Shown here: positions 1 through 64,000 of the stretch, in pieces
How positions within the stretch are numbered: position 1 is the stretch's first letter
How the letters are laid out: each line of letters starts with the position of its first letter
Assembly (NCBI GenBank): GCA_016800925.1
Contig: JABCPU010000278.1
Span: forward strand, 1-64,000
Length of the DNA: 64,000 nt
From: Suillus spraguei
Lineage: Eukaryota > Basidiomycota > Agaricomycetes > Boletales > Suillaceae
Direction: 5' to 3'
Notes under the pieces: model-generated
The model's input: only the letters and a program-made list of their open reading frames with translations
Told to the model about the DNA's origin: nothing
The model's database searches: none
Made by a program: the position numbers and the translations under genes

Positions 1-962
1 ACTCACAGCATTACTACTCCAGCATATTGCAGAAGTTGCATTGGCCATGCACTCAGGAAGTGATACTGGGTCTGCTGCAGGTTGTGCCTCATGGTGCTGT
101 TGCTCCTCATCAAGTGTGCGCTGGTAATCCCAGTTCTTGTCAGCTGGGCAATGGTCGCGCACACTGCGCCTAACTCCTCCAATAATTTGGGCAGGTGTGC
201 ACATGCGTACTGGTGAGCATGAGTGCACTGGCAAATGCGCCTGCGCTTGGGGCATCTCTGGTGGCACAGACATAGGTGAATTGTCACAGAGCGACAGCTT
301 TTCCAGTTTCTCAGTTAGTTCTTCTAGCTTGTCTGGGTGTGCATTTGGCAGGTGTGGTAGTGCGCCAGGTTTCAGTGGAGTTTGTGCGCTTTCTGAGGGA
401 TTTGCATCCTCCTCCTTGTCAGATACAGATGCATCAGGGCAATGGCACTGGAGTGGGAACAAAACCTCCCACTGTTGTTCAGCAGGGTGTGCGTGCCAAG
501 GTGCCAGGTCAACATCGGAAACCTGATCAGTTTCATTAAAGGTGACGTGTCTGCTTGAGAATACCGTGTGTTGCGTGAGGTCCATGAGTTTGTATGCCTT
601 TTGACCATGCATGTAGCCAATCATGATCGCCTTGCGCCCTTTGGGGTGAAACTTTCCTTTGTGCTTGTTTTTGGTCTGAGTGCATATGCAGGGCATCCAA
701 ATGGGCGGAAGAAAGAAGGGTCTGCATTCTGATTGAACAGTGTTTCATATGGCATCTTCCCTTTTATGACTGCAGCTGGGCTGTGGCCTGTGACATAGGC
801 AGTGGTTGACATTGCGTCCATCCAGAAAGATTTCAGCAACTTGGTTTCTTCCAGCATGGCTGTGGCGAGTGTTGAAAGTGTTTGATTCATGCGCTCTGTG
901 ATGCCATTTTGCTCTGGGGTGTCAGCTGCAGTGGTTTCGAGTATGGTGCCATCAGTGTGGAG
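1..962 (-). pseudogene. Ty1/copia polyprotein fragment (integrase C-terminal half)
   Basis: Read on the minus strand this gives the end of a copia integrase core: TPEQNGITERMNQTL around 880-925, which carries the catalytic Glu region, then SFWMDAMSTTAYVTGHSPA, the FGCPAYALRP block, and after a frameshift near 655 the KFHPKGRKAIMIGYMHGQKA and SSRHVTFNETD segments typical of the integrase C-terminal region. The remainder down to position 1 looks like the variable integrase-RT linker. The reverse transcriptase would lie outside the window. The 5' part (first two catalytic Asp residues, gag, protease) is missing: at about 964 the sequence changes abruptly into a LINE endonuclease. The family assignment is firm; the element is dead. 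Confidence 0.85.
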
Positions 963-964
963 TT

Positions 965-1231
965 TCAGTTTATGACAAAAGTGACCCCTGCTGAAGTTCC
1001 TGGGCGGATAGGGTCTTTTGAGTTTATAACTCTCATTCTTCGCAAGTATAGGGTCTCTATTTGGGTCTTGTGTTCATCGTTCAAGTGAGTTTCTTGTAGA
1101 CATAGTATTCTGATCTTTATCTCTCTCATTATGTGCTTTATCACCGGCCATTTAGATATGTTACTATGTCCTAGGTGTTGGGATGCATGCCCTTTAATGT
1201 TTAAAGTTGCAATATGAATGTTTGCTGTCAA
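965..1231 (-). pseudogene. LINE ORF2 start: AP-type endonuclease, truncated
   Basis: An 88-residue frame starts with MTANIHIATLNIKG and continues with ILCLQETHLNDEHKTQIE, the N-terminal motifs (TLNxxG and LQETH, containing the catalytic Glu) of the endonuclease/exonuclease/phosphatase fold that opens ORF2 of non-LTR retrotransposons. The frame stops after about 85 residues, where copia sequence begins, so the rest of the endonuclease, the reverse transcriptase and the RNase H are absent. It lies downstream of the ORF1 remnant on the same strand, the usual LINE order. Confidence 0.85.
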
Positions 1232-2121
1232 TTTTTTCTTTTTGTGTGTGATGCCACTTAGATTAGGGTTTGCCTGGTTTGGCGTTTGTGGGCTCCACCT
1301 CCCATCTCCCGTGTATTTTCATTGGGGGAGGATCTGGTGGTTTGAAATCCTCCCCCTCTATTACTTGGGAGGCTTGAACCAAGACTGGGAAACAAACTGT
1401 ATTGAGAGTTTAAGTTGTTATTTTGAGATGTGGTCGATATACTGCACCATCTGATACAACCATCAGGAGGTGAGGACTACCATATCCTGGATAGCCATGG
1501 TAGATATATGTTTGCACTTTTGGATTGGTGAGCTCTGTTTTTACTTTTGTGGTCACTTCAGCTTCTCAGCATGGCGAATCCTTGGCCTAAATAGGCCTCC
1601 ATTTTTGGCTACTGCCATAGGGACTACCATGACTTTCCTGTCCCACTACTGCGACCAGTATATTTGGGTCATGAGTACTTTTTTTTTTTGGAAGAGTGGG
1701 GGTTATATTCAAGTATGGAGATACAAGGTAGGTAGGAGGTAGGTCAGCAAAGTATGTAGCTAGGGAGGTATGGTGTTCAAGAGGTTTCAGGTGCATATAC
1801 AGGTAGCAGGTGGCGAGTCGCAAGGGTAGATATAGAATGTTCTAGGCAGGGGTGTTCCTTCCCCTTCCTCTGCCTCTCATGTTTGTGTTGGATGGCCTCA
1901 GGTTGACATTGTGCTTTGGTCCATTCCAGAGAGGGACATTGGGGAAAGGGCATAATCTGTGAGGGTGGGCGATTGAATGACAGAGTGGGCATGGAATGAA
2001 GTTGATGGTGGTGCCACTGCCTTCAAGTTCTGAAGGGTATGTGAGAGAGTGGAGATAGGCTTGTAGCTTGGTCCACACAGCGGGGTCACTGGTAGGACTC
2101 ACAGCAAAGATGTTGTAGCAG

Positions 2122-3826
2122 TGTAAAGATACAATCTAGCCTGAGCTGTAGATGAACTACAGCCTAAGCTAGTATACGAGTCTTGCACTCTACCTAGTCT
2201 GCTTCACTTGCAAAGGCAAGAACATTCGACCCTAAAGGGAATGCTAAGTTAGTATAGTTCGAAAATGCCCAATCAGTGGTGTGTGACTGCCGTCAGAGGT
2301 AGCGATATGCTAGCGGTGACCTCCGGTCCATAGGAAACTTGCAGTAAAACTCATGGTAAGCGTGGGAATGTGGTAGGCAAGCGGTAGCATGAACAGTAAA
2401 ACTGCGGTAGTATGAGCGGTAAAAATGCGGTAAGCATGGGAACTTCTGCAGTAAAACAAGCGGTAGTGTAGCGGTGAAGCATGAGAAAGCGGTAGTGCTA
2501 GCAGTGAAGCGCAGGAAAGCGGTAAAGAGCGGTAGTGCGTGCAGCAGTATTGCAATTCTTAGAGACAGTAATTTCAGCGAAAGACTTTATTGCATTAGAG
2601 ACAGTGGTAGTGACTATTCCTAAGTACCATGTGTATCATAGGAGGGAAGTAAGGAAAGAGTATGGGTACCTAGGAATTTTATACTAAGGAATAGCTGCGG
2701 AAACGGAAGGGATAGGATTCACATGCAGCAGACATGTGTTAAGACCGTACTCAAAGGGAGAGAGATCCGAAGGGCTTTGGCCTCAGTTCATGCACTGTGC
2801 CCCTTTCCTGAGTAATGCCCCTTATTTCAGGGAGAAGGTATACGTCCAAAGATCCAGAAGGAGTTGCGTGACGGATCTGGACGTCCAAAGGTATCGGATA
2901 TGATATGTCCAAAGGTTATCCAGAACATAGGAATAGAACAAGGATTAAGACTAGCTAACTAGAAACTAACAGAGATAGACTATCCGAAGATAGAGTCGGA
3001 GATATAGACTATAGGAATCAATCCCAAGTCTCGGAAGATGACTTAGAGCAGAAAGTGACTCAAGTCCGGAGGAAGCAGAATGAGCAGAATCTAAGATGAT
3101 ATTTGAACTAAGGTTCTACAGAGATCTACAAGTGGTTTATATACTGTAAGTATCTAATACGGATAATCAACAAGTACAGGACCGAGGGCTATGTACGAAG
3201 TGTAACGGAAGTCTATTAGTTAATGCACAGTGGATCAGTAAGCATGAATCGGAAATGAAAATGAACATAGGTAATGGATCAGTGACACAGGATGGAAATA
3301 TACACAGCTGGAATACCGGAAACAGGAGGAATGACTAAAGGAGATAGACGCAGATATACACAAGGGAGTTAAGGTGCGAGAAGTGGGCACATTCGGATGG
3401 GTGATCCGGACAGGATCTGTGGACCGGACGGAAATAGAATTGATTGGATCTGATTGGATATGGTCGGATCTGGGATTAGAAGTATGGTATATGACAACAT
3501 GTAATAAGACTGCACTACAGTTTACAAAACATCATGTACCGGCGAGACTGGATGGACATAGGACAGACAGTAAATCTTGCTTGAGGATGCCAAATGGGTT
3601 CACAGAGATTGCTGAAGATCACCGCTTCACAAAAAAGTTGCCATAGTACAGCCGCTAAGCTGCAACGAGGCTTCCGGAGTGCAGAACAATACCATTAGAT
3701 AGGGGTAACACATGGTAAAGTGTCACAGCAAGGGATGGTGAAGCCAAAAGGTAAGGATAATGATAGCTGTGTCACACCTATACAAAAATGTGCCGTTTCG
3801 AGCCCAGCGTGAGTTTGTTCATCACA
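2122..3826. mobile_element. Solo LTR, family LTR-A (variant A2), inserted in LINE ORF1
   Basis: Starts TGTAAAGATACAATC and ends TTCATCACA. Without the nested LTR-C at 2737-3496 it is about 945 bp. The same 3' third recurs at 62784-63111. Flanking tetramers are GCAG on the left and GTGG on the right, which I read as a decayed GCGG duplication. Removing the insert restores the LINE reading frame. The part at 2310-2540 is packed with GCGGTA-type hexamers. Confidence 0.8.
2737..3496 (-). mobile_element. Solo LTR, family LTR-C (Gy3 LTR), nested in LTR-A2
   Basis: Begins TGTTAAGACCGTACTC and ends GGTATATGACA, the reverse complement of the Gy3 LTR at 43981-44743. It is flanked by a perfect 5-bp duplication, ACATG at 2732-2736 and 3497-3501. 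This is a third-level insertion: LINE, then LTR-A2, then LTR-C. It contains the divergent GTGCCCC block and TATATA segment common to this family. Confidence 0.9.
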
Positions 3827-5184
3827 GTGGGGCAGGGAGATGCCACCACTAGCCTTGAAGTCAAGGCACTCGACCCAGAGAGAGTTGATAAAGTCCCAGG
3901 CTGCGATGTGAACTTTCTCTTCGGGAATTTCGCATTCAGAGAGAATATCTTTAATGTCCCATCTCATCATGTCTTCTGTCCAGGTGTCGTGAACAGCGGA
4001 TTTGACCATGTTAGTGTCCGTGGTGGAGAAGCCATGTAGGCAGAATAGAAGGAGTGGGGGGGAGTTTATGCTAAACTGATGGGCCATGAAGGAGATGTCT
4101 GTTGAACACCATATGCATTGGTTTAGAATTAAAGTTTTTGTATCCTCAGAGATATTATAGGTGAGGAAGCTGAGAGGCCAGTCGGTTGGTTTTTGCTGTT
4201 GTGGTCAAAGACTCTGATGAGAATCTTGGGGTGGGGAACTTTCAGCCATGCTGTAATTACTTTGGCAGCCTGGAAATCAAAGAGCTGTGCTGCATGAGTG
4301 AGGTGGATGTGGGGGAAGCCGCCATGGGGGATTGGGGTGAACTGTGGTATGACCATTAGGGAGTTGACACCATTCAATCTGATGATGGATTTATTGGTCT
4401 TGGCAACAGTGAGGTGTGCGCAAAGGTCTTCCTCAGTTGCAGGGGCAGGTGGAGTGGCTTTCAGAGGGACAGAGGTCAGACTAGTTGATGGGGGGGAGTG
4501 ATCCAACATGACTTCATCATCTGTGTCAGGTGGGGGGCGGGGTGGGCTATGTGTGGGGGGGGGAGTAGGGGGCGTCTTGTCTTCCATATTGATTGTGGGG
4601 GAGAGGGATGGTTTGGGGTTAGTGACAGGGGTGGTGGTGGGTTCAGGGACCGATATGGTAGGGGTGATGTTCCTTGGGGTTGGGGATGGGGTGGAGGGGG
4701 TTGATGCAGTCTCTATTGGGGTGTCCCCTTTGTCTGTGAGGACATTGGGGGGGAAGAATTGTGAGCCAGAGCATTGATGTCTGGGAAGGGGTTGTCTCGT
4801 ACCCATTGGGGATCGCCAAGCGCTGATGTTGGCAGTCTTTGCACTAGAGAGGTCCTTCATCTTTGCTGAAGTGGTTGGGGTGTTCGTTTGGAGTGTCATG
4901 GATTATATAGGTCTTGGTTTTGTCAGGGTTGGCAGCCTCATTTTTGGGTGTGAGCTGCTTGGGTGGTTATGGCTGTGTGAGATTTGCATTAGGTTTAATG
5001 TGACAGGGGAGTTATCAGGCATGTAGCGTGTATTTCTTTCAGGAGAGGTGATAATGGAGTTCATATCTCATGTTTTGTTCTGCATGCTTTGATAAGGGTG
5101 GTTAATACATACTCAGTTTGTAGGGTAGTGCATCTGGTGTTTATTCTGGTTTAGATATCTGTTGATATTTTACGTGGGCGTGTT

Positions 5185-5601
5185 CATCAGGAAATCATGA
5201 GTTTACTTATTCCTTACTTATTTCAAACTTTTCCCACTTATTTCAAATGGACCTACTTTTTTTCTGAAATTTGACAACTGCTTCAAAATTGAGTATTCCA
5301 ATATGTTTGTTGGGCCTGAGAGACAAGTTTCATTGCATAAGACCAACAATTAGTGACTAGTATGAAGCTCGAGTGACACATTAATGCTGATGATTTTATT
5401 TCTCAAATATTCTCTTGAGGTACTATTTTGCAAATTAAGAGTCCAATAATTTTATAGCACACATTTATAATGATGGCTAACAGATCCTGATAGTTCAGTT
5501 GGGACCAGGTGGTAATTTAAGAGAAATAAGTAGATCCATTTGGAATAAGTGGGAAAAGTTTGAAATAAGTAAGGAATAGGTAAACTCATGATTTCCTGAT
5601 G
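5185..5601. mobile_element. MITE-like element with terminal inverted repeats of about 73 bp
   Basis: The first 73 bases, starting CATCAGGAAATCATGAG, reappear as the reverse complement of the last 73 bases, which end CTCATGATTTCCTGATG, with only a few mismatches. The 270-bp centre has no coding potential. No convincing target duplication was seen next to the arms. It is consistent with a non-autonomous DNA transposon or a foldback element; superfamily unknown. Confidence 0.7.
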
Positions 5602-6600
5602 CTGGGGTGCGATTTGGTTGGGAGATAGCTGCTGCACGTTCTCGCTTGTGGTGCTTGGTGGGTGGGGTGTTCGACTTATACCTCGTGGTTGCTGGTATTG
5701 AAAACATGTGGGTATATGTGATTTTTAGGTGGGCCAGGTTGTGCTGTGAGCTTTCTGGCTCGACCTTGCCCGCTTTTTCAGCGTGGGAATTCCGTCCACT
5801 GGTGGTGGTACGAGAACAAGGCCCCCCCCCCCCGATGATATATTCGTGCCGACGTTCTTTCTAGGCGCTATGCTTGATTCAGTTCTCACCGTGTTCTAGG
5901 TCTCATCAATCTATTTGCAATGCTAGACGTTATATATAGTGGGTACTCCCTCCCCTCTTGATTCGCGATGAAGACTGCGCTTCTGAAGTTCTGATCCTCC
6001 TTCATCTCATGCAAATTCGCGACGACCTTCCATAGGATTAATGAAGCAAGGCTGAAGCCTGATCACGTTCAAACGGTCGAGGTTCTTAACCACTCTGACA
6101 TATCTTACATTGGCGAATTGGGACTACCGCAACGCTACCATCAATCACTTCCGAAGTTCCAGCAACATGGGCGGCTGCCATCGCACGTTCCTCCAAGTTC
6201 AACAAAACCATCACCCAAAAAGGTAGGTCGCACTCTTATCTTGAGATGATCATTGACTTGAATCTAGGAAAAGGATGAGGAGCGGTGAAATGTGAGCATG
6301 GACCACTGGTTTTTCAACTGTTTCCTGACGTCAGAAATAGTCGACAGCACTGTTTGACAATCCCTCGAAAATCAGCGTCCTTATTCTGTCAAGTGTTTTT
6401 CTCTTTTCCAACGTAGTCAGTGCTTTTGTCTCACCCAAGTTTCGTGCAGTCATACTTTGAGGTGTGGTAGGCCGCCATGACGGCCCTTCAGATTCAAAAT
6501 ATTATACTGAGTCCATGTTAAAATTCTAGCGTGTTCACCTTCTTTATCAATGCAGTTGATGTACCCTCAGTGACCTTCAAATGCGACGCTCGCTGTGACG
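5602..6600. other. Intergenic, no recognised gene
   Basis: Contains a C homopolymer near 5822-5833. A short stretch at about 5850-5888 is also found at 26590-26637 next to a hAT end. No open frame here has protein-like composition that I recognise. Confidence 0.5.
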
Positions 6601-7069
6601 ATGTCCAAACTGTCATTCACTGTGCGCAAACTCCCACCAGCCGATAACAACATCAAACTCTCGGCACTCCCTCGCCATCTCTCTGCTTCCGGCTATCCAC
6701 TCCCAGGTTCTGCTCGTACTTTCAGCTCCTGAGAGGATTCTGACGAGGAGGCGGGATCATGTTTGCTGATGGTGGCGTAAGGATGAGCCAGACTCTAGCG
6801 ATGAAGACAACTTTCTCGAGAACGAGCTTGTCACTTCTTTCAACAAGTTCGGCGCAAGCGATGTGTTCTTCCAAAATATTTCTACAGCTCACGAAAGGCA
6901 CATGTGCTACTTACATCATTCAGTATAAATGGCAAAAAGCCAAACTCCAAAGTTCCTACGGGTCCACTTGTCGTTTTTGAAGCCAAATCCTGACTGGCGG
7001 GAGGCGACGCGCACCAGAAATAACAAACAGCATAAATCCTTGCAGGGAAACAAAGACAGAACCTGGTCG
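6601..7069 (+). pseudogene. Fragment resembling the Spp2/GPKOW G-patch splicing factor N-terminus
   Basis: The frame opens MSKLSFTVRKLPPADN and includes LSALPRHLSASGYPLPGS before a stop. In another frame come SSDEDNFLENELVTSFNKFG and, later, NPDWREATRTR. This order (SFTVR start, LPRHL, acidic patch, ELVTxFxKFG, then xxDWRE) matches what I remember of fungal Spp2-like proteins, which bind the DEAH helicase Prp2 in the spliceosome. There are at least three frame breaks and no G-patch, so it is a dead fragment. The identification is from memory and moderate. Confidence 0.45.
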
Positions 7070-7332
7070 AACCAAATTTTTCGAACCAAATTCCCGCTGC
7101 ATGTAGGTGGAGGGTCTGTCTGGTCGTGATTTTCTTTGCAAATACAGTCATGACATGTCGGAGCGAGGAGATTGTCATGTGAATGTCATCTTCGGACAGA
7201 GATGGTATGGTGTATAGTGGAGCTTTGTATGAAGTAATGATTAAATCCAGCTAGTTATCTCGAGTGTTTTGACGTCCATCATACAGCAGTGAACAGAATC
7301 CACGGATATAAATAACTCCAAAATGCACGTCG

Positions 7333-10300
7333 CTACAATATCTCAAGTGTCTTGACCATGTCCGGAATAGAAGAAAGGTCTTTGACTTGTGCAATAATAT
7401 CATGATCTGATGCGATTCTCTTGTATTCTCCCCCGCGCTGCTGTGCTAGTAAAAATGCGCCAAAAGGCTGCTCAAGACGAGCAGTCAATCGCAACGCTCG
7501 ATCGATCAATGCCGGATCAACCGACTCCTGTGCTTCAGGGAATCCCCAGGCGATTCCTGTAATGGAGACCCGGGAAGAGACCAATAATCCTCCTCGCTCT
7601 CTGTGTCGTCAGCAATGTCAGGCAGCTCTGCCAAGCTAGATGACTCCGCGAAGTCAGGAAGCTCGAGGAGATAACGATTCCACGGACGAACAAGCAAAAA
7701 CGTCTGCATAGTGGGTCGTGGCGATGAGAACTGAAGTAGCGTGTTTTCGTGGTGATCAGCAGGTCATGAAGCCCGTCGGCCTTGACTTCATATATCTCCT
7801 GGTCTTGACCCCCGTTTGACTGCTGTGACACGAAATGCAATGCAAGGCAGATGCAGTCTGCATTGTGCGAAACGAGGGGCATTCAGGTTGTCAAGCAGGT
7901 CGTAAAGTTTCAGAATTGAATCTAGAGCCACGACAGGTCGGAGTGAGGATATTGACGTCTGGATGTCATCTTCGGACAGAGATGGCATGGTGTATGGTGG
8001 AGCTTTGTATGAAGTGATGTCGGCCGGCAGGCAGCTATTGAATTCGGAGGATCTCCCCACCCAGTCCAAGGCACTGATGTCACCTGACTGAGCTACGACC
8101 TCCTGCAAGAGCCTCCCAAGCGCCTTTTGCTTCTTCTCACCATAAATAACAGGCAGGTTGACGCCGAAGATACCAAATAATGAGTATGCAGTGTCTTCCT
8201 GCCATGTGGTGACACGGGCCGACACCCATTGGAGTTTCTCCCGGGCGTTTCTCATCCCCGGACGGAAGGCAACAAGGGCATGGGAATCTATGCCTGTCGC
8301 ATCCCCCATCTCCTTCATGATTGCAAGGGAATCCTTGTGGTTAGGAGAGCGATCGTCGAGATATAGGGACCAATCGTTCTGGTAAAATAGGACAAGTTGG
8401 GGGCGAGGAATTCCTGAACTGTCCATCCTCGCGTGTTCCAAGCGCTACTTGCGAGTGCGCCAGCCTGCGACAAAGGTGGAACATCCGACAGGTAGATGAT
8501 GGTAAGCGCTGAATGGCGATACCAGATAAACATGGAGTTAACTGATTGTTGGAGCTCGACATTATTAGTCTGGTCGATGCAACAGGTATCAACCCATGCC
8601 CAGCGATACCCTTGATTACGAGCAGTTTCACAGAATGACTTCAACTTCGCGATGCCACCGACTGGGTTCAAGTCATATACCACCTTGCCCTGGATATCGT
8701 GCAACAACGGCTCCATCTCTTCCCACCTATGCGATAGCATGACATAACTGAAGTATGTCGCCACCACGTCCTGGATGCGTTCCATTTGAAGGTCTGCATG
8801 CTTCATTGTGGATGACAGAAGTTCTTTGTACTCTACGCTCGTTCTGAAGGTACTGATCTGTACTTCACGATTACACAAGCGCCCAGTGGAAGTGTTGATT
8901 AGACGATGGGGGGCGTCGTCGAGTCGAGTCTTGATCGCCTCTTGAATAGCACCTTCTGCTTTCGATGGGGTAGTATACTGTCGGCGCAAGTCTGGAAAAA
9001 GAGTCAGCAATGTTGAAGGATGTGTCATTTGGAGCGTACTTTGCGTTTGTGTGTCGGGAGCATTTTCCAACTTGGAGAGCATGATTCTGAAGGCCGCGAT
9101 GGCTTCATCATATCGTTTTGCGTCATGAAGTACCGCATGCTTCAACTGATAACCAATGTAAGATGAGGGGTTGAGTTCGATGACCTGCGTGTCATCAAAA
9201 TGAGTATCGAATACGAAACGACAGTTGTCATCGTACCTTTTCCGCATCGAGAAGGGCATCGTCCCATAGCATTTTCGCTGACCTTGCCCTACTGCGGTTC
9301 GCAAAGACGGTATCCGTTGCAAAATCGCAGTCGATCACCGCAGAGTAAAGCTCGATAGCTCTGTCATAGTTACCCGCAGCAAGAGCATCATCACCGCCCG
9401 CGGCATAGTGCATGCTGCAATCTCGTTTGAAAGCTAAGTAAAATGATGGGGTCAGAAATTATACCTGGTTGACATCACGAAAACTTGCCTGTGACCAATC
9501 AAGGCAGCATGTTTTTGTGGCTCGTCAGCCATATCTATCATATATCGATATGCTTCGATGGTTTCTGGAAGTCTACCTGCTCGAAGGAGCGCATGACACC
9601 AATTCTGGTGTGCAATTCTCCATAAGGACATGAGATCCCACCCGAATAACTAGAAAAGGCAGTGGGCATTCAAAATGATATCCAGTTGGATTGGAATCAA
9701 CCTACCACCACGAATACATCATACTGAGAATGAATGTCTGACATAGACGAGAAACGAATAGTGTTGACAGCGGAAGTGAAGTGGTCAGCAGCTTGCTGTG
9801 ACGCACTCCATCCACGCCATTCAAGACATTCAAGCCTAATTGGACATGTAGATAAGCCTGAGCGCATGAGCGCAACGTTAATACATGGAGTGGGCTTGGC
9901 TGTGTCAAGAACACTCACTTCTACGATTTGACAGGCGAGAGCATCGACATTTGGACAAGTGGCAGCTAGGTCTTGTACGCGCAGAATTGCCTCCTCATGT
10001 TGATTTGCATTAAAAAGGGCGATGGCCTGACAGTTTCCACGTAAGTCGCGACCACACGAGACAAAAATGACGTACCTTGATCAAGAGTAGGAGAAGTGTT
10101 TTCTTGAGATTTGTACCCACGAACATGAACCCAAGGTCAAATGCTTTCATTGCGTTCTGGAACTGCCTTTTACCACAGAGAGCGATGCCTTGGAGATGCA
10201 GCCTATCAAGGATGGCTGAATGCTCATGCCCTATATTGCCATGTAAGATATCCTGTGCTAAAAAGGTCGCGAGAGGACAGTGTATCACCTTGAGTGCGTC

Positions 10301-11617
10301 ATCAAGTGCGCGGTCCCAGTCAGCCTTTCTCGCCAGTACAAACGAGCGATTCGCGTAAGACTTGTAGTTGTTGCTATCAGCGTTGATCTCTTGGTGAGCA
10401 GCCTGTCAGCAGTAGACAAGTCGCCGGTTATGCATGCATTGCGGGCCGATAGGTCGATAGCGAGGATCTGGATCACCCATGGTCAGATTGCATGGTAAGA
10501 ATGAAGACTAGAAACAAACCTCGCAATCAGACTGTTGAACCTTGGAATCAACATTGATGATCAATATGCAAGGAGACGAGCAATGCACGGGAACTCACAT
10601 TATCTGCCACTTGTTCCCTCGGGATGTCTCCCCGTAACACATCTTGAAGAAAATGAGATGAAGAAGGGCGGAGATAAAGAGAATACTTACACCTGATGGC
10701 TGATCCTTGAGAATATACTCGGACGAAGGTACTGCCCACCTTGAGATCATTTTATCTCCTCCTCCGCTGAGGATATGTTTGCCATCCATGGAGAAGGTAA
10801 CACAATTACCGGATCGGAGCAAGTGAATATCGCGATGGTTTGTTGATCCGAAAGCCGCCAAATGCGAACCTGGCGATCATAGATGCGGACGCGAGAAGGG
10901 TGCCAGTAGGGTTAAGGGCAATCATCCAGATATACCCAGTATGGCCCTTGCAGGATTCACCGACTTGCTTCCAGGTCGATGAATCCCAGATCCGTATGGT
11001 GGGATCATTTATCACCACGAGACAAGCTGTTTTCCATCGGGCGTCCACGCGAGTGACTTATTCCATGATTCATGACCTTGAACTTTGCGATGCATTCCCT
11101 TGTGCCTGGATTCCATATTTGAATATCCCTGGTTGCGATGGCAAGATATTCACCAGACGGCGAATACCGAACGCAGGGACTTCGTTGCCACAATTGATTG
11201 GATTTCCTTGCACCTCCCATGTTTTTGTGTTCCAGAACTGTGTTGTGTGATCATATGAGCCACTTGCAAGAAATGTGCTGTCTGGGGAAAAATCAAGCGA
11301 CTTATCGTGTTGGAGTGGACTTTGATGGGTTTGGTGAGAGATTCGCCGTCTCTGTTCCAGGCGATGAGTTCTCCGCCCATCACCGCTTGCGATGAATTGC
11401 CCATCTCTTGATACTGCAAGTCCTCTACTCGTGTGATGCCCCTCCATTTTCTTCAACACAAACCGTCTTCCAAGTCCCACAAACAAGGGTCTTATCGTAC
11501 GAGGCCGTCACCATCGGCGTCTATCGGGGAAGACTGCGACTCCCAAAACATATTTTCATGACCTTCAAATGTTTGAGTAGCCGTTGCGATTGGAATGATG
11601 GGCTGTTCTTCTGTCAT
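7333..11617 (-). pseudogene. WD40-TPR-HET domain protein, decayed (heterokaryon-incompatibility family)
   Basis: Proposed start MTEEQPIIPIATATQTFEGH at 11617. WD40 repeats cover about 11560-10720 (SLDFSPDSTFLASGSYDHTT, DPTIRIWDSSTWKQV, CVTFSMDGKHILSGGGDK). TPR segments lie at about 10450-9090 (KGxALCGKRQFQNAMKAFDL, ALAAGNYDRAIELYSAVID). The HET domain is at 8750-8390 (YVMLSHRWEE, WAWVDTCCIDQ, RGWTVQEFLAP). The C-terminus is RLEQPFGAFLLAQQRGGEY. Introns include 9236-9185 and 9039-8992. Clear frame breaks occur near 8398, 7811, 7746 and 7535, with several more in the WD40 part. HET proteins act in fungal non-self recognition and can trigger cell death; this copy is very unlikely to be functional. 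Confidence 0.85.
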
Positions 11618-13619
11618 TCTGCTCGAGGTGGATGGCGTTGATCACAACTTGCTGGAGAGCTTGTGGATGTCTTGATCCAAGTTTCAGAGGTGGTGTTCCG
11701 GGCCTTTTTGTGCTTCTCAACCTGCTTCATGTACTTATCATTAGACGCCCAGGACACGGGGCCTGAAACCTATATCTGCAGCCAATCCAGGGCCAGATTT
11801 CCTCTCTTCATATAGCTATCCACCATGACCATTCATCCATTCGATTCCATCATGGACGTACGGCCAGTGAATCGATACCATTCCTACCGGAAAAATATGA
11901 GTTGCGGGCGAATCTGCAAGGTGGAAAGTCTATAACCCAGCAGAAACAAACATGCGTACGTACCCCTCTGCTTGTTATTTAGCTGTAATCGTCACTGCGA
12001 TCAACAGCGATATCTACAAGCTCTTCATTTCAAGTATCGTGCCTCGCCCTATTGCATTAGTGTCCATGATCAGCGACTAGGGCGTAGAGAACCTGGCGCC
12101 ATTCTGGTTAGCTACACATTTGTTATCAAACGTGTTCTGCACACTTACCTGGCTTGCATCCATCAGTTCGCTCAACATAGTAGGCAATACAACAAACAAC
12201 ATCTTAGTTCGATAACCTCTTCCCATCGGTCACGAACTACCCCCTGTCATCTCATTTGCATGCAACCACAGCACTCCGGGCCGCCTCAAAAACACGGTCG
12301 CGAACGTGAAGAAAAGCCGGAGATCAACCATTATCGCTACCCATTCGTTGTTAATGCAGAGGCAAGTACCATAGATACTCCTCCAGGTCCCGACGACTCA
12401 CAAGTGGACTATCAGCGATCCGACAAAGAAAAATGTGTATGCGTGTGCACCATGGAGTGCGAGGTGATTTCATTTCCTGCCGAGCCCGCTCCTTCGCTAA
12501 ACACGCTACCTTAGCCGAGCAGCTCTGTAAATCCATAGATGATCCACCAAGTGACATGCGAGCACCGCATCACGCTCATCCTCGCCCACGTCAAATACAC
12601 CCACGTGCACAAAGACATACTTACAAGCATGGTGTCACTTACTACTACCAGGAAATAATGAGAATGGCACGTTATCTCTGTCTTTCCTTGTAAGTTTTAC
12701 TCATGAATCAAATGGATCCCAGTCTGAGCGAACGTCTATCAGGGTGTCCAGCACCACATATCACAATACAGAGATGTAGCATAGACCTACGACAACAATC
12801 AGTCTCGTCTGTTCTGTCTTGCCCGTCTTTGCATCGTTCGCGATCATAGTAGTCCCCGGACTCCGTCACGACATTTATCAACCATCACGATCTCGCTCCC
12901 TTTGGTCTAAATCCCTGCCGCTGTCCCTTCTGAGTACTATCATCTCATTATCCCTGTCTCCTCAGTCATCACTGTCACATTCTTGTCGCCTATTGCGATC
13001 ACTTTGTCTTCTATGGTCACGGACATCCAAATCCCTCCATCTAGACCCCTCTCTCTCACAGTTATCATCCCTCCTACTACTCTTCCCTCAGCTCCGTCTG
13101 ACAGCTGAAACAGTCGCAGTCCCACTGCCACTCTTACTGTCCTCCCTACTGCTCTCCTGTCCCACAAGCGTGACTCATCGTTGTAGGATTGTTTGAGTCA
13201 TGTGACCCGTTCATTGACTCAATCACAAGACCCGTGACGCACAGCTGGGTCATGTAGTGCGTCAGGCGAAGATCGGATTGGCACGTTGGCAGTCAGAGAT
13301 GTCCCGCTTAAATACTGATGGTGGAGTGTAAGGGAGAGGGTGAGTATGTCATATCTTAATAGGTACCGCCTTGGACCTGCCAGTAAATCAGTCATGCAAT
13401 GATGTACTATGTGCGCAGCCCTGAGTCAGGCAGTAGCATGGGGGAGAACTCACCAGCAGGTATGCCTTCCCATCATTGATACCGCCCTGCTTGAACTTCA
13501 CTGGCAGAGATCACCCTCACCCAGGCTTCGGACAGTAACTGTTGGAAGGCAGTAGATCTGAGATGCAGGGTCCATATGGAATAGATGTACAAGGTATATG
13601 TACTACGTGCCAATGAAGA
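11618..13619. other. Region without a recognised gene
   Basis: A plus-strand frame at 11972-12514 (180 codons; an internal Met opens MQPQHSGPPQKHGRERE at 12261) is the best open frame but matches nothing I know, and it could be chance or a damaged gene. 12819-13196 is Ser/Leu-rich low-complexity sequence. 13197-13600 could include the 3' LTR of Gy1, but no partner LTR could be matched. Confidence 0.4.
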
Positions 13620-15444
13620 TTATCCAGACATCCAGATGTCTGCTTCTGGGCCGTATCCGCGCCAACGGACGAGATATTGGAAGCCGCGACCGCGTGAGCG
13701 CCTGTCGACTATCTTTTCTATCTCCCATTCTTCTGCCCCAGATGTTGTCACGATTGGGCCTGGTCGTTGTAGCTCTCTTGATGGATACAAACTCGCGTCG
13801 TTAGGAACGTGGTGTTTGAGTTCTGACGCGTGAAATGAATGTTGGATATATGTTAGTATGGTCAGGTAAGTCCAGAGTGTAAGTAGACGACTCAGCGTTT
13901 GCTGAGATGATTTGTAAGGTCCGTCAAAGCGCGGCATGAATTTTGCGACTCGTTTGTTGCTGCCGTTGAGGTACTCTCTCCGTCGATGTGCCGTGGACAG
14001 ATAGACGTAGTCGCCAATATCAAAATTTGGGTCGTTGCTTCTATGGGTGTTGGCAGTGTTTGCTTGTGTAATTTTGCTTGTGAGGAGCGCGTCATGAGCA
14101 TCGGCGACGTCGGTCTTCAGACACACGATTGCCTCTAGCACGTTCGCAATGTCGGTGGGAAAGTCTATGTGTGTGTCTCGTATGTTATCGATGGTTAGAG
14201 GTGGAATCAAACGCGGTGTTCGTCCAAGATGCAAGTGAAAACGTGAATAGCCTGTGGAAGCGTTAACGGTGTTCATGAGATTGAAGCGGACGCATGGTAG
14301 GGCGTCCACCCAGCCGTTTTGATGGTGGTCAACGAAGTATCTCAAGGCTTGATTGACCGTTTTGTTGGTACGTTCGCTGGATCCGTCCATCTGTGGGTGG
14401 TAAGCGGTTGACATTTTAGGCATATTCCCATGAGGCGATGCAGAGCTCTCCAGAACCTACTCGTGAACCACTTATCACGGTCGGAGACGATGTTGAGAGG
14501 TAATCCGTTTTTGCAATACCAGTGGTTGAAAAAGAGGTTGGCAATCTCAGGTGCGTTCATGTTCATGTGGCAGGGGACGAGATGGATATCAGCTCCCAAT
14601 CGGTCAGTAATGGTCATGATACCGTTGTAGCCTTGCTCGAGTGGGAGCGGTCTGATGAAATCAATAGAGATGGAATCCCCACGATGATCAGGTACTGGTA
14701 AGGGGTGTAGCGGACCAGGTGGTTTGGTGGTTCTACTCTTGTTTCTCGCGCAATCGGGGCAAGCCGGTATGTAGCTCTCTTCCAGGTCTCTCCTCATATT
14801 TGGCCAGTAATAAGATGCTCGTAGGGCGGTGTATGACTTGTCCAGCCCAAAATGTCTGAGGTCGTCGTGTGCCAGACAGAAGATCATTTCTCTCAGGTGG
14901 GTGACGTGTGGGATGATGAGATGGTCATTGAGATATAGTAGTCCATCTTGTTGACATAGTCCTGGTAGTGAGTCTACTAGGTTAGTGAGTTTAGCGCACC
15001 AAGGGTCCGTTTTGTATCCCGATTTTATGTTTTCGAGTAGTGAAGCATCTGGCATTATGGATAATACGAGGCAAATGGGTGTGATATTGTCGCGCAGGTT
15101 AGTGGGCAAGTTGATCATTTGTTGTACATATGAAGGGATGTCGTCAGCTTCTGAAGGTAAACAAGAGAGGGCGTCTGCTACAGAATTTTTCCCTCCCAGT
15201 ATGTATTGAATTGTGAAGTCGTATTGAGCAAAGAACTCTTGCCAGCGCACTTGTCTGCAGGAGAGTTCTTTCTGAGTCATGAATTTTTCTAAGGTGCAGT
15301 GGTCAGTATAGACGGTGAAAGGTGTACCCAACAGTTTGATGCACCACTTTTTGAGTGCACGTACTATAGCAAGTAGTTCCTTTTCGTGAACTGGATAGTT
15401 CAGTTGGGCCTCACGAAGTTGCATCAAGTCAAAAGCAATAGGCC
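13620..15444 (-). pseudogene. Gy1 RNase H end, integrase and chromodomain
   Basis: 15444-15180 carries RNase H motifs (NYPVHEKELLAIVRALKKW, YTDHCTLEKF, DALSCLPSE). The integrase follows: a His-Cys zinc site (HFGLDKSYTALR to CPDCARNK, about 14850-14740), SIDFIRPLP with the first Asp, SDRDKWFTSRFW with the second, and YHPQMDGSSERTNKT with the Glu, after a frame change near 14420. A chromodomain fragment (WEIEKIVDRRSRGRGFQYLVRW) ends the frame at 13620, truncated by a stop after WMSG. Chromodomains of this class direct integration to heterochromatin marks. The 389- and 267-codon frames show the damage is moderate. Confidence 0.9.
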
Positions 15445-16773
15445 TAGTGCTGCCGCGGTCCGGTTCCGTTCGGTTCAGAGGTGGTTGGACGAGAACCAAA
15501 AACCGGACCAAGGTTCGGTTCTAGTTATTTCAACGAACCTTAGACCGAACCTTTGCGAACGGTTCGCAGCGGTCAGGTTCGGTTTTTTTCTCTGTCTGAA
15601 CGCAAACCGAACGCAAAAAAATTACAGCCAGGAAAAAAAAACATAGCAAGATATTTGTACTCGTAGTTACATGTCCAACGAAGCCGCATGTCCCTCAGCC
15701 TCTACTTCTGCAGAAAGGTGCCCATTCCTATATGCTCCCTTCAGTAGTTGTAGTGCCGTGAACGTGTCAGTCCCGAGTGCATTGCGTCGGATAGTCGAAG
15801 TGATTCCTCCGCTTGAGAACGCTTGTTCGGAAGGAACGGAGCTGCCTTGAATGGGTAGATAGTCTCGCGCAATGCGCGCGAGTGTAGGGTATTGCAGCGA
15901 GTGAAGCTATTAAGTAGATTTAGTAGCGAAAAAACAAATAAATAAAAAGACTTACCCCCCACCAGGCCACAATGTCATCAGTCTCCTCTAGTGGCGAAGA
16001 CAATGGAATCACGAAGGCGCGCAGAAGGTTTAGAGGCACGAATGGAGCGTCGAGCGCCGGCAATAAGTGGCACTGGTTTGCGTCCAGTCTGCAGTAGCAC
16101 AGAGAAGGCGTCTGTGGGTGGCTGGGCAGAGGAGGATGGAGTGGAAATGGGGACGGCATCATCAGGATCGTTGTAAAAAACGATGTCTTTGGCGTCCTTT
16201 AGAGACCCGTCTGGGTTGAGGGCACACTGTGCTTCAGGTTCAGACATTGTACCAGTAGTCAAAATATATCACTCACCTTGATCCCTTTATATGCGAATAC
16301 CCAATCTCCTACTAACTCATAGTATGCATTGAATAATCCTAAGAAATATAATATGTCAATCAGTTTATTGCGCTTGATTTGACGGAAAAGTCATACCTTG
16401 AGCTTGATTGAACAGGTAGGCGTTATCGGACAGCAGGGTGTGCGGAATGCGAACCTCCGGACAGGATAAGTCGAAAAAAGTCTTGAGAATGCCAAAGGTC
16501 AAAGTGACCATGGCGAATCTTGAGAATCGAGAAGTCAAAATGATGAGAAGCGTGTGATTGAGCCTTGAAGGCGTTGCAAAGAAGATTCGGTTCGGGGTTC
16601 GGAACGGTTCGGGAAGGTCCGAACCTATAGATGAACCACACAGGAGTTAGCGGACCACAAACCTCATTCCGGTTCAGTCCGTGCAAAATGCTGGACCATG
16701 GACCGAACCAAGGACGAACCTGACCAATGGTCAGGTTCGAACCACAGTTCGGAACTGGACCACGGCAGCACTA
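15445..16773. mobile_element. Short hAT-superfamily DNA transposon
   Basis: Terminal inverted repeats TAGTGCTGCCGCGGTCC on the left and the reverse complement of TAGTGCTGCCGTGGTCC on the right. The 8-bp target duplication AATAGGCC is at 15437-15444 and 16774-16781. Both subterminal regions are crowded with GGTTCGG/CCGAACC words (15460-15620 and 16590-16760), as expected for transposase-binding sites. At 1,329 bp it is an internally deleted copy. It splits the Gy1 RNase H frame between ETARPI and AFDLMQLREAQ. Confidence 0.95.
15667..16262 (-). pseudogene. hAT transposase remnant with C-terminal dimerisation domain
   Basis: The N-terminal frame opens MTTGTMSEPEAQCALNP at 16262. In another frame the protein reads SPLEETDDIVAWWG, then a 49-nt intron at 15955-15907 (GTAAGT..TAG), then LHSLQYPTLARIARDYLPIQ, followed by SSVPSEQAFSSGG and a stop at 15667. 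WWG..YPTLARIARDYL..SSVPSExAFSSGG is the hallmark of the hAT dimerisation domain. The catalytic core (the DDE residues and the large alpha-helical insertion) is missing, so this copy can only be mobilised in trans. Confidence 0.85.
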
Positions 16774-16959
16774 AATAGGCCTTGCTGTTTCTGGCATTGG
16801 TCCAAAACTGAGCATAGTGCTGGTGCACCAGTCGCTGGCATCGCATGTCACATAGATTTTGTTATTGCCAACATTGTTGTGATCAATTATTGTCAGGCAC
16901 CCACGTCCGACCACCAGTTGTTTGATGGCATTGGTCACAACCCACAAACAAATTAACAC
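16774..16959 (-). pseudogene. Gy1 RNase H start
   Basis: Encodes VGRGCLTIIDHNN and then YVTCDASDWCTSTMLSFGP, the first catalytic Asp segment of a gypsy RNase H. It continues across the hAT insertion into the RNase H part at 15444. Upstream it is separated from the reverse transcriptase by the unknown insert. Confidence 0.85.
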
Positions 16960-17405
16960 AAGGGCAGAGACTAGGACTCAAACTAAGGTTATCACAAGAA
17001 GAGAGAGGAGCAAGGACGTCTTGGATTGCTACAGATGTAGATACAAGAGGTTTGAACTAAAGAACTACTACAGTGAAACTAGCTAACTATATACACATAT
17101 TGAAACTGAGATATAAACTGAGTCTGAAACTACTAGCCAATCATAAAATAGAAGTGAGAATTGTATGATGTGATAGTTGTGACATAGTTATGACATCACC
17201 ATATTCTAGAAGGTTCTAAGATCACGTGATACTATCTTATCTTATCTTATCCTATCCAATAGCATCATAGAAGATGTCTTCATCTTCATCAGGGAGTTTG
17301 GTTATAGTAGCGGATATAGGGATTTCAATGGGGTTATGGTTTGTCTTAGTGCTGGGTTTAGACACTTTAGGGAAATTAAGGAAAGAATAATGATTTGTAT
17401 TTGGA
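16933..17405. mobile_element. Unclassified insertion of about 470 bp inside Gy1 pol
   Basis: The pol protein reads FDAVTN on one side (17440-17406) and NAIKQLVV on the other (16932-16908), so about 470 bp are foreign. Edge words ATTGGTCAC (16930-16938) and ATTTGTGAC (17406-17414) may be a decayed 9-bp duplication. A short TATCT repeat lies at 17225-17260. No coding sequence and no convincing terminal repeats were found. Confidence 0.55.
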
Positions 17406-17495
17406 ATTTGTGACAGCATCAAACGCAAGTTGGTGCATATTTGACCATCCTGGCCAGTGTAGGTCCACTGATTTTGTCGTCAAGGGCGTCAAGAT

Positions 17496-18300
17496 TCACG
17501 TGTGATCTGCAAGGTTAGGTAGAAATTGTTCCAAGTAACATACCAGTTCGAGATATGAGTGTACATCACTTGCATTTTTCGGTACAGGCCAGTCTAGAAT
17601 TCGCTTTACTTTCGACGTATCAGCCTCAATGCCATTAGCTGAGATATGATGGCCAAGGAAATCAATCTCTGTGAAAAAGAGAGACATTTTTTTCGTGGAA
17701 CAGAAAAGGTTTGCCTTACGCAGAGCGTCAAGGACGAGTCTTACATTTTTGACATGTTCTGCTACCGTTTGAGACCAGATGATGATGTCATCCAGGTAAG
17801 CGTGACATATTTTTCTGATGAGTGGCTTGAGGGCCATGAACATTTGGTGTTGGTGTGTTGCAGGCGCATTCCGTCCACCCTGCGGCATTACAGTCCATTC
17901 CTGAAGTCCTTTCAGTGTGTCAATTGCTGTATACTTGATGTCGTTGGGGTGTACCCTTGTCTGAAAGAATGAATTAGTCATATCTATTTTACCAAATATT
18001 TTCCTTTGGTGCAGTCCCATAAGATTTCATCAACCTGTGGGAGAGGGTGATTGTCTGGTATTGTGTTTGCATTCAGAGCATGGTAATCATTCACCCAACG
18101 TGGTAAGACTGTGGGATCTTTCTTTGGGACTAGGAAGGCTGGTGACACAAAAGAACTTGAGGAAGGTCTTAGCTGTCCTGCCACGATATGCTGGTTGAGA
18201 AGAGCCTCCCAAGCTTTGCAATACTTGCAGGGTGTGTTGTACTTACAGCATTGTATCATCTTGTTGGGGTCTTTAAGCCTTATTCAGTGGACGACATTGG
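17496..18300 (-). pseudogene. Gy1 reverse transcriptase
   Basis: Frames 18259-17984 and 18020-17496 overlap to give the gypsy RT: SPAFLVPKKDPTVLPRWVND, NANTIPDNHPLPQVDEIL, FGKIDMTNSFFQTRVHP, then HAYLDDIIIWS with the YLDD-type catalytic Asp pair, and TEIDFLGHHISANGIEADTS (thumb region). The stop in the frame after LADHT is followed by more RT-like sequence, ILTPLTTKSVDLHW. MPQGGRNAPATHQ replaces the usual MPFGLxNAPATFQ, so a conserved motif is damaged. Confidence 0.9.
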
Positions 18301-19343
18301 TTAGCAGTTGGTCGATGTGTGGTATGTCATCCAGGAATCGGTCCTCATACTTGTGACACATTTTGGCGTCCAGATGTTGTAAGTGTTCTTTGTTGTTTTC
18401 AATGAAAGCCAGCATATCAATTTGTTGGCGAAGGACTGACACAATGTTTGATACTTTAGTCGTGGTGTGCTTCTCGTTGTTGTCGAGGCATGTTGTAAGA
18501 ACAGTTCGAAGTTCTTTAATAACATTTTTATGTAGTTATAATACATCACGATGTGAGGGGATTGGGACTTGTATGCATTTTACGTGTTCAGGGGGTTGTA
18601 AGAGGTTGTAATTCGAAGACTTGTCAATGCATTTGTGGAGTTCATGATCTATAAGGAAAAAATTATGCAATAAGAAAGGCCTCCCAAGGAGCAGGGGCAC
18701 AACGAGATTAGGCGCAATGATTGCGCATACGTGAATTCCAGTCATGATTTACAGGCAAAGGAGACAAATGAACATATTCGGAAAAACAGAAAGAAGAATT
18801 GGCAGACAAGAGAAATGCAGAATTTGCCTCTATTGCAGTATGCAGTTTGCGTCTCCGTAGACCAAGTTTAGTCACTAGGTCCTCATTAATAAGAACTAGA
18901 TGTGATCCATAATCAATTAAAGCATCTACGTGCTCGAACGAAGCAGAAAGTGGTCCAGTCAAGAGACAGGGCCAGAACAAGTGAGGGGTTTCAAAAGGAG
19001 CCATGTATGTATCATCCTCAGATTCGGAGATCTCTTCAATAACCAACGAAGGCATGACTGCCCCGATAGGTGCAACAGTGGCAATGGGTTTTGACATCTT
19101 GTAGGTTTTGGGCTTTTGCCGCCATCTGCTTCCGTCAGGGCCTTATAAGAGGATGCATCAGGTGCGCTGTCAGTACACTCCCTTGACCTATGGGAGACAT
19201 AAAATTTGCGACACTTAAAGCATCTGTTGTGATTGGTTAGGAGGGTACGTTCAGCCTGCATAAGAGCTCCGAGGCGAGGTGTGGAAGTGTTTGTGTAACT
19301 ATGAGGGTTGGGCTTGGGTAGGAAGTTGGAAGAAGTGGCGCGT
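18301..19343 (-). pseudogene. Gy1 gag zinc knuckle and retropepsin region
   Basis: 19261-19190 encodes the gag knuckle CFKCRKFYVSHRSREC, with longer spacing than the standard CX2CX4HX4C. 19097-18708 contains a protease-like segment, VDALIDYGSHLVLINEDLV, where the catalytic triad is DYG instead of DTG or DSG, and VPLLLGRPFLLHNF follows at 18700, the usual end of a retropepsin fold. The 18549-18301 part links to RT. The upstream edge is the insertion point of the LTR nest. Confidence 0.75.
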
Positions 19344-19698
19344 TGTAAAGATACAACCTAGCTTGGGCTGTAGATAAACCACTGCCTAAACTAGTATGTT
19401 AGTCTTGCGCTCCGTCTAGTGTGCTTCACTTGTAAGAACAAGAGCGTTCGACCCTAAAGGGGGATGCCTATTAGTATGGTCAAGCTCGAGTCTAACTTAT
19501 GTGCAAAACAAGCGTTGTAGTTGGCAGTAAGTTGCCATGGTCAGCGATGATACCGCCAGAACAAGCGTCGTGTGTAGTGGTGCTACTGCAGTCAAGATAA
19601 GGTCAGTAACAGTTGTGTCGAGCGAGCAATGTCGAGCAGTGGTCTCAGCGCTAGCGGTAAGGTTGCGAGCGGTGCAAGAAAACAGTAAAGAAGTCCGC

Positions 19699-20642
19699 TG
19701 TAACAAACATATTGGCGCTGGGCTTAAAACCCCATATTTTGACACTTGTCTCACATCTACAGGAGTTACCACTTGTCCATGGCCGTCTTACCCCATTTAG
19801 CAGTACTGGCGGCATCCCACGCTTACTGCACACCATACCGACTGCTGCACCTCATTCCACGAACCGATGTCCTTCCATGTCCTTGCCGCGTCCACATAGC
19901 TCCATTTGGTGCGTAGTTTGTTTTCTGTTCGTTATTACTGATCCCATGGCAAGCCTTATTACATGTTGCCTCGTGCTACAGCGCCTCGCGCTATGTTTAC
20001 TTACGGCGGTTACAACACTCCAGCGCTACTGATCTCACCTAGAGTATTCCGAGTACATACAAATTAGGATATAAGCACCGCGTACCCCACACAATACAGT
20101 ACCTGATTTTACACCATTGCATGTACTATAGGTCAAGATTATTGTCTAGCTCTGGATCAACCCAGTAGTGGACATAGTCTTTAAAGTTTCCTTATCGCTC
20201 GTTGATACATCATGCTCGTTCTCCATTACCGCTGGCATACCGCTGGACTTTTGACTGTTACTTTGATTGAACTTCTCACGCACTGCTACTTTACCGCTGA
20301 AAGTACTGTGGACTTCTTTACTGTTTTATTGCACTGCTTGCAACCTTACCGCTACCGCAGAAGCCACCGCTCGACATCACTCGCTTGACGCAACTGTTAC
20401 TGACTTTATCTCGACAATGGTAGCACCGCTACGCATGACGCTACTTCCGGCGGTATCATCGCTAACCACAATGCTTGTTTTGCACATAAGTTAAGCTCGA
20501 ACTTGACCATACTAACAGGCATCCCCCTTTAGGGTCAAACACTCTTGTTCTTACAAGTGAAGCAGACTAGATGGAGCGCAAGACTAACATACTAGTTTAG
20601 GCAGTGGTTTATCTACAGCCCAAGCTAGGTTGAATCTTTACA
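19699..20642. mobile_element. Inner LTR-A, inverted, nested in the outer LTR-A
   Basis: Starts TGTAACAAACATATTGG and ends TTGAATCTTTACA, opposite in orientation to its host LTR. It interrupts the host at a CCGCGGTAC site: CCGC on the left, CCATGG on the right. The difference is explained by two CpG transitions, so the duplication is CCGC. Confidence 0.9.
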
Positions 20643-21206
20643 CCATGGTACTTTCAGTGGTAAAGTAGCAGAGCGTGAGAAGTTCAGTCCAAGTAACAGT
20701 CAAAAGCCCAGTGGTATGCCAGCGGTAACGGAGAACGAGCATGATGTATTAATGAGCGATAAGGAAACTTTAAAGACTATGTCCACTACTGGGTTGATCC
20801 AGAGCTAGACAATAATCCTGACCTATAGTACGTGCAATGGTGTAAAATAAGGTACTTCTATCATGCATAGTACGTGGTGTTTATATCCTAAATCGTATGT
20901 ACTTGGAATACTCTAGGCGAGATCAGTAGCGCTGAGGTGTAGTAACTGCCATAAGTAAACATAGCGCGAGGTGCTGCGGCATGAGGCAACATGTAATAAG
21001 GCTTGCTGTGGAATCAGTGATAATGAACAGAAAACAAACTATGCACCAAATGGAGCTATGCGGACGCGGCAAGGACATGGAAGGACATTGGTTCATGGAA
21101 TGAGGTGCAGCAGTCGGTATGGTGTGCAGTAAGCGTGGGATGCCGCCGGTACTGCTAAAGCAGTAAGACGGCCATGGACAAGTGTTATCTCCTGTAGACG
21201 TGAGAC

Positions 21207-21680
21207 TGTTACAATCGTACGTGCCCCTATTCATTCTCTTTCCCCTTTATGTTGTACATTACATAATATGACTCTGATTCATATGCTCAACGCATCTGTA
21301 CTATAGTTGCCTTCCTTCTTTGGATACACACTTACATTCCCACGTTTCTCTTGGTCCGTGCGCACATATTGGCCTATTTAAGCACATTGTATTATGCTTG
21401 TATACTTTACTTTAATCTTACTGGGTTTTACCTGGAACATCCTTCGCTTAGGTCTCCAACCTAAGTCGTCCTTGAATCGTCTCTAAGTCTAAGCACTCCT
21501 TAGTCTTAGTCTCTATTCTCGTAGAACCTCTTAGACTTGTCTTTGAGGCCGAACCCTTGATCGTACTCGGAACGCGTTCCTTGTACTTCCACCTTGTTCT
21601 CTTCTGAACACTGAAGAACTTCCCAGCAGACCGTCTGTGTCTTTTCACTGTCGCTGGTGATGCCACCCCAGTTCGTAACA
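21207..21680 (+). mobile_element. Solo LTR-B nested in the outer LTR-A
   Basis: Starts TGTTACAATCGTACGTG and ends CCCAGTTCGTAACA (474 bp). A perfect 5-bp duplication GAGAC is at 21202-21206 and 21681-21685. A TATTTAAG box near 21375 suggests that this orientation is the transcribed one. Confidence 0.92.
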
Positions 21681-21738
21681 GAGACGAGTGTCAAAATATG
21701 GGGTTTTAAGCCCAGCGCCAATATGTTCATTACAGCGT

Positions 21739-22500
21739 TATGTCTTATGTAAGTCTTCTGTTATTTTCCTGTGAGCAGCGAGATCTTCCATCCTCTTGTC
21801 GTCAAGGAGGCGAACCTTCTCGATCCATTGTTTGAGAGTCAGTGTGCTCGCGAGGTTTGCTCTCATCACAGGTACTGTGAGTTCATCACATAGACTAGCT
21901 TCTAGCTGATTGCACAACTGTGCATCATTCAAGTGCAAGGTAGTACTGAACAGCAGGGAGTTCTGGTTTTGAAGTCCTAACACCCATCCATAGAAGGGTT
22001 GGATCCTTGTGGTGACCTGAGAAACTTCTTGCAAAGTTTAAGGTCCCAGTGTGCCTCGAGCCAGTCTTTCTTCAAAGCCTTCATGTAATCTTCAAAGGTC
22101 CCAACATCTAGAGTAGCACATTGTGCGAGATACCAGGTGTGTAAGCGGTTGTCTTTCATTCTGAAGGCCACCATTTTAACTTGGTTCTTGGCTTTGATTT
22201 CTTTGTGCATGAAGTACATTAGGCAGGAATTTTCCTAATCTTGGGCTACCTCAGGCATGAGATCACCGGCAAGTAGTTTGGGTGGTTTACTTGGGGCTGA
22301 CTGGTCGACAGAAAGCTGTGTGGGTCATTGTGTCAGAGGTGTGGTAGGATATATGCATCTGGTCTGCTTTGGATTCCGAAGAAGAATTGTTATGAGAGGG
22401 TCTGGGAGGATCAGGAGGAGCAGTTATTTTCAGGCGGACATTTCTCAGTGGTAGGGATGAAGCGGGCGTCTGGAGTTCAGTTGTGCATGAATGCATGACT
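21739..22500 (-). pseudogene. Gy1 gag, N-terminal and capsid part
   Basis: Frames 22219-21977 and 22034-21738 give a gypsy capsid: NSCLMYFMHKEIKAKNQVK, RLHTWYLAQCATLDVGTFED, then GLQNQNSLLFSTTLHLNDAQ and TLTLKQWIEKVRLLDDKRM. These match the Retrotrans_gag type of basidiomycete chromoviruses. Upstream (22496-22290) is Pro/Ser-rich, as at the start of such gags. A frame change lies near 22015. Confidence 0.8.
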
Positions 22501-23342
22501 ATAGTACTTTTGACAGTTGGTTTCTTCTTTGTGGAAGACAGTTTGGTGGTTCAGGTGGTGGGCGGGCAGCCCTTCTTGAGTTCAAGAGGCAGGTGGTAGT
22601 TGAAGGATGGTTTAAACAGTTTTATCGATGTTCAAAAAAAAGTGGAGACTAGCTGCGGAGTGGCGGTGAGAAACACTAAAATGAATTGAACGATATAACA
22701 GGACAAAACCATGGATTTTAGACATGATACAAAATGAGCAGATGATAGTATCTAAGAGACCCGAGTCTGACCATATGTGAGGTCCGAAACTGTAATATAA
22801 GCGATCCGAACAGACACGTGACTGATGTAGTAAGCAGCGAGCTTACAGTTAGTTGTGTACATGTTAATTACATAGTAATTAGTAATGTTATAACAGTCCA
22901 TTCGGGAACTCAGATTCGAACAAACTAGAGTTATTAATTAAATCTAAATATATAACACACTGCTCACCGTAGTAGTAATGAAAGAACAGCTAAACAGGAG
23001 ATCGAGCTATGAACGCGCAGCAACACAGCAGGGTGAATGGAATTGGAGACCCACGATAAAAAGAAGTGGAAGTCGCCACGGTAGTCAAATAAAACAGCCC
23101 GAAAAGGAGAAAGAACAATGAATATTCAATCGAACTGTCCAGACTGAAATAAGGTTCGCCAATACTGTCTATGAAAGCTGTGAATTGTGGGTCCGCCATA
23201 GTCCAAATTGACGTTGTTGAGACTCAAGATGCGAATACTATTCCATAAAGTCGATAACTTTACATACACTGCGATTCAACCATCCATAGAAATCTGTATG
23301 CTGCTTTGCGTCGGAAAAACGATCCCTTGTATATTTTGGCAA
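22500..23342. other. Mostly unrecognised sequence between Gy1 and the protease gene
   Basis: A small minus frame at 23199-22990 (69 codons, MADPQFTAFIDSIGEPYF...) contains one hydrophobic stretch and could be a short membrane peptide or chance; I do not recognise it. The rest is AT-rich and holds nothing I can name. Confidence 0.35.
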
Positions 23343-24837
23343 TTACATATTAGTTGGTAGTGGCATAAGTGAACAAGTCATGGCAAAACCGATCTTGCGG
23401 TTATCGCGATCTAACACAGTGTAGAAGCGCTGCATAAATGTCCAGCCAATAATAAAGTCAAGCCCTGCGCCAGTTGCCCCACTCAGGCTTTTAATGATGA
23501 GGTATATGTCATCCTTCTCAGCACGAATCCTGTGGTTGAGAGAACGAGGCCAAATTTGAGTGTTAGGGCTGAGACTGAAGACTCCCTGTGCAAAACGGTG
23601 AACAAGGGGTGTGAGGGCTGACAGAATTGACATACGTTGCCAATATGGAACTTCAACTCCTGTAGGGCACTGTACTGGCGAGGGGTAATACGGAGAAGAC
23701 CGTTCCGCTTATTGATAGTGGCGCTGGTTGCAGCCCAGTACCTGCCATAGGCATCTATCGAACGCTGATTAGACAATTATTACTCACTGCACCCTAAATA
23801 CAAACCGGAAGCAATGCAAATAAAGTTGCAGCCAGTATCGATGATACCAGCAGTAGGGAACAAGATGTCGATGTCCCTGTTGCCGTAAGTGATTCTCTGA
23901 TCAAAACCCGAGTATCTCTGTGAGCGGTGGGTGTTGGTGATATCACTGAAACAACACAATTACTAAGAGTCTGGATTGATCTAGGAGCTGAGGTAGCTTA
24001 CGTGTATACAATGTTACTAGTGCACTTGGTGTAGTCAGGTTCACCAAAGGCGAGCTGTCCGGTGTCTCCATCCCCAGTTCGGAGGGGCTGGAAAAACATG
24101 CCAACAATGTTCTGACAAATGGCGCCTGCGGTAACCAGCCAGTCAGTAAAAGTTGGATACGCGGCAGGCAGGTCATTTGTCAGGGTGCCGACTGTCAAAT
24201 CTTGAGGCCCAATGCCAAGGACACCGTCAGAGTCTCTGAAGTTGCTCACAGTAGAAGCAACAGCGAGTTCGTAGTTGGGGATGGTGATCCCATGACCGAG
24301 AGTGACCGTATCGACGAAGAAAGTTCCTATAGATAATTGTAGGTATTTTCAACTTATGATATTGTTGTATGTCATACCAGAGAAGGAGGTTGTACTAGGA
24401 AACTCACTACCACCGTAGGATTCCTTCACGCCCCGTCCGGTGTTGCAGCCGGTTTCGCCGTATGGAGTGCCGGCACCAATCCATGTGACCGTGCTACCGC
24501 AGTCGACAACCAATTTGTCTTCAATAATGAATTAGCAGCCGCGTGTTTTCTCAATGTCGAACTAACAGGTTGTGGGGGGGCTGCCAACGTTAAGTGCTAC
24601 GATGTATCTACCCCGGGAGTATGTCATAGGAATGCTTTCAGCACGTCGGCCATGCATATTGTAGTCCCTGAAGGTCACCACACAAGCTTTATCGTGTTGT
24701 ACGAGGTTCATAGTACCATTGGAGGAGTTCAGTTTCCTGGTAAGGGGGAGGATGATGGGGGAATTGTGAACTTCAACGGGGGATCCCGTGATTGACAAAG
24801 CTAGGAGAACTGTCAAGAAGGATACGGTGAGGAACAT
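23343..24837 (-). CDS. Secreted aspartic protease, polyporopepsin-like (A1 family)
   Basis: Six exons: 24837-24567, 24518-24378, 24326-24002, 23945-23806, 23754-23636, 23585-23343. Introns are 48, 51, 56, 51 and 50 nt, all GT..AG. The spliced frame is 1,239 nt, 412 residues, without a break. It starts MFLTVSFLTVLLALSITGSP, a signal peptide, then a propeptide and YIVALNVGSPPTT. The two catalytic motifs are VVDCGSTVTWIG (exon 2) and GIIDTGCNFICIAS (exon 4). VLGIGPQDLT and the C-terminal LDRDNRKIGFAM are typical of pepsin-like enzymes. DCGS replaces the usual DTGS at the first site, with the Asp itself kept. Likely an extracellular endopeptidase acting at acid pH. It is the only intact host-type gene here. 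Confidence 0.92.
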
Positions 24838-24870
24838 GGCTTATTGGACGTAATATCATCCTCAGTAGCC

Positions 24871-24880
24871 CATTATATAC
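24871..24880 (-). promoter_or_regulatory. Candidate TATA box of the aspartic protease gene
   Basis: On the minus strand GTATATAATG lies about 35 nt before the ATG at 24837, a normal TATA spacing if transcription starts a few bases before the ATG. That would give a very short leader. Position and sequence only; no other evidence. Confidence 0.45.
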
Positions 24881-24884
24881 TTCA

Positions 24885-26637
24885 AGTTATGTGCCAGCGA
24901 ACGCGATAACTGTGGCACGCACTATTTTGAAACGTCCCCCCTTGAAAAGGGGATGATAAGGTAGCTCCGATCCGAGTCATGACATGAGTGCAAGGATTTG
25001 ACCTCTCGATAAAGTGTGGTAAGAGACGGTTTGCTTTTATGTAACTCGCGTTCATTTCCATAGAGATGCCACCCATCATGGATACATTTCCCAGGTTGGT
25101 GTGGCATTAGGAATAGCGTTCATATGGGAGGGAAGTTGACTTTTGGAACTTAGGACTCGAACAGAATAACCTGACCAAACTAAGCATTTATTTTTGGGGG
25201 TAAAAGATCAACTACCCTACCAGTAGGGTTTATATACAGTAGGGGATCGAATATAATGGAATAGCGAAGAAGAAAAATAAGGTGAGTAAGAGAGAAACAA
25301 AACAATGGAAATTGGTTGCCATCATAATGAGCGTTACAGTTAGTGTAGCAAGCACTGCTGAACATTGAGGAGAGCGGTTGCAATGTGACAGAGAAGCCTG
25401 GCGCAAATGACACGTAAAATCTTCTCCCGTTACGTCACGTAGCGTTGATGATGCGTCCTTGTTTCAGAGTGCCAGGTTATGCAGCCCGCTGGAATGTTCT
25501 GGTATTAGGGGATACGATCTGATAGGTCTGACACAACCGCAGGTGGCAAATCCCGAGGTGACAGTGCGTGGAAACGAGATACCCGCAAGGACAGTAATTT
25601 GAGGCTCAACAGTCTGGTCATTTTCTCGTTTTCGCAGTGATTCTTCTGTGTGTGTTAAAGGTCTAGTGTACTGATCCTGTATTTGTGGAGACGTACATTG
25701 CATTCTGAGTTTCAGCTCCATTAGTGCGGGAAGGTACCTAAATGACTTCGAAATATGCGGGAGATTGGACAACTGGTCCTCGCCCTGTCTTTGTGGAAGT
25801 TGATTACGGTTCTGTGACTTGATCAACTTTCTTGAAGGCGTGACGCATCCAGGATAGTTCATCTGGGCAGTGGTACTTGGGTTCGTGTCTCTCGCTCGCA
25901 TCTAACTTTTATTCATCATAATTATGTGCCAGTAATCAGTTTCAAGGACATGAGCTGGATACAGCCACGCAACTTTTGCTTAGCCTATATCATTAATTCA
26001 CTGCAATGCACGCCATAAGTTGAATCAAGGTCGGGTCAGCCATTCAACAAGCACCTCTTTCACGGCGATGATGACACTCCTTGGAATCTGTCGTTCAAAA
26101 GGTGCGCTCTCATGGTTCCTTAGAATTGTTCATTTACATGCCTCCTGCAGGTTTTACTCTTGCTCACGGTATCTGTTGCCTGTTGTCGAGCCCTGGTGCC
26201 GCTCGTAGCAGAGTCAAATCCCTTGATATCTTCCATCCTGCATGTTCCACACCCACCTTTTCCAGCCCTGCACTCCAAGCCGATTCTCTCATCTTTACAG
26301 GAAACTCCGTTAGCACTGGCATAAATCGCATCTCCACAGCGCACTTTTTTTCCCGTCACCTTCTCATCACTAATTTTTCTTCGCGGTTCTCAATAGTGAC
26401 TTGGGAAATTTTGTCTATTGTCGGCCTTACCAAGCAAAGTGATGTCTCAGGAACAGGAACGAACGAGAAGACGAGTCGGATGAGCACCATTGTACTGTTT
26501 CCAGAATCCAGTGTATTTTCGTCTGCCTTCTTTGTTCTACTGTACTATGAACCTGATAGTCTGTTCGTGCCGGTCGTGTCGAGTCTATCGACGTTCTTTT
26601 TGCTCCAAGTAGGCGGTATGCTTGATTCAGTTCTCAC
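24885..26637. other. Region without a recognised gene
   Basis: A minus frame at 25901-25464 (145 codons, MRARDTNPSTTAQMNYPG...) and a plus frame at 26081-26839 (252 codons) are open but have no recognisable domain, and the second runs into a hAT end, so both are doubtful. 25190-25420 is AT-rich. Low-confidence hypothetical at most. Confidence 0.3.
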
Positions 26638-26755
26638 TAGTGCTGCCATGGTCCGGTCCAGTTCAGAGAGTCCTGGGCAAGAACTGAGAACCAAACCATG
26701 GTCCGGTTCGGTTTTTCTCTGGTTCGAACATGAACTGAACTGTAAAATTTCCAAG
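26638..26755. mobile_element. hAT terminal fragment
   Basis: Starts TAGTGCTGCCATGGTCCGG, matching the terminal inverted repeat of the hAT at 15445, followed by a subterminal part with GGTCCGGTTCGG and GGTTCGAAC words. No second end or 8-bp duplication was found, so it is a broken copy. Confidence 0.75.
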
Positions 26756-26854
26756 CGATGTCTCAACCATGATCCCAGAGTGAGTGCACATATGAGATTT
26801 AGCTGTTCACCTGGGAAGATAACATCACATACCGTGTGAGGGTGAAATGTGACT

Positions 26855-27490
26855 TGGTTGGGTTGGGCCGTTGCAGAGAGACTCATTCTGGTGTTGTCAA
26901 GGTCAAAAGAAACAGTGAACATTTCAATAGACAACATAAGTTACACACTATATGAGAATGAGCCATCGCCAAAGCACCACCAGCATTGAAATCATGCACT
27001 TCCTTATTGGACAGCAAGAGACTGTGACAAGCAGCCAACATTGGGCAAGCAAACCAAAATACAAGAACACAGGAAATGAAATTGCTAGTAAGACAATACC
27101 TGGACTTTGACATCACATTATGATGGTCTCCAGGACATGAAGGAATTCATGGAAATGAGACAGCTGACAAGGAGGCAAAATTGGCAGCCATGAGTAGAAT
27201 GAACAATAATGAATGAGAGAGCCTACCCTGATATCTCAGACATGGCACACTCCAACTCAGCATCTCCGCTCTCAAGGGTTGGGCCATAGCAGAGAAACTC
27301 ATTCCAGTGGTGTCAAGGTCAAAAAAACAGTAGACATTTCAACAGATGACATTACACACTGTATAAGAATGGGCTGTCACCAAAGCACCACCAGCATTGA
27401 AATCACACACTTCCTTTTTGTTGGGCAGCAAGATTGTGACAAGTTGTCAGCATCAGGCAAGCGAGCCAAAACACGAGAACATGAGAACCA
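26855..27490 (+). pseudogene. LINE 3' end with RNase H motif, partly duplicated
   Basis: 27127-27200 encodes WSPGHEGIHGNETADKEAK, the last catalytic block of the RNase H found at the end of ORF2 in many fungal LINEs, followed by LP..LR..LSISALKGWA. The segment starting GGTTGGGCC occurs twice in direct orientation, at about 26861-27069 and 27275-27490, with the RNase H block between. Stops are frequent. The upstream reverse transcriptase is absent. Confidence 0.7.
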
Positions 27491-27720
27491 CCACCAACTG
27501 AGAGCAGGACACAGCCAGAACATCATTTAGCATTGAGCCAAAAGACTAGAAAATGGCACTCTCTGAGAGCAGAACACAGCCAGAGAATCATTAGCATCAA
27601 GTGAGCAAACCAAAAGAAGATAACACATACTCTGAGAGTGGAACACAACAAGAGTGCCATCAGGGTTTGGTATTAAGCGAGCCAAAAGACAAGAACAGCT
27701 TACTACAGGACCTGATTTCA
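27490..27720. repeat. Short direct repeats, about 70-75 bp period, three copies
   Basis: Units share GAGAGCAGAACACAGCCAGA, CATTAGCAT and AGCCAAAAGACAAGAA with drift; copies start near 27499, 27557 and 27634. They follow the LINE remnant directly and may be its 3' untranslated tail. Confidence 0.55.
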
Positions 27721-27967
27721 CACTCCAAAGGTGAAATCAAATGCCTCAAATGTGAAGGCAACTCTAGGTTGATGGCAAAGCTGCTCTCGTCTGACATGTG
27801 TTCAATGAGTGGAAGATGGACTTGGCAAAATATTTAGATAATCTCATCTTCAAATAAGAAGAGCATATTCAGATGGTCAAGAACACCATATCCATGGGCT
27901 GATTTGTGTTGGGACAGTATGTATTTCACTGGCAAATGAAGATCTGGAAAGGTTCATTTGAAAAGGG

Positions 27968-29268
27968 TGTCATATACCGTACATTCAGGTTTAGATCAAA
28001 TCCAATCCATGGACATCCAGACACCCAACCTACACATATCTGATCCACCCATCCACTCCAATCCATATCCATCCGTGTCCATATCTGATCCGTGTCCATA
28101 TCCGATCCGTGTCCATATCCGATCCGAGTTCATATCCGAACTATTCCCGTGCACCTGCGCATTACCCCTTTAGAATATACCTGTGTCTCCGGCTTCTGGG
28201 TATCTCTGTGCTTCTGGTTCTCGGTGATCTCTGCCTCCATCTTGATAAGTATTTCGTACGAGCTTCATCTCCGAGTTCATAGCCTTATGTCCCGCTGTAC
28301 TTACTAATGTGTTTCCGTATGCTTCAGACATAGCCTCGGACTATCCGTACTTACCCTCCGGCATACTCCTACAGTATATAAACTTGTAGTACAACTCCTG
28401 CAGACCTTAGTCTGATTCATTGTTCCTACTTCTGTATATTCCTTTGATTACTCTGTATCCTGTTATCATGTCTATATAACTCCGTCTCCGTTCTTGCACT
28501 TGGGCTCCGGCCTTGTAAGCTTCCAACTCAGGCCTATGGGATCACTCCCTAGGCCGGAGCTTTGATCCTATGTCCTATAATCTTTTTGGACTTCGTCCAT
28601 CTCCGTCTATCATCTGTTTCACCTCCGACTCTACCTTTGGTAGTCTTATACTGTCTGTTTCTATTCCGGACCTTGTCCGGAGTAGTCTATACTATCTCTA
28701 CACCATATCCGGACCTACTCCTCTCTAGTAGCCAACACTTCCTCTAAGATCCACAGAGCTATGCTCTTCCGATCATCCGATCATCCACTCCTCCGCTCCT
28801 CCGCTCCTCCGCTCCTCCGCTCCTCCGCTCCTCCGAGCTCCGGACCTTCGGATCCATCCTATCCTATCCTCTGACATCTATGGATCATCTTTCCCTCTGG
28901 AGCTCTGCTCCTATCCTGCCCTGGACTTTGTCCAGCGGTCTATCCTTCATCCGTTCTACTTGGAGCTTGTTCCAGTAGTGTTACCATTACTCCCTACCTT
29001 CCGGAAATAGTTCCGGCGCATTCCCGCGCTCATCCAGAAGTCCATCGGAGCTCTGTCGAGCTATCCTGCCTTAGAGTTCATCCGGACCCTCCATCTGGAC
29101 TTCACCAGAACTCTCCCTTGGACTTCATCCAAAATTAAGGGCACATACTCGGGTAAGGGGCACAGCGTACGAGCTGAGGCCAAGCCCCTTTGACTTTACA
29201 ACCCTCCAGTACAACCCCATGTAAGACCAAGACTTCTTACTAATCTCCAGTTTTGCATGGTCGTAACA
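27968..29268 (+). mobile_element. Solo LTR, long variant C2 of the LTR-C group
   Basis: Starts TGTCATATACCGTACATTC and ends GCATGGTCGTAACA (1,301 bp). A perfect 5-bp duplication AAGGG is at 27963-27967 and 29269-29273. It shares with LTR-C the TGTCATATACC start, a TATATAAAC box near 28375 and the GGGGCACAG..GAGGCCAA block near the end, but the body is much longer and diverged. Confidence 0.9.
28786..28837. repeat. CTCCTCCG microsatellite inside LTR-C2
   Basis: Six near-perfect 8-bp units of CTCCTCCG, followed by CTCCGGACC. Likely replication slippage within the LTR. Confidence 0.85.
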
Positions 29269-29297
29269 AAGGGTCTGAAAAGGCCCTATTTGCATGT

Positions 29298-30029
29298 TGT
29301 TAAGATTGTACTCAATAAAGGGTTAATCTGGAAGGGCTTGGCCTCAGCTCATGCACTGTGCCCCTTTGCCGAGTATGGTGCACTTAATTTCTATAGGGTC
29401 ACACACATCCAGAGGAAGTCCGGATATAGGGACGTGAAGTGCGGTGGACTTCTGGACATAAGAGTGGGGAAGACTAAAGGCTACCACAGACAAAGTCTGG
29501 AGTAGAAACAGACAGTATAAAGACTACCTGAAGGTAGAGCTGGAGGTATGACTGAGGATGGAGGTCCAAGGCCTGGAGATGGATAAGAGACTAAGTTCAA
29601 GTCTGGAAGAGGTTCAGAGGTGGACTAAGTCCAGAGGAATGAGTAGGAACTAAGTTGATATTCGAACTGAAGTACTACAGAGATTTACAGGTGGTTTATA
29701 TACTATAAATAGTTACAGAAAGATCAGTCAGCGCAGTACGAGGCTATGTACAAACCATATGCAAAGTCTAACAGAACATAAGTAAATAAAACTCGGAGAT
29801 GAAGTGAAGTAACAGCTCAGTAAGCAGATGGAATACAGAGATAGCCAGAGAGCTGGACTTGTGAATGTACAAACAGAGTTATTACGAATGGAGATAGATT
29901 GAGAGATAGAGAGGAGCATAGGTCCAGACATCTGGTCATTGAAGGGAGGAAGCACAGGATATGCAGGTCCAGACATCTGGACTTCTGAGACGTCGGATCA
30001 GAGATCATGTCCTGATATGATATGTGACA
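29298..30029 (-). mobile_element. Solo LTR, LTR-C group, opposite to C2
   Basis: Begins TGTTAAGATTGTACTC and ends GATATGTGACA (732 bp). A perfect 5-bp duplication CATGT is at 29293-29297 and 30030-30034. It lies only 29 bp from the C2 LTR, in the opposite orientation. Confidence 0.9.
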
Positions 30030-30034
30030 CATGT

Positions 30035-30609
30035 ATTAGTTCTTGAATTTGGCCACAGGTCTCTGGATTATCATTATTATTATTTGGAAAAGCGAGTTTA
30101 TTATGTAACAACTGACACTGTCTAGCCTTACATAAACACTTATAGCAGTGCCAAAGTACCATCCAAGGAAAAATGCTCTTACACACACACTATTCATAGC
30201 ACAGTGTGGGGCTCCATTTACTGCCTGGTTACCTCATTCTGTGAGGTCCTGTGCAGTCTAATACCCACTAAAACCTCATGATTCATTATCCAGGCTTTGC
30301 TTTCTTGCAGGGTTGTTATGATTACATTTGACCATGTGGTTTGAGTTTGGGTATGTGTCTTTGGTTATCGCTCTAACACTTTATGATGAGAATATTTGAA
30401 CAGCAAATATATTGGGACAGAGCCACAAAGTGAAAGGTACGAGTGCTAAGATGTTTGGGTGACAGCGCGCAGCGCTGACTGGCCTCAATCAAAGATCTGC
30501 CCAAGAGAGGAGGTGAGCTGTGAATCCCCAAAAATGGTAGGAGTCCATGACAATGCATCACAGTGAAGCTGCAGACACCTGACATAGTAGGAGGAGGGAC
30601 TCACAATAT
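30035..30609. other. No recognised gene
   Basis: Sequence 3' of the tyrosine-recombinase relic. It may be the element's own noncoding end. A short ATT repeat lies near 30072. Confidence 0.4.
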
Positions 30610-31994
30610 GAGGATGGGCTAACTGCTTCTGGGCATTGATAGATGAATAAATTTTTCATGAAGATTTGGAACGGCTTGCATGTGTGGTGCAAGGATCTGT
30701 GTGTGTTTCTGCAGGTAAAATTGAAAAGCATTGCTAGCCCACTGGCCTTTCGTTTTGACAACTTCGAAAGGAATGTTCTGGAGTAGGTATTCAAGTGTGG
30801 AACCTATGTGGATGCTGTGTCCTTACAATGGGTTCAGGCCTGCTGCTCGCGCTGCTTGGGCCAAGCGGCCCACAAACTTCTGCTTTGTTAGCGGGTGGTA
30901 GCCTTTCTTGAATCGGTAGGTGAATAGAGCTCATTCAGGGGGAGGCTCATTGACTTGCAGGTGCTGGAGGAGGGCTTGCTCTGGGTCAGAGGGACTATTC
31001 TGCTGGGCAAAAGACACATCTTCTCCCTCTCTGGAGGTTGTTACAGTTGTACGTGCCCCTATTCATTTTCTCTTTATCTTCTTACTTGTATATCATGTCA
31101 CATGACTCTGACTCATATGCTCAATGCATCTGTACAATACATGCCTTCCTTATTAGGATACGCAGTTACATTCTCACGGTTACCTGGTCTGTGCATACAT
31201 ATATATCTATATAAGCACAGTGTACTTGTAGTAGATTCTTTACTTTAATCTTACTGGGTTTTACCTGGATTCCTCTTCGCTAAGGACCCCCAATCCTTAG
31301 TCGTCTTGAATCATCTCTAAGTCTAAGCACTCCTTATCCTTAGTCTCTATTCTTGTAGAACCTCTTAGACTTGTCTTTGAGGCCGAACCCTTGATCGTAC
31401 TCGGAACGCATTCCTTGTACTTTCACCTTGTCCTCTTCTGGACATTGTAGAACTTCCCAGTAGACCGTCTGTGTCTTTTCACTGTCACTGGTGACGCCAC
31501 CCCAGTTCGTAACAGAGGTCTTGGTGCGAGGTATATGAAAGACTCTCATTGTGAGATTGTTATGATCTCATTTGATCTGCATATCTGACAGCTTAATGTG
31601 TATGTCAGGGTCAAAGGACGTTAAGGTGGGGACTGTAACTTCTCCCACGCAGGTGGTGCAGTAGAAGGCTGTTGTTAAGCAATTATACACTGCCACATCT
31701 AAAGGTGTGTTGAGGTTTAGTTTGTTGCGGAGTGAGCATATGAAGTTGATGGTGTAGGGACAATGCTTCTTGCGCTTTGATGCATGTGGGGCGAGGTTCT
31801 CTGATGCCTTGAGGAGGGCTTCAATCTGTTGGTTATTGAGGGACCAATCTAAACCATGCAGGATGTGCCATGCTCGGACTCCGAATATGTAGTTCACAAT
31901 CCTCTTGCCAGAGTATGAACCTGCTATGAGGGTGATAAATGCGGAAATGAGGGTTGATGATGCTGGTGTGTGTTCTTCTTCTGCGATTGAGTGC
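30610..31994 (-). pseudogene. Tyrosine recombinase (DNA breaking-rejoining enzyme) relic
   Basis: 31897-31568 encodes NYIFGVRAWHILHGLDW, KKHCPYTINFICSLRNKLNL and LTTAFYCTTCVGEVTVPTL, then FHIPRTKTS at about 31530. After an LTR-B (31039-31514) the protein resumes: DPEQALLQHLQVNEPP, HPLTKQKFVGRLAQAARAAG, GHSIHIGSTLEYLLQNIPFE, KTKGQWASNAFQFYLQKHTQ. This is the fungal transposon-type tyrosine recombinase (Crypton- or DIRS-like families) with the box II signature and the nucleophilic Tyr in FYLQKH. The conserved second Arg is His (HIHIGST instead of HxIRIGST), and stops interrupt the frame. The N-terminal part is cut off by the Gy2 LTR at 31995. Confidence 0.8.
31039..31514 (+). mobile_element. 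Solo LTR-B inside the tyrosine-recombinase relic
   Basis: Starts TGTTACAGTTGTACGTG and ends CCAGTTCGTAACA (476 bp). A perfect 5-bp duplication GAGGT is at 31034-31038 and 31515-31519. Confidence 0.92.
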
Positions 31995-32606
31995 TGTAAG
32001 AACTGGTAAGGCTCCAGCTGTAAGTTTTGTAGGGTGTGGGACCTGCTAAGATAAGAATGTGCTTAATAGTTAGATGAGTTGTTAGCGATTGTTATGCAAT
32101 ATGGAGAGCTATAATTCTGTAATGAAAGACAATAGACTTCAATGATAATGATAAGAATGAGTGTGATATGAGAACGAGACTGGACTTGTGAGACTGATCT
32201 GATTGCCTGTATAAACGAGTGTACATGAGCTATTTTATAGTATGAAACACTAAGGGTCCTTGGGTATGGAAAGGCCAAACAATTAGGTGAGGACAGTTGC
32301 AGAAAGATGTGGTGTTGAGCCTGACAGGGTAGAGTAGAGAGAAAGGAGAGAAAGTACGAAAATTGAGTGAGTGACAATATGAAGGGGTATGATATTTGAC
32401 AGAGTTAACGAGAGTTTTGCTTGTTTTTGACAGATTCCAGATGACTAAGTGACAAGAGGGCGATGGAGATGCACTAAGGGCCAATATACAATGAATGGAT
32501 GACAACAAATGACAACGGAATCGAGATGAGGCAGTGGTCGTTGATGGTGGTGAAGGTAAGTGTTAATTTGGCTATTTCTGGATGCAGACACTTGGTAATC
32601 ACTACA
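31995..32606 (-). repeat. Gy2 3' LTR
   Basis: In element sense it begins TGTAGTGATTACC at 32606, right after a polypurine tract GGAGGGAGG (32607-32615), and ends CCAGTTCTTACA at 31995 (612 bp). The last 135 bp match 43843-43980, the surviving part of the 5' LTR. Confidence 0.85.
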
Positions 32607-32648
32607 CCTCCCTCCAACTACAGATATCGACTGTCCTCGGTTGACCCC

Positions 32649-34800
32649 TCAAACAAATCCAACTTCTGATGACCCTAACCTTCCTTCAATTGTGTCTGTA
32701 TCTGCATCAATTAGCTGCATGACTTCGAGCATGGTCAGGGAGTGTGAATGATAGGGAATGAGATGAAATTTGAGTTTCGACACAGCACCATCAACTTTGG
32801 CAAGACAATAAGTGCTATTTGTGTTGCACGAGACTATGACCATAGGACCGAAGTAATGTGGTTTGCACTTCACGTTCAATGAGGGCTCAATCTTTTGATT
32901 TAGAACAAGTATGAGCTCGCCTGGTCTGAAACTTTGGTCCTTGATTGAATTTGAGAAACGACACTCGAAATCTTTTATGGAAGCATAACGACTGTCATAT
33001 ACCATACTTCTAATCTCAGATCCAACCATATCCGATCAGATCCGATCGATTCCATATCTGTCCGGTCCACAGATCCTGTCTGGACCACCCATCCGAATGT
33101 ACTCACTTCTCGCACCTTAACTCCCTTGTGTATATCTGCATCTATCTCCTTTCGTCATTTCTCCTGCTTCCGGTACTCCGGCTGTTTATATTTCCGTCCT
33201 GTGTTACTGATCCGTTTCCTGTGTTCATTTCCGATTCATGCTTACTGATCCGCTGTGCATTAACTAATAGACTTCCGTTACACTTCATACATAGCCCTCG
33301 GTCCCGGACTTGCTGATTATCCGTCTTAGACACTTACAGTATATAAACCACTTGTAGATCTCCGTAGAACCTTAGTTCGAATATCATCTTAGATTCTACT
33401 CATTCTGTTCCCTCCGGACTTAAGCCACTTTCCACTTTAAGTCACCTTCCGAGACTTAGGATTGATTCCTATAGTCTATATCTCCGACTCTATCTTCGGA
33501 TAGTCTACTTCCGTTAGTTTCTAGTTAGGAACTCGTTCCGAAACTAGCCTTAATCTCTGTCCTCTCCTTACGTTCCGAAATACCTTCAGACGTATCATAT
33601 CCGATACCTTCGGACACCCGGATTCGTCACGCAACTCCTTCCGGGTCTTCGGATGAATAACTCCTCCCTGAAATAAGGGGCATTACTCGAGAAAGGGGCA
33701 CAGTGCATGAACTGAGGCCAAAGCCCTTCAGATCTCTCTACCCTTGAGTACGGTCTTAACAACGACTCGTAAGGATGCGCTCATGAATGTGCGTGAGGTC
33801 TTCATCTTGTTTGGAGAGTTGTTGTGCATGGGCTGCAAGAAAATCATGGGTAGGGATGAATTTGGTGATATCTGCTATAAGGAATGTTGCTTCTGTTATG
33901 TCAAGCAGAAGCAAGGGCTTGACACTGTGCACCATATAAAACGGTGTGCGTCCCGTGGATTTTTGAGTGGTGACACAGTCTGCCTAAAAGATATGTGGTG
34001 CAAATACTGGCCATTGAGTGATGTCTCCTTGACAAGCTTTAATGAGTGAGTCACAGATCATTCAATGTGAATGTTCGACAATTCCATTAGCTTTTGAGTT
34101 GTAGGCTGAAATACAAATGTGATGGATATGGTATTTCGATGCAAGCCAGTCAAGCACAGCCACAAATGGAGTCCTGTTGTCTGTTACTATCTCTTTGAGT
34201 CCTCCCCAACGGCACAATAAATCTTCGAAAATAAAATTTCCCAGCATGCAACCAGTCTCTCTCTGTAGCATTCACCATTCAAGCCATGCTGAAAATGAAC
34301 AACGAGCTTGAACAATGTAGGAGTATCCATGCGAGGTTGGCATATGCATTGAGTTGGTATAGGCTTTGTGAAACAAGGGCGTGGGAATAGCGACAGTTGG
34401 CAGGAGAATGACTTTCTCAATGGATTGAAGCTGACATTGATGACATGTCTTAAGGTACCATGAGAGGTCGTAAGTGATAGTAGGCCACCAGAAGCAGTCA
34501 ATGATAGTTCGTTGAGTTGAATAGAATCCCTTGTGTCTGAGATTGTCATGAGTCTGCTGAAGAATTTGAGAGCGGTTGTTTTGAAACATGACAAGTTGAT
34601 GACGACCTGCAGGATCATGACGCCAAAGTCATGTATTATGAACAAAAAATTGTGCTGCTCATTTAAGAAAATGAGAGCAAGTTGAGAGCTGCATACCCGA
34701 AGGCAGTGCAAACATCTCGAGATAATGCTGAATGGCCTGAAGGTCATTGTCACACCATTTGGAACCTTCGACATGTGGAAATTTGAGGTCAGTACAGGGG
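32649..34800 (-). pseudogene. Gy2 integrase
   Basis: Starting near 34620, the zinc site QTHDNLRHKGFYSTQRT..TCHQCQ is followed by the core: MHMPTSHGYSYIVQARCSF, VTDNRTPFVAVLDWLASKYH, ISAYNSKANGIVEHSH (Glu). The C-terminal part reads CVTTQKSTGRTPFYMVHSVK, then IHERILTSR, where an LTR-C cuts it, then YASIKDFECRF, FRPGELILVLNQKIE and KPHYFGPMVIV, ending near 32649 without a chromodomain. TDNR replaces the usual TDNG. Several frames must be joined, so it is dead. Confidence 0.85.
32993..33761 (+). mobile_element. Solo LTR-C in the Gy2 integrase
   Basis: Starts TGTCATATACCATACTTC and ends GAGTACGGTCTTAACA (769 bp). A perfect 5-bp duplication ACGAC is at 32988-32992 and 33762-33766. Orientation is the same as Gy3. 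Confidence 0.93.
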
Positions 34801-36123
34801 TCAGCTTCCATAGAAATAAAAACCTGAGCCTTTGTCATCATTCCAAGACCTCCATTGCGAGAATCCATTGCGAGAATCCATTGCTGTCCATATCCCATAG
34901 CTGAGTACTTCATCTATCCACTCCTCAACCTTATCCAAATTTTCTTCATCAAAATCTTCATCTTCTGGGGCTCAAGGATGGCGTGAGAGACCATCAGGGC
35001 CAGAATGCTTGGATGCCGAGACGTGTTTGAGGGTGAAGTCAAATAATAGAATTCCCGCGATCCGACAGTTTACAGCTGCATTAGGTTGGATATTAGGGTT
35101 ATTGAGCATACCCTTAATATATTTTGCGTTGACTTCAATAATAACATTCTTGATGCCAATAGTCCAAACTTTAGTAGCTTTGAGTGCACGAAATCAACCA
35201 TGGAGTTCGATTTTTGCCTGTGAGTAATGAGATTCTCGGTCATTCCAGGTAATAGAGCCAAAATGAGAAGGTTGACAACAATTTTTGTTATTGAGCTGAA
35301 GCAGGATCCAACCACAGGCAATATGAGATGAGTTGACAGCAAGAATAACGGGTTTGGGGCTATGGTAGTTAATTGGTCAAATCGCAGGAGAATTGATGAC
35401 AGCTTGCTTAAGGGTATCCATGGCAGTTTGTGCATTTTCATCCCAATTGAAATGTACAGCATTGCATGTGAGATTAGTAAGCAGTCGCGCAATAAGGGCA
35501 TAATTTTTGATCCAATTTCATATGGTGCCTGCTGTACCTAAAAATCCACAAACCTCAGAGTGAGTTATACATGAAGGCCAATTTTTGACTTTGATGACTT
35601 TTGACTCATCTGGAATGCATCCTTCATAAGTGCAGCACTGACCAATGACAATGACCTTGGGAACACGAATGAAAAGCTTCTTTGCCAAGACTGTGGCTAC
35701 TGTGTGCCTGAGATGATGTAAAACCCTATTCACATCCAGACAATGTTCCCACATGAAACAATGGATGTTGGGATTCTCAGGAATAGTTTCAAATGAGCCA
35801 TCTGGGAGTTCATAGCATGTATGAGGACCAAGAACATTTACATCATCCTGGAAATTTGGTGTGATGCCAATTTCATGCTGAAGGATGAATGCAATGTCAT
35901 TTTGGAAGACCGCAGGAGAATCTGTCCATCCCATTGGTAATGCTGTAAGACGAAATGTGCCGAGTGGAGTTTGGAAGGTGGTGAGGTCGTGAGATTCTTC
36001 AGCTAAGGCACAATGATCAAATCCAACAAATAAGTCCATCATGGTATAAATAGAACGTCCAGCTGATTATTCTGCAAAGTGCTCAACATAAGGGAGGGTG
36101 GCAGCATCTTTAACAGTGACCAC

Positions 36124-37076
36124 TGTAATGAACATATTGGCACTGGGCTTAAGACCCCACCTTTTGACACTCGTCTCATGTCTACAGGAGTTACCACTTG
36201 TCCAAGGCCGTCTTACCCCTTTAGCAGTACCGGCAGCATCCCACGCTTACTGCACACCGTACCAACTGCTGCACCTCATTCCACGTACCGATGTCCTTCC
36301 ATGTCCTTGCCGTGTCCACATAGCTCCATTTGGTGCATTGTTTGTTTTATGTTCATTATCACTGATTCCACGGCAAGCATTATTACATGTTGCCTTGTGC
36401 CACAACGCCTCGCGCTATGTTTACTTACAGCGGTTACTACACTCCAGCGCTGCCGATCTCGCCTAGAGTATTCTGAGTACATATGATTTAGGATATAAGC
36501 ACTGCATACCCCACATGATAGAAGTACCTGATTTTACACCATCGCACGTACTATAGGTCAGGATTATTGTCTAGCTCTGGATCTACCCAGTAGTGGACTT
36601 AGTCTTTAAAGTTTCCTTATTGCTCGTTAATACATCACACTCGTTCTCTGTTACCGCTGGACTTTTGACTGTTACTTTGACTGAACTTCTCATGCACCAC
36701 TACTTTACCACTGAAAGTACTGCGGACTTCCTTACTGTTTCTTTGCACCGCTCGCAACCTTACCGCTACCGCTGATATCGCCGCTCGACATCGCTCGCTC
36801 GACACAACTGTTACTGACCTTATCTCAACCATGGCAGCACCGCTACACACGACGCTAGTTCCAGTGGTATCATCACTAACTGCGGCAACTTACCGCTGAC
36901 CTCGACGCTTCTTTTGCACATAAGTTAGACTCGAACTTGACCATACTAATAGGCATCCCCCTTTAGGGTCAAATGCTCTTGTTCTCACAAGTGAAGCAGA
37001 CTAGACGGAGCGCAAGACTCACATACCAGTTTAGGCAGTGGTTTATCTACAGCCCAAGCTAGGTTGTATCTTTACA
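36124..37076. mobile_element. Solo LTR-A in Gy2 RT
   Basis: Starts TGTAATGAACATATTGG and ends GGTTGTATCTTTACA (953 bp). Flanking tetramers are CCAC on the left and CCGC on the right, a CCGC duplication with one CpG change. It sits exactly in the right-hand target duplication of the neighbouring A3 copy. Confidence 0.9.
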
Positions 37077-37080
37077 CCGC

Positions 37081-38040
37081 TGAAACGAAGAAACTAGCGC
37101 TGGCCTAAGTATAAGCGCAGCGTTAATCCTACTAAAGGCGTGAGTGAGATGTTCGACCCAAGAGGACTGCAGATAGAAGCAATTCCTTCTAAGTTAGTGC
37201 AAAGGAAACAATGAAGTACTAAATTGGCTGCGAGGATTCTGATTTCCAAGATTAGTGGCGGTAGTGGTATGTCGGCAGTACTAGCGCGGTGTCAGCGGTA
37301 CACGCGTGGTAACGATAGCTGCAACGGTTAGCTAGCGAGGGCAGGAACAAAGTTGCTTGGGCAAGACGAAATGTTATAACTACCGGTGGTGTGGTAGCGG
37401 TAGCGGCAACTTCCGTACGAGCGGGAACACAGACGAGAGAGAAAGCGACCCAGCGAGATCACTGGCCGCGGTCCGGTTACGAGTAGTGAAGTCGAAAGTT
37501 GCGCGGTACTTCGAGCGGTAAAGTTACCGGCGGTTAAATCAATGAGCGTGGTTTGAACAGAGAAATGTTCAAATGCAAATAGATTGCAACTAGCGAGTGT
37601 TTCTAATACTAAGTCCTAGTGAAGGGATGTAACGGGAAGTAAGTGACGGTATGTATGTTCAGTCCTTTTTAACATATGCAAGCGCGTACGAGATAACTAT
37701 GCGAGTCTGGTAGCGAGAAAGAAAATAAACGGGGTACTTAATTATGAGGCGCGCAGCGTGCAGCGGCCCCTTGAGACATAAGGTAAATCCTGCCGTAGGT
37801 TTAGTAGCAGCGGAAGCGAGGAAACTACGCACCAATGGATTCTAGATGGAATAGAACAGGACATGAGGGCATCAGTGCGAGGATCCAGTAAGGGTTCACG
37901 GAAGAAGAACGGTTCCGCATTAGTGGAGCGAAAAGGCTATTTCATCGCTATAAGGGAATCCTTCGGTTGCCGCCGCAGACGTTAACGAGACGCTTGCCGA
38001 AAACGGGGTTTTGACGGTCAGCGTGACTTTTCTCGCTACA
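37081..38040. mobile_element. Solo LTR of variant A3 in Gy2 RT
   Basis: Starts TGAAACGAAGAAACTAG and ends GACTTTTCTCGCTACA (960 bp). A perfect 4-bp duplication CCGC is at 37077-37080 and 38041-38044. It has many GCGGTA-like words (37258-37530). Its 3' third matches the end of the copy at 54489-55893. Confidence 0.88.
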
Positions 38041-38529
38041 CCGCATTTAGTGGCTGTAGGTTGTGGACAATACAAATCAAGCCATTTTTCTTGGTGACAC
38101 AAAACCAACTGGATTGATAGGAACTATTTGACAGCTCGTAGATTCCTGATGTGATTTTTGACTTAATAAGGGAAATGACCTCATCACAGATCCCTGGGGA
38201 AATAGGTGGCTGACGATGTACCCATGGAGTATGTTCTATTGTGGGAATGATGACGGGTGGGAAATAATCATTACAAAATCGTCCTTTCTCAGTTTCGTCC
38301 CATGCCAAGGCTAACTCATTGAGGGATAGGATGTGTGCTACTAATTTTTGCTCTTCAGGCCATAGAAATGAGTTTTGAAAAACACCAAGGTCCGTCATAC
38401 ATTCTGTGGTGAGTCAAGTGCCTGGTGTGAATTCTGGGGGATTTGGAGAGACTGTGGGAAGGGATAGAAGGGGTCTTTTGGGAAATGATGGATAATATGA
38501 GCATGGGCTGGCATGGTAGTTGTGATGGG

Positions 38530-39421
38530 CTTGATTCAATGAGCAACTTTCTTGTAAGTGAGAACTTGACGAATGGGATCATAATCGAGAACTTCCTGTA
38601 GCAGGGATTCTGCGAAAGGACTAGCTGATATGTGCGAGACTGCAAGAGGTGGAATTGAGGCTGATGACAAACTGGTAAGGGCAGCTGCTGTGAGCATGAG
38701 TGTGTTTAAATGGGGTGGAGGACGAGGGAAAGTAGCACAGGTTTGAACTCTCATGATATCTGTGGGATCATGGACTGTGACATATACCATGTCCAATGTT
38801 TCTAACTTTGATAATTAAACAAGCTTTTGCCATGGGCATCCTAAAAGCAAGTGGTATGGTGCGTCAGCTATAACATAAGCATGTGCCCATGTTTTTATCC
38901 CATCAACATCAATTTCGAGCATCTCAAGACACCCAGACATGTCCTGAGAGCCTCTGTTTGCAGTGTGCATGCGCATATGGATATCTGTGTTGATTGGGGC
39001 TCGAGTTTTCTTCCAGACATCTTCTCAAATAATGATGAGCTCCGAGCCTTCGTTGAGTAATGCCATCTCCATATGAATACCATTGAGTGTGACCTTGAGT
39101 TCTTGAAGTGGCATGGCATGCTCGATTTGAAGAGATGGGACAGGAATAGCGACAGCAAGAGTAGTGGCAGATGAAGGAGGGGATACTCAGTGCATTTTGC
39201 AGTGTTCTACAGCTGCCCTGCGAAGATCCAAGCTGACTGTGAGAAGATCAGCTATTGTGACATTTGGAACAGCAGTGTTGAGCATGCTCTGGTAGATGCA
39301 GGAAGCAGCATCCGGAACGGCTGCTTTTGATTCGTAGACATAGGCTGAAGTTTTTTTGGGGGGTGCAAGGGGAACATTTGGAGGCAGGATTTCGATGGAG
39401 CAAGTCTGTTTGTGAGCACAG
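38530..39421 (-). pseudogene. Gy2 protease region
   Basis: Contains HAMPLQELKVTLNGIHMEM followed by ALLNEGSELIIIWEDVWKK, which resembles a retropepsin start but with NEGS where DEGS or DSG is expected, and then AHAYVIADAPYHLLLGCPWQ, the flap-to-end part (LLGxPW). Upstream (39421-39187) lies the gag-protease linker and downstream the long linker to RT, HDPTDIMRVQTCATFPRPPP. The active-site Asp appears lost. Confidence 0.7.
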
Positions 39422-40369
39422 TGTAACGAACATATTGGCACTGGGCTTAAAACCCTATCTTTTGACACTCGTCTCACGTCTATAGTAGTTACCACTTGTC
39501 CATGGCCGTCTTACCCCTTTAGCACTTCTGGCGGCATCCCACGCTTACTGCACACTGTACTGACTACCACACCTCGTTCCACATACCGATGTCCTCCCAT
39601 GTCCTTGCCACGTCCGCATAGCTCCATTTGGTGTGTCATTTGTTTTATATTCATTATCACTGATTCCACGGCAAGTCTTATCACATGTTGCCTCGCGCTA
39701 TGTTTACATATGGTGGTTACTACACTTGAGTGCTACTGATCTCACCTAAAGTATTCCGAGTACATATGATTTAGGACATAAGCACCGTGTACCCTGCACG
39801 ATACAGTACCTGATTTTACCCCATTGCACATACTATAGGTCAGGATTATTGTCTAGCTCTGGATCTACCCAGTAGTGGACTTAGTCTTTAAAGTTTCCTT
39901 ATCGCTCGTTAATAAATCACGCTTGTTCTCTGTTACCGCTGGCATACCGCTGGACTTTTGACTGTTATTTTGACTGAACTTCTCATGCACCGCTGCTTTA
40001 CCGCTGAAAGTACTGCAGTCTTCTTTACTGTTTCTTTGCACTGCTCGCAACCTTACCGCTACTGCTCATATCACCACTCATCATCGCTCACTCGATGCAA
40101 CTGTTACTGACTATATCTCAACCACGGTAGCACCACTACATACGACGCTAGTTCCAGCGGCATCATTGCTGACTGCAGCAACTTACCGCTGACTACGACA
40201 CTTCATTTGCACATTGGTTTGACTTGAACTTGACCATACTAACAGGCATCCCCCTTTAGGGTCGAATGCTCTTGTTGTCACAAGTGAAGCAGACTAGACA
40301 GAGCGCAAGACTCACATACTAACTTAGGAAGTAGTTTATCTACAGCCCAGGTTAGGTTGTATCTTTACA
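39422..40369. mobile_element. Solo LTR-A in the Gy2 gag-protease linker
   Basis: Starts TGTAACGAACATATTGG and ends GGTTGTATCTTTACA (948 bp). Flanks are ACAG and GTGG; they could be a GCGG duplication with three changes, or the junction can be read as a 5-bp CAGTG repeat overlapping the ends. Removing the insert joins the flanking frames as SSSSFH|CAHKQT. Confidence 0.88.
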
Positions 40370-42137
40370 GTGGAAACTGGACGATGAACTGGTGCCCTCC
40401 TTCAGCTTTTCCTGTGAAGGTGCTACATTAATATTATTAAGCACCACATTTTTGGCTTTTGATTGAGTAATAGTGACAGCATCTGCATGCATGTTGTCGT
40501 CATTGACCATGGTGACTGTGGCATGATTCTCTGCAATTTGAGTACACTGCAGGAAATAGCTTTTGGATATGAAGGCACTTGAGGGAATGGTCATGAGAGG
40601 AGGGTTTGAAGACAGAGTGGATGATGCAATGGACTGGGAATGCCTATCTACAGCCTGCTGTAGGTTCTTGATGCCTTGTCATTGAATATGAGAGCCATCT
40701 AGATTGAGAAGGAATAGATTTTCTCAGATGATGCATCCTGTGCGAAGATATTCTGCAGCTACAGGGCAATAGCAAAGATAGTGGGACTGCCCACAGAATA
40801 AGCACTGTTTTGGGAGAAGTGGGGCACTGGAGGATACAGGAGGAGCTGTGGACACATTACTGCAGAGTTGATGAGTACAGGGCGCAGCCCAGGCATTAGC
40901 AGCAGCAGGAAATAGGCAGATGAGTTGCATATAGCATGAGGAGTAGTTGATGTCCCAGATATTGAGATTGTTCATCCATTGAGCAAGTGCATCAACCTCA
41001 TCCATAGTGGACTTCCGCGGTGCCTGAGGCTGCATGAAATGCACGGTCTTCATTCGTCCTTCATGAGGAGCATCATGAGGCTCATCCAATTCATCTGAAT
41101 CATATGCTGGATGATCTTGGGATTGTCGGGTGCTTGTGACAGCTGGAGGGGCACAACAATCTTGAATGGACTGGATGTGGAGGGTGATGGGATCATTGAA
41201 CTCAGCATCAAAAGCTTCATCCAAAAAACATGACGCCCTGCCTCTACAACCTTCTCAAAGTTTGTCAGCTCATTGCAGTTGAAGTCCAGATTCTTAAGCT
41301 TGAGCCATTGAAGGATTTGAGGACGAGCATGGACTGGTAGCCCTTGCCAAAAATACTTGTCATGATCTCATCTGGAGATCTTGTTATTACTGACAAGCCA
41401 GATGGCTACAGCTCAAAATTGACTATTATAATGCATAAGCTCCTGTTCTGTATTAATGTCACTGTCTGCTTGATTAACGACGATGTGTTCAAGCTCGCAA
41501 ATGGTATAGCATTGTCCCTTGCTAGCACCAGGATATTGCCCTAGGTTGCTCCTCTTGAAGGTCCTGTATTCATGACTCTCAAAGCCCATAAGCATTATCC
41601 AAAAATGCTTGGTTTGATGATCCACATATCACACTAGACTTTTGCACTTGTCAGTGCTTGTTAGACCATAAGTAGAGGCAAGATCTTCAAACACTTCAAA
41701 GAACTCCAACAGCTCCAACATCTCACCATTGAAGAGCGGCACTTTGCTAGAATTTGGGCCAGGCATGGCACCTGTGCCTTGATGTACATGAGACATGGTT
41801 GTAGTCATTGGCTGGGTTGTGGCTCGAGCTTGGGTATTAGTGAAGATGGCAGGTCTTAAGATGAAGGGATGCAGTTGCTGAAAATTAAATGAGGGTTGTT
41901 GTAGGGGTGCAGTAGCGGTGGGATATGATGGTCTAAGATTGTCCAGTGTGAACAGATTCTCATCTTCGTCGTCTGAGTTGATTCTGAGATGAATGGGGCA
42001 GGAAATTGGATTTGATGGTGTGACTGGGTCTGGTTGAGGGATGGAAGGGCCAATGAGAGTGTGGATAGTAAGGACAGTGGGATTCACTAAGATAAGTCAA
42101 GAGATCTGAAATACACCCCTTGTGGCGGGCTCCAATA
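40352..42137 (-). pseudogene. Gy2 gag
   Basis: The frame 42087-41629 opens MNPTVLTIHTLIGPSIPQPD and includes SSKVPLFNGEMLELLEFFEV, a capsid-like motif. 41224-40724 is a second gag part with an acidic centre and the knuckle CLFCGQSHYLCYCPVAAEYL, ending TGCII. 40594-40370 is the C-terminal tail. The knuckle lacks the usual final His-Cys spacing. Just upstream, TGGAGCCCGCCACAAGG (42135-42119) follows the LTR end and is the candidate primer-binding site. Confidence 0.75.
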
Positions 42138-42145
42138 TGTAAGAA

Positions 42146-43842
42146 TGTTAAGACCAAACTCAAAGGGTAAGAGATCCGAAGGGCTTTGGCCTCAGTTCAT
42201 GCACTGTGCCCCTTTCCCAAGTAATGCCCCTTATTTCAGAGGGAGGATATATGTCTGAAGATCCAGAAGTGGTAGCATAGTGGATCCGGACGTCCGAAGG
42301 TTTCGGATACAACATGTCCGAAGGTTATCCGGTGTAACAAACATATTGGCGCTGGCTTAAAACCCCATATTTTGACACTTGTCTCACGTCTACAGGAGTT
42401 ACCACTAGTCCATGGCCTTCTTACCCCTTTAGCAGTAACCAGCGGCATCCCACACTTACCGCACACCATACCAACTGCTGCACCACATTCCACGAACCAA
42501 TGTCCTTCCATGTCCTTGCCGCGTCTGCATAGCTCCATTTGGTGTGTAGTTTGTTTCCTGTTCGTTATCACTGATTCCACGGCAAGCCTTATTACATGTT
42601 GCCTCGCGCTATGTTTACTTACAGCGGTTACTACACTCCAGCGCTACTGATCTCGCCTAGAGTATTCCGAGTACATACAAATTAGGATATAAGCACCGCA
42701 TACCCCACATGATAGAGCACCTGATTTTACACCATTGCACGTACTATAGGTCAGGATTATTGTCTAGCTCTGGATCAACCCAGTAGTGGACATAGTCTTT
42801 AAAGTTCCCTTATCGCTCGTTAATACATCACACTCATTTTCCGTTACCACCGGCATACCACTGGACTTTTGATTGTTACTTTTGACTGAACTTCTCACGC
42901 TCCGCTACCTTACCGCTGAAAGTACTGCGGACTTCTTTACTGTTTCTTTGCACTGCTCGCAACCTTACCGCTACCGCTGAGACCACCACTCGACATCACT
43001 TGCTAGACACAACTGTTACTGACTTTATCTCGACGACGGTAGCACCGCAACGCATGACGCTAGTTCTGGCAGTATCATCGCTGACCGCGGCAACTTACCG
43101 CTGACTTCGACACTTGTTTCGCAAAATAAGTTAGACTCGAACTTGACCATACTAAATAGGCATCCCCCTTTAGGGTCGAACGCTCTTGTTCTTACAAGTG
43201 AAGCAGATTAGACGGAACGCAAGACTAACATACTAGTTTAGGCAGTGGTTTATCTACAGCCCAAGCTATGTTGTATCTTTACACCGGAACGCGGAGATGG
43301 AATGAGGAATAAGGCTAGTCTCAGAACGAGTCCTTAACTAGAAAATAACAGAGATAGACTACCCAAGGGTAGAGTCGGAGATGTAGACTTATAGAAATAA
43401 ATCCTAAGTCTCGGAAGATACTAGAGTTGGAAGTAACTCAAGTCTGGAGGAACAGAATGAATAGAATCTAAGATGATATTCGAACTAAGGTTCTATGGAG
43501 ATTTACAAGTGATTTATATACTGGAAGTAACTAGCACGGATAATCAGCCAGTCCGGGACCGAGGGCCATGTATGATGTATAACGGAAGTCTATTAGTTAA
43601 TGCACAGCAGTCAGTAAGCGTGAGTCAGAAATGAGACACAGGTAACAGATCAATAAGTGAAGGAAATATACACAGCCGGAATACTGGAGATAGGAGGATT
43701 GCTGAAAGGAGGTAGATGCAGATGTCCACAAGGGAGTTAGAATGCGAGAGGTAGGAACTTTCGATGAGTGATCCGGACAGGATCTGTGGACTGGATGGAA
43801 GTAGGATCGATCAGATCTGAGATCAGAAGTCTGGTATATACA
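42146..43842 (-). mobile_element. Solo LTR-C in the Gy2 5' LTR, itself split by LTR-A
   Basis: Begins TGTTAAGACCAAACTC and ends TCTGGTATATACA. The left flank is AAGAA and the right flank AGAAC; the intact Gy2 3' LTR reads TAAGAACTGG here, so an AAGAA duplication with one lost A is likely. Without the nested LTR-A it is about 746 bp. Confidence 0.85.
42333..43283. mobile_element. Solo LTR-A nested in LTR-C
   Basis: Starts TGTAACAAACATATTGG and ends GTTGTATCTTTACA (951 bp). A perfect 4-bp duplication CCGG is at 42329-42332 and 43284-43287; other LTR-C copies have one uninterrupted site here. Confidence 0.93.
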
Positions 43843-43980
43843 AGAACAGTAAGGCTCCAGCTGCAAGTTTGTAGGTGTGGGACCTGCTAAGATAAGAACG
43901 TGCTGAATGGTTAGACAAGTTGTTAGTGATTGTTATGCAATATGGAGAGCTATAATTCTGTGATGAAGACAATAGACTTC

Positions 43981-44743
43981 TGTCATATACCATACTTCTA
44001 ATCTCAGATCCGACCATATCCGTCCAGATCCGATCGATTTCCATATCCGTCCGGTCCACAGATCCTGTCCGGACCACCCATCCGAATGTGCTCACTTCTC
44101 GCACCTTAACTCCCTTGTGTATATCTGCGTCTATCTCCTTTCGTCATTCTCCTGTTCCGGTATTCCGGCTGTTTATATTTCCGTCCTGTGTTACTGATCC
44201 ATTTCCTGTGTTCATTTCCGATTCATGCTTACTGATCCGCTGTGCATTAACTAATAGACTTCCGTTACACTTCGTACATAGCCCTCGGTCCCGGACTTGC
44301 TGATTATCCGTCTTAGATACTTACAGTATATAAACCACTTGTAGATCTCCGTAGAACCTTAGTTCGAATATCATCTTAGATTCTACTCATTCTGCCTCTC
44401 CGGACTTAAGCCACTTTCCGCTTTAAGTCACCTTCCGAGACTTAGGATTGATTCCTATAGTCTATATCTCCGACTCTATCTTCGGATAGTCCATCTCCGT
44501 TAGTTTCTAGTTAGGAACTCGTTCCGAAACTAGCCTTAATCTCTGTCCTCTCCTTACGTTCCGAATAACCTTCGGACGTATCATATCCGACACCTTCGGA
44601 CACCCGGATCCGTCACGCAACTCCTTCCGGGTCTTCGGACGAATAACTCCTCCCTGAAATAAGGGCATTATCGAGAAAGGGCACAGTGACGAACTGAGGC
44701 CAAAGCCCTTCGGATCTCTCTACCCTTGAGTACAGTCTTAACA
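43981..44743 (+). repeat. Gy3 5' LTR
   Basis: TGTCATATACCATAC to CAGTCTTAACA. A TATATAAA box at 44327-44334 is followed about 30 nt later by AGTTCGAATATC (44361-44372), the likely transcription start. The sequence right after the LTR, GTATATTCAACTC, is nearly complementary to that predicted RNA start. Confidence 0.93.
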
Positions 44744-44792
44744 GTATATTCAACTCAAACCTTTCCGAGTAACTTTTAAACCATCCCATATC

Positions 44793-46084
44793 ATGCCTCC
44801 CCGTAAAACTCAAAACACTCTCCGAGGAGCCGGACTTGGTCCGATCCAACGAGATCCCACACCCATCGTCCAAACATTCACCAGTTTCTCTCAACGCCGC
44901 GCAAGCATGAGCGACATAGGTCAAAGTATTTCCGCTCGTCAAGTCAGACCGGATCCGATAACACCAACTCGGAACCCGGATAACCCAGACTCCAATTCGC
45001 GCCCGACCATTCGCTTTGATGATGAGCTGCGCAGTAACCCACCAGATGATGAAGTTGATGATCCGGACAACGAGGACCTGGATGACGAAGAAGATAAAAT
45101 CCACCTGAGCCCTCAGGACCGGGTCCTAGCCCAACTATCCGTAGCCATTAATCACCTCGCTCGCAGTAGCCGTCGCACCCCCACCTCGGATGATAGCAAA
45201 GTCAAAATCCGTGAGCCAGATACCTTCGATGGGTCCGAACCTCGCAAGCTCCGGGCATTCTTCGTCCAATGTGAGCTCAACTTCCAGAGCAAACCTAGCG
45301 CTTTCCGTTCCGGATGCGCTAAAGTCAATTTCGCCCAATCCTACCTTAAGGGTATGGCTCTCGAGTGGTTTGAACCGGACCTCCTTTCGGACGGATATAG
45401 CAACCGTCCAGACTGGATGGATGACTACTCCGAGTTCATGCTCGAGCTCCAAACCAATTTCGGACCACACGATCCCTCCGGAGACGCAGAGATGCAGTTA
45501 GAACAACTCCACATGCGTGACGGACAACGCATCAACAAGTACGTTGTAGAATTCCAGCGACTTGCCTCCCAAGTACGCGAATGGGGAGACGGAGCCCTAC
45601 GACGCCAATTCTACAATGGACTTCCGGCCCGAATCAAAGATGAGATTAGTCGCATGGGTAAGCCCACTACCCTTTCGGAGTTCAAGACTCTCGCCCAGAC
45701 CATCGACGCCCGTTACTGGGAACGGAGGGGCGAAGTCACCCGAGAAGTAGAACCACCTCTTCCAATCCTCCCAGGCAGTCAACATCCGACCGGACGAACT
45801 CCAACTCATCCGGATCCGATACGCCCAAATTCAATAAACCCACATCCTCCACAACATCCTCTGCCCCGAAAGTTTCGGATCTCCCTAGCGTTGTTGGTGC
45901 AGACGGAAAGCTAACCACCCAGGAGCGTCAGAGACGTATTGACAAAAGGCTCTGTATGTTCTGCGGCGGACCTGGTCACACTGCCCGGGAATGCACCAAA
46001 TCCACTTCGCGCGCTGCCAAAGGCCGCGCTACTATGCTCACTCCGGAAACGGAACCGGAAGCCTCGGATGAGGCAAAAAATTAG
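44793..46084 (+). pseudogene. Gy3 gag
   Basis: MPPRKTQNTLRGAGLG opens a 373-codon frame with an acidic linker (about residues 85-105) and a Retrotrans_gag capsid: FDGSEPRKLRAFFVQCELNF, GMALEWFEPDLL, QRINKYVVEFQRLASQV, LSEFKTLAQTIDARYWER. A +1 or -1 frameshift near 45760 moves it into the frame carrying the knuckle CMFCGGPGHTARECT (CX2CX4HX4C, 45955-45997) and a stop at about 46084. Confidence 0.9.
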
Positions 46085-46139
46085 TCCGCGACCCTCCTGA
46101 CTCCGTACGGGATGAGGGTCGCGTTGGCCCAACCCGTGC

Positions 46140-46560
46140 AACGGAACTACGACTCAACGCTGTAACTCTTCCTGATCCGAACTCTCTGTGTCCATATGTC
46201 TCTCTTCCATCTTTCTCCAATATATCTGACTTTCCGGCCCTCATAGACTGTGGTTCCTCCCACTGCTTCATAGACACTGATTTCGTCCGAGAACATAAAA
46301 TTCCTACCTATCAGATTCCTCCGCTTCCACTCCGTTTATTTGATGGTACATGCAATAACAATATTGTCGAGCCATAAACTTATCCGTCCGATTCTCCTCC
46401 GGTGTAATCACTTCCGACACGTTCTACGTCACCCCTTTGGATTCCTCATGTTATATCGTTCTCGGATATAGCTGGCTCACCCGACACAATCCGTTGATTG
46501 ACTGGGTATTGGGCAGCATCGAGTTCCGAACTACTGAACAGGGAGTGCCATTAACCCCAT
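46140..46560 (+). pseudogene. Gy3 retropepsin
   Basis: LCPYVSLPSFSNISDFPALI leads into DCGSSHCFIDTDFV (about 46240-46290); DCG in place of DSG is common in this basidiomycete lineage. After a one-base loss near 46375, which makes a stop, it continues [16 protein letters not shown] and [19 protein letters not shown], the GYxWL..HNP end of the fold. Length and order are normal. Confidence 0.85.
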
Positions 46561-46869
46561 CCGCATCACCGCTGCCTCCGGACACACCGTCCATGGCAGG
46601 AAAATCCAATCCGACACCTCTGTTACCTTCGGGTATTCCACCCAAGGAAGATTCCTCCCCTCCAATATCTCCGTCGCCTCAGAGCACCCCATCCGTGGCA
46701 GAGACTCCGCCTCTGACCAAATCCGAACCCTCCGCTGGTACTCCAGTCCCTAACATATCGTTGATAAACGCAGTGGCCTTTTGCCGTGCCTGCAAGTTAG
46801 AAGGATCTACTCAGTTCAGCATCTACCTCCGTCCCTCCGAAGTAAACCTTCGATCCGCATCCGTATCAT

Positions 46870-48345
46870 CCGATCCTCCAGACCTCTCCAGAATCCCTTC
46901 CGATTACCACGAATTCGCGGATGTCTTCGACAAAGGCAAAGCCGGACAACTTCCCCCACATCGACCCTACGATCTCAAGATTGAGTTGGAAGAAGGGGCT
47001 AGTCCGCCTCTCGGAACCATATACTCTCTTTCTCCGGTAGAGCTTGAGGCCCTCCGGAAGTTCCTTGATGAAAACATCTCGTCCGGACTCCTCCGCTCCT
47101 CATCTTCTCCCCACGGAGCCCCCGTCCTATTTGTCAAAAAGAAGGATGGATCCCTCCGCCTTTGTGTGGATTTCCGCGGCCTTAACCACATCACCAAGAA
47201 AGACCGATATCCGTTACCCCTCATTGCCGACCTTCTAGACTCCCCGAGCCGCGCTAAAGTTTATACCAAAATTGATCTCCGATCTGCATATCACCTCGTC
47301 CGGATAACAGAAGGAGACGAGTGGAAGACTTCCTTCCGTACGCGCTATGGCTCCTATGAATGGTTGGTGATGCCGGAAGGCCTCACGAATGCTCCGGCAG
47401 CTTTCCAGCGCTTTGTCAATAGCGTGTTTGCCGATATGCTGGACGTATGTGTTGTTGTATATCTGGATGACATCCTTATCTATTCCCAAGACCTTGCAAG
47501 TCATAAGGAACATGTCGAGAAGTTTTACGACGTCTCCGTAAACACCGACTATATGCCAAACCCGAGAAATGCGAATTCCATTCATCCTCCGTCGAATATC
47601 TTGGTTACCTCCTATCTCCGGATGGCTTGACAATGTCGTCCGAAAAATCCAGTCTATCATAGACTGGCCAGAACCTCGGAAAGTCAAGGACATCCAATCT
47701 TTCCTCGGATTCGCTAATTTCTATCGTCGTTTCATCTTCAACTACTCGGATATCGTGGTTCCCCTTACTCGACTCACTCGCAAGGGCGTCACTTGGGACT
47801 TTTCCGAGGAATGCCGGAAATCATTTAACGCACTCAAGAAAGCCTTCACGTCCGCTCCGGTGCTAACGCATTGGATTCCGAATGTTCCTATAGTTGTGGA
47901 AACTGATGCCTCGGATTATGCTATCGCTGGAATACTATCCATTGTGTGCCCAGACTCGGAACTTCGTCCGGTGGCATTTTACTCCCGGACACTGTCCGGT
48001 GCAGAACTCAACTATGATGTCCATGATAAGGAACTACTAGCCATCTATGCTGCATTCCGAACCTGGCGCCATTACCTAGAAGGCTCGTCCGAGCCTATAG
48101 ATGTTGTCACGGACCACAAGAACCTTGAGTATTTCTCTACCACCAAACTGCTATCCCGTCGTCAGGCCCGCTGGTCCGAGTTCCTCATCAGTTCAACCTC
48201 GTTATCCGTTACCGTCCTGGAAGACTCGGAGTCAAGCCAGATTCCCTCACTAGACGATGGGACGTCTACCCTAAAGAGGGGGATAAGGACTACGCTCAGA
48301 TTAACCCTCACAACCTCCGTCCAATATTTGCTTCGGAACAATTAG
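46870..48345 (+). pseudogene. Gy3 reverse transcriptase and RNase H
   Basis: RT motifs in order: [92 protein letters not shown] (F changed to E), [11 protein letters not shown] (catalytic YLDD at about 47455-47475). A frameshift lies near 47530, then IQSFLGFANFYRRF. RNase H follows: VVETDASDYAIAGIL, VHDKELLAIYAAFRTW, VVTDHKNLEYF. A second frameshift lies near 48195. Confidence 0.93.
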
Positions 48346-48401
48346 CTTCGTCCCTACGAGCTTCCATTTTAGCAACTCCGGTCCTTAGAGCAGCTGTTCT
48401 T

Positions 48402-49640
48402 ATGGACACCGAACACCTCCGGAAAGACATTCTGATAGCACTCCCTAATGACCCCATTGCACAAACACATTTTCCGGTTCCTTCAGATCCGAGATGGACA
48501 ATAGACGATGGTGGATTCCTTTGTTGTGACAACCGCATCTACGTTCCGGATACCAATGATCTACGACTTCGCATCCTCCGGAATTGCCATGACCACCCCC
48601 TATCCGGACATTTCGGACAGAATCGTACTCTCGAGCTCATCCGACGCAACTATACCTGGCCCGGAGTACGAGCCTTTGTCAAAGAGTATGTCAGATCCTG
48701 CACATCCTGCGCCCGAGCCAAAGTTCCGAGACATAAGCCCTACGGTCTACTCAAGCAACTTCCCGTCCCAGAAAAACCATGGAATTCCATCTCTATGGAT
48801 TTCATTGAACAACTTCCGGACTCATCCGGCTTTACAGCCATCCTCGTCATCATAGATCGTTTATCCAAGCAAGCCATATTCGTCCCGACCCACGACACCA
48901 TTACTTCTCCTGATCTCGCCCGCCTATTTCTCCTCCATGTCTTCTCTAAGCATGGAGTCCCGTCCCATGTAACCTCGGATCGAGGAACAGAGTTCGTATC
49001 CCACTTCTTCCGTTCCTAGGAAAGGCATTGGACATGGTCCTACACTTCACATCCGGATATCATCCCGAAGGGACGGACAAACAGAACGTGCCAACCAAAC
49101 GCTGGAACAGTACCTCCGGATCTACTGCAACTATCAGCAGGACAACTGGTCCGAGCTGCTGCCCCTCGCAGAGTTTGCATACAATAACGCTCCGAGTGCC
49201 ACTACCGGAGTTTCACCTTTCTTCGCCAATAAAGGTTATCATCCGAACATTTCCATCCATCCGGAACGCGACCTATCCTCCATCCGTGCCCAGGAATATG
49301 CCCTAGACCTTAACAAACTTCACCAGTTCCTCCGAGATGAGATGTCCGAAGCTCAGAAACGCTATCAAGGACCGCGGACGCTAAAAGACAGCCTGCTCCA
49401 GACTTCCGGATTGGAGAACAAGTCTTCGTCAAAGCCAAGTACTTCCGCTCCACTCGTCCGTCGAAGAAACTTTCGGAAAAGAATTTGGGACCATTCGAAA
49501 TTATATCCCGCCCGGGTACTCATTCTTTCGCCATCCGACTTCCGGATTCTATGCGTTCCGTACATCCTGTTTTCCATGTCTCGCAGTTAGAGCCAGCAGT
49601 TCCGAACACCATTCCCAATCGCATCCAACCTCCTCCGCCA
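48402..49640 (+). pseudogene. Gy3 integrase
   Basis: Zinc-binding domain HPLSGHFGQNRTLELIRRNY with CTSCARAK, then core residues SMDFIEQLPDSSG (first Asp) and VTSDRGTEFVSHFF (second Asp). A frame break gives a TAG at 49017-49019; in the next frame SGYHPEG and the Glu region follow, then PLAEFAYNNAPSATTGVSPF and the C-terminal GPFEIISRPGTHSFAIRLP and VHPVFHVSQLEP. All expected modules are present. Confidence 0.92.
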
Positions 49641-49868
49641 CCAGTCGAAGTCGACGGAGAACCAGAGTACGAGATATCCGAAATCCTGGACTCTAAACTG
49701 GACCGTCGTAGGCACCACTGCCAACTTCTATACCTCGTCCGTTGGTCCGGATACGAAGGAACGGACGAAGAAACTTCCTGGTTACTGGCCACAGAACTCG
49801 GAAATGCATCAGATCTCGTAGCGGATTTCCACTCAGCATATCCGGACAAGCCTGGTCCCATTGCTTGA
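49641..49868 (+). pseudogene. Gy3 chromodomain
   Basis: Immediately after VHPVFHVSQLEP the protein has EYEISEILDSKLDRRRHHCQ, LLYLVRWSGYEG and TSWLLATELGNASDLVADFH: a chromodomain with the aromatic Y and W positions (YLVRW, SW). It ends at 49868. Such domains recruit the integrase to methylated H3 chromatin. Confidence 0.92.
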
Positions 49869-49925
49869 AAAGTACATAACGAAATATAAGTACATTGAGG
49901 GCAGTAGCGGAAATCCGGATCTGGA

Positions 49926-50932
49926 CTAAGCACCAGTCTCCATTTCACCTCCGGCACCCCCAGTCTCCTCCCCAGTCCCATCCGCCATCTCTTCCCCAGT
50001 CCATCCGCCATCTCCCCTCCATTCTCATCCGCCACCTCTTCCCCAATCTCCTCACCAGCGCCATCCTTGTCGGATCCGGCAGAAACGGAAAGCCTAAATC
50101 CGGTCCGGATTTCCTCGATGAGCAGGGCCTGGAATTCCCTCTGTTGCTGGAGGAAGGCCTCCATGGTGGAGCTCATCCGCTCCATGGCAATCCGACTCCC
50201 TTCCGCCGCCGCAATACCATCTTGGAGAAGTCCGTTGGTCCGCGCCAACTCAGCAATGATGCCATTAGCAGCGGCCACCCAAGCCTGATCATCGTACTCC
50301 ACAAAATCCTCATCCGTACCTTCGATAGTGACTGGATTAGAGAAGACATCCGCGTCCGCCACATCCGGAGTAGGACTCCTCTGACGGCGCTTGCCTTTGC
50401 CCTTCGGAGACGGAGTACCAGCAGGACGCTGCCTCTTCCGGCCCTTAGGCCCCTTAACGAATCCGGGCCTTCCAGGACAAGTGGCCTTGTCCTTCCGGCA
50501 GACGTCACAGGACTTAATCTACGAAACGTCGAAATCAGCGGATCCGAAGTTTTCGGACGACTCACCATGGCATTCTTCTCAGCATCACCCCACTGGCACA
50601 TCCGGCCCTTAGTGACGCAACGGAGCAGTACCCATCCTTTGCTCCAGACGCAGGAGCAGCCTTGGCCTTTGCCAACCATTAATATCCGGATCTGGAGAGT
50701 CCACAGCACTCACCCGAGCCTCAATCAGTGCCTCCGCCTCTTTCCTCCATTTCCCTCCGGATCTCCGCCAACTCAATCTGCTTCAACTCCTCCTGCCTTT
50801 TCCGCTCCTCCGCCTCTTTCCGTTCCGTTCCGCCTCGGCTTCCGCTGCAGCCTTAGCAGCCGCCAGTTGCTGCTCCAGATCCGCCACAAGGTCAGCAGCA
50901 GACTTAGGGGCATCGGATTTCTTTCCAGACAT
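49926..50932 (-). pseudogene. Antisense spliced gene in Gy3: coiled coil plus Zn2Cys6-like cluster
   Basis: Start MSGKKSDAPKSAADLVADLE at 50932, then an Ala/Glu/Arg-rich coiled coil (QQLAAAKAAAEAEAE, RQEELKQIELAEIRREME). Two putative introns, 50713-50667 and 50565-50519, are both 47 nt with GTGAGT starts and AG ends. Between and after them lie CSRCVTKGRMC-like and CDVCRKDKATC motifs, each CX2CX6C, 13 residues apart, followed by a basic patch (GPKGRKRQR) and an acidic tail ending at a TAG at 49926. Four single-base frame breaks are visible in this copy (near 50820, 50740, 50625 and 50002). Likely a nuclear or DNA-binding accessory protein of the element; function unknown. Confidence 0.65.
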
Positions 50933-51114
50933 GTTAGGAGACAAGTTTTGTTAACAAGGATATGAAGTGGGGGTAGGAATCATTTCGGACGTCTGACGTC
51001 CGTATATCTGTTGGATTACAGACTCAGCACTACAACCATCAAACTTCCCCATCGTCTCGCATTAATCTTGTCCGATCCGGATCGACGCTTCTTGTGCCTC
51101 AGGGGTTCGGCCCT

Positions 51115-51126
51115 AAGGGGGGATAC
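51115..51126 (+). promoter_or_regulatory. Polypurine tract of Gy3
   Basis: AAGGGGGGATAC directly before the 3' LTR, the expected plus-strand primer. Confidence 0.85.
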
Positions 51127-51891
51127 TGTCATATACCATACTTCTAATCTCAGATCCGATCATATCCGTCCAGATCCGATCGTTTCCATATCCGTCCGGT
51201 CCACAGATCCTGTCCGGACCACCCATCCGAATGTACTCACTTCTCGCACCTTAACTCCCTGGTGAACATCTGCGTCTATCTCCTTTCGTCATTTCTCCTA
51301 CTACCGGTACTCCGGCTGTTTATATTTCCGTCCTGTGTTACTGATCCGTTTCCTGTGTCATTTCCGATTCATGCTTACTGATCCGCTGTGCAATAACTAA
51401 TAGACTTCCGTTACACTTCGTACATAGCCCTCGGTCCCGGACTTGCTGATTATCCGTCTTAGATACTTACTGTATATAAACCACTTGTAGATCTCCGTAG
51501 AACCTTAGTTCGAATATCATCTTAGATTCTACTCATTCTGCCTCCTCCGGACTTAAGCACTCTCCGCTTAAAGTCACCTTCCGAGACTTAGGATTGATTC
51601 CTATAGTCTATACCTCCGACTCTATCTTCGGATAGTCCATCTCCGTTAGTTTCTAGTTAGGAACTCGTTCCGAAACTAGCCTTAATCTCTGTCCTCTCCT
51701 TACGTTCCGAATTACCTTCGGACGTATCATATCCGACACCTTCGACACCCGGATCCGTCACGCAAACCCTCCGGGTCTTCGGACGAATAACTCCTCCCAG
51801 AAATAAGGGCATTACTTGAGAAAGGGGCACAGTGTACGAACTGAGGCCAAAAGCCCTTCGGATCTTTCTACCCTTGAGTACAGTCTTAACA
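51127..51891 (+). repeat. Gy3 3' LTR
   Basis: TGTCATATACCATAC to CAGTCTTAACA, 765 bp, colinear with the 5' LTR apart from scattered substitutions and small indels (for example CCCTTGTGTATATC versus CCCTGGTGAACATC). Confidence 0.93.
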
Positions 51892-52016
51892 GTTAAAGGG
51901 TCTTGTGAGGAGGTGGACATAATTGCATAGTGATAATGTATATACAATTTTTTTCAATGAATGTTACCTCTGCCAGAAGCAAATTATTGAATCACTGAGT
52001 GCCGAGTCCTGAGTGC

Positions 52017-53110
52017 TGGAGTGCCAAAACTTGAAACCCAAAACTTGAAACTCACAAAGTGTGAAGTACCAAGACCCGGGACCCAAAACCCTGGATACAG
52101 TTTCAAGTTTCAAGTTTCAAGTTTCAAATTTTGGGTTCAGGGTTTAGGGTTCGGGTTCCAGCACAAGGCACTTGTTACATTGCCAGGAATTCAGGATTTG
52201 GGTTCCAGGTTTTGGTACTTGACACTCGGTGAACTGTATAAGGAAATAGAAATTTTACATGATACAGATTTGTGCGAGTTTCAAGTTTCAAGTTTCGGGG
52301 TTCGAGGTCTGCACTCGGCACTTGTTACATTGCCAGAAATTCAGGATTCGGGTCTCAGTTCTTGGTACTTGACACTTGGTGAACTGTATAAGGAAATAGA
52401 AAATTTACATCTTAGACATCTTTGCGAGTGTCAAGTTTCAAGTTGTAAGTTTCGGAGTTCGGGGTTGTGTTCCGGCACTCGGCACTTGTTACACTGCCAG
52501 GAATTCGGATTTGGGTCCGGGTCTTGGTACTTGACACTCGTGAACTGTGCAAGCATATCAAAATTTTACATGATACACATTTTTGTGAGTTTCAAGTTTC
52601 AAGTTTCAAGTTTCGAGGTTTGGGGTTCGGGTTCCAGCACTCAGCATTGTTACATTGCCAGGAATTTGGGGTCCGGGTCCGGGTCTTGGTACTTGACACT
52701 CAGTGAACTGTGCAAGGAAATAGAAAATTTCAATGATACAGATCTTTGCAAGTTTCAATTTGAAGTTTGAAGTTTGAAGTTTTGGGGTTCGGGTGCGGCA
52801 CTCGGCACTTGTTTACATTGCCAGGAATCAGGATTCGGGTCCCGGGTCTTGTACTTGACACTCGGTGAACTGTGTAAGGAAATAGACATTTTACATGATA
52901 CACATTTTTGTGAGTTCCAAGTTCCAAGTTTTTAAGTTTCGAGGTTCTGGGTTCGGGTTCCGGCACTTGGCACTTGTTACATTGCCAAGGATTCATGATT
53001 CGGGTCCTGGTCTTGGTACTTGACACTCAGTGAACTGTGTGAGGAAATAGGCATTTACATGATATACATTTTTGCAAGTTTCAAGTTTTGAGTTTTGAGT
53101 TTCAGCTTTT
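52017..53110. repeat. Tandem array, about 150-165 bp period, six units
   Basis: The marker CTTGTTACATTGCCAG occurs at 52171, 52321, 52485, about 52645, 52808 and 52973. Each unit also has GGTACTTGACACTCGGTGAA and a run of AAGTTTC heptamers. The 249-codon frame at 52021 is a by-product of the array. Confidence 0.92.
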
Positions 53111-53111
53111 T

Positions 53112-53233
53112 ATTGCCTCACATTTTTCTGAGTCCCAAGTGCCAAATCCTGAGTGCTGAACCCCAGTAGTCCACAATTTCAGGGTTCGGCACTTGGGATT
53201 CAGCACTCAGGACTCAGACAAATGTCAGGCAAT
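53112..53233. repeat. Imperfect palindrome at the end of the array
   Basis: The left arm 53112-53164 (ATTGCCTCACATTTTTCTG...) pairs with 53182-53233 read in reverse. The arms hold the same words (CTGAGTCC, GAGTGCTGAA, AAGTGCC) that open the array near 51998. Confidence 0.75.
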
Positions 53234-53285
53234 CAAAAGATTTGTTCACACATTTTTGGTAGATATCTTTTTTGTCTTGAATCTG

Positions 53286-53985
53286 TTACGGCCATGCAAA
53301 AACTGGAGGCTACTCAGACGTTCCAGCTTTGCATGGGGTCTCACTGGAGTGTCATAACTAAATCATAAGGGCTTGGCCTCCGCTCGTGCGCTGTGCCCCT
53401 TATACAAGTATGTGCCCCTAATTTTGCATGAAGTCTGAGGGGGAGTTCCAGTGAAGTCCAGAGGGGAACTCCGGAGGAACTCTAGGGCTAGACTGCTCAA
53501 TAGTGCGCCGACGGACTACTGGAGGATCATGGCAACCACACAGGAACTATTTCCGGAGGACAGAAATACAGGTAAGACTACTGGGTTAAGTCCCAAGTAG
53601 AATGGAATGGAGGATGGACTGCCAGACAAAGTCCAGGGCAAGATAGGAGGGAAGCTCCAGGGGGAAAGATGATCCACAGGATGTCAAGGGTGGGGTAGGA
53701 CAGGTCCGGAGGTCCAGAGATAGGAGGTCTGGAAAGGGAGGAGTGGAGAAGTGTAGGAGTGGAGGACCAGAGAAGTGAAGCTCCATGGATCCAAGGGGAA
53801 GTATTTAGGACATTGATGAGGATCGGAAGTCTCAGATGTCAGAGGAGGGAAAGTCCGGACATAGTGGTGGGTGAGCTGTGCTCAGGGTGGGCTAGGATAT
53901 GCATAGGGTTAGCAAGCTAGCTGCAGAGGTCTGAAGGTCCAGTCAGATGATATGCAACTACCTCAGCTCCGCCATGTCTACAATT
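53286..53985 (-). mobile_element. Degraded LTR of the C2 type
   Basis: Begins TGTTACGGCCATGCAAAAAC, the reverse complement of the C2 LTR end at 29268. It carries GGGCTTGGCCTC..GTGCCCC, and its later parts match C2 in reverse (GTCCAGGGCAAGATAGGA). The far end could not be placed. Confidence 0.65.
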
Positions 53986-53989
53986 ATCA

Positions 53990-54440
53990 TACACATGGCC
54001 CACCCGTCTATATTTTATACCACCCTTGGCCCACCCGTCTGATATAATATACTGTACAACACCCTCGGCCCACCCGTCTAATACAATATTTTATATAACA
54101 CTCTCGGCCCAACTGTCTAATATGTGTCTGGGCCCACCCGTGTATGTGATAACAAGTAACCTTCACATACCTGTCTACCTGATACACATCTACCTTGGTA
54201 CACCCATCTACATAATATCTAACTACCTTGGCCCATCCGTCTACTGGATATTCATGTACATCGGCCCACTCATCTACTCTACATATTCCTTGCATGGGCC
54301 CACCCGCCGTCATCGGGAATAATATTCCTCCCAGCCCATCCGTCATGAACGAGGATATTTCTACCATGGGCCCATGGTCCGCTGGCCCGTATCATACGGG
54401 ATATTATGCATGTCCGCTCACTCGTATAATACGGAGATAG
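53990..54440. repeat. GGCCCACCCGTCTA phased repeat
   Basis: About eleven copies of GGCCCACCCGTCTA or close variants (53997, 54028, 54067, 54105 and onwards to 54383), 26-42 bp apart, separated by AT-rich spacers such as TATAATATACTG. Confidence 0.8.
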
Positions 54441-54454
54441 TTCACTGTAATATG

Positions 54455-54488
54455 TGCTCAAACTCTGTCTCTTCTGCGGTGGACCTGG
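54455..54488 (+). pseudogene. Gag zinc-knuckle scrap, Gy3 type
   Basis: Encodes LCLFCGGPG, nearly identical to the Gy3 knuckle start, cut off by the following LTR-A. Confidence 0.6.
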
Positions 54489-55893
54489 TGTAAAGATACA
54501 ATCTAGCCTGGGCTGTATATAAACCACAGCCTAAGCTAGTATGCGAGTCTTGCACTCTGTCTAGTCTGTTACAATCGTACGTGCCCCTATTCATTTTCTT
54601 ACTTCATTTACCCTGTATATTACGTAACATGATTCCGACTCATATGCTCAACGCATCTGTACTATAGTTGCCTTCCTTCTTTGGATACACACTTACATTC
54701 TCACGTCTCTACTGGTCTGTGCGCACATATTGGCCTATTTAAGCACAGTGTACTTGTAGTAGATTCACTACTTTAATCTTACTGGGTTTTACCTGGAATC
54801 CCCTTCGCTTAGGTCTCCAACCTAAGTCGTCTTGAATCGTCTCTAAGTCTAAGCACTCCTTAGCCTTAGTCTCTATTCTCGCGGATACCTCTTAGACTTG
54901 TCTTTGAGGCTGAACCCTTGATCGTACTTGGAACGCGTTCCTTGTACTTTCACCTTGTCCTCTTCTGGACATTGTAAGAACTCCCAGCAGACCGCCTGTG
55001 TCTTTTCACTGTCGCTGGTGACGCCATCCCAGTTCGTAACATAGTCTGCTTCACTTGCAAAGCAAGAGCATTCGACCCTAAAGGGAATGCTAAGTTAATA
55101 TAGTCCAATAATGCCCAACCTGTGGTGCGAGAATGCCGTCGGAGGTAGTGAGATGCTAGCGGTGACCTCCGGTCCGTGGGAAACTAGCGGTAATACTAGC
55201 GGTAAGCGCGGGAAAGCGGTAGACAAGCGGTAGCGAAAGTGGTAAAACTGCGGTAGTGCGTGCAGTAAAACTGCGGTAAGGCGTGGGAAACTGGTGGTAA
55301 AACAAGCGGTGAAGCATAGCGATGAAGCGCGGGAAAGCATAGCGCAAGTGGTGAAGCATGGGAAAGCGGTAAAGAGCGGTGGTGCATGCAGCAGTAAAAC
55401 AATTCTTAAGAGACAGTAACTTTGGCGAAAGACTTCATTCCATTAGAGACAGTAGTGGTGACAGTTCCTAAGTACCATGTGTACCATCGAGGGAAAAGTA
55501 AAAGTACCGGAATGTGCGAAGAGTCCTTTTTAACATGTAGCGTGAACAGCCAGAACACATAGCGAGAACGGTAGCAAAATAAAGATGTACTCTGTGATTT
55601 TTAGTGAAGAGGCATGCAGCGAGCAAGTGGTGTCACAGAAGGTAAGGTAAGTCTTGCCGTAGCTTTAGTAATGGCGGAAACAAATATGCTACACACCAAT
55701 GGATCTAGACAGACAGGAGGACATCAGTAGTGAGATTTGATAAGGGGCAAGGATCCACAGAGCAAAAATGGTACTGGCAAAGTGAAAAGGGGTAATGCTT
55801 GCTATAGGGGATTTCTTGGTAGCTGCTGTAGACAGTAACGAGACACTTGTGTAAAATGGCACTTTCATTGTCAGTGTGACTTTGTTTGCTACA
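54489..55893. mobile_element. LTR-A2/A3 copy with nested LTR-B
   Basis: Starts TGTAAAGATACAATC and ends GACTTTGTTTGCTACA. Its beginning matches the copy at 2122 and its end matches A3 at 38040, showing that the two variants are one family. GCGGTA words are dense at 55190-55395. Left flank CTGG and right flank GTGC do not match, and the two sides belong to different elements. Confidence 0.8.
54577..55041 (+). mobile_element. Solo LTR-B in LTR-A2
   Basis: Starts TGTTACAATCGTACGTG and ends CCCAGTTCGTAACA (465 bp). A perfect 5-bp duplication TAGTC is at 54572-54576 and 55042-55046. Confidence 0.93.
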
Positions 55894-56310
55894 GTGCATT
55901 GTCAGAGTCTTGAACTCTGCAATGTAGTCCGTAAGAGTGCCAGTGTGTTTGACCTTGGCGATCTTTGCCATAGTGTCAACCTTCTCATTGTGGGGGTTGA
56001 AGGCGCTCTTGAAGTCCTTCTGGAAGTCTTCCCATTTGCTGAACTGGGGAGGGTTGGTCTTGTAGGCTTTGGCATAGGCATTGAGCACCCAAGTACGAGC
56101 AGTGCCTTCTGTCATATAGGACAGGGCAATGCAGACCCAGTGTTCGTCAGTGGGGTAAAGCATTCTGTTCAACCCAAGGTAGGTCATCACGGTGTATAAC
56201 CAATGCATGGCGTCGGTTGGGTCACCATTGAACTTAGAGGGCATTCCTGCCTTAAGTTTGGGTCCAATCGCTTTAGCGACGGGAGCTGTTGTTGCTGTGG
56301 AGCCAGACAT
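55894..56310 (-). pseudogene. Gypsy-type gag capsid fragment
   Basis: MSGSTATTAPVAKAIGPKLK at 56310 is followed by GMPSKFNGDPTDAMHWLYTV, GTARTWVLNAYAKAYKTNPP, FQKDFKSAFNPHNEKVDTMA and LTDYIAEFKTLTMHC. This is a Retrotrans_gag capsid (FNGD, W..F...F.P...A..L..). It is cut at 55893 by the LTR-A copy, before any knuckle. Confidence 0.8.
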
Positions 56311-56515
56311 GATGTTGTTCTGGGTTCAGGGTGCATGGTCATGAGCTGTCTTGCTTCAGCAGTGGGGGTAGGAAGGCAATGTTGGTGCATGCATTCCTCA
56401 AGGGGCTAAATTCAGCGTCCTCTTGTCAGGGTTCAGGGTTCAGGGTCGAGTGTCCTATCTCAGCTAGCTGGGCAGCATAGCAAGTAAAAGGTAACTTGAA
56501 TCTTTTGTTAGCGAC
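56311..56515. other. Gag upstream region
   Basis: Holds a short AGGGTTC repeat (56425-56447) and no clear coding sequence; ends at an LTR-F. Confidence 0.4.
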
Positions 56516-57356
56516 CTAGCCAGACACTAAGGAACTTGAGTGGTGTCTGCGACGGGCGCTCTATCAAGAGTGGCAGCCCGTGCGTATTGGTCTTCTAATG
56601 TGGAGTGCACTAGTTGCATCAGTCGGAGGTGGGCACTATGCGCTGTCTCACGACCTACATCACTGAGATGAGCTTCTATAAAGTTCGAATAGTGACAATA
56701 AGCTTATGAAAAGCTTATCGAAGGAAGTTCAGGGTCGAAGATCAAGTAGATTCAAGTTAAAGAAGTACAAAGGCTATCTGTGCATATTTATACATAAGAT
56801 TGAAGCAGAGCACGAATATGTAAGTATTGCTAGATTAAGTATGAAGTCAGATAGCCAATAGGAAGACACATGCTCACAGATGAGTCAGAGGCATATGAAC
56901 CAATGAATGCACACATGTGCAAAATGGAGTCATAGGTGCGGAGCTGAAGGTATAAAAGGTACGAGCCAATGAGGTGACGCATGAGTCATAGGTAGATGCA
57001 AAGGAAAAGATAAAAGGAAATATGACACCAGACATAGTCCTTGAGCCAGAGGGCTGTTTGTGTGAACCAGGGGATAGTGCATGTTGAAGCGCAGGGGAAG
57101 GCGTCAAATGCAACAGAGGTGTTTGAGATGTAAGAAGTGCGGGGAGCATGAAGAGCATACATGAGTGTGAGGGGTACTGGAAGAGTGCACATTTAGTGAC
57201 GATGGAGGAGGCGAGCATAGGTGAGGTAGGGAGTGACGATGGCAAGCCAGATGAGATAGTGGAGGATGATGATGGAGGCCTCGTCAGGACGAGAGTAGAT
57301 GGCGATGCATAGGAGGAAAAATGATAGTAGGGGCGCAAGAAGGTGTTCTTGTAACA
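56516..57356 (-). mobile_element. Solo LTR-F
   Basis: Begins TGTTAGCGACCTAGCCAG and ends GGTGTTCTTGTAACA (841 bp), the reverse complement of the copy at 60030-60916. AATCT occurs near the left edge and directly at the right edge, a probable 5-bp duplication with two extra T. Confidence 0.8.
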
Positions 57357-58803
57357 ATCTGCATTCATACTGCCGTAGCGCTATGCAGGCATGTAAGGGT
57401 CTGCTGTACTGTGGAACAATAGTTGGTGGACAACTAGTGGTGGTAGGGGCGCTTTGTCATCTGCTGCAAGAGTGTATGCCGGTAGCCAATAATAATCCTT
57501 CTAGCTGCGGTAAGGCTAGGAACACAGTATGGCCTGGTAAGACCATTGTCTTTGTGCAGTAACGCAGCAGTTGACACACAGCGGTAGGCATGTGCGGTCT
57601 GCAAGTTCAGCTGAATAGCTCCTGTGGTGAACGTTTCTTTAGATGTCAGCGGTAAACGTTGCTTCTGCAGTAGGCATCGGTGCTTCTACTATACTATACC
57701 TTTCCAGTGATACTTCCATAACTTCTTCACTATCAGTGCTAGCATTCTGTGGTACTTTGTCTTGAGAGCACTCAGGCTCTGTGACCATCAGGAGTTCTGC
57801 CAGTAAAATGTCAGTGCTAACCAAGTCAAATGCCGTTTCATCTGTTTCTTCTAGCGAGCAGTATGCGTCACTGTCTGTATAAATGGTGCAAAACTGTTAA
57901 GACCATACTCAAAGGGTGAAGGATCCGAAGGGCTTTGGCCTCAGTTCATGCACTGTGCCCCTTTCCCGAGTAATGCCCCTTATTTCAGGGAGTAGGTATA
58001 CGTCTGAAGATCTGGAAGGAGTTGTGTGGTGGATCTGAACTTCCGAAGGTTATCTGGAGCATAGGGATGGAATGAGGATTATGGCTAGCTTCAGAACGAG
58101 TTCCTAACTAGAAACTGACAGAGGTAGACTATCCGAAGATATAGTTGGAGATATAGACTTTAAAGGAATCAATCCCAAGTCTCGGAAGATGACTAGAGCA
58201 GAAAGTGACTCAAGTCCAAAGGAAGCAGAATGAGCAGAATCTAAGATGATATTTTAACTAAGGTTCTATGGAGATCTACAAGTGATTTATATACTGTAAG
58301 TATCTAATACGGATAATCAACAAGTCCGGGACCGAGGGCTATGTACAAAGTGTAATGGAAGTCTATTAGTTAATGCACAGCAGATCAGTAAGCATGAATC
58401 GGAAATGAAACACAGGTAACAGATCAGTGACACAGGACGGAAGTATACACAGCCGGAATATCGGAAACAGGAGGAATGACGAAAGGAGATAGAAGCAGAT
58501 ATACACAAGGGAGTTAGAGTGCAAGAAGTGGGCACATTTGGATGGGTGATCCAGACAGGATCTGTGGACCGGACGGAAATAGAATCGATTGGATCTGATC
58601 AGATATGGTCGGATCTGGGATCAGAAGTATGGTATATGACAAAAATGCAGTTTCATCAGTATAGCATGGTTCATTCAGGGACTAACTTTGATTGAGCACT
58701 TGGACTGGCAAGGGTGCCATATCCTCGTGCAGTAGTGCTGTGGGTAGCATAGCGGTGTCTGTACTTGGTGCCATTAACAATAGCTGAACCGCTGGTAGTG
58801 CGG
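57357..58803 (-). pseudogene. Retrotransposon polyprotein remnant, unclassified
   Basis: Around the solo LTR-C at 57895-58641, the minus strand has fairly long open stretches (TEPECSQDKVPQNASTDSEE at about 57760, LLHEDMAPLPVQVLNQS at about 58700) that join across the LTR. Composition is like a gag-protease linker. I do not recognise a domain. Confidence 0.4.
57895..58641 (-). mobile_element. Solo LTR-C
   Basis: Begins TGTTAAGACCATACTC and ends GGTATATGACA (747 bp). Flanks are AAAAC and AAAAT, a 5-bp duplication with one C-to-T change. Confidence 0.9.
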
Positions 58804-59396
58804 TGTAAAGATACAACCTAACCGGGGCTGTAGATAAACTACCTCCTAAGTTAGTATGTGTGGTCTTGCACTCCATCTAGTCTGCTTCACTTGCAAAGCA
58901 AGAGTGTTCGACCCTAAAGGGGGATGCCTGTGAGTATAGTCGAGTCCAAGTCAAACCAGTGAGTGAAAGTAGCGCCATAGTCAGTGGTAAGTTGCTGTGG
59001 TCAGCGATGATGCTGCCGGAACTAGTGTCGTATGTAGCGGTGCTACCATGGTTGAGAAACACTTGAAAATGTAGCATCAAGTGAGTGATATCAAGCAGTA
59101 AAGTCAGCAGTAGCGGTAAGGTTGCGAGCGGTGCAAGGAAACAGCACAGAAGGCCGCGTTACTTTCAGCAGTAAAGTAGTGGTGCATGAGAAGTTCAGTA
59201 AAAATAGCAATCAAGAGTCCAGCGGTATGCCAGCGGTAACGGTGAAAGAGCGAGATCGATTAATGAGCGGTAAAGAACTTTAAAGACTAAGTCTACTACT
59301 GGGTAGATCCAGAGCTAGACACTAATCCTGACCTATAGTATGTGCAATGGGGTAAAATCAGGTACTGTATCGTGCGGGGTACGCAGTGTAAAGATT
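58804..59396. mobile_element. Partial LTR-A, first of two in tandem
   Basis: Starts TGTAAAGATACAACC after GCGG. It runs for about 593 bp of the family sequence up to GGGGTACGCAG, where a second copy begins. The remaining third is missing downstream. Confidence 0.8.
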
Positions 59397-61221
59397 CAAC
59401 CTAACCTGGGCTGTAGATAAACTACCTCCTAAGTTAGTATGTGAGTCTTGCGCTCTGTCTAGTCTGCTTCACTTGTGAGAACAAGAGCATTTGACTCTAA
59501 AAGGGGATGCCTATTAGTATGGTCAAGTTCAAGTCAAACTTATGTGCGAAAGAAGCGTCATGGTCAGCGGTGATGCCGCTGGAACTAGCGTTGTGTGTAG
59601 CGGTGCTACCATGGTCGAGATATAGTCAGAAACAGCTGCATCGAGCGAGCGATGTCGAGCGATGATATCAGCAGTAGCAGTAAGGTTGTGAGCGGTGTGA
59701 AGAAACAGTAAAGAAAGCCGCGGTACTTTCAGCAGTAAAGTAGTGGTGCATGAGAAGTTCAGTCAAAATAACAGTCAAAAGTCTAGTGGTATGCCAGCGG
59801 TAATGGAGAACGAGCGTGATAGATTAATGAGCGATAAGGAAACTTTAAAGACTATGTCCACTACTGGGTAGATCCAGAGCTAGACAATAATCCTGACCTA
59901 TAGTACATGCAATGGTGTAAAATCAGGTACTGTATCGTGTGGGGTATGTGGTGCTTATATCCTAATTTGTATGTACTTGGAATGCTGTAGGCAAGATCAG
60001 TAGTGCTCAACTGTAGTAACTGCCATATGTGTTACAAGAACACCTTCTTGCACCCCTACTATCATTTTTCCTCCTATGCATCACCATCTACTCTCATCCC
60101 AATGAGGCCTCCATCCTCATCCTCCGCTACCTCATCTGGCTCGCCATCGTCACTCCTTACCTCACCTACACTCGCCTCCTCCATCGTCGCTGAACACGCT
60201 CTCTTCACGTGCCTTCTACCTCCTCCATGCCTATACATGCCTCTCTCGCTTTGCACGCTTCAAGCGCCTCCTCTGTGCTCATCACATCACCTTGCGCTTT
60301 AACATGCGCACCCACTCGGTTCACGGGGAACCTCTGTCTGCCTTCAAGGACGTCTTGGTATCGTGTTATGCTTTATCCTTTTACCATTTACCTTTCTTGA
60401 CTTGTGCGTTGCCTCATTGGCTCGTACCCTTTATACCTTCGGCTCTGCACTTATGACTCCTTCGTGCACATGCGCATTCTCATTGGTTGATATGCCTCTG
60501 ACTCATTTATGAGCATGCGTCCTCTTATTGGCTATCTGACCTCATACTTAATTCAGCGATACTTATGTGTTCGCACTCCACTTCAATCTTACGTATAAAT
60601 ATGCGCAGATAGCCTTTGTACTTCTTTAACTTGAATCTACTTGATCTTTGACCCTGAACTTCTTTCGATAAGCTTTTCATAAGCTTATTGTCACTATTCA
60701 AACTTCATAGAAGCTCATCGCTTCTACATCTTTGATCGTCATCAAGAACCTCGTCTCTGTGATGTAGGTCATGAGACAGCGCATAGCGCCCACCTCTGAC
60801 CAATGCAACTAGTGCACTCCATGCTAGGAGACCGATACACATGGGCTGCCACTCTTGATAGAGCACCCGTCGCAGACACCACTCAAGTTCCTTAGCGCCT
60901 GGCTAGGTCGCTAACAGTATGTAAACATAGTGCGAGGCACTGTGGCACAAGGCAACATGTAATAAGACTTGCTGTGGAATCAGTGATAACGAACATAAAA
61001 CAAATGATGCACCAAATGGAGCTATGCAGACATGGCAAGGACATGGGAGGACATCGGTACATGGAACATGGTGCGGTAGTTGGTATGGTGTGTGGTAAAC
61101 GTGGGATGCCGCCGGTAATGCTAAAGGGGTAAGATGGCCATGGACAAGTGGTAACTCCTATAGACATGAGACGAATGTCAAAAGATAGGGTTTTAAGCCC
61201 AGCACCAATATGTTCGTTACA
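59397..61221. mobile_element. LTR-A, second of two in tandem, holding LTR-F
   Basis: Starts TGTAAAGATTCAACC and ends AATATGTTCGTTACA. Without LTR-F it is about 933 bp. Left flank GCAG, right flank CCGC. In an intact LTR-A the left site reads ACGCGGTGC, so it entered at GCGG. Confidence 0.82.
60030..60916 (+). mobile_element. Solo LTR-F nested in LTR-A
   Basis: Starts TGTTACAAGAACACC and ends GGTCGCTAACA (887 bp). Flanks are ATATG and GTATG, a 5-bp duplication with one change. Confidence 0.85.
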
Positions 61222-61796
61222 CCGCTGTGTGTAACACAACTCTGCTGGGGGGCAGATATATGTTGAATGCTGCCTAGCTGCTATTCAACCCAAGGGTTTC
61301 TGGTCCAAGGCTCAGCTCAGAAGAGTAGTAAAATAATCATTCAAACAGTAAGTCTCAGACTCCTACTGCTAGTGGTGAAGTGGTGTAAAGACAGGTGCAA
61401 GGTAAGGTTCTTATGTAATCAGCCAAAATGCGGACCTAAGGTAAGGAAAGCCTAAGTAAGAGACACTATGCAAAAACCACTCTTTTAAGGTCAGCCTGAG
61501 TTTGTCTGTTACACTGCTATTAAGTGGTGGCTTGAGATAACACTTACCACGCACCACCCACAGGATCCTTACAACATCAAAAAGGTATATGAAGTGGCAA
61601 TCTTTCTTTTACCAAGTACCTCTATGGTTGTAATGGCATCGGCTTCCTAGCCAGCATATGCTCAATCTTCTACCGCTCAACAGGTGTCTCCACAACCACA
61701 GATGCAACCAGCCAATCCTGGCATTGTGATCAAGCAAGAGTATGCACAGTATGCCCCCATCATGTGCCACTTCTGCAGTGGTCTGCTGTAAAGATA

Positions 61797-63111
61797 CAAT
61801 CTAGCCTGGGCTGTAGATAAACCATGGCCTAAGCTAGTATGCAAGTCTTGCGCTCTACTTAGTCTGCTTCACTTGCAAAGGCAAGAATGTTCGATCCTAA
61901 AGGGAATGCTAAGTTAATATAGTTCAATAATGCCCAACCTGAGGTGCAAGAATGCTGTTGGAGGTAGTGAGATGCTAGTGGTGACCTCCGGTCCGTGGGA
62001 AACTTGCGGTAAGCGTGGGAATGCAGTAGGCAAGCGGTAGCGTGAATAGTAAAACTGCGGTAAGCATGGGAACTTCTGCGGTAAAACAAGCGGTAGTGTA
62101 GCGGTGAAGCATGAGAAAGTGGTAGCGCTAGTGGTGAAGTGTGGGAAAGTGGTAAAGAGCGGTGTAAAGATACAACCTAGCTTGGGCTGTAGATAAACCA
62201 CTGCCTAAACTAGTATGTGAGTCTTGCGCTCCATCTAGTCTGCTTCACTTGTAAGAACAAGAGTGTTTGACCCTAAAGGGGGATGCCTATTAGTATGGTC
62301 AAGTTCGAGTCTAACTTATGTGCAAAACAAGTGTTGTGGTCAGCGGTAAGTTGCCACAGTCAGCGATGATACCGCCGGAACTAGCATCGTGTGTAGCAGT
62401 GCTTCTGTGGCTGAGTTAAGGTCAGTAACAGTTGCGTCGAGTGAGTGATGTCGAGCGGTGGTCTCAGTGGTAGCGGTAAGGTTGTGAGCAGTGCAAGGAA
62501 ACAGTGAAGAAGTCCATGGTACTTTCAGTGGTAAAGTAGCGGTGCGTGAGAAGTTAAGTCAAAGTAACAGTCAAAAGTCCAGCAGTATGCCAGCGGTAAC
62601 AGAGAATGAGCGTGATAGATTAACGAGCGATAAGGAAACTTTAAAGACTATGTCCACTACTGGGTAGATCCAGAGCTAGACAATAATCCTGACCTATAGT
62701 ACATGCAATGGTGTAAAATCAGGTACTGTATCATGCAGGGTACACAGTGCTTATATCCTAAATGGATTAACACGCAACAGACATGTAATAAGACTGCACT
62801 ACAGTTTACAAAACATCACGTACCGGTGAGACTGGATGGACATTGGACAGACGGTAAATCTTGCTTGAGGATACCAAATTGGTTCACAGAGATTGCTGAA
62901 GATCACTGCTTTGTGGGAAAGTTGCCGCAGTACAGCCGCTAAGCTGCAATGAGGCTTCCGGAGTGCGGAACAATACTGTCAGATAGGGGTAAACACATGG
63001 TAAAGTGGTACATCATAGGATGGTGAAGCCAAAGGGTAAGGATAATGATTGCCGGTTGACACCTGTATGAAAATGTGCCGTTTCAAGCTCAGCATGAGTT
63101 TGCTCATCACA
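61797..63111. mobile_element. LTR-A2 in the Gy4 gag knuckle
   Basis: Starts TGTAAAGATACAATC and ends TTGCTCATCACA. Flanks are CTGC and CCAC, both one CpG transition from CCGC, which restores an in-frame Ser-Gly-Pro-His. It is split by a truncated LTR-A at 62163. Confidence 0.82.
62163..62762. mobile_element. Truncated LTR-A nested in LTR-A2
   Basis: Starts TGTAAAGATACAACC right after GCGG inside the host GCGGTA array, and breaks off at CTTATATCCTAAAT. After that the host resumes near its 3' third, so a deletion removed parts of both. Confidence 0.8.
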
Positions 63112-63371
63112 CCACATAAGATGCTGGATTGTGCGGTCAAGGAAGCATACATACACAATGGTAAGATAATTAATAGGAATGGGTGCATAGTTCTGCCTAA
63201 CAGCAATATGGTCCCTTGTCTCGGTCTTAATTTCCAACAAAGTCTTGACTGTATGACAAGCGAAAGCCCCGCTATGGGAGCCAACACTACGGTATTGGGA
63301 AACTTGTACTGCTGAGTAGAACATGGGCATGATGTGCTCAACATCATCAATCCTTCTGCTTTCTTGCACAC

Positions 63372-63805
63372 TGTTACGAACTGGGATAACGTCACCAACA
63401 ATAGTGCAAAGACACTAGTCGTTTGTTGGGAAGTTCTGTAACGTTCAAAGGAACAAGTCTTCTTCCTAAGAGACACGTCTCAAAGGTATCAAGAATAGAG
63501 ACTAAGACTAAGGAGTGCTTAGACTTAGAGATGATTCAGACGACTAAGGCTGGAGGCCTTAGCAAACAGAATTCAAGGTAAAACCTAGTAAGATTAAAGT
63601 GAAGTCTACAAGCATAATACAACATGCTTAAATAAGCCAATATGTGCACACGGACTAAGAGAGACGTGAGAATGTAAGTGTGTATCCTAACAAGGAAGGC
63701 AACTATAGTACAGACACATTGAGCATATGAGTTGAGAAATGTATCATGTGATATGCAAGATAGAGAACGAGAGAAAAATGAATAGGGGTACACGCAACTG
63801 TAACA
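63372..63805 (-). mobile_element. Solo LTR-B in the Gy4 linker
   Basis: Begins TGTTACGAACTGGGATAAC and ends CGCAACTGTAACA (434 bp). A perfect 5-bp duplication CACAC is at 63367-63371 and 63806-63810. Confidence 0.92.
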
Positions 63806-64000
63806 CACACTAACACTGTTCACAGGACAGACGCTGAAATAGAGCGCACTAATGACCTATGTCTAGCACAGGATTTTTACAATGCTAATGACACTGACAC
63901 TTATGCTACTAGGAAATCTGACAAGGGAAAGACTGTGCGGTTTGATGGTGTCGAGATGCTGCTGAGACCTAAAGCAGGACCATCCTCTAAGGCTGCTGAC

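Follow-up and report, generated by a model that had tools for sequence, protein, structure and literature searches.

An intron-bearing antisense gene with a GAL4-like cysteine cluster and candidate target sites in a Suillus chromovirus

A Ty3/Gypsy chromovirus of Suillus spraguei carries, between pol and its 3' LTR and on the opposite strand, a gene with two introns whose reading frame is under purifying selection and whose product has a cysteine cluster resembling that of GAL4-type (Zn2Cys6) regulators. The LTRs, gag-pol region and antisense gene of the same element are saturated with the tetramer TCCG and its complement CGGA. Our preferred reading, to which we give a probability of roughly 0.6, is that the element encodes an antisense regulator that binds its own CGGA sites and keeps its copies expressed, as an activator or an anti-silencer. 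Throughout, the window means the whole stretch of DNA that was analysed, 64,000 nucleotides in length.

The host element had been taken for a chromovirus from its sequence, and Pfam searches agreed: Retrotrans_gag, RVT_1, RNase H, integrase and Chromo were matched in this order, with the chromodomain last. Its features are listed in Table 1. The two LTRs differ by 20 mismatches and 12 gap openings across 772 aligned columns. Chromodomain and antisense gene lie tail to tail, with 57 nt between their stops in the window copy. Suillus belongs to the order Boletales. Among the LTR elements of five Boletales, chromoviruses are the most abundant, according to the main text of PMC5689174. The window also holds further LTRs of this family, whole or in pieces, at 2737-3496 (-), 32993-33761 (+), 57895-58641 (-) and 43285-43819 (-), with identities of 81-94% and all TCCG-rich; a tandem array with units of about 150-165 nt just past the 3' LTR (52142-53059); and an ORF with a HET (heterokaryon incompatibility) domain at 8315-9322 (-).

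Table 1. Features of the chromovirus and its antisense gene in the window copy
Feature	Position	Strand	Remarks
5' LTR	43981..44743	+	TCCG-rich, 25 seen vs 5.9 expected
gag and pol region (gag, RT, RNase H, integrase, SH3-like, chromodomain)	44793..49868	+	frame-broken in window copy
Chromodomain ORF	49485..49868	+	stop 57 nt from antisense stop
Exon 3: second CX2CX6C (50509-50477), basic patch, conserved DDQAWVAAAN/AELARTN core, acidic tail, TAG stop	49926..50518	-	
Intron 2	50519..50565	-	47 nt in window copy, GTGAGT...TAG, in inter-Cys linker
Exon 2: first CX2CX6C (50627-50598)	50566..50666	-	
Intron 1	50667..50713	-	47 nt in window copy, GTGAGT...AAG
Exon 1: ATG, charged coiled-coil-like region (by eye)	50714..50932	-	
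Leader, likely promoter of antisense gene	50933..51126	-	low inter-copy divergence, about 0.011-0.019 across most
17-bp inverted repeat CGG-N11-CCG	50986..51002	.	53 nt before antisense ATG
3' LTR	51127..51891	+	TCCG-rich, 25 seen vs 5.4 expected

The sequence-only reading had described an antisense protein that starts with MSGKKSDAPK and carries two CX2CX6C motifs 13 residues apart, a basic patch and an acidic tail. All of these were found in the window and are intact in another genomic copy, L036, whose spliced product would have 305 residues. Both introns described there, bounded by GTGAGT and AG, were likewise read in the window sequence, the second falling in the linker between the two CX2CX6C blocks as had been stated. 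The number of frame breaks in the window copy did not stand, comparison with L036 giving five exon indels rather than four. The coiled-coil-like character of the charged region in exon 1 is a reading by eye.

A search of the genome with the antisense product returned at least 150 protein matches. Many of the 102 loci that were fetched overlapped one another in place, and 58 distinct antisense sequences were obtained; L041 and L042, of a diverged family, were set aside, and 56 distinct aligned copies remained. After removal of both introns, 34 of the 56 were open from ATG to stop over three exons, every one of them with GT...AG, and 22 were not open. Three copies that were rearranged or cut (L043, L056 and L060) were left out of the counts that follow; in the alignment, neither the ATG nor the GT of intron 1 is present in two of them, L043 and L060. 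Among the other 53 copies, intron 1 measures 49 nt in 46 and intron 2 measures 48 nt in 50, so that the length of 47 nt reported earlier for both is true of the window copy and not of most others. None of the 16 splice-site positions (donor hexamers and acceptor AGs) varies, compared with 35 of 81 positions elsewhere in the introns, and the six cysteines are unchanged in all 53 copies. The gene is probably transcribed and spliced at these sites. Three copies share an in-frame deletion of 24 nt (8 codons) within a repeated EEMADGTG-like stretch of the acidic tail in exon 3.

Whether this is a real accessory gene or a chance frame had been tied beforehand to a dN/dS comparison of other copies. 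These retain the frame and the introns, and the antisense gene gave a pN/pS of 0.153 over the 34 open copies (561 pairs; 95% codon bootstrap 0.102-0.221), which sustains the claim. The 34 copies were picked for openness, a choice that does not alone depress missense change, and the 53 copies taken without it gave an omega-like value of 0.26 when singletons were counted and of 0.21 for changes shared between copies. By comparison, exon 3 returned 1.89 and 1.53 when read in its two remaining forward frames, and 1.67, 1.62 and 0.23 in its reverse frames; the last value is low because the wobble positions of that frame oppose those of the antisense frame. The chromodomain ORF of pol, used as a yardstick, gave 0.076 (26 distinct open ungapped copies, from 64 loci). 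Between families, omega in exon 3 was 0.13 for L036 and L102, 0.22 for L036 and L041 (dS 1.9), and 0.49 for L041 and L042, both of which look decayed. A chance frame was rejected on the ratio of 0.153 together with the frame controls. A sense-strand ORF at 49895-50965 was also rejected as the selected gene, since the reverse exon 3 frame that is stop-free in L036 is the one at 1.67 and the frame at 0.23 has two stops there.

The gene keeps its place in the element across the genome. At 123 or more of the 150 chromodomain places listed, an antisense match lies within 1.8 kb on the downstream side, which was the side examined, and is convergent with the chromodomain; no downstream match in the other orientation was found within 1.8 kb of these 150 places. 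At least 121 of the 150 listed antisense places adjoin a listed chromodomain, and the median gap between the two matches is 56 nt. The gene also occurs at the same place in the family of L041, where protein identity is about 51% for exon 3 and 74% for the chromodomain, and a GTGAGT...CAG intron again separates the two Cys blocks at the identical point; an in-frame stop in exon 1 means that L041 is not intact. Splicing at the inter-Cys intron agrees with the annotated protein P0015 of L042, encoded on contig C467 (98-99% over its two aligned pieces), and another annotated protein, P0008, seemingly reads through that intron. The ratio of observed to expected CpG is 0.29-0.39 in L041, L042 and L102, compared with 0.81 in the window antisense gene and 1.06-1.23 in the window LTRs and gag-pol, and the low values reflect CpG decay of older copies.

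Protein databases yielded 9, 68 and 105 relatives at E-values up to 0.001, 0.01 and 1, respectively. All relatives that bear an organism name are from Suillus (11 species), and no other genus appeared among the named relatives in this word-based search, in which up to 8000 candidates were scored. The annotated relatives include P0003 and P0007, from Suillus tomentosus or S. occidentalis. IMG/VR gave no relatives of the antisense protein, and PDB gave none that was convincing for the whole protein and none for the Cys region of L036. One relative, P0073, carries the UniRef name Zn(2)-C6 fungal-type.

Fungal Zn2Cys6 clusters have the spacing CX2CX6C-X5to16-CX2CX6to8C. The antisense protein shares with this family (GAL4-type, PF00172) six cysteines in two CX2CX6C blocks, the CDxCRxxKxxC signature with its conserved lysine, the basic patch and the coiled-coil-like region. 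Both blocks are present in 15 of 115 sequences, many of the others being fragments, and in all 15 the linker is 13-15 residues long, within the Zn2Cys6 range. A profile search, proposed with the sequence-only reading, had a divided outcome: for the L036 protein Pfam gave no match at E≤1, whereas Zn_clus was matched at E≤10 by 15 of 25 relatives, one of which (P0007) scores 21.2 against a curated cut-off of 21. The resemblance to a Zn2Cys6 cluster holds for the spacing of the cysteines and not for the order of the halves, which appears to be the reverse of that in GAL4; the Suillus protein differs further in being encoded by a retrotransposon, in antisense.

The C-terminal block aligns to positions 1-18 of the Zn_clus profile and to GAL4 9-23, and its profiles match the first half of GAL4 with an E-value of 0.0016. 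At E≤10, Zn_clus is matched by eight of the 12 C-terminal pieces; the first of them covers positions 2-18 with a score of 22.4 bits (cut-off 21). The N-terminal block corresponds to Zn_clus 16-34 in P0015 and to GAL4 24-41 as a second, weaker stretch. Taken alone, it found no PDB match, and among its 12 pieces Zn_clus was matched by one (E 0.0052), PSI_integrin by two (best E 0.00034) and copper fist by one. When compared by anchored BLOSUM62 scoring, all 13 members preferred the swapped order, mostly through the C-terminal block; for the N-terminal block, the second half of GAL4 was favoured (2.2 vs -9.2), and against a LAC9 piece of 12 positions the second half was not favoured (-3.6 vs -0.2). 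In Zn2Cys6 proteins the DNA-contacting half comes first; here the block that resembles it sits C-terminal, and the assignment of the N-terminal block is weak. The halves appear to be swapped, which is well supported for the C-terminal half and moderately for the N-terminal half.

Within the C-terminal block, the lysine of CDxCxxxK is invariant in all 12 aligned pieces and the aspartate nearly so. This lysine is at the position of GAL4 Lys18 (K18), a residue in contact with CGG. An arginine follows the second cysteine of the block in 49 of 53 copies, with tryptophan in L036. The cluster would presumably bind zinc.

CGG is the usual half-site of GAL4-type zinc clusters. Over the 7.9-kb element, TCCG occurs 192 times against 54 expected from dinucleotides, and CGGA 103 times against 37. 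In each of three parts TCCG leads all tetramers in over-representation: the LTR (25 vs 5.9, at most 11 in 200 shuffles), gag-pol (105 vs 33.8, shuffle maximum 53) and the antisense gene (32 vs 6.9, with no shuffle above 14); the gap at 50933-51126 shows no excess (3 vs 1.0, maximum 4). The density of TCCG climbs and drops near both ends of the element, and the rest of the window, with pieces of the family masked, holds 89 TCCG where 89.8 were expected (5 shuffles). The mask covers a diverged LTR at 27971-29720 that was itself recognised by its TCCG peak; unmasked positions 1-40000 hold 125 vs 91. The excess is shared by the family's further LTR copies in the window (14 vs 3.1, 21 vs 4.3, 9 vs 2.2 and 8 vs 2.0). 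Because CGGA is thus accumulated in the element, a feature absent from the sequence-only reading, the DNA-binding role proposed there gains support, and CGGA is a candidate target of the antisense protein.

The excess does not come from codon usage. TCCG falls in the three codon phases 30, 29 and 23 times, with no marked preference, and shuffles of synonymous codons matched the observed total in 0 of 500 trials for five frames and in 3 of 500 for the integrase frame. The same shuffles revealed no excess in any of six control frames taken from the window, two of which belong to another Gypsy element. Codon usage was rejected as a cause on this ground, and also because the LTRs are in excess too. 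The second Gypsy element that served as control lies at 13620-18220 (-), has 37% identity in the integrase and 43% in the chromodomain, and is without TCCG excess.

The alternative that survives best is that the words arose from biased mutation or copying of the element and have nothing to do with the protein, whose regulatory target would instead be another one (in the host). We regard this as doubtful yet worth weighing, and it overlaps with the other readings of the gene. In its favour, the excess of TCCG tracks the strand of the element and not the coding strand, and CpGs inside the motif are no better kept between copies than others (0.074 changed in TCCG/CGGA vs 0.058 in other CpGs). It is also favoured by a diverged LTR-like stretch at 27971-29230, beginning TGTCATATACC, which has 33 TCCG vs 6.7 expected; its body has no blastn match to the element's LTR, and no antisense gene is linked to it here. 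At least about 40 copies of this stretch were scored in the genome, and it contains a CTCCG tandem stretch whose region is variable among copies. Another repeat family, at 54000-64000 and with no known matching protein, is rich in CGGT (59 vs 21.4), so word excess may not be unique to the chromovirus or may have other causes. GCGGT-rich pieces of this second repeat, on one strand, were also seen at 2000-3000, 20000-21000 and 36000-38000, and at about 2045-2990 of L102. Against a copying bias, the excess survives both dinucleotide and codon shuffles, in both orientations, and TCCG is in excess in the diverged, gene-bearing L041 and L042 (CpG observed/expected 0.29), with 13 vs 4.3 in the one, a count that the highest of 200 shuffles also reached, and 9 vs 2.9 in the other, above the shuffle maximum of 7. 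CGGA is within the shuffle range in these two (6 vs 3.2, maximum 9, and 5 vs 2.7, maximum 7), and TCCAGA, the transition product of TCCGGA, exceeds the shuffles (10 vs 1.4 and 5 vs 0.8).

The leader of the antisense gene contains a candidate control site. The inverted repeat CGG-N11-CCG between the 3' LTR and the antisense ATG is exact in 40 of 53 copies, the remaining 13 differing from it by C-to-T or G-to-A changes only, and its spacing is that of GAL4 sites; it is possible that the repeat controls the gene. Divergence per site is about 0.011 for 51000-51149 and 0.019 for 50950-50999, compared with 0.008-0.020 over the greater part of exon 3 and 0.03-0.04 near where pol ends, and the proximal 120 nt of the leader stand at 0.020 vs a pS of 0.071. 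A GAL4-like fixed spacing of CGG pairs was rejected: no one spacing stands out, CGG-N11-CCG itself being found 8 times vs 2.4 expected (shuffle maximum 10).

As we picture it, the antisense gene with its two introns would be read towards pol from the gap beside the 3' LTR. Its product of about 305 residues would combine the coiled-coil-like region, a half-swapped GAL4-like binuclear zinc cluster, the basic patch, the conserved core and the acidic tail, and would act in trans on copies of its own family through CGGA sites, densely set over the full length of the element. Copies so bound would stay expressed, by activation or anti-silencing. We favour these two outcomes because the sites are spread over the whole element, like a self-marking system and in line with the logic of the VANC anti-silencing proteins (PMC5735166, PMC10398659). 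The strand bias of 192 TCCG vs 103 CGGA counts against self-binding, as a plain double-stranded site does not require it. A more specific version is tentative: that the permuted GAL4-type cluster serves sequence-specific anti-silencing, the protein coating CGGA in LTRs and coding genes so that the whole element may be one self-marking binding array. Our odds for the preferred reading and its rivals overlap and need not sum to one.

HBZ of HTLV-1 is a bZIP protein, spliced and expressed from the promoter of the 3' LTR, and is thought to restrain the virus. In a similar way the antisense protein or its transcript might limit the element, through binding of the LTR or interference with the convergent pol transcript. 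The tail-to-tail layout with its short median gap suits such a restraint, as do HTLV-1 HBZ and HTLV-2 APH-2, nuclear proteins that LTR elements encode in antisense (main text of PMC11963269), although HBZ is a bZIP protein of an animal retrovirus and no homology is claimed. We consider restraint unlikely: mere transcriptional interference needs no protein constraint as strong as that found, and the sites are spread through the coding region rather than confined to the LTRs. A structural or integration partner, which would coat the DNA of the element or tether integration complexes to chromatin, the CGGA excess then serving as a signal for packaging or assembly, seems to us rather improbable. 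The basic middle part and the coiled-coil-like region seen by eye, the presence of sites along the entire element and a strand bias that fits nucleic-acid packaging are in its favour, but TCCG and CGGA are both enriched, so that recognition of a single strand alone is insufficient, and the element already has a chromodomain integrase. Finally, a chance or decaying frame, or a captured fragment of a host gene without function for the element, is very improbable, for although the window copy is broken and 22 of 56 copies are not open, it is contradicted by the selection tests (0.153 vs more than 1.5 in the other forward frames of exon 3), by the place of the gene beside most of the listed chromodomains, and by the conservation of intron and core in the family at about 51% protein identity.

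To our knowledge, antisense accessory genes of LTR elements are on record chiefly from plants and retroviruses, and for most of them no function has been established. In the plant elements Retand, Grande and RIRE2, accessory ORFs in antisense lie between pol and the 3' LTR; the Retand aORF, present in 97% of Retand clusters, has a probably DNA-binding product of unknown role (main text of PMC11963269). The Suillus ORF has the same position and orientation, at no fewer than 123 of the 150 listed chromodomain places. It differs in that Retand, as that text presents it, is a non-chromovirus lineage with TRP28, whereas the Suillus case is a fungal chromovirus gene with two introns and a GAL4-like cluster; the word 'intron' is absent from the main text of PMC11963269. 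TRP28 was not seen among Pfam results, L036 being without a match and the domain being absent from the best 25 of 36 families for the relatives.

VANDALs are DNA transposons. The likeness to VANC of the Arabidopsis VANDAL elements would be that a transposable element encodes a DNA-binding protein, putative in Suillus, and that its own DNA has accumulated a short motif (PMC5735166 and PMC10398659). VANC motifs lie in non-coding tandem repeats, by the account in PMC5735166, whereas the Suillus excess is found in coding and non-coding DNA and in genes of both strands, with no preferred codon phase for TCCG; the two are likened by description and not by sequence. In open-access literature, judged by titles and abstract openings, no fungal antisense gene of this kind and no permuted Zn2Cys6 cluster was found, and the words 'antisense' and 'accessory' are absent from the main text of PMC5689174.

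Members of this antisense gene family are listed as 'hypothetical protein' in the protein sets of Suillus, which calls for caution in annotation. The fungal case brings together strong selection, conserved introns, a recognisable if rearranged DNA-binding cluster and a candidate target within the element itself. A permuted Zn2Cys6 cluster, if true, would be a structural novelty, and the candidate target makes the role of an antisense accessory protein directly testable by binding.
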